The position numbers were made by a program, and so were the translations under genes. DNA of 30,319 bases, taken from positions 1 to 30,319 of the IMG/VR virus record IMGVR_UViG_3300033388_000570; one strand, written 5' to 3'. How positions within the stretch are numbered: position 1 is the stretch's first letter; every line of letters begins with the position of its first letter. The notes below the pieces were generated by a model. It searched no databases, was not told where the DNA came from, and saw only the letters and a list, made by a program, of their open reading frames with translations. This DNA comes from a virus. Below are positions 1-30,319 of this stretch, in pieces.

Positions 1-2
1 TT

Positions 3-3000
3 GAACCATCTGCTTTGGAAAGAATGCAAGCTAAACTTCGTGGCTTAATGAAAAGAGACGAAAGGGCATCATCTATGACTCCAGAAAATTCACCTCTATT
101 CTGGGGCACAGAAGTAATGGGTGGTATTCCTGAAGGATATGCACTAAATCCATTACAAACAGCGGAGTTTAGAGATGTAAATCAAAATGGTAAAGATGAT
201 AGGGAAGAAGGCCTATATATAAAAAGAGATTTAATACGTAAAGAAGATTTGCCTAAAAGCAATGGTCTAAAAAAAGGTGGGGAGTTTAAACCACATTTAA
301 TGTATGATCCAAAGACTGGTAAAGCTTATGAAGCTAAAGTACCAGCTGATCATGAAAGAATGGCTAAGATGGGATACTTGCATAAAGATGAAATGCAAGG
401 TGGTAAAGCTCAGATGGGTTTTGAAATGTCTGAGTTAGCAAATTTTCTAAGAACCGTAGAAGGTGATGATCTAACCCAGTATAAACAAAATTATCAAAAT
501 AGTTTTATGGCTGAAGGATATAAACCTAGCCAAGAGGAGTTTGATAGAATGGATCAATCTACAAAAGAAATGTATGTTGAATCTTTTCCTGGTCATTATA
601 AAATATCAGCTGATACACCAACAGCTTTAGATTTATACAAGTTAAGATATCAAAATAGTTTTATGATGCCTACACAAACTGATGGGCCTCAATACAAATA
701 TGGTGGACCAAAAGGTGAAGAAGCTTATTTAGCAAGAAGAGATGCTGCAATAAAAGCATCTATGGATAAAGCATATACAGGTAAAGAATTAAATGATGCT
801 ATTCAAAAATATGCTAAAAAAGATAATATTTATATTACAGGTAAGGACGGCAATGTGATATATGATGGTAGAAGTAATGAATCTCCTGCTGCTAATGGAG
901 TAGTTACAAATCCATTTTATGTAAACCCTTTAATATTTAGTTCAGGTAAAAGTTTTCAGCCGGGTAGACTTGTAAATGATATTACTGATTTATATATGGG
1001 TGTTATTGGAACAGAAGATAGTCCTGGTATAATAGGTTATGGAGGAGCAGAAGCTAACTATTTACAAAATCAAAAAGATAAATATGAAAATGCAACATTT
1101 GAATATAAAGCAGATGATTCACCAGAAAATATAGAAGCTATAAAAGCTTACATGAAACAATATGCTTTAGAGAATCCTAATGTAGAAGATGCAATTGCTA
1201 ATTTACCAAATATTAAAACTAGTGAAAGAAAAGTAGATAAAGCATTAAACTCATTTACAGATTGGTTTAAAAATGCAGGACAAAATGTAAAACAAGGTGG
1301 TCAAGAAACATATAATGCTATCATAGATATGATACAAGGTACTAAGGGTACTAGCACAAGAACACCGGGTATAGTTCCTGATGCTCAACTTGGTAATGGT
1401 GAATTTGGTGATTTTGATGTTATGACAGAAGATAACCCATATGGTTTACCAAATTGGATGTTTGATTTAACTGTAGATCCTGGTCAAACTAATTATATGG
1501 AAGACACAAGGGCTGTGGCAGATGCACAGTTAGCAAAAAAGTTTCCTGGTTTAGGTGATACACCTTTGCAAGAAGAACAAAATAAACAACGTGAAAATCA
1601 AGAAAGAGATGCACAATTAACTGCAGATGAATTATTTGAAAAAATAGAACCTGGTACTATGGATATAGATACCAATGAAGGATTCTTTGAAAAAGCAGAA
1701 AGATTTGGTAATAGCACAGCTGTTAGACTGGCTGATCAACTTGCAGATAGTACAGTTAAAATTTTTAGTAATGTAAATGACATTTATGCTGATCAAGCTG
1801 TTGATGAAGCACAAGTAGATTTTTATAATACTAGAGGTGCAGATTTTGTAGCTCCAGTTGTTACTGATGCTTTATTTAAAAGAGGAAAAGGACCAGATAT
1901 AAATTCAGGTATTTATGGTTCTGAGGGAGATGCAACTACAGGTTTATATTTAACCAAGAAAGGTGGTGAACCTAGTAATGCAGGTTTTCAAGCTTTGCCA
2001 GATTATGTTCAAGATAAGATAATGAAAAGACAAAATGGTGGAGAAGAAATATATAACAATCCTTTTGGTGATCTAAGATCTTTTACAGATGATTTGAATC
2101 AATATCAAGATGGAAATGGTGAGATGACAAAAGATGAATTAATGAGTCAAATAATGGATCTTAGAAGTCAAGTAGAAAAAGAGGACTCAAGGATTCAAAA
2201 TTTCCAAAGTAATATTGACAAGTTATATAGAGGCTTTTTAACATCTAAAGAAGTGGATGATGAGGAACTAAGAAAAGCGCAACTAGCAGAGATATTAGGT
2301 GCTGATTCTTCCATTGATCCTGCTTTATTTAATACTATTGAAGGTGATTATGGACAGCGTGTTGTAGGATTAGATAGTATTCCAGCAGCAACTAGAAAGT
2401 GGTTACAAAGTGGGACTAATGCAGGTTATGGTTGTACAAGCTATGGTTGCGGAATATTAAGACAAGCAGGTGCAACAACTGCAGAAGGCAAACCTTTTCC
2501 AATTATATCAGGAAATAGCCAACTTAATAGTATGATTGAACGCAATGAAGGAGGTTTAGGAATGCAATTAATGGAACCTGGTTTTACTGATTTATTACCA
2601 GGTGATAGAGTTGTATCTAATTATAGTACTTCAGGTGGATCTGGTTCTGCACATACAATGATATTTACTGGAGATTATGATGAAAGCGGTTCTCCTATAA
2701 TGATGGAAAATAGTGGTGGTAGAGTTAGAGGTGGAGTAAGTTATAGATCATTGAGTGATATTAAAGGTTATCAAGATACTAGTGATCCTGAATCAGGATT
2801 AAGAGTAACAAGATATGTGGGTCAAGCACCTGAATTACGCACTCAACTAAGAGATTTACAAAGAGAATTAGACCGTAGAAATATGGCTGATATACCTTTA
2901 AAAACTAGACCTATAGCACAGCTTTCAACTTTACCTATGGGTGTTGATAATTTAAAAGTTATGCAACCACCTACTTTTCAAAAAAGCGGTGGTGAAACAA

Positions 3001-3065
3001 TAAATGTTGATGCTACAATGTTAGCTAAATTAATTGCAGCAGGAGCTGATATAGAAATGTTATAA
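3..3065 (+). CDS. Large virion-type protein with C-terminal NlpC/P60-like cysteine peptidase (5' partial)
   Basis: The reading frame is open from the first complete codon at position 3. A TTG at 15 could be called as a start, but the frame upstream has no stop, so the true start almost certainly lies before the window; 1020 residues are visible (numbered from position 3). Most of the protein is hydrophilic and unrecognised. Near the C-terminus, residues ~800-915 resemble an NlpC/P60 or CHAP-type cysteine peptidase: GYGCTSYGCGILRQAG (candidate nucleophile C811, or C816), then PGDRVV, then a His in SAHTMIFTG (H884) and a following ENSGG. Such domains cut peptidoglycan or amide bonds, which would fit cell-wall penetration during DNA entry. 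Gly-Gly-Glu motifs recur (around 92, 654, 679, 996), and a YQNSFM hexapeptide occurs twice. The protein ends in LIAAGADIEML. The next gene starts 2 nt after its TAA. The peptidase call is moderately sure; the virion role is inferred from the neighbours. Confidence 0.72.
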   Translation, partial: EPSALERMQAKLRGLMKRDERASSMTPENSPLFWGTEVMGGIPEGYALNPLQTAEFRDVNQNGKDDREEGLYIKRDLIRKEDLPKSNGLKKGGEFKPHLMYDPKTGKAYEAKVPADHERMAKMGYLHKDEMQGGKAQMGFEMSELANFLRTVEGDDLTQYKQNYQNSFMAEGYKPSQEEFDRMDQSTKEMYVESFPGHYKISADTPTALDLYKLRYQNSFMMPTQTDGPQYKYGGPKGEEAYLARRDAAIKASMDKAYTGKELNDAIQKYAKKDNIYITGKDGNVIYDGRSNESPAANGVVTNPFYVNPLIFSSGKSFQPGRLVNDITDLYMGVIGTEDSPGIIGYGGAEANYLQNQKDKYENATFEYKADDSPENIEAIKAYMKQYALENPNVEDAIANLPNIKTSERKVDKALNSFTDWFKNAGQNVKQGGQETYNAIIDMIQGTKGTSTRTPGIVPDAQLGNGEFGDFDVMTEDNPYGLPNWMFDLTVDPGQTNYMEDTRAVADAQLAKKFPGLGDTPLQEEQNKQRENQERDAQLTADELFEKIEPGTMDIDTNEGFFEKAERFGNSTAVRLADQLADSTVKIFSNVNDIYADQAVDEAQVDFYNTRGADFVAPVVTDALFKRGKGPDINSGIYGSEGDATTGLYLTKKGGEPSNAGFQALPDYVQDKIMKRQNGGEEIYNNPFGDLRSFTDDLNQYQDGNGEMTKDELMSQIMDLRSQVEKEDSRIQNFQSNIDKLYRGFLTSKEVDDEELRKAQLAEILGADSSIDPALFNTIEGDYGQRVVGLDSIPAATRKWLQSGTNAGYGCTSYGCGILRQAGATTAEGKPFPIISGNSQLNSMIERNEGGLGMQLMEPGFTDLLPGDRVVSNYSTSGGSGSAHTMIFTGDYDESGSPIMMENSGGRVRGGVSYRSLSDIKGYQDTSDPESGLRVTRYVGQAPELRTQLRDLQRELDRRNMADIPLKTRPIAQLSTLPMGVDNLKVMQPPTFQKSGGETINVDATMLAKLIAAGADIEML
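492..509 (+). repeat. 18-bp exact direct repeat, copy 1
   Basis: TATCAAAATAGTTTTATG occurs here and again at 648-665, in the same reading frame, encoding YQNSFM both times. The start-to-start distance is 156 nt (52 codons). Confidence 0.8.
648..665 (+). repeat. 18-bp exact direct repeat, copy 2
   Basis: This is the second in-frame copy of the 18-bp sequence at 492-509, again encoding YQNSFM. The flanking protein sequence is not obviously duplicated, so this may be a remnant of an old internal duplication or a conserved short motif. Confidence 0.8.
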
Positions 3066-3067
3066 TT

Positions 3068-5911
3068 ATGGCAAAAATTAAAATAAATAAATTACCAAAA
3101 GGATTTAAACTTGTTGATGGTAAAGTTGTAGAAGAAAAAGTCATGCGAAATGGTGGAGACATTTATTCTACAGGTGATCAAGCTGATTATGGTTTAGTTA
3201 CAACACCTCAAGAGTATTATGGGCAAACAATGTTTAATAATACAGATGACCAATCTACAAGATATAGTTTATCTGGAGTACCACGTGAAGATGCAAACAT
3301 TGAAGCAGAAGGTGGTGAGACAGTGCTTACTGATTTAAATGATGATGGTAATTTTGGTTTATATAATATTACTGGTCCAAGACATTCACAAGGTGGTGTG
3401 CCAATGTTTTTACCAGAACAATCTTTTATTTTTTCAGATACACCTAAATTAAAATTTACAAAAGATGAGATGTCAGAATTTGGAATGGGTGGTTCTAAGA
3501 AAACACCCGCTAAAATTTCTAAGAATTTTGGTTTGAATAATTATTATGCTGAATTAGACTCACAATATGCTGATGAAATATCAGCTGTTAGTGCAGAACT
3601 TATGTTAAAAAAGAACATGGAAGACCTTTCAAAATTAGCTTACATGCAAGAAGCAAAAAAGAATTTTGAAGATGGTGTACCATTAGCAGCACATCCATTT
3701 TTATTATCTGAAAATATTGATCCATTACAGTTTACAGCTCAAGTAGAAGATATAACACAGCAACAAGCAAGACAAAATGCTATTGCTCAATTATCTCCAG
3801 GTCAACAAGAACAATTATTTTTAGTTCAACAAATGTTGCAACAACAACAAAATCAAGTTGATGCAGCACAGGCTCCTGATCCTTCACAATTTGCAAACCA
3901 AATGCAAATGGCTAATGCAGATAACGATATGTTAAGCATGGCTGAATATGGTTATGAAATGAGAGAGTTTTTGGATAAAGCTCAAAGAGGTACTGAAATT
4001 GTATATAATAGAATGGAGGATGGAGACTATGGTATACCTAGAAAGGCTGAAGCAACTGAAGGTATGTATTATGTAAATGCTATACCGGGCAGTGAAGATT
4101 TTGGTAAGGGTTATATATTTAAAGATGGTAATTATGTACATGTTGAAACAGTTGCATTTGATGAAGACTTTAATATAATAAATAGAGTACCTGCTGAAGA
4201 AACCGTTACTGATACTGAAGCTATTGATATTGTTGGTTCAGGAAATACTGAAGTTGTAGAAACAGAAGAAGAAACTACAAATACTAATTCAGAATTTAAT
4301 CCTTTCCCAATAGGATCTGAAAACTATATAGAAATTGAAAATCTTAAAAAAGAAGGTTATACATTTTCTATTGTAAGAGATGGACCTGAAAAAGGAAGAC
4401 TTAGAGCATACAGACCAAGAAAGTCTAGATTTGATGCGCAGGGTGACAGAGAAATAGCTCAATATGAAACAACAGGTAGTGGAGGTGATATAAATGTATA
4501 TGATGACAATGTAAGTTCACAAGGAGATGTATTAAGAAATTCTTCTATAGCAAATGAAAGATATGGTAGATTAGCTGGTGTAAGACCTGAGACACAAGGT
4601 TTTGCTGGTGGTGATTTTGCATTTGGTACTAAAGAAATTGAATCACAAGAATCACAACAAGCATTTGAAAGAATGTGGAGTGATGTTTTAGATGATATAG
4701 AAGGTTGGGATTATAGAAGACCAGCATTTAAAAATGAAGAAGATAAAGCAAAGTATTTAAGAACAAAAGACAAAAGTCTTTTTGATCCTGAGTGGTTAGG
4801 ACAATGGAAACAATTTCAAATAAAATCTGAAGAATTAAGAAAAGCAGATGCTAAAAGATTAGGTATTCCATATGTACCATATTACAAAAATCCAGGTGAT
4901 GAAGGATACAGAACAGGAGATGGTCCTGATGGTATTCCTGGTTTAAATACCTATAATACACCAAGGTTTGACGTAGATGTACAAACAGAAGATGAAAGAT
5001 TTTTTGATTTACCAAAAAAGAAAGAAAAAATTGAAATAACTGATATAGAAGAAGCAGAAGGACCAGTTAAAAGGTATTGGGCACAGGATATGAATAATAT
5101 GACTGCTCTTGGTTTAATGAAAGATGAGTTATTTTTACCTTGGTCACCTAAGTTAGAAGAACAAAAAATTGATTATGTTTTAGATGATTATACAGGAAGA
5201 GTAAATGCAATAATGGGAGCACAGAATGTTATGTCTGGAGCTTTAGGGGCATATGGTCCACAGGCTATTGCAAGAAGTAATATTCAAGGTAAGTCACTAA
5301 ATGAAATAGGTAAAGCTATACAAACAACAAACACTAATAATGTTAATACAATGAACCGTGTTGCTGCAGCTCAAGCTTCTATGGATAATAGAATTGATGC
5401 AGGTAATGTAGGTATAGAAAGACAGCTTTATGATGATACACAAGCATCATTACAACAAAAACAAAATTTTGATAATGCAAAAATTGCTAAGGCAAATGAG
5501 TTATGGAATACAGCAATAACAAATGCATCTAATACATATAATATGAATACTATGTATGATGAGTTTAACATTCGTCCAGATTGGGGTGGAGATGTTATAT
5601 TTACTGATATTGGAAGAAAACCATATAAGGATACTTCACAAAATAAACAAGAAGCTTTCTTAGATGCATATACTAAGCTTAGAAAAAATTTACCAGCAGA
5701 TCAAAAAATAACACCTGAGTTATTGAATATGTACATGCAATTAGGAAATAGTGGTGGTTATACACCTAGTACACAAGGAAAAGCTGTATTACAACAAAGG
5801 GGTTTGACAGGTTACACGGGTAGTAATGTACCGCTTGGAAAAAAAGGAACAGAAATAAAAGATTTACCAAATGCATTTCCCAATTTTACAGTAGGTAAGA
5901 TGGGTGTATAA
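3068..5911 (+). CDS. Virion/cargo-type protein with Gln-rich segment
   Basis: 947 residues; the ATG lies 2 nt after the previous stop, so the two are probably co-transcribed and possibly translationally coupled. No enzyme domain is recognised. Near the N-terminus (residues ~80-125) there is a conserved-looking block: GGETVLTDL, then GPRHSQGGVPMFLPEQ, then SFIFSDT. I associate this block with large structural proteins of aquatic Bacteroidota phages, from memory only. Residues ~230-285 are strikingly Gln-rich (QQQARQ, LVQQMLQQQQNQ) and low in complexity. A long acidic, Glu/Thr-rich stretch follows around 370-420. The C-terminal third (about 700-880) is Ala/Asn/Gln-rich and predicted helical, containing many short Ala/Met patches but no membrane segment. 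A Gly-Gly-Asp motif at residues 29-31 (MRNGGD) echoes the Gly-Gly-Glu motifs of the upstream protein. It is likely a particle component or ejected protein; no precise function can be given. Confidence 0.65.
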   Translation: MAKIKINKLPKGFKLVDGKVVEEKVMRNGGDIYSTGDQADYGLVTTPQEYYGQTMFNNTDDQSTRYSLSGVPREDANIEAEGGETVLTDLNDDGNFGLYNITGPRHSQGGVPMFLPEQSFIFSDTPKLKFTKDEMSEFGMGGSKKTPAKISKNFGLNNYYAELDSQYADEISAVSAELMLKKNMEDLSKLAYMQEAKKNFEDGVPLAAHPFLLSENIDPLQFTAQVEDITQQQARQNAIAQLSPGQQEQLFLVQQMLQQQQNQVDAAQAPDPSQFANQMQMANADNDMLSMAEYGYEMREFLDKAQRGTEIVYNRMEDGDYGIPRKAEATEGMYYVNAIPGSEDFGKGYIFKDGNYVHVETVAFDEDFNIINRVPAEETVTDTEAIDIVGSGNTEVVETEEETTNTNSEFNPFPIGSENYIEIENLKKEGYTFSIVRDGPEKGRLRAYRPRKSRFDAQGDREIAQYETTGSGGDINVYDDNVSSQGDVLRNSSIANERYGRLAGVRPETQGFAGGDFAFGTKEIESQESQQAFERMWSDVLDDIEGWDYRRPAFKNEEDKAKYLRTKDKSLFDPEWLGQWKQFQIKSEELRKADAKRLGIPYVPYYKNPGDEGYRTGDGPDGIPGLNTYNTPRFDVDVQTEDERFFDLPKKKEKIEITDIEEAEGPVKRYWAQDMNNMTALGLMKDELFLPWSPKLEEQKIDYVLDDYTGRVNAIMGAQNVMSGALGAYGPQAIARSNIQGKSLNEIGKAIQTTNTNNVNTMNRVAAAQASMDNRIDAGNVGIERQLYDDTQASLQQKQNFDNAKIAKANELWNTAITNASNTYNMNTMYDEFNIRPDWGGDVIFTDIGRKPYKDTSQNKQEAFLDAYTKLRKNLPADQKITPELLNMYMQLGNSGGYTPSTQGKAVLQQRGLTGYTGSNVPLGKKGTEIKDLPNAFPNFTVGKMGV

Positions 5912-5926
5912 ACTTAAACAGTTTAT
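5908..5926 (+). other. Small inverted repeat overlapping the stop of the preceding gene
   Basis: ATAAACT and AGTTTAT form a perfect 7-bp stem with a 5-nt loop (TAAAC), directly at the TAA of the upstream gene in the 59-nt intergenic region. The stem is AT-rich and no U-run follows, so a terminator is not supported. It may be a weak RNA hairpin or chance. The octamer TAAACTTA also occurs twice here, at 5909-5916 and 5940-5947. Confidence 0.3.
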
Positions 5927-5935
5927 GCTCAATGC

Positions 5936-5966
5936 TTTGTAAACTTATTAAATTATATTAATTTTG
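5936..5966 (+). promoter_or_regulatory. Candidate Bacteroidota-type promoter before the third gene
   Basis: TTTG at 5936-5939 is followed after 19 bp by TAATTTTG at 5959-5966. This matches the Bacteroidota housekeeping consensus of a -33 TTTG (TTG) and a -7 TAnnTTTG spaced 17-23 bp apart. The -7 element ends only 4 nt before the ATG at 5971, so transcription would start at or next to the start codon and give a leaderless message. In sequence this AT-rich, matches can arise by chance; alternatively this is simply the AT-rich translation-initiation region. Confidence 0.35.
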
Positions 5967-5970
5967 AATT

Positions 5971-8900
5971 ATGGCAACATATATTAAAGGATCAGAATCT
6001 TTCTTACCGGATATTAAACCATTTACACCGGATTATAAATTTTTGTCTGCTGTTTTGCAAACAAGAACAGATAAGTATGATGCTAACTTTAAAGCAACTA
6101 ATGATCTATATAATAAAGTTGTTTATGCAGATTTATCAAGAGAAGACACAAAAGAAAGAAGAGATCAATACGCAGACTTAATAAGTCCTCAGATAGAAAA
6201 AATATCTGGAATGGATTTATCTTTGGCACAAAATGCTGATGCAGCACGTAGTGTTTTTGCACCATTTTATGATGATGATTTAACTGTAAAAGATATTGTT
6301 TTTACATCTCAATATAGAGATGAAATGGCTTATGCGGATAGGTTAGCTGAGAGTTCAAATAAAGAAATGAATGAAAGATATTGGGAAACTGGTAGAAGAG
6401 GTTTACAATATAGAATGGATGATTTTATTAATGGATCTGCAGATCAAGCACTCCAAGCTAGTTTGCCTAAATACATAGAAGATGCTGATTTATATCAATT
6501 AGCTACAGATTATTTAGAATCTATGGAACCACCTTTGAGTGTTAAGATAGATCATTATGGAGAAAATGCTGATGGTACAGCAAACACTGATTGGATTATT
6601 ACTGAAAAAAATGGAAGATTGGTAACTGGTCAAGCACTACAAGCTGTACAAAATGCATTACTAACTAATCCTAAAGTACAAGCTGCATATCAAGAAGATG
6701 CATTTGTAAAAAGTAGAGATTTTGCTGCTCAAGGTATGCAAGCAGGACAATTTTCTTCTGTAGAACAAGGTCAAAATGCTTGGGCAACTGAACAGATAAA
6801 TATTATAAATAAACTTAATGATTCAGAAATAGAAGAAGCATCACAAAAGAATGATCAAGCTCAAAGAGTAAATTTATATTGGCAAGACTATAAAAATAAA
6901 AATGGTATTATACCTGGTTCTGATATGGATGAAGCAATGAAAGAGCACGAAAGCATTGCAGAAGCAACACAGAAAGCATTAGATGCTAAATTAAATATTA
7001 AACGTATAGGTGCAGCTCCTAAAAAAAGTATACAGGGTAATTTAAATAAAGCATACAATATGCTTATGAATTACAATATTGCTAGAGATATGAAAGCAGC
7101 TGCTGTAAATTATGGAGCCAGAGACCAAGAATACACAATGCGTGTTAATGAGATTGCTTTATTTGAAAAGAAGAAAAAGTGGGATTTAGTAATGGAAAGA
7201 ACTAGAGCTAGTAATAACATGGCTTTACAAAGACTTAAAAATAAAAATGCTAGAGACTTAGCAATTGAGAAAGGAGAAATAGTTGATAATTCTGGTAATC
7301 CAAATTCATTACAAAATAAATTAAAAAGAAGAGGTATAACTTTTAATGACCCTAATACATTTACAGCAAAAACTGATAAAGATGGAGATGTTACTAGTAA
7401 TGTAGATGTACCAGCTATGAATAGCGAAAGGTTTATTGAACTTGATAATAAAGTTTTTGAGCGTCAAGTAGATGCAATCCTAGATATGAAAAAAACTTTA
7501 TATCCTGATGGTAATACACCAGCAAGAAATCAGACTTACAAGTTTGAGTACGAAGGTGCTATAATAGAAGGGACTGTAGAATCAATAAAGAAAAAGTTAT
7601 TAGAAACAGTAAAAACTGAAGGAGATGAAGGTGGACCTACCGAATATGTTAATAGAGGTCTTGTAGCTTCTTTGTATGAAAAAGAAAGTGAATTATTTTT
7701 AAACAACCCAGAAGTAACAAAAAATATTAACCCTAATGCAACTGCTGATCCTAATATACGTGGTCAATATGATGATCTTTATGATAGAATAGCGGGACCT
7801 AACAATAGCATTAATACTCAAATTGCTGGTTTACAAGCTGCTTATGGTAAAGTAAATGAATTAACTTTTAATGCTGGAGAACTTACTTATAAAGCATTAC
7901 ATGATATAAATAGTGGTTATGCTGGTGGATACAGCAAAGATGCATCAGATTTACAAAAGGCAGGATGGCCATCAATTTTTGATGAGAATGGTGTATTGTT
8001 AAATAAAGATGAATATAGAAAACTAGTTGTAGCTGGCATTGAGAAAGGTGAGATAACAAACCCAAATATATCTGGCTGGGATAGTGGCACTAACAACAAA
8101 GATTATAAAGCATTCCGTACTTATAGCAGAAGTGAAATGGATGATTTATATGGTTATGATCGTAATAATGCTTATGCTCAAGAAGTAAGAAAAAAGTATA
8201 GGAGTTTGATAGGTGGTGTTAATGAAGTACAAATGGCGGCTGTTAACAATGATCTAAATGCTTATTATGACATGCAGTACAATGCATTAAATAATGCTTT
8301 AACAGGTAAAAAAGGAAACATACCAACAGCATCTTTAAATACTGTGTTAGAAGGTGGTGATTATAATGTTGGAGATTTAATGATGAATCCAAGTTATAAA
8401 TATTCTGTTAATCCATTAACTCCTAATATTGAAGCTGAAACAGAAGTTGGTAACTTTTTGGATCAAATGGATCATTTAAATACTACAGGTAAAGGTTATG
8501 GTATTGTAGCAGGTGATATAGACGGATTAGATTCTGATGAATTATTATCTCAACAAGCTGTTGCACAAAAAGTGCATAATTTATATATGGAAGATTTACA
8601 AAGTTGGTACAATAATCCAAAAAGATCTAATGCTGACAAGACTGCTCCAATAGCAACATATACTTATAATCCTGTTTATGGCAGGTCAGAAGATGGTAGA
8701 AAAACTACAGCAGCAGCTCAATGGTTATATAGCCCAGAGTGGTTAGCTTCTAAAGTTGTAGGTGGTAGTGATGTTAGCGACCAATATGGAGCATTAACAA
8801 CAGATGATATTAAATTATTAAGTGATGCGGGTCAAAATGGAGAATCAGGAATTACTATAATTTATGATCAAAAAGATGATATAAATCCAAATTCAAATGA

Positions 8901-9249
8901 GAATTTTTATGTTTCTAAAATAAATAGTGCAATTCTTCAAAATGGTAAAGGTTATGCAGAATATTCATTACCAGATGGCATTGGTAATACTGTAGATTTT
9001 AGAGTAGTTAAAGATGGATCATTAGATTATAGATTAAATTATACTTTACAGACTTATGTCCCATACAATCCTACTACAGAAAGTGGTGGTAGTTATATAA
9101 CAGAAACTCAAACTCAACCTATTGATATGTCCTATGGTATAAGAAAGCTTGATGAACAAGTATTTAATTTTTATGATTGGGCTAAGTCAAGAAGAGAAGA
9201 AAATAGATTGGCTCACAAAAGAGATCAAGAACAGTACGGAATAAAATAA
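5971..9249 (+). CDS. Virion/cargo-type helical protein
   Basis: 1092 residues from an ATG after a 59-nt gap, the longest gap within this gene block. No enzymatic domain or membrane segment is seen. The N-terminus (IKPFTPDYKFLSAVLQ, then KYDANF, then DLYNKVVYADLSRED, then DLSLAQNADAA) has the look of a conserved family of large internal or structural proteins in Bacteroidota phages; I recognise the style of this block rather than a named family. Residues ~320-440 form a long charged helical/coiled-coil stretch (for example VNEIALFEKKKKWDLVMERT). The C-terminal half is a mixed-composition region rich in Asn, Tyr and Asp with several possible beta segments. The next gene, which contains the RNA polymerase, begins 7 nt after its TAA, so this protein is probably made together with it and may be packaged or ejected alongside it. 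The function is inferred from position only. Confidence 0.62.
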   Translation: MATYIKGSESFLPDIKPFTPDYKFLSAVLQTRTDKYDANFKATNDLYNKVVYADLSREDTKERRDQYADLISPQIEKISGMDLSLAQNADAARSVFAPFYDDDLTVKDIVFTSQYRDEMAYADRLAESSNKEMNERYWETGRRGLQYRMDDFINGSADQALQASLPKYIEDADLYQLATDYLESMEPPLSVKIDHYGENADGTANTDWIITEKNGRLVTGQALQAVQNALLTNPKVQAAYQEDAFVKSRDFAAQGMQAGQFSSVEQGQNAWATEQINIINKLNDSEIEEASQKNDQAQRVNLYWQDYKNKNGIIPGSDMDEAMKEHESIAEATQKALDAKLNIKRIGAAPKKSIQGNLNKAYNMLMNYNIARDMKAAAVNYGARDQEYTMRVNEIALFEKKKKWDLVMERTRASNNMALQRLKNKNARDLAIEKGEIVDNSGNPNSLQNKLKRRGITFNDPNTFTAKTDKDGDVTSNVDVPAMNSERFIELDNKVFERQVDAILDMKKTLYPDGNTPARNQTYKFEYEGAIIEGTVESIKKKLLETVKTEGDEGGPTEYVNRGLVASLYEKESELFLNNPEVTKNINPNATADPNIRGQYDDLYDRIAGPNNSINTQIAGLQAAYGKVNELTFNAGELTYKALHDINSGYAGGYSKDASDLQKAGWPSIFDENGVLLNKDEYRKLVVAGIEKGEITNPNISGWDSGTNNKDYKAFRTYSRSEMDDLYGYDRNNAYAQEVRKKYRSLIGGVNEVQMAAVNNDLNAYYDMQYNALNNALTGKKGNIPTASLNTVLEGGDYNVGDLMMNPSYKYSVNPLTPNIEAETEVGNFLDQMDHLNTTGKGYGIVAGDIDGLDSDELLSQQAVAQKVHNLYMEDLQSWYNNPKRSNADKTAPIATYTYNPVYGRSEDGRKTTAAAQWLYSPEWLASKVVGGSDVSDQYGALTTDDIKLLSDAGQNGESGITIIYDQKDDINPNSNENFYVSKINSAILQNGKGYAEYSLPDGIGNTVDFRVVKDGSLDYRLNYTLQTYVPYNPTTESGGSYITETQTQPIDMSYGIRKLDEQVFNFYDWAKSRREENRLAHKRDQEQYGIK

Positions 9250-9256
9250 AATATAA

Positions 9257-12200
9257 ATGGAGGATCAGTCTAACAAACCTTTAGCAAACACCATAGCTAA
9301 TAATCAAAGAACTTCTAGTGTTATTCCACCAGGAGAATTTAATTTTATACCTATAGAGGAAATGTTTGAAACACCAGAAACAGATCTGGCAAACGTTATT
9401 GCAACAGATCCTGGTGCTATAGCTCAAGTAGATAGGTATAAAGCAGACATAGATAAATATGGTATACCTGCAATGGCAAGTTTAGGTACGGTTAGTCCAT
9501 CTTTAGCAACAGGTAAATATAATCCAGTTGCTCAACAAAATCCCTCACAAGCTGCTTATCAAGAAGTTAAAAATATATTAACTGCTAAAAAAGACGGTCC
9601 CGGTGGTCAACGTGTTGCACCCAGATATGCAAGTATTAGACAAAGCAATTTCTTAAGATACTATGAACATCCAGAATTTGCTGATTTAGGTTTTACACCA
9701 TATGCAAATATGGAAGAGTTCTATAATGCTAATTCTACAATATGGGATGATATGAGTAGAATGAGTGGTCAATTTGCAAGTCTTGCTGGATCAGGTTTTA
9801 ATAGTGTATATAGATCTTATGGTGATATGTTTGGTGACGGAAGTTATTTATCACAACCAGATTTAGAATCAGCTTTTGAATTTGAAGATGCAATGGCCAT
9901 TGGTAATTCTAGTAGAGGTGGTGCATTAGGTTTTACAAATAATCTTTTATTAAATAGTGCATATACATTTGGTATTATTGGATCTATTGCAGTAGAAGAA
10001 TTAATATTAGCAGGTGCTGCAGCAGCACAAGGTTTTCTTAATCCAGCATCTGATGCATTATTAGCAAGTAGATCAGTTGCAAACGTCAAACGTGCAGGTG
10101 ATGCTATTAGTGGTTTATTTGATATGAAAAAAATGGCAGATGCTACACGTAATGCAATGAAAACATTAAGTGAGATAGATACTGCTAGAGATTTTTGGGC
10201 TGCAACACAAGGTACAAGAAAAGTTTTAGGTCAAGCCTTTACACCTAATACAATGTATGCTTTAAAGAATTTTAAGAGTACAAAAAATGCAACTCAAAAT
10301 GCTGTTAACTTAGCAAAAATGAAAGCTGGTTTTGGTGGCTTTTATAGAGATTTTAGAGCTGTCAATTTAGCTTTAGCTGAAAGTAAACTAGAAGGTGGTA
10401 TGGTTTACAATGAGCTTATAAGAGAAGGTGTGAATATGGCACAAGCCAAAAGTGGTGTAACTGTAACTCCTGAAGAATTTGCTAGTATACAATCAAAAGC
10501 ATCAGAGGGTGCGTTTTATACAACTATGGCAAATGCACCTATTATATATGCCAGTAACTGGTTTGTTTTAGGAAATGCCATGGGCGGATTCAATAGAAGC
10601 CTGGGTAGAGTTTTTGGAGAAACTTTTGAAAAAGGATTGAATGGTAGACTTTTTAAAGGTAAAGGAGTAAAAGATGCAGCAACGGGAAAAGTAAAAAATG
10701 TTTTTAAAGATGCTGGTACAGGTCTAGGAGGCTGGTGGACAAAAGTCAGAGCGGGTGGAGTAAAGGGTAATACCGGCAGGGCATTAGCAGCTAGTGCTAG
10801 ATATTTTGCTGCAAACATTGCAGAAGGTATACAAGAAGTTGCACAAGAAGCTGTTTCAGCAGGAACTAAAGGTTACTATACTGCCCTATTAGATGATCCG
10901 TTGGCAGGTGGTGTAGCATTAAGAAATCAATATATTGCTTCTGGAATGTCTAGCCAGTTTAGTGGTCAAGGAGCAGAAACTTTTTTATCTGGTTTTTTAA
11001 TGGGTGGTATTGTACAAGGACCACAGAAATTATTTTTTCAAGGTATACCTGCTTTATATCAAAGAATAAGTGATCCTAAAGCTTATAAAGAGTATCAAGA
11101 AATTAAAGATAAGTATGTTAAAGATTTAGTCACTGTGCATAATGAAGCATGGAACGCACAGGCTGATGATCCAGGATCAGTGTTTGATCCTCAAAAATTA
11201 AATTTCTTTTTTCAAAAACAGGCTGCTGCTGAAATGAAAAAGAATGTATTTAATCAAGATAGATTTGGATTTCAAGATGAAAAAGATGGAGCTAAGTTTC
11301 ATCAGATGTATACTATTTTTAGAACTGGCACATCAGAACTGTTTAAAAATCAATTGAGAGATTATTTAAAAATGACTGATGCAGAATTAGCACAGGCGTT
11401 TCCATCTAGTAAAGCTGATGTAAAGAGTGGAAAGATAAGATCAAGATTAGAAAAATTTATTACACAAATAGATAAGGCAGAAGCTGATTACATTAGAAGA
11501 AAAGATGATAATAAAAATCCTTTTGATCCAAGCCAGTTTAATAAAGAGACAGAAAAAAGACAGTATATACAAGAAGTTTTAAAAAGTCAAGCATGGGAGC
11601 ATGCTAATTACTTGTATATGTTTACTGAAAATGGATTTCAACGTGCTCTAGAAAGAGCTAATAGTATATATACTGAATTAGCTAATGATCCTTTGTTTGA
11701 TGGTATGGCTGCTAGTGATGTGACTGTATTATTAGATCCTGATTCTATAAGTAATGAATTATTTTTACTATCAAAAGATATATTAGTTTTAGATGATTCA
11801 ACAGAACAAGGTAAGAAAGATAAAAAAAGATTAGAAGGTAAATTAGAAAGACTAAAAGAGATTCAAAAAGTTTTATCTGATAAAAATCTACTTAACAATG
11901 ATGGTACTTTTGATAAAAGAAAACTGGGTAGCAAACTTTTACCTGTGTTTGAAAAGTACATAAAGTATTTAGCAAATAGCAAAAATACATTTGCTGATAA
12001 GTCTAAAATAAAAGAAGCACTAAAAAAAATGATAGATTATGGTGCACTTAAAGGTAGAGCAAGAGTATATGATAAAGCAATTGAGTACTTAGCTAATCCA
12101 GAAAGATTTAATGAGATTGTTAATAGACAAATAGAAGTTAATAAAAATATATATAGAAGTTTATCTTCTAATTTTGAAAAACAAATAAAAAAATATTTAA

Positions 12201-15200
12201 ATGTTGCAGAGGCCAATGAGCTAATGAATCAACTTTTTAAAAGAGGTTATGTTGGTGATCCAGAAAATGTAAAAGGTTTTTTACAAACTGGAGATGTAAG
12301 ATATTTAAATGCAATGACTTTTTACAACGAACAAGGTCAAATTGATAAAAAGGTTGATAAAGTTAAGTATGATGAAATACAAAGATTACTTGATGTCTAT
12401 AGGAACAATCAAGAAAAAACTGAAGAGTCAGAACAATCTCCTAAAGAAGAAAATCAAAAGGAGGATATTACACAGGCAAAAACAGCACAAGATCAAGTTT
12501 TAGATGATGCATCTATAGATGTTATATTACCTGAAACAAATAATACAAGAATGCTAAATGAGCTTTTAAAAAGACAGTATTCTAAGTATTCTGCTACACA
12601 AACAGTTTTAGGAGAAAACGTATTGACCTTTGAAGAGTGGAGAAATGCTGAGGGTGCAATATGGCAAAACACATTTAATGCTTTAAAAAAATTATGGGCA
12701 TCTGGTAAACTACCAGTTTTAGATGCACAAGGTAATGCAGCTTACGTAAATGTAACAGAAGATCAATTACTAAATGAACTAGGTTTTGATGCATGGTTAA
12801 AGTCTAGAGAAGTAAGAGAAAATGATTTAGTAAGTGAAATTTTACAATCAGCTAATGTTTCTTTGGATGAAATAATTGCACCTACACAGAAACAAACAAC
12901 TAAAGAAGATATAACTAAAGGAAAAAATAATGTTGATATATATAAAGAAGGTGCACGTGTTAACGTTATTAAAGTTACAACTATAGATGAAAATGGAAAA
13001 CCTGTTGCATTTTTTAAACTAGTAGATCCAAAGGGTAATGATTTATCAGCAGACTTGCTTGGTTTGATAGATAGCAAATATGAAGGTACATATCCCACAT
13101 CAAAAGAAGCTGTACAAGCACAAGAAGCTTTAGAAAAACAAGCACCCGATAATGCACCTTTTAAATTTGATAATGAAGAATTAAATCAAGGAATGCTTGT
13201 TTATAGAAATGGTAAGGAGTATGTTGTAATAAGTACACCTAGATCTATTTCAGGTGGTAAGTTGCGTTTAAGAATTAATGATGGAAGTAATAAGATAACA
13301 GTTATAAATAGGGGAGAGTTTGCCGGAAGATTTACTAAACAAGAAATCAAATATGATTTTGATCCTACTAATGCAAGAGTAAATATTCAAAAAATAAATC
13401 AAATATATCCTCATGCTAATACTGTTGATGGTCAAAGAAATTATACTGAGGCTTCTAAAAGATTAGATTTGATATTACAAATCTTAGATGAAACAGATTT
13501 AAAAAATTTAAATTTAGTTATAGAAGCAGATCCGAAAGGTGGTGTAGATCAGGGTCAGTTTACTATGGAAGGTAAAAACCCAAATAAATATGTTAAAGTA
13601 AAAACATCTGCATATAGAATAGGTTTAGCAGCAGGAAGTCAAGAAACACAGAAAAGAATAAATGATGCATTGCTTAAGAATGGTATAAAACTTTCAGATA
13701 ATCCAAATGGTATTTTTGCTTATATACCAAATGATGTATTTGAAATGATAGATGCAGAAGGAAATCCTGTAGAAAATCTTAGCACAATAACTCCTGATCT
13801 TGCTAATAGTACATTGTTTGTTAGCAAAGCACTTAGAGATAGTTTAACAAAACAAGAAATATTAAATTTAGCAAGAAGTAATTTTGCTCTTAATAAGTTA
13901 ATTACTATTGAAGCAACAAATGCACTTGCTAAATCTGAAGGTGCAATAGCTTTTGTGCCTGTAGATAAATTAGATTTTAACTTTTCACTTTTAGTTTCTG
14001 GAGGTAATGTTGTTTATGATAATAGTTCAGTTAGATCTTTGTCTTCATTAAAATATCAACATGCTGATGAAAATGGCAACTATTTAATATATGATCTTAA
14101 AAAACTAAAAGGTGGTAAGGTAACAGAGAGCACTATTACTAATTTGGAAGGTAAAGAAGCTAGAGAACTAGAAGCTAAGGTTGAGGCTGGTCTTGAAGCG
14201 TCTGGACAAAATGGAATATTAGAAGCAGCTAGAGATAGATATATGGCTGCAGTTTTGTTACCTAATGGAGCATATAGATTAGTTCCTTTGAAAGCAGGTA
14301 CTATGACAGCAGAAATGCGTGCTGAGTTAGCTGTAAAACTTATTGAGCGTGCAGAGTTAACAAAAAAAGAAAATTTAGACAAGAAGGGCAAAGAAAAAAG
14401 TTTATCATACAACTATAAATATAATGATAATCTAAGTGAAGGATTGTTTATTTCTACTATACCGGGTTATAAAATATCATTACAAGTAGATCCATGGGGA
14501 AAGATACAAATGCAGCTTTATGATAAAAATCTAGGTAAGCAAGTGGGTAAAACAATTAGCGTTGAAGTTAAAGATATAGACTTGCTTAAACTTCAAGATG
14601 ATCCTTCTCAAGCTGTAACACTAATGCAAGAGTTGGTTACCAAATTTAATAGTGATGAAGATATTAAAGCAACCGAAGTAAAACTAACAAATAAAAATTT
14701 TAGAACAAGTTTTCCTGATGCAGCAACTGTTAATGATATAATTAATAAAACAACTACTAATGTAGTAGGACAAGTCATAGATACTTTTCAAGCCCAAGTA
14801 TTTTCTTCTTCGGATGTTATACAAGCAATGGTTGATTTAGAAATGACAACAGTAGCTTCTGAAAGTCAAACTGATCCTTTACTACAAGAGCAAGAAGAAA
14901 TACAAGATGTTTTGTCTTTAGAGTCTTATAGTGAAGAAGAGTTTAAAGATTTAGAAAATAATGGTTTTGAAGATATATCAAGAAAACAATTAGAAGTAAT
15001 AGTAGATAAACTCACACAACCTGTACCAGCAGCATTAACTGAAAGAGAGAAAGAAGTCTATTCTTATAGGTCTGATATGATTGATTCAATGGAAGCAATC
15101 AAAAGAGAAAAAGAAAATCTTAATCAGGATAGCTCAGACCAGCCTATTAAATCTAGCACGGATGGAAGAAGTGCTGGTGTAAAACAAATAATATCTATCT

Positions 15201-18200
15201 ATGTTGGAGGACAATTATTTTTTAATATAAATGCTTCAGGCTTTGAAATAGCAGAAGCTTTTAGTGCTAATGGGGTAACGTTACAGGAAGCTAAAGCCGC
15301 AATACCTGGTTTAGATGGAAAATTGAAAGCTTGGTTTCAAAGAGGTATTGATTATTTAGAAGGTGATATCAGTGAGCTTGAAAGTCTAAAACAAAAACTT
15401 GAAGCACTAAAATCTGAATTAGTAAAAGATATATCTCCAAAAAATAGACGTAAAGTTCTTAGAGAAAATGAAGAATATCAAAAACTTTTAAAACAAGTTA
15501 AAGATATTGAACAAAAAGGTGCTAACAAGATACTTTCACCAGAGCAGTTATCTCAATCTGATGAAACAGATATCAATGTATTTACTAAATGGGCAGAAGA
15601 AAATCTACCAAGTTATATCAATATAGCTGATATAAATACTCTTGGTAACAACATGAAAGCTGGTGGTGTACGTGTTGGTGCTTTTGTTTTAGCACTAGAT
15701 CAACTAGCATCTGGACTAAACCTACAAGGTACAATATATACATCAGCTACTAGTCCTTATAAATATCATGAAGCTTTTCATGGTGTGTTTAGAATGTTAT
15801 TAACTGATGTAGAAATTAATCAGTATATAAATATTGCTAGAAAAGAGGTGAGAGCAAAACTTAGATCTGAGGGTAAAAGTTTTGAAGCTGAACTAAAGAA
15901 ATTTAGAAATTCTGCTAATACATATACTAATATGTCAGAATCAGAATTAATAAGAGAATATTATGAAGAGTATTTAGCTGATGAGTTTGAAAAATTTAAG
16001 ACAGATCCAACTAATACTAAAACAGATTCTTCAGTTAAGTCTTTATTTACTAGAATATTGGACTGGATTAAATCTATATTTAGTGTTAAATCACAGAATG
16101 AACTTCAAACATTATTTCAAAATATTGATTCTGGTAAATTTAGAAATGCTGAAATTCAAAGAAATCAATTTACTATTTACCCGGAAAACGGGTATATATT
16201 AGAAGCAAATGCTATTATACCTTATGCATCAGAGCAAGTAGATAATAAGGTTGGGTATATTTATTTAGACAGTGATATAGCAGATCCTATGTTACGAAAC
16301 ATAAGTGCTATGTATTTATCTAGAACTTCTGAGCTTAAAGAAGCATATAATCCCGGAAAAGTTTTAGATGAGTTAATAGATGATTTTGCATGGTTATATA
16401 GTCCAGAAAATCCTATAAATGCAGAAAGAAGTGAAATGCAGTTAGATAAGCTTAGACAAATTGAAAACGCTTTTGATAATTACTCACAGGAAATAAAGGA
16501 TCAAGTTGTTAAGTTTTTAACTAGTATTAGTGATAATGTATCTGGAGAAAATCTTGACGCAGCAGAATTTGAAGACTCAAAAGAGTTAAGAAAAACAACA
16601 GAGTATGACAAAGATGCTTCTATGATAGGAGGATTTAGATCTTTAAGTTCTTCTATAAGACAGTATATTGCTACAACAACATTAGAAGAAACGGATTACT
16701 TTGGGAATGTTGAACTTACAGATGGAGAACCATTAATTATAGCTGTTGATTTTATTAATGCATACAATGGATTATTAAAAGCAGTCAAGAGTAAATCAGA
16801 TCCAAAAGCTATATTACAAAGCATGTATTTCTTTGGTCAGGATAATGCTCATGCAGGTGCTGTTGTAAGAAGAATATTAAAGGATGTTGGTATAACTGAA
16901 GAGCAGTTGCTTTCAGAAAAAACTCTTCCAAAACAAATAGCTAATCCATTATTATTTCAATCTATATTAAAAGGTTTTGAAAACTTTAGAGTAGATTATT
17001 TATTTAATGAGCGTGATGATAAGGGTAATGTTATTATATACTCTGCAGCTGAAAGAGATGATAGAAATTCTCAGTTGGATAATTGGAAACAAGCATATAT
17101 ATACAAAAGAAAACAACTTGTATCTAATAGAGATAGAAAAAGAAGATTGAATATATTATTAAAAGATATATCAGATGATATAAGAATAACTAATAAATCT
17201 ATTACAAACAAAAAGCTCAAAGAAGATGCACAAAGATATTCTCAAGAGTTATTTGATTTAGTTGGTATAAAATTGAGCCCTTTATATTTACAATTTAATA
17301 TGGTCTATAACAGATCTAAGTTAACTGTTAAACAAAAAGCATTATTAAATTTTGATAAGGATGCCAACCCATTGACTGAAGATCTTGATGGTAAGGCTTA
17401 TAAGGTTAATTCAATAGACATGCTTAATCTTTTAACTAAAGCTGATAGTGATATATTTGAGAGAGGTGATGAAGGTATGGATAGTAGGTTAAAAGCAATG
17501 GCTATTGGTAATAGCTCTTTTGATGAGACTGTTGGTGCAACTGTATTTAAAAACCCAAATGGCGATTTAGTATATGCACATCAGATGCCTACATATCACT
17601 TGAGAAAAGTTGCTGAACTTAATGATCCAAGTAAGTTAGAAGCTCTTATTACTTCTGATCCTTATTTGGCTAATAACTTTTTGTTAAACAGCAGCGCTTT
17701 TAAAAATTTATCAAAAGAACGCAAACTAAAAGTATTAAGAATTGCAGGTACTAAAATTTCTGATTTAATAAAAGCAAATCAAGAACAAGATGAAAGTTTA
17801 GGTAAGACTAAAGATAGTTCATCTTATGGTGATTATACACCACAAGAGTTTACTCTTAATCTAATTAATAATTATACAGCTTTATTAAATAATAGAAGTT
17901 ACAAGGTTACTTCTGTTGATTCATTAGATAAAAATGGTAATGAGGTATTAACAGCATTAGCTCCAGTTTTAATTAGAGTTATGGAAGCATCTAATACAGG
18001 AGATATGATAAATCTACCTGTTATTAAGACAGTTGATTTTAATGGTAAAGAATCTAAAATAACTGAAGAGGTTGTAGATATTTACATTGATCAAATAAGA
18101 TCTGAGTTTCAAAGGATTGTTAGAGAAAGCAATGAAAAAACTAAGACAAAAGAACTTATAGAAGGTTATAATACACCGGGTGGTAGAGCATTTCAGTTTT

Positions 18201-21200
18201 TTAATAGTGGTTTGTTAATTGGATCACCAGCTTTAAAAAAGCAATTGGTTGAAGCAGCAATAAATGCTGGTAAGACAAATACAAAATTAACTTTAGATGA
18301 AGCAATAGAGGGATTAGTTATACAAGTAGCTCCAACACAACAAACTAGTGAGGTAATAAATATATATGCAGGAACAAATGAAAATGCTGAGTTAAGTAAT
18401 TTTGCAAAAAGACCTTTTGCTAGTGAGCTTATAGATGGGCAGTCTAAATATGGTAATTTTATTTTTAATACTGTAGAAGGAGCTTTTCAAGCAGCAAAAC
18501 TTATAGCCGCTCCAAGTTATTTTAATGAAGAAGGATTGCGTAGAAAAATAAAGGGGTTAGATGTAAAAAGATGGGATAGTCTATCAGAAGGAATTATGAA
18601 AGGTTTAATTAAAGAATCTTTTGAACAAAACCCTAAAGCTCTTGAGAAACTATTAGCTACAGGTAATGCTACATTAACTCATACACAAGATAAGACTAAG
18701 TACCGTGAATTGTTTCCTAAAATATTAATGGAAGTAAGACAAGAGTTAGGTGGTTCTCAACCAACACAACAAGCTAGTGAGGTTGTAGGAATGACAGCTT
18801 TAAGAAAATCTGTTGTTGATAATTTAGAAAAAGAGTTTAGTGAATTTAGAAAAGAAATAAATGAACTTAATATATCTGATAAAATATCTAAGCAAATAGC
18901 AGAAGGACCAACAGTTGCAGCAGGTGTAAGTAGAAGAGAACTTACTAAATCTCAGGAACAATTAAATTTAGTTACTAATAATCCTAATCATAATTTAAAA
19001 CAAGTATTTTTTAATGATTGGATAAATACAATGGCTATAAATGAAATATTACTTGGAGATCAAGCTATTTCACTATCTAGCCCAGTAGATAAAATTAAAA
19101 GAGCTAAAATGCAAAATGCTGCTTACTTTAGTGCAGCATCTGCTATTTCCGCTCCTGAACAAGGTGTACATCATCCTGTTAAAGATATAAGTTTGGTAGC
19201 TTTAGAAGAGCCTGTTAGTCCTGACGGTATTGACTTGGCGGATGCACAAATGTATATTACCACAAAAGCATTTAGATATATGTGGTTTGGTTTTGGAAAG
19301 CTCACTGATGCACAAGCTGAATTACTTGATTTAATAGATGAGGGTCAAGAAATAACATCTTATTCTGTTTTTGGTGACAAAGAAAACACCCAGGCATACG
19401 CTAAAATGCAAGCATTATTAAATTCAAAAAAGCTTATATATGGTGATGGTAGTACATTCTTAAAAATGTCTGCATTTACTTTAACTAAAAACTTTACTTC
19501 TATTCAGAACCCAGAAACTAAAAAGTGGGAACCAAGACCTAATAGAGTACAGTTACATAACTTAAGAGAAAAGTTAGAAGCAATAGAAAATGAGAAAGGT
19601 AATCAGACACTAGGGATTGCTGCACCATTGAGTGCAATTAAAATGAAAAAGCAAAAAGTAAATGAGCTAACAGATTTAGATAATTCTAATCCATTTACTA
19701 ATGGCTATACAAATTTAGATGCTTCATTTATGGGTCTGCAGCAATTAAATGTTTCAAATAAATTGGAACAAGTTGATCCAACACAAATCAAACAAATTAT
19801 AACATCTGAACAAGATCCAAAGACACATGTTCCTGGATTAATGATGAACGTTGGAGATATAATTACAGAATATAATAAAGCAATAAGTAAGAGAGTTACA
19901 ATTAAATTCCAAAACAAAAAGAACTTAACCTTCTCTTATGAAACCGCAATGGATGAATTTGAGATGTCCAAAGATGCTGGTTCTATTACTCCAAAATTGT
20001 CTGCATATTTAAATTTTGCAATAAACGGATTACAAGCATCTCAGTCTAGTAGTCAACTATTAGAGTTCTTTTCTATGGACAATGGTGTTCAAGAGTATAA
20101 CTTAAATAATCCTATAACTTCTAAAAAGTTTGAACAATTATTTCTAAGTTATTTTAGTAAAGGTGTTTTCTCTGAAAGAATACCAGGTTTAGCATTGACT
20201 TTAGTATCTGATTTTGGTAATCAAGTATATAGAAGAGTATACGAAGTTGAGATAGTAGATGGAAAAACTATACCGGTAAGATCTGAGATTATAAGAGAAA
20301 AAAGTTGGAAAGGAAATAGTAATGATATACAAGACTTAAATACCTTAACTCCAGAATCTGAAGGTTTGTCTGAAGGTATTGTAGTTTTAGATAGACTTAG
20401 ACACGGTCTTAAAGAATATAAAGATATTACTGATCCAGATTCATATACAGGACAAAGATTTACAGAGATGATGATGCCAAGTCATCATAAATCTGTGATG
20501 GATATGATAGAAAATAAACCTAATGCAAAAATGCCTGATGTAATATCTAAAATGTTTGCTATTAGAATACCTTCACAGGATAATCATTCAGCAATGAATG
20601 TAAAGTGGGTTGATTTTTTACCTGTTTATTATGGATCATCAGCTATGTTTGCAAGAGAGTTGGTAGAGATATCAGGTGCTGATTTTGATATTGATAAAGT
20701 ATTTGCACAAATAAAAGATTTTTACGTTGAGTCAGGTGAGTTTAAAGAATATGGAAGAGCCGTTGGCATGGCTGAAAAGCATAAAGACTATCTTAGATAT
20801 ATTACTAGAGAAGTACAAAAGCCTGGTAATACATATTATGAAGCATATCAAACTTATATTAGAAATCAAAATGCAAGTGAAATAGATAATAGTGTTGAGA
20901 CAGATGTTTTAACTGATCAGGGTTTAATTTCACAAGAAGGATTAATAGCATTAGAAATGTTAGGTTTGCCTAAAACTTTAGAAGAATATAATAATTACTA
21001 TAAGAAATTTCAAGGAGAACCATATGAAGCGCCTTATAATAATGACATACTAGATTATAGATATGCTTTATTAGGTAATGATAATGTAACATCTGGTGAT
21101 AATCCTATATCATATACCCCAGCTACAGTAAATATAATCAAAGATGTTTTATCAGAACTATCGGGACAGTCTAAAGTATTCAAGGATAGAATGGAAGAAG

Positions 21201-23485
21201 ACAGTGTAGAAGTTGATAATATATTAGGAAAAATAAAAGCTTTCAAAGCAAATAAGGGAGCATCAATTGGTGCTGTAGTATTACCTAACTTATATTTAAG
21301 TTTATTAACTGAGTATGGTATTACCTTAAAAAATCCCATACGAATAAATGGTAAAGATTACTTTGACTATAAAGAAACATTAGATGACAATGGTAATAGA
21401 AAACAAGATACAATATCTGCTTTGATTACTATGGCAACAGATAATGCAAAAGATAGGTTGTTATCTAAACTAGGACTTAATAGACACTCATTGGGTATTG
21501 TTGCTAATTTAACAGCTTTAGGTATAAATCTAAAAACATCAACTCTTTTAGTCAATCACCCTACTATACAAAAATTATATAATGAAGCTCTAAATAAATC
21601 AGAGAAAACTGATCCAGGAATTAAAAAGTTGGTGCAAGATTTTATAGAGTCTACTACAGACGTCAATGAGTTATTAGAAGTTACTGATGAGTTATTATTA
21701 GATAATATAAATCAACCACAAAATATTTCTAAACAAGATAATCTTAGTGTATTATCAGTATTTTTTGAGGCAATAAAATTAAAAGACTTTACTGGAAAAA
21801 TGGGTGCAGCTACTAGCTTAACAAAAGGTATTGGTAGAAACATGGCAGAAGTAAAAGAAAAATATAAAAAGATTGCTGAGCTTACAGATAAAGATGCTCC
21901 AATGGATCTAAATGCAATTTATAAAAGCAATACTTGGTACAGTCAATATAACAGAATGTTTAATCAACTTGTAGAACAACTGCTTCCTGCTGTAGTTCTA
22001 AGATCAAATGCATCTTTTACTAGTATATTAGATCGTGCATTAGAAACTATGAATACAGAAAGCAGACAGTTTACATCTGAAGTAGAAGAAGACGTATCAT
22101 TAGATTTACTTTCATATTTGACAATAAAAGCATACCAAAAAAATATGCTAGATAATGGAACACTTGATCAAAAAAGTTTTAGCAATGATTTAATATATCC
22201 TTCTGAATATAATATTACTGATGTTATAGCTGATCTTAAAGAAATACAATCTTCATTGGGTCAAGAAAATTTATTTTTAGATGATTATGTAATACCTGAA
22301 AAATCTAGTGATGTAGGAAATTCAACAGGTCTTAATTTAGCAAATGCAAATACTTTTAGAAATTTAAGTAAACAACAAAAAATAGATCTTCAAAATGATT
22401 TTTCTAAATTATTTGGATCATTAACAACAAGGGGTGCTGCTAAAACACTAATTAACTATATGATGGTGAAAGATGGATTCCAACTTAGATATGGTTCATT
22501 GTTGTCATCTATTAGTCCTTTTGTTTTAAATGATTATTTATCTACTATTAATTCTGTTGAGTCAGCGCTCAAAGGTGCATCTACTTTTGAATCTGTTTTT
22601 GGGATGAGTCAAGATAACTTAGCTGAAGAGTTTAGAGATAATTATCTAAGGTCTAATATAAGTGGTAGACTTCTTAAAACTTATAATCAAAGTCCTATTA
22701 CTAGAGGGTTTGGTAATAAAAAAGAAAAAATAATTTTTAATAGACAAGAGGGTATATTAAAGATGAATAATGTAACCATGCAGGTTCCAAAAATGTTTAT
22801 AAGAGTTCAAACTATAGAAGGTGCAACCATAACTTTAATGCTTGATAGAGAAGCAACAAAAGATAAAAAACTAGTATATAATGTTATTGAAACATATGGT
22901 TCTAATAGTCAAACTGGTATAGGTTTTATTTTTGGTGATAGACCCACCCATAGAGAAGTAAGAAATTATGTTAGAAATAAAGGTAATGATGTAAATCAAG
23001 ATCCTGATGCAAGCATAAGCTTTGATGCTATGGATGGTGCAAAAGCTGTACAAGCTGAGATATTACAATCAGAAAATATTAATATTACTGCTGATGAAAA
23101 TTCTATCATGGTTAAGTTAGATCCAGAAGCACAAGAAACTGATATAGCAAACACAAACTTACTACTTGAACAGCTTGGTTTAAATGAGGTAGCTAAAGAC
23201 CAAGATGAGTTAGAAGCAAATGTTATTGAAGATGTTGATACTTCTTTACCTGATGTTGACGAAGGAGAAGCACAATTAAGTCTCAATTTTGAACAAGAGT
23301 TGGATGAACAATATCCTGAAATAACTGAGTTTTGGGATACAGTAATATCACCAGATAAAAAAGCTTTAGAAAATTTAAGAGCAAATAATATTGTATCTTT
23401 GGAAGACTTGATTGAAGAATATAATAGAGGAACTTACGCTAGCATAGCAGAGTTTATAGATCAAATAAAAAATTGTAACTTATAA
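9257..23485 (+). CDS. Giant cargo protein: membrane-type N-terminus, zincin, DFDID virion RNA polymerase with inserted NADAR domain
   Basis: 4742 residues with no interruption; ATG 7 nt after the previous stop. In order: (a) residues 1-~700, with hydrophobic stretches at ~235-262, ~428-447 and ~573-595 that could enter a membrane; (b) ~700-2100, charged helical and beta regions without recognised domains; (c) ~2120-2250, a zincin-like metallopeptidase with HEAFH at 2171-2175 and a Glu helix, REYYEEYLADE, ~60 residues on; (d) ~2350-4742, a crAss-type RNA polymerase with APLSAIK (K3462), GLQQLN (3493-3498), AIRIPSQD (3768-3775) and the metal-binding DFDID at 3809-3813; (e) a NADAR domain at ~3035-3165, inserted in the polymerase between direct repeats. 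In phi14:2 the homologous polymerase (gp66, about 2180 residues) is packaged in the virion and injected to transcribe early genes. Here it appears fused to about 2300 extra N-terminal residues. The C-terminal ~100 residues before the tail are strongly acidic. Polymerase assignment is secure; the cargo role is inferred. Confidence 0.9.
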   Translation: MEDQSNKPLANTIANNQRTSSVIPPGEFNFIPIEEMFETPETDLANVIATDPGAIAQVDRYKADIDKYGIPAMASLGTVSPSLATGKYNPVAQQNPSQAAYQEVKNILTAKKDGPGGQRVAPRYASIRQSNFLRYYEHPEFADLGFTPYANMEEFYNANSTIWDDMSRMSGQFASLAGSGFNSVYRSYGDMFGDGSYLSQPDLESAFEFEDAMAIGNSSRGGALGFTNNLLLNSAYTFGIIGSIAVEELILAGAAAAQGFLNPASDALLASRSVANVKRAGDAISGLFDMKKMADATRNAMKTLSEIDTARDFWAATQGTRKVLGQAFTPNTMYALKNFKSTKNATQNAVNLAKMKAGFGGFYRDFRAVNLALAESKLEGGMVYNELIREGVNMAQAKSGVTVTPEEFASIQSKASEGAFYTTMANAPIIYASNWFVLGNAMGGFNRSLGRVFGETFEKGLNGRLFKGKGVKDAATGKVKNVFKDAGTGLGGWWTKVRAGGVKGNTGRALAASARYFAANIAEGIQEVAQEAVSAGTKGYYTALLDDPLAGGVALRNQYIASGMSSQFSGQGAETFLSGFLMGGIVQGPQKLFFQGIPALYQRISDPKAYKEYQEIKDKYVKDLVTVHNEAWNAQADDPGSVFDPQKLNFFFQKQAAAEMKKNVFNQDRFGFQDEKDGAKFHQMYTIFRTGTSELFKNQLRDYLKMTDAELAQAFPSSKADVKSGKIRSRLEKFITQIDKAEADYIRRKDDNKNPFDPSQFNKETEKRQYIQEVLKSQAWEHANYLYMFTENGFQRALERANSIYTELANDPLFDGMAASDVTVLLDPDSISNELFLLSKDILVLDDSTEQGKKDKKRLEGKLERLKEIQKVLSDKNLLNNDGTFDKRKLGSKLLPVFEKYIKYLANSKNTFADKSKIKEALKKMIDYGALKGRARVYDKAIEYLANPERFNEIVNRQIEVNKNIYRSLSSNFEKQIKKYLNVAEANELMNQLFKRGYVGDPENVKGFLQTGDVRYLNAMTFYNEQGQIDKKVDKVKYDEIQRLLDVYRNNQEKTEESEQSPKEENQKEDITQAKTAQDQVLDDASIDVILPETNNTRMLNELLKRQYSKYSATQTVLGENVLTFEEWRNAEGAIWQNTFNALKKLWASGKLPVLDAQGNAAYVNVTEDQLLNELGFDAWLKSREVRENDLVSEILQSANVSLDEIIAPTQKQTTKEDITKGKNNVDIYKEGARVNVIKVTTIDENGKPVAFFKLVDPKGNDLSADLLGLIDSKYEGTYPTSKEAVQAQEALEKQAPDNAPFKFDNEELNQGMLVYRNGKEYVVISTPRSISGGKLRLRINDGSNKITVINRGEFAGRFTKQEIKYDFDPTNARVNIQKINQIYPHANTVDGQRNYTEASKRLDLILQILDETDLKNLNLVIEADPKGGVDQGQFTMEGKNPNKYVKVKTSAYRIGLAAGSQETQKRINDALLKNGIKLSDNPNGIFAYIPNDVFEMIDAEGNPVENLSTITPDLANSTLFVSKALRDSLTKQEILNLARSNFALNKLITIEATNALAKSEGAIAFVPVDKLDFNFSLLVSGGNVVYDNSSVRSLSSLKYQHADENGNYLIYDLKKLKGGKVTESTITNLEGKEARELEAKVEAGLEASGQNGILEAARDRYMAAVLLPNGAYRLVPLKAGTMTAEMRAELAVKLIERAELTKKENLDKKGKEKSLSYNYKYNDNLSEGLFISTIPGYKISLQVDPWGKIQMQLYDKNLGKQVGKTISVEVKDIDLLKLQDDPSQAVTLMQELVTKFNSDEDIKATEVKLTNKNFRTSFPDAATVNDIINKTTTNVVGQVIDTFQAQVFSSSDVIQAMVDLEMTTVASESQTDPLLQEQEEIQDVLSLESYSEEEFKDLENNGFEDISRKQLEVIVDKLTQPVPAALTEREKEVYSYRSDMIDSMEAIKREKENLNQDSSDQPIKSSTDGRSAGVKQIISIYVGGQLFFNINASGFEIAEAFSANGVTLQEAKAAIPGLDGKLKAWFQRGIDYLEGDISELESLKQKLEALKSELVKDISPKNRRKVLRENEEYQKLLKQVKDIEQKGANKILSPEQLSQSDETDINVFTKWAEENLPSYINIADINTLGNNMKAGGVRVGAFVLALDQLASGLNLQGTIYTSATSPYKYHEAFHGVFRMLLTDVEINQYINIARKEVRAKLRSEGKSFEAELKKFRNSANTYTNMSESELIREYYEEYLADEFEKFKTDPTNTKTDSSVKSLFTRILDWIKSIFSVKSQNELQTLFQNIDSGKFRNAEIQRNQFTIYPENGYILEANAIIPYASEQVDNKVGYIYLDSDIADPMLRNISAMYLSRTSELKEAYNPGKVLDELIDDFAWLYSPENPINAERSEMQLDKLRQIENAFDNYSQEIKDQVVKFLTSISDNVSGENLDAAEFEDSKELRKTTEYDKDASMIGGFRSLSSSIRQYIATTTLEETDYFGNVELTDGEPLIIAVDFINAYNGLLKAVKSKSDPKAILQSMYFFGQDNAHAGAVVRRILKDVGITEEQLLSEKTLPKQIANPLLFQSILKGFENFRVDYLFNERDDKGNVIIYSAAERDDRNSQLDNWKQAYIYKRKQLVSNRDRKRRLNILLKDISDDIRITNKSITNKKLKEDAQRYSQELFDLVGIKLSPLYLQFNMVYNRSKLTVKQKALLNFDKDANPLTEDLDGKAYKVNSIDMLNLLTKADSDIFERGDEGMDSRLKAMAIGNSSFDETVGATVFKNPNGDLVYAHQMPTYHLRKVAELNDPSKLEALITSDPYLANNFLLNSSAFKNLSKERKLKVLRIAGTKISDLIKANQEQDESLGKTKDSSSYGDYTPQEFTLNLINNYTALLNNRSYKVTSVDSLDKNGNEVLTALAPVLIRVMEASNTGDMINLPVIKTVDFNGKESKITEEVVDIYIDQIRSEFQRIVRESNEKTKTKELIEGYNTPGGRAFQFFNSGLLIGSPALKKQLVEAAINAGKTNTKLTLDEAIEGLVIQVAPTQQTSEVINIYAGTNENAELSNFAKRPFASELIDGQSKYGNFIFNTVEGAFQAAKLIAAPSYFNEEGLRRKIKGLDVKRWDSLSEGIMKGLIKESFEQNPKALEKLLATGNATLTHTQDKTKYRELFPKILMEVRQELGGSQPTQQASEVVGMTALRKSVVDNLEKEFSEFRKEINELNISDKISKQIAEGPTVAAGVSRRELTKSQEQLNLVTNNPNHNLKQVFFNDWINTMAINEILLGDQAISLSSPVDKIKRAKMQNAAYFSAASAISAPEQGVHHPVKDISLVALEEPVSPDGIDLADAQMYITTKAFRYMWFGFGKLTDAQAELLDLIDEGQEITSYSVFGDKENTQAYAKMQALLNSKKLIYGDGSTFLKMSAFTLTKNFTSIQNPETKKWEPRPNRVQLHNLREKLEAIENEKGNQTLGIAAPLSAIKMKKQKVNELTDLDNSNPFTNGYTNLDASFMGLQQLNVSNKLEQVDPTQIKQIITSEQDPKTHVPGLMMNVGDIITEYNKAISKRVTIKFQNKKNLTFSYETAMDEFEMSKDAGSITPKLSAYLNFAINGLQASQSSSQLLEFFSMDNGVQEYNLNNPITSKKFEQLFLSYFSKGVFSERIPGLALTLVSDFGNQVYRRVYEVEIVDGKTIPVRSEIIREKSWKGNSNDIQDLNTLTPESEGLSEGIVVLDRLRHGLKEYKDITDPDSYTGQRFTEMMMPSHHKSVMDMIENKPNAKMPDVISKMFAIRIPSQDNHSAMNVKWVDFLPVYYGSSAMFARELVEISGADFDIDKVFAQIKDFYVESGEFKEYGRAVGMAEKHKDYLRYITREVQKPGNTYYEAYQTYIRNQNASEIDNSVETDVLTDQGLISQEGLIALEMLGLPKTLEEYNNYYKKFQGEPYEAPYNNDILDYRYALLGNDNVTSGDNPISYTPATVNIIKDVLSELSGQSKVFKDRMEEDSVEVDNILGKIKAFKANKGASIGAVVLPNLYLSLLTEYGITLKNPIRINGKDYFDYKETLDDNGNRKQDTISALITMATDNAKDRLLSKLGLNRHSLGIVANLTALGINLKTSTLLVNHPTIQKLYNEALNKSEKTDPGIKKLVQDFIESTTDVNELLEVTDELLLDNINQPQNISKQDNLSVLSVFFEAIKLKDFTGKMGAATSLTKGIGRNMAEVKEKYKKIAELTDKDAPMDLNAIYKSNTWYSQYNRMFNQLVEQLLPAVVLRSNASFTSILDRALETMNTESRQFTSEVEEDVSLDLLSYLTIKAYQKNMLDNGTLDQKSFSNDLIYPSEYNITDVIADLKEIQSSLGQENLFLDDYVIPEKSSDVGNSTGLNLANANTFRNLSKQQKIDLQNDFSKLFGSLTTRGAAKTLINYMMVKDGFQLRYGSLLSSISPFVLNDYLSTINSVESALKGASTFESVFGMSQDNLAEEFRDNYLRSNISGRLLKTYNQSPITRGFGNKKEKIIFNRQEGILKMNNVTMQVPKMFIRVQTIEGATITLMLDREATKDKKLVYNVIETYGSNSQTGIGFIFGDRPTHREVRNYVRNKGNDVNQDPDASISFDAMDGAKAVQAEILQSENINITADENSIMVKLDPEAQETDIANTNLLLEQLGLNEVAKDQDELEANVIEDVDTSLPDVDEGEAQLSLNFEQELDEQYPEITEFWDTVISPDKKALENLRANNIVSLEDLIEEYNRGTYASIAEFIDQIKNCNL
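15614..16006 (+). other. Zincin-like metallopeptidase domain (within the giant protein)
   Basis: This covers residues ~2120-2250 of the giant protein. KYHEAFHGVF contains a full HExxH zinc site (H2171, E2172, H2175). About 60 residues later, ELIREYYEEYLADEF (2230-2244) provides a Glu-rich helix suitable for the third zinc ligand (E2237/E2238). The domain sits immediately before the RNA polymerase part. It could cut the polyprotein, other cargo proteins or a host target; the sequence does not say which. Confidence 0.72.
18332..18354 (+). repeat. 23-bp direct repeat, left copy, at NADAR insertion boundary
   Basis: This copy encodes PTQQTSEV (residues 3026-3033) in phase 0. It matches 18761-18783 at 22 of 23 positions; the one difference (A here, G there) changes Thr to Ala. 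It lies just upstream of the NADAR domain. Confidence 0.9.
18359..18751 (+). other. NADAR (YbiA/DUF1768) domain inserted in the RNA polymerase
   Basis: This covers residues ~3035-3165 of the giant protein. Family hallmarks in order are: IYAGTNENAELSNFAKRPF (the LSNF block, 3046-3049), YGNFIFNTVEGAFQAAKL (conserved Glu E3074 with Q3078 and K3081), then a Trp (KRWDSL), IMKGLIKESFEQNP, LLATGNATL, and the closing LMEVRQELGG. NADAR proteins are N-glycosidases of the NAD/ADP-ribose world. Characterised members remove ADP-ribose from guanine in nucleic acids, and phage members have been described as counter-defence against DarT. The block is bracketed by the direct repeats at 18332-18354 and 18761-18783. 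All conserved landmarks are present, so it is probably active. Confidence 0.82.
18761..18783 (+). repeat. 23-bp direct repeat, right copy, at NADAR insertion boundary
   Basis: This copy encodes PTQQASEV (residues 3169-3176), in the same phase as the left copy at 18332-18354. The start-to-start distance is 429 nt, exactly 143 codons, so loss or exchange between copies keeps the polymerase frame. Confidence 0.9.
18980..20725 (+). other. RNA polymerase catalytic core (two-barrel, DFDID)
   Basis: This covers residues ~3242-3823, limits approximate. VFFNDWINTMAINEILLGDQA with DKIKRAKM leads into a first-barrel-like segment with APLSAIKMKK (K3462) and GLQQLNVSNK. RIPSQD (3770-3775) and FLPVYYGSS then precede SGADFDIDK (DFDID at 3809-3813). 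The three Asp residues correspond to the Mg-binding DxDxD of multisubunit, YonO-type and crAss-type RNA polymerases. Assignment of the first barrel is by motif order and is less certain than the DFDID loop. Confidence 0.85.
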
Positions 23486-23488
23486 GAT

Positions 23489-26400
23489 ATGGCACGTTGT
23501 CCTAATAAAAATACAGCAGAGTATAAAGCTCTTAAAGAAGTTTTTAAAACAGAAATTATTACAAACAATGTAATTAATAACTGGCAAGATCTTAATAATG
23601 TAGATACATTTCCTAGTGTTATACAAGCACAAGATATGTTAAGGAACCAAAGACTTGCAATGAACTTAAAAAAAAGACAATTTGGTGAATCTTTATTAAA
23701 TAATTTAAGAAGAGAAAGAATAGGTCACAGCTACAAAAACAAATTTTATATTAATAATTCTAATCCTAATACAGGTTTATTTGATGAGTTATTTTTAAGT
23801 AAAAACATTAAGAGGCTTAATAGATATCTTGATGTTAATAATATTCCTTCAAATAGAATTACATTAGAAAGAACAGCTAAAACATATAGATTAACTGTTA
23901 ATGATGATTTGTTTACAACAAATGATATGCTTGAGTCTTCTAGATCTTGGGATACACCAAGAGCAAGAAGTATTGTAAAACATCTTAGAAGAATGTTTCC
24001 TCAAGTAAATATAGAGATGCTTTCTGTTGCAGAAGCAAAAGAGATGTATAAGTCAATGCCTGAATGGAAAAAGTCAAACACCCCTTTTGATAAAGTTAAT
24101 TCTTTTTATGTTGATGGAGTTGCTTATTTAATTAAAGGAAGAGTAACAGATGAAATTGCTATTGAAGAAATGTTACATCCATTTGTTGATGCTATAAAAG
24201 CAGATAATGAAGATTTGTTTAACTCATTACTTAAAGAAGCAAATAGTAATTTCCCAGAGATGGTACAAGAAATTGCTGATTCATATAATTTAGATAGAAG
24301 GTTTAGTCAACTTGATAGAGATTTAGAGATTGTTACTCAAGCTTTATCAAGACATTTTAATAATCAATATGAAAAAGAAGGTGGACCAAGCCGAGGATTT
24401 TTAAATAAAATAAAAGAGGTCATTCAATGGTTTGCAAATATCATTAAAAATTTTAATGAGTATTTAACAGGAAGACCATTAGACGTATCATCCATTAATG
24501 ATACAGCAACATTAACTGATATTGCAAAACTTTTAAACACAGAAGGTATACAATTTAAACTTGAGTCACGAGTTAATGGCAAGATTAGATATAGTTTATC
24601 TCCTGAAAAAAAGAAAGCGCTTGACATACAGCGTAATTCTGCAAATGAAATTCAGAAGCAAGTATTAAATAAACTGTTTAATGTTGTAGAGTCAAGCAAA
24701 GAAGAGTTTGATTCATTATCAGCAAATCTAAATGATACTAGTAATCCTAGCATTGTTATTTTAAATGAAAAGGATCATACATATTATAATATTACTACAG
24801 GAGAAGTTTACACTTCCGTGACTACTGCTATTAAAGGGAGATTGAAAAATCAAGAAGATGTTCAACTTAATTTGGATGTTGGTAATGATGTAGATGCAAT
24901 TCTTGATTCAGTTATTGCTGGTGAATCTCCTGCAGAAGTACAATCAAAACTCAGTATTTTGACACCAGAAATGGCTGAGCAAGTATATGCACAGTTAGAA
25001 ACTACATTAGATATGATTATGCCTGAAGGTTCTATAGCATTATCACAGGTTGTTTTATTTGATGAGAACACTAGTTTAGCAGGAACAGCAGACTTACTTA
25101 TTATTGATAGAAATGGTTTTATTAGAATTGTTGATTTAAAAACTAGTAAGAACTCAATTAAATCTAGATATGTAACTGATAAAATTACTGGTAGAAGTGA
25201 ATTTAAAAAGTATGATAAGAGTTGGGATATTGTACCATCAGATCAAGATGTCATAAAAGATTTACAAGACAATAACGTTAAAAAAGAAAACGGTAAAAAA
25301 TATTCTAAAGAACAAATTGAAAATAGAAAGAAAGAGTTATCTCCTTTATTGTATGAAAAAGCAGGTGTAGAAAAACTATCTACTAGAGAACAACACAACC
25401 TTCAAGTAAATTTATATAGAAGGATGGTTGAGAATATGGGCTATAAAGTCTTTCAAGGAGAAGGGGCTTCCACCACTATTCATTTTGTTGCTGATATAAC
25501 AGGAAAAGGTAAAGATCAAAAATTTAATGGTAATATTAAACCTGACGGTAGAATAGATCATCCGCCTTCAGAAAATTTAATTTATGTAAATAAACTAATA
25601 CCTGAAAACTTAGATAACATTGAAAAGGATAAACTTGAAAGTGCAGTTAAAAATGCTGAAGATCAAATACTAGATGCAGAACAATTAGCTGTAGACTCTG
25701 AGCAAGAAGCAGATACCGTTGATGCACAACAGTATCCAGAGTACAATACTATTTTAGCAGCACTTGAAAACTATAGATTAGGTTTAGTTGATAGAAGAAA
25801 AGCACTAGATCAAGTTAAAAAAAGTATTTACAGTGATAGAACAAAAAAAGAGCAACGTGAGCAAATTGCAAGTCATCTAGCATATATTGGTATTGCAATA
25901 AGTGAAGGACCTATAGCACAATCAAAAGCATATTCTTCTTTATTACGTGATGCATTAAAGGAAATTAGAAAGTTTTCTGCATATGTACAAGATCCTTCAA
26001 ACTTTGGTAAGACAGAGTACATAACATATGTCTTAAATTTTGATAGGTTTGCAAAAACATTTGTTGGATTATACTCTATTGAGCAGTCTAATGAATTAAA
26101 TGCAACTCAACGTTCTTTAGTTTTATCTTTACAGTTAGAACTTAATAAGCTAACTGGTGGTGACAAAAAAGGAGAAGGTATAATTAATCAAGCAATTTCT
26201 GATTATGTAAAAGAAACTATCCGAACAAGATCTAGTAATGAATTTGGAGTAGATGGTAGTGCATTTACTAAAGAAGATCTTGATATGGTTATGGAAATGG
26301 CAAGAGATATAAACGGTACAGAGCTACAAACTAGAGATTTAGATACTTCACCGGATGTTCTTTTAGGAGTTATGGCAAAAATATACAAGGCCAAAAAACA

Positions 26401-29266
26401 AGAACTATTGGACAGAGTTGCTGAAACTAAAGCAAGAGTTACAGTAGCTGCAGAAAAACTATTAAAACTTTCACCAACAAACGATAAAGAAAAGATTTAT
26501 GACTTTATGCATGAGTCAGATGGTAGATATGTAAAACCAATAGGTCAACAGTACTATGATCTTGAAGAATCTTTGGGTGCTGTATTAACAGATAATGATG
26601 GCCAGCCATATTATTACAGAGACATATCAAATTTAGATAATGCATCACAAGAAGATATAGACTATAATATAGATTTAGCAAATAAAAAAAGAGCATACTC
26701 TGATTTTATGGCGGGTGAAATGAAAAATAGTGCTAATGAACTTGTAGATGGTGAATACCATAGATATACTGATGAATTTAAACAGGCTAGAAATAAGTTT
26801 GAATATTGGTCACCTGGTTCTGATAAAAGCCGTAGAGGCAGATGGAATAGAAAAGCTGGTAATAGTGATAAAGACTATGCTTTATATGAAGCTAAGTATT
26901 ATGATATGAAACCTGTTACTTTTGCAGAAAGGAATGCCCTAGGTGATGCCACAGGAGTTATAGTTAAAGATCAGATTTTCAGAGCAGTTAAGCCTGAATT
27001 TAGAGAGGTCCGACTTACTACAAGAAGTGGTCAGGACATGGCAAGTGCTAAATACAGATCTATCATGAACCCTACAAATGCATTAGAACAAGCACAAAAA
27101 GAGTTTTATGAAATGTATATAGATGTTTATGAAAACTACCTATTAAAGAAATTACCTGTAGGTGAATTAACTAAGATGGTTGGTAAAACACCACTAGTTA
27201 AAAATAATTTAATAGATGATTTAAAAAATAAACCTACTATAGTATCTAAGTTATATGCAAAAACAATTGGTAGTAGTGCATGGAACATGTTCAAGAAAAC
27301 ATCATCTCAGAGAGGTGTTGTAACAGATGAAAATGGAAACTTAATTAGTTCATTGCCTATATACTATACGGGAAGACCAAGAATAGATGGAGAAATAGAA
27401 GTTGTAGATAAGCAGATAACAGCACTACAAGATAAAAAAAGAAAGGGTTTAATTGGTCCAGATGCATATGAAAAGGAAATAGCCATATTAAATGGTAAGA
27501 TGGAAAGACTAAGATCACAACCTAGTACGGGTCAAATAAGCAGAGATTTAGGAAGTAGCTTATTAAAGTTTGCTGCAATGGCTGAAAACTATGAAGTGAT
27601 GGGCACAATTGAAGATACTCTTAATGCATTTTTAAATGTTATTGAGAGAAGAGAATATCAACCAGCTGATACAAGTATTGAAACAGGAACATTTATAGAC
27701 AATGCATTTAAGAAAAGAGGTATTATAAAAGGTAAAGATTCTAATGTATTAAAAAGAGCTAAGAAATGGATGTCTATGATATACTATCAAGATGATATGA
27801 TGACAAAAGGTGCTGCTGATAAAATAGCAGATGGTCTTATTCAGTTGTCTTCTTTATCTTATGTTGCTTTTAACCCATTTGGTAACTTCAATAACTATGT
27901 TATAGGTAGAATTAATAACAATATTGAAATGCTAGGTGGTAGATTTTATAGCAGAAAAGCATATCAAAGAGCTACTTATGAATTTAATAAACGTGCTATA
28001 CCAGATATAGTTCAAAGAACATCATATGTTGTAGGAGACCTTGGTGATGTTTTGACTTTGGGATTAGTACCTGGTTTACAAAAGTCTACTTATGATCCAC
28101 AGAAACCTAATAGTAAGTATGAAGCATTTGTAGATTTATTTAGAATGATGGATAGTATGTCTGATATACGTGAACAATCCTCATCTACATCAGAAGGTAA
28201 AAGTTGGTTTGAAAAAGCTACTGAATGGGGATATGTATTACAAGATGCAGCAGAATATAATGTACAAACAAAAGTTGGTATGGCTTTACTAATGGATACA
28301 TTTATAAAGAATACAGAAACTAATGAGGTTATGTCTTTATATGATGCATTTGATTATGATGCAAATACACATAAAAATGTATTGAAAGATGGCTTTACTA
28401 TGATTGTAGATAAGAATGGTAATAACTTGCGTGAATACTCTGATGAATTTAGATATGAACTTAGAAATCAAATACGTGAGGTCAACAAACAAATTCATGG
28501 TAACTATGCAAAAGAAGATAGAGTTGTAATGCAAAGTACTACTATTGGTAAGTTAGCATTTCAGTTTCATAAGTGGGTGGCTCCAGCTATAAGAGCAAGA
28601 TATCAAAGAGAATACTTTGACCAAAACCTTGGTTGGATGGAAGGCCGTTATATATCTGCTTGGAAGTTTTTAGCATATACAAAAGAACAAATAGTAAAAG
28701 GAAACATGGAGTTTTCTAAGTATAATAAAGGTTTTTTAGAGTCATACGGTTACACAGGCAAAGGTGGTAATATAGATCAAAGAGCAACTAATAAACTTTT
28801 TGGGTTTTATAGAACAATGGGTGAAATAGGAATTATATTATCTACTCTTGTTTTAAGTGAAATATTAGGATCTTTACTTGCAGGTGAAGATGATGATAGT
28901 GATACAATGAAGAGATTTAAAAATGTTGCAAGATATCAAGCTGATAGATCTTTTAAAGAACTTATAATGTTCTTACCAGTACCAGGAGGATTTGAACAAC
29001 AATATCAAATGTTTAAATCACCAATTGCTGCAACAAGAACTTTAGGTGAATTAGGTGAAGCACTTTCTCTCACAATAAGAACTCCTATGGCATATTTGTA
29101 TTATTCTGATGATGAGTTCAGATCAAATTCAAGTTTTGTTTACCAACAAAAACCAAGAAAAGGAGAACTTAAAGTTTATAAAAACTGGAAAGATGTGTTA
29201 CCTATTATTTATTCTATACAAAAATGGGATGCATATCTGAAATTGAATAATTTCTATATCAAATAA
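23489..29266 (+). CDS. Large cargo protein with degenerate zincin, PD-(D/E)XK nuclease and C-terminal hydrophobic segment
   Basis: 1925 residues; ATG 3 nt after the stop of the RNA polymerase gene, so clearly the same operon. Residues ~205-295 look like a zincin relative whose HExxH has become EEMLH (226-230), followed by LEIVTQALSRHF (279-290) where the third-ligand helix is expected; catalysis is doubtful. Residues ~425-650 look like a RecB/Cas4-type PD-(D/E)XK nuclease: DHTYY (429-433), AGTADLL with D535, IVDLKTSK with D549 and K551, and QVNLY (Q639, Y643). A charged, Glu/Ala-rich helical stretch follows (~690-740). The remaining ~1100 residues are helical and unrecognised, including AFQFHKWVAPAIRARYQREY near 1690. 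A hydrophobic segment at ~1780-1799 (IGIILSTLVLSEILGSLLAG) could span a membrane and is followed by an acidic EDDDSD. It is likely ejected with the polymerase, with the nuclease acting on DNA in the host; these roles are inferred. Confidence 0.8.
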   Translation: MARCPNKNTAEYKALKEVFKTEIITNNVINNWQDLNNVDTFPSVIQAQDMLRNQRLAMNLKKRQFGESLLNNLRRERIGHSYKNKFYINNSNPNTGLFDELFLSKNIKRLNRYLDVNNIPSNRITLERTAKTYRLTVNDDLFTTNDMLESSRSWDTPRARSIVKHLRRMFPQVNIEMLSVAEAKEMYKSMPEWKKSNTPFDKVNSFYVDGVAYLIKGRVTDEIAIEEMLHPFVDAIKADNEDLFNSLLKEANSNFPEMVQEIADSYNLDRRFSQLDRDLEIVTQALSRHFNNQYEKEGGPSRGFLNKIKEVIQWFANIIKNFNEYLTGRPLDVSSINDTATLTDIAKLLNTEGIQFKLESRVNGKIRYSLSPEKKKALDIQRNSANEIQKQVLNKLFNVVESSKEEFDSLSANLNDTSNPSIVILNEKDHTYYNITTGEVYTSVTTAIKGRLKNQEDVQLNLDVGNDVDAILDSVIAGESPAEVQSKLSILTPEMAEQVYAQLETTLDMIMPEGSIALSQVVLFDENTSLAGTADLLIIDRNGFIRIVDLKTSKNSIKSRYVTDKITGRSEFKKYDKSWDIVPSDQDVIKDLQDNNVKKENGKKYSKEQIENRKKELSPLLYEKAGVEKLSTREQHNLQVNLYRRMVENMGYKVFQGEGASTTIHFVADITGKGKDQKFNGNIKPDGRIDHPPSENLIYVNKLIPENLDNIEKDKLESAVKNAEDQILDAEQLAVDSEQEADTVDAQQYPEYNTILAALENYRLGLVDRRKALDQVKKSIYSDRTKKEQREQIASHLAYIGIAISEGPIAQSKAYSSLLRDALKEIRKFSAYVQDPSNFGKTEYITYVLNFDRFAKTFVGLYSIEQSNELNATQRSLVLSLQLELNKLTGGDKKGEGIINQAISDYVKETIRTRSSNEFGVDGSAFTKEDLDMVMEMARDINGTELQTRDLDTSPDVLLGVMAKIYKAKKQELLDRVAETKARVTVAAEKLLKLSPTNDKEKIYDFMHESDGRYVKPIGQQYYDLEESLGAVLTDNDGQPYYYRDISNLDNASQEDIDYNIDLANKKRAYSDFMAGEMKNSANELVDGEYHRYTDEFKQARNKFEYWSPGSDKSRRGRWNRKAGNSDKDYALYEAKYYDMKPVTFAERNALGDATGVIVKDQIFRAVKPEFREVRLTTRSGQDMASAKYRSIMNPTNALEQAQKEFYEMYIDVYENYLLKKLPVGELTKMVGKTPLVKNNLIDDLKNKPTIVSKLYAKTIGSSAWNMFKKTSSQRGVVTDENGNLISSLPIYYTGRPRIDGEIEVVDKQITALQDKKRKGLIGPDAYEKEIAILNGKMERLRSQPSTGQISRDLGSSLLKFAAMAENYEVMGTIEDTLNAFLNVIERREYQPADTSIETGTFIDNAFKKRGIIKGKDSNVLKRAKKWMSMIYYQDDMMTKGAADKIADGLIQLSSLSYVAFNPFGNFNNYVIGRINNNIEMLGGRFYSRKAYQRATYEFNKRAIPDIVQRTSYVVGDLGDVLTLGLVPGLQKSTYDPQKPNSKYEAFVDLFRMMDSMSDIREQSSSTSEGKSWFEKATEWGYVLQDAAEYNVQTKVGMALLMDTFIKNTETNEVMSLYDAFDYDANTHKNVLKDGFTMIVDKNGNNLREYSDEFRYELRNQIREVNKQIHGNYAKEDRVVMQSTTIGKLAFQFHKWVAPAIRARYQREYFDQNLGWMEGRYISAWKFLAYTKEQIVKGNMEFSKYNKGFLESYGYTGKGGNIDQRATNKLFGFYRTMGEIGIILSTLVLSEILGSLLAGEDDDSDTMKRFKNVARYQADRSFKELIMFLPVPGGFEQQYQMFKSPIAATRTLGELGEALSLTIRTPMAYLYYSDDEFRSNSSFVYQQKPRKGELKVYKNWKDVLPIIYSIQKWDAYLKLNNFYIK
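24101..24373 (+). other. Degenerate zincin-like segment
   Basis: This covers residues ~205-295 of the 1925-residue protein. EEMLHPFVDAI keeps the second His (H230) and the Glu of HExxH, but the first His is Glu (E226). LEIVTQALSRHF follows about 50 residues later, matching the usual third-ligand helix. It is probably a non-catalytic or structurally repurposed relative of the HEAFH domain in the preceding gene. Confidence 0.5.
24761..25438 (+). other. PD-(D/E)XK nuclease domain
   Basis: This covers residues ~425-650 of the 1925-residue protein, limits approximate. The order HTYY, SVTTAIKG, AGTADLL (D535), RIVDLKTSK (D549, K551) and LQVNLYRRM (Q639xxxY643) follows the RecB-like exonuclease pattern, with all expected catalytic residues visible. 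A stretch of about 70 charged residues separates the DLK strand from the QxxxY helix. Confidence 0.72.
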
Positions 29267-29289
29267 GACAAATTTGCAGGTTTAATTCT

Positions 29290-29307
29290 TTCTTGTTTAA
29301 ATAAGAA
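29290..29307 (+). terminator. Weak hairpin after the 1925-residue protein gene
   Basis: TTCTTGT (29290-29296) can pair with ATAAGAA (29301-29307) around a TTAA loop: 7 pairs, one of them G-U. It lies 24 nt past the TAA at 29264-29266. There is no U-run after it, so it is at best a weak terminator or an RNA-processing hairpin, and the AT-rich stem may be chance. Confidence 0.25.
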
Positions 29308-29319
29308 TAGTTATATTAT
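29293..29319 (+). promoter_or_regulatory. Possible Bacteroidota-type promoter before the secreted-protein gene
   Basis: TTG at 29293-29295 and TATATTAT at 29312-29319 (6 of 8 matches to TAnnTTTG) are spaced 16 bp apart. That would leave a leader of roughly 37 nt before the ATG at 29362. The 95-nt gap is the longest in the window and the downstream gene is of a different kind, so separate transcription is plausible. The match is imperfect and could be chance. Confidence 0.25.
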
Positions 29320-29361
29320 AGTATAAACCAACAGATACAGACTATAATTTAAATTTTAAAT

Positions 29362-30319
29362 ATGAGAAGGTATTTAATCCTGTTGGTTTTTTTCTTAGTT
29401 TCTTACACATCTAGCGCTCAAGGTTTCTTTGATTCTCTTTACAAAGATTTTTTAAAGTTTGGTACTATTTATGGAGCAGGTGATATAAGCAATTCCATAG
29501 AAGCAGCTGAGCCAACTTATTTTGTTAGAACTAATCCTAATGGTAGTATATATGATATCCCTGTTGTGGAAGATAATACTCCTGATTACCCATTTGATTA
29601 TAGAATAGGTTTTGGTATACGTAAACTAGCTAGGTTTAACTATGAAAGAAAACCAAGAAACTTTTATGATGGTACTGAAACACAACTTGCTTTTACTGCA
29701 CCAACATCAGCATTTCAAGGTTTAGAGTATCAACTCCATTATGAAAAAGAAAGATGGAGGGGTGAGTACTTTGATAATAATAGATACTTTGTAAAGCATA
29801 CTGGTAAATATCATATAGTTAAAGCTGAGTCAAGAGAAGTAGGTAAAATTAATTTAAAGTATCAATCAGCAGAAGCAAGGTTGAGATTACCTATAGGTAA
29901 AAAGTTCTCTTTATCTGGAGGTGCAATCTTCAGAACTCATGACCGTGCTTATGGATATAATCCAATTGAGATCTGGTTAAATGAAACTGATGAAGATGGT
30001 TTTGCAGCTAATCCTTGGTACACTTTAGGTTTTATATATGGATATGATGATATATTCTATACTGAAGAAGATGAAAATGGTAATGAAATAAATGATTGGT
30101 ATTGGGTAGATCCAGATGGGAACAGAGTTGCAGATACAGATTTAGAATTTAGAGAAACAATCTTTAGAGATTTAATGAATAGATACAATAGAGAAGCATG
30201 GTCAACTCTAGATAGATTTGGTGAGATTGCTCCTATAGTAGGATTTGATTACTATCATTATAAAAACAATTTCTGGTTGCATGCCTATGCTAACTGGATT
30301 CTTCCTTATCATAAGTATA
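29362..30319 (+). CDS. Secreted beta-rich protein, outer-membrane-barrel-like (3' partial)
   Basis: Open from ATG at 29362 through the window end; 319 complete codons are visible and the stop lies beyond. The N-terminus is a clear signal peptide: two Arg, a hydrophobic core (LILLVFFLV), then SYTSSAQG, with likely signal peptidase I cleavage after SSA, the 'AQ' junction common in exported Bacteroidota proteins. The mature part is rich in Tyr, Phe, Trp and alternating polar/hydrophobic strands (YRIGFGIRKLARFNYE, LEYQLHYEKERWRGEYF, INLKYQSAEARLRLPIG, FSLSGGAIFRTHDRAYGY), as in outer-membrane beta-barrels. An acidic loop carries EEDENGNEINDWYWVDPDG. It sits directly after the cargo genes on the same strand. 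It could be placed in the host outer membrane (superinfection exclusion, permeability), or be a virion protein that only resembles a barrel. The family name is not recognised. Confidence 0.65.
   Translation, partial: MRRYLILLVFFLVSYTSSAQGFFDSLYKDFLKFGTIYGAGDISNSIEAAEPTYFVRTNPNGSIYDIPVVEDNTPDYPFDYRIGFGIRKLARFNYERKPRNFYDGTETQLAFTAPTSAFQGLEYQLHYEKERWRGEYFDNNRYFVKHTGKYHIVKAESREVGKINLKYQSAEARLRLPIGKKFSLSGGAIFRTHDRAYGYNPIEIWLNETDEDGFAANPWYTLGFIYGYDDIFYTEEDENGNEINDWYWVDPDGNRVADTDLEFRETIFRDLMNRYNREAWSTLDRFGEIAPIVGFDYYHYKNNFWLHAYANWILPYHKY

Follow-up and report, generated by a model that had tools for sequence, protein, structure and literature searches.

The closest described relatives of the locus analysed here are the crAss-like virion RNA polymerases, represented by phi14:2 gp66 (structure 6vr4) and crAss001 gp50. 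According to the available text of PMC10172136, crAss001 gp47, gp49, and gp50 were detected in virions by mass spectrometry, and phi14:2 g065, g066, and g067 are virion proteins per annotation, that of g066 being derived from MS/MS proteomics. The second relevant group is the NADAR family, whose members hydrolyse guanine-ADP-ribose on DNA and RNA (available portions of PMC11125620 and PMC11833690). Residues E88, K95, and D171 matter in the E. coli C7 NADAR, and at the third catalytic position YbiA types have Glu, BC4488 types Asp, and phage NADARs His (available portion of PMC11543638). The third group comprises the polyvalent proteins, which are multidomain, are thought to be injected with early effectors, and include a podovirus vRNAP with an ART domain (Iyer 2017, PMC5512222). 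The terms NADAR, DUF1768, and YbiA are absent from the main text of PMC5512222, and NADAR, DUF1768, and ADP-ribos are absent from the main text of Yutin 2021 (PMC7886860). A sequence-only reading of the present DNA had suggested that a fusion of NADAR to a virion RNA polymerase was undescribed, and none was found among the literature matches listed.

The window, the whole stretch of DNA that was analysed, is the entire 30,319-base virus record IMGVR_UViG_3300033388_000570 (Table 1). Its giant ORF shares the DFDxD and RIPxQ context with phi14:2 gp66/6vr4 and crAss001 gp50, but at 4742 aa with a NADAR insert it differs in size from both (2180 and 2412 aa, respectively). The polymerase part of this ORF was named by neither Pfam nor PHROGs, and neither the single window polymerase sequence nor an 18-member profile (A2) retrieved an RNA polymerase from the PDB. 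A profile of 47 DFDxD segments with the window placed first matched 6vr4_A, a DNA-dependent RNA polymerase, in an alignment that covered the DFDID region (E 3.7e-48), and the next match of this profile reached only E 0.036. This result bore out the virion-type RNA polymerase proposed by the sequence-only reading, which had also correctly placed DFDID about 640 residues after NADAR in the same chain. In addition, window residues 3173–4742 matched 35 phage records (E 7e-7 to 4e-6), mostly annotated as putative RNA polymerase and 27 of them from Bacteroides phages such as crAss001, and crAss001 gp50 scored 59.7 bits against the window-family polymerase profile at the DFDxD region. Furthermore, hhalign placed window residues 3183–4418 colinear with phi14:2 gp66 796–1966 (E 5.8e-30). 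By these matches the window chain is classed as a crAss-like virion RNA polymerase, and the giant ORF and the next ORF are taken to be homologues of crAss001 gp50 and of its neighbour gp49. The chain is predicted to be packaged and injected like these homologues. The next ORF also contains an exonuclease-like stretch (phrog_298, E 2.1e-9), and the window ORF at 5971–9246 had no match among phage records.

The stretch before NADAR aligned weakly with gp66 (best hhalign probability 6.5%, E 0.0057), and NADAR ends about 15 residues ahead of the gp66-like block. A location of NADAR between the two halves of the polymerase was considered and is not claimed, since the upstream alignment to gp66 is weak. 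The AlphaFold2 model of window residues 2860–4040 with NADAR (alignment of 18 of 22 sequences) was poor, with a pLDDT of 49.8 and a pTM of 0.30, and therefore no claim is made on the spatial place of NADAR. Structure prediction, which the sequence-only reading had put forward as a check, thus supported the domain, as described below, and gave no usable model of the polymerase segment, in which the double-psi beta-barrel fold of this polymerase class would be expected.

Table 1. Features of the window, with positions in nucleotides
Feature	Position	Strand	Basis
Giant ORF, predicted crAss-like virion RNA polymerase chain with inserted NADAR	9257..23485	+	4742 aa, stop-free; profile matches
NADAR domain, aa 3035–3165	18359..18751	+	Pfam profile, AlphaFold2 model, structure comparison
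E3074 codon	18476..18478	+	E88 of E. coli C7 NADAR, E43 of P. nicotianae NADAR (PMC11543638, available portion); 66/66 in A3
K3081 codon	18497..18499	+	K95 of C7, K50 of P. nicotianae (PMC11543638, available portion); 66/66 in A3
H3142 codon, putative third catalytic position (His in phage NADARs)	18680..18682	+	66/66 in A3; match to E125/D171 judged by eye
Junction of 69 bp missing relative to near-identical record L010	18539..18540	.	Shortest K-to-W spacing of 66; low pLDDT nearby
Left linker ("seam"), encodes PTQQTSEV	18332..18354	+	22/23 nt identical to right copy
Right linker ("seam"), encodes PTQQASEV	18761..18783	+	Copy starts 429 nt (143 codons) apart
RIPSQ motif	20564..20578	+	Lies before DFDID; matched to RIPNQ of 6vr4 in the profile alignment
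DFDID, predicted catalytic aspartate motif of polymerase, aa 3809	20681..20695	+	Motif and 47-member profile alignment
aa 3181–4419, colinear with phi14:2 gp66 794–1967	18797..22513	+	hhalign E 8.4e-29
Next ORF, 1925 aa, putative crAss001 gp49 homologue (putative RNA-polymerase subunit)	23489..29266	+	E 6e-21 to crAss001

All motifs of the NADAR series quoted in the sequence-only reading, as well as E3074, were recovered at the positions it had given (LSNF at aa 3046, NTVEGAFQAAK at 3071–3081, LLATGNATL at 3132, and LMEVRQEL at 3157). Pfam NADAR (PF08719) matched the excised domain at 42.8 bits (E 8.5e-11; cut-off 35.1) and phrog_1017 matched it at 49.8 bits; when the whole 4742-aa ORF was scanned, NADAR scored 32 bits, under the cut-off, and was the sole Pfam family on the chain under E 0.01. 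The solved structure related by sequence was YbiA (2b3w, E 2.7e-4), followed by two ribosomal chains at E 0.26 and 0.62. The AlphaFold2 model of the domain (66 sequences) had a mean pLDDT of 82.5 and a pTM of 0.77, with low pLDDT at model residues 61–80. It superposed on 8bau, a NADAR with ADP-ribose, with a Z of 13.6 and an rmsd of 2.6 over 127 residues, on YbiA 2b3w with a Z of 11.5, and on the NADAR 8bat with a Z of 7.3, and Foldseek returned 2b3w (E 2.9e-4) and 8bau (E 1.2e-3). The profile match and the model agree with the NADAR fold claimed earlier, and the modelled domain is assigned the YbiA/NADAR fold.

Conservation was assessed in A3, an alignment of 66 domains from the window and IMG/VR loci that excludes partial domains, phage-collection loci, and L100. 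E3074, K3081, and H3142 were identical in 66/66 domains and W3106 in 60/66, and the invariance of E, K, and H suggests that catalysis is under selection. The fold and the E, K, and His residues are common to the window NADAR, the T4 gp30.3-type phage NADARs, and YbiA; however, phage NADARs are typically stand-alone (Iyer 2022, PMC9503650, available portion), whereas the window NADAR is fused to a polymerase. The DarT1-associated NADAR antitoxins share the family and the E88/K95 equivalents with the window but have Asp at the third catalytic position (PMC11543638, available portion), where the window has His. In our reading H3142 would be equivalent to D171, and His at this position marks the window NADAR as the phage type. 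Moreover, DarT1–NADAR systems include an adjacent toxin gene, whereas a Pfam scan of the window's six long forward ORFs gave no match to DarT.

Relatives of the window polymerase differ at the place where NADAR lies. Among 24 such relatives, one (L024) is the same contig as L010, the near-identical record considered below, and the other 23 were without NADAR in the available DNA, some of them being cut by contig ends. Fourteen of these 23 colinear relatives run through the NADAR place without an insert of that size (L026, L027, L029, L030, L032–L038, L043, L046, and L047), and the remaining nine carry other sequence there (L025, L028, L031, L039–L042, L044, and L045). The slot of L044 contains ART-PolyVal (33.6 bits; cut-off 31.2), that of L045 a DprA-like phrog_768 (E 8e-44) together with phrog_2072, that of L042 phrog_2072, and that of L031 phrog_4182 (E 1.4e-6), with Pfam AAA_18 there under its cut-off; the slot sequences of L025, L028, L039, L040, and L041 had no convincing Pfam or PHROGs family. 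From this comparison, the window NADAR appears to fill an exchangeable slot of the polymerase. The sequence-only reading had missed that relatives use this place for several different inserts, of which NADAR is one. The wide variation of the inserts among close relatives, 14 of 23 of which have none, is what would be expected if NADAR and the other inserts were structural spacers or neutral passengers with no catalytic role; given the E, K, and H residues invariant in 66/66 NADARs and the enzyme families matched by some inserts, we consider this explanation very improbable.

The borders of the slot were next compared. The window NADAR is flanked by direct repeats identical at 22 of 23 nt, and no third copy of this seam (at ≤3 mismatches) was present in the window or in 100 shuffles. 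Among eight close relatives including the window, the four filled slots (window, L025, L028, and L031) had direct linker repeats of 23, 28, 16, and 20 nt, respectively, and the four empty slots, which form the near-identical pairs L026/L027 and L029/L030, had a single linker copy and no repeat. Direct repeats as a constant flank of NADAR were also considered and rejected, as flank similarity was ordinary in most of 70 domains (median score 9.0) and stood out in few (L104, window, L011, L019, L093, and L078).

A scan for ACAACAARYTAGTGRGGTT returned 50 stretches with 54 copies, some stretches sharing a contig and one (L169, a 258-aa ORF) being an apparent chance match kept in the counts. In the available part, 27 of the 50 seam ORFs matched polymerase profiles. 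The seam flanks fell into 31 left types and 28 right types in 36 combinations; five left types were each paired with two right types, and each of four right types had two to four left partners. Outside the eight relatives, the linker therefore appears, as judged from these flank types, to join reshuffled modules. A family name was obtained for few of the flanks: Pfam scanning of 34 of 38 seam neighbourhoods gave DUF7831 (2), FtsK_gamma (1), AAA_18 (1), and Lipase_chap (1), and PHROGs gave phrog_2072 (3), phrog_4182 (2), phrog_2206 (2), and eight families once each. We infer that cassettes may be exchanged by recombination at the seam; neither a recombinase nor an exchange event was observed there.

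All 54 linker copies are read in one and the same frame of the longest ORF, and a HEAFH zincin-like motif occurs in the same chain; both observations would fit a QQTSEV linker that is mainly a protein feature, either flexible or a protease site freeing the inserts, with its DNA similarity due to codon bias. In the loci from the protein search, however, the linker Ser was AGT in 14/16 (background 27%, binomial 7e-7; two of the 16 matches, L039 and L047, look unrelated to linkers and were kept in the counts), and the linker Glu was GAG in 8/9 (background 24%, 8e-5), although these sequences share descent and the draws are not independent. This departure from background suggests shared DNA descent, and the protein-linker explanation is considered rather unlikely.

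To place the fusion among other viruses, IMG/VR viral contigs were covered by two NADAR scans (the second keeping 80 of 82 confirmed hits, at 78 loci) and one polymerase scan, and all ORFs of the scanned loci were read with the HMM of A1. Repeats and the pieces of the broken L010 copy were removed, leaving 72 distinct NADARs; their counts are not informative on NADARs in general, since the scan patterns favour this subclade. NADAR and DFDxD lay in one ORF for 58 of the 72, with NADAR C-terminal of DFDxD in 50 and N-terminal in 8. The other 14 had no DFDxD in the sampled ORF; three of these are truncated where the contig stops (L011, L068, and L075), and in L014 the following ORF has DFDVD. The smallest counted NADAR ORFs were 344 and 387 aa, both cut by contig ends, followed by one of 1369 aa; one NADAR also occurs in a complete 733-aa ORF (L110), of which the longer twin L111 was counted. 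The window-family polymerase profile matched only 15 of 102 NADAR ORFs at E 1e-3, and the polymerase identity of the others thus rests on DFDxD and on the 47-member profile, itself built from part of those ORFs.

Named crAss genomes show the same arrangement, with NADAR and DFDxD in one ORF in cr126_1, cr130_1, and cr272_1. In cr131_1, NADAR lies in gp48, which matches the cr130_1 chain from DFDID onward, and gp50 matches the part before. crAss001 gp50 aligned to cr126_1 only downstream of the N-terminal NADAR of the latter. The cr126_1 record labels its chain DUF1768 domain-containing; the domain is already visible in the database, but not as a polymerase fusion. In the named-phage collection, tblastn with one intact NADAR found four crAss genomes (two "uncultured" records are not listed), and 132 records matched one DFDxD segment. 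The fusion is uncommon among named phages.

The NADARs resembled one another much more closely than did their carrier polymerases. The NADARs of L008 and L009 were 90% identical and lay on opposite sides of DFDxD, with polymerase segments 24% identical, and the window and L008 were 75% identical in NADAR and 18% in the polymerase segment. Across 40 loci (780 pairs), NADAR and polymerase-segment identity were hardly correlated (Pearson 0.18, Spearman 0.10). These identities indicate that NADARs have moved between polymerases. In a tree of 78 polymerase segments with many weak branches, L024, a near-copy of the window, fell among relatives without NADAR, and the N-terminal placement of NADAR required 7 changes, no fewer than in shuffles (mean 6.8). 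Moreover, the 48 tails with a C-terminal NADAR matched NADAR (47), GP30.3 (14), cpYpsA SLOG (10), 2OG-Fe(II) oxygenase (PF13532, which we take to be AlkB-like; 8), AAA_30 and PIF1-like helicase (4), and ART-PolyVal (2). Relatives such as L067 and L073 have several unrelated effector domains per chain, and the L067 tail matches oxygenase, NADAR, and helicase in succession.

The state of the window copy was evaluated against IMGVR_UViG_3300033143_001281 (L010), which is 99.97–99.99% identical to the window over 20 kb. The window is without 69 bp of NADAR present in L010, a gap that is in frame, and L010 is without 34 bp spanning the E3074 and K3081 codons, a loss that shifts its frame. The absence of the 69 bp from the window copy had escaped the sequence-only reading. 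From K3081 to W3106, 26 residues are left in the window, the shortest spacing of the 66 aligned domains (median 43). The missing stretch precedes the R79 equivalent, where the window is short; in the P. nicotianae NADAR, K75 and G78 lie near ADP-ribose in the stretch before R79 (PMC11543638, available portion). No other viral contig contained an exact 36-mer taken from the window domain. The window copy may be incomplete or misassembled, though the domain is present, or may itself be defective. The different gaps that two nearly identical records show within one NADAR, together with the shortest spacing of all, could mean that this phage population is losing its NADAR or carries it in an inactive form. 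We regard this as doubtful, as assembly faults at a population-variable slot could account for both gaps, the gap in the window keeps the frame and leaves E, K, W, and H, three divergent members of the 66 also have a short spacing of 27–28, and the gapped window model still superposes on 8bau.

The substrate of the domain was considered in the light of the described NADARs. In vitro, T4 gp30.3, which belongs to the His type, stripped ADP-ribose from guanine, yet it failed to rescue cells from DarT1 (PMC11125620, available portion), and an anti-DarT role is therefore not implied by family. The sequence-only reading had cited a phage NADAR protein as an anti-DarT factor; no such protein, and no mention of the name "AdfN", was found among the literature matches listed. 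ICP1 AdfB is described as a functional anti-DarT antitoxin that likely works via direct interactions (PMC11481870, available portion). As for DarT in the hosts of related phages, another check proposed in the sequence-only reading, DarT (PF14487) was found in 28 of 296 sampled genomes of a stand-in phylum, that of a MAG titled Bacteroidetes, which holds the related contig L124 and may not represent the host of the window.

Iyer 2022 argues that the NADAR, Macro, and SLOG domains of phages mostly act on soluble ADP-ribose derivatives (PMC9503650, available portion). On this argument, the polymerase-borne NADAR would destroy soluble ADP-ribose derived signals, such as the cyclic ADP-ribose variants of TIR-type defence, and the polymerase would be a delivery vehicle only. 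The cpYpsA SLOG family in 10/48 NADAR-bearing tails and the DprA-like phrog_768 with phrog_2072 in the same slot of L045 are in line with this proposal. On the other hand, the tested NADARs act on guanine adducts, with no soluble substrate shown for them in the available text of the two studies (PMC11125620, PMC11833690), and the oxygenase (8/48) and AAA_30/PIF1-like helicase (4/48) families in some of the same tails fit nucleic-acid repair. A soluble substrate is considered rather unlikely, and nucleic-acid repair or counter-defence at entry is favoured with moderate confidence.

Taken together, the window most likely carries an injected NADAR cassette in a variable polymerase slot that serves as counter-defence against guanine ADP-ribosylation (probability roughly 0.55). 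Sequence comparison and prediction show the fold, the E/K/H conservation, the polymerase identity, the repeated fusion at different positions, NADARs far more alike than their carrier polymerases, and other inserts in the slot of relatives. In the proposed mechanism, the polymerase chain would be packaged and injected like its homologues, and NADAR would act at entry by removing ADP-ribose from guanine in early transcripts or the arriving template when a DarT1-like or another guanine ADP-ribosyltransferase is deployed by the host; seam recombination would alter the payload as host defences shift. Against this stand the failure of the T4 His-type NADAR to protect cells from DarT1 (PMC11125620, available portion), the stretch missing before the R79 equivalent of the window NADAR, the SLOG matches in 10 of 48 NADAR tails, a family linked to soluble ADP-ribose derivatives (PMC9503650, available portion), and the rarity of the fusion in named phages (four crAss genomes vs. 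132 DFDxD-matching records).

The polyvalent proteins (PMC5512222) resemble this arrangement in that ART-PolyVal also occurs in the window-type slot of L044, but the window differs by its crAss-type RNA polymerase and by the putative exchange at a conserved seam. We tentatively speculate, at somewhat less than even odds, that crAss-like virion RNA polymerases are cartridge holders, in which a seam of about 20 nt allows effector cassettes (NADAR, ADP-ribosyltransferase, DprA/SLOG-like, and unnamed) to be exchanged in frame by recombination, changing the counter-defence payload delivered before any phage gene expression, with NADAR clearing ADP-ribose from the template or first transcripts. If a polymerase carries a base-repair or counter-defence domain, it would act ahead of phage transcription, the earliest possible answer to host defence. 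The shared seam would make the payload searchable, as the sequences between seams are candidate, mostly unnamed, anti-defence domains, and the cassette fusion may allow a direct experimental test of the reason for packaging so large a polymerase.

The giant open reading frame (ORF) that carries the NADAR domain also encodes a zincin-like motif, HEAFH, and a similar HExxH motif was observed in the chains of the named crAss genomes cr130_1 and cr131_1. The cr130_1 chain (gp79) is annotated as DprA-like, yet it contains both DFDID and NADAR. In cr131_1 (NC_055902.1, gp50-gp49-gp48), the chain is broken at the place of the cr130_1 DFDID, with a 242-aa ORF in between, an arrangement that resembles a catalytic motif interrupted by an intron or intein-type element.

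Comparison of the window with the near-identical record L010 showed that a different piece of the same NADAR domain is absent from each. In locus L160, the seam, the linker DNA encoding QQTSEV, lies near aa 3461 of an ORF and is followed by a NADAR-like stretch; the NADAR HMM matches this ORF. In the L029 (aa 1949) and L178 chains, the seam occurs a second time, some 1250 residues further upstream in the same chain and close to another length difference. Single polymerase tails in L067 and L073 combine 2OG-Fe(II) oxygenase and NADAR matches with helicase or, under the cut-off, ART-like matches.

The ORF following the polymerase includes an exonuclease-like stretch (phrog_298, E = 2.1e-9), with a PD-(D/E)XK Pfam match below the cut-off.

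Coordinates of the features described
Feature	Record	Nucleotides	Residues
HEAFH	window	15767-15781	2171
NADAR difference	window	18475-18540	
NADAR difference	L010	10147-10247	
Exonuclease-like stretch	window	24758-25444	424-652
gp79	cr130_1 (L005, NC_055901.1)	13777-31182	
Multi-domain tail	L067	8951-12562	
Multi-domain tail	L073	4989-8591	

In addition, a putative structural protein of Flavobacterium phage FpV4 (KT876724.1) includes a crAss-type DFDxD region, and this phage is a possible laboratory model.
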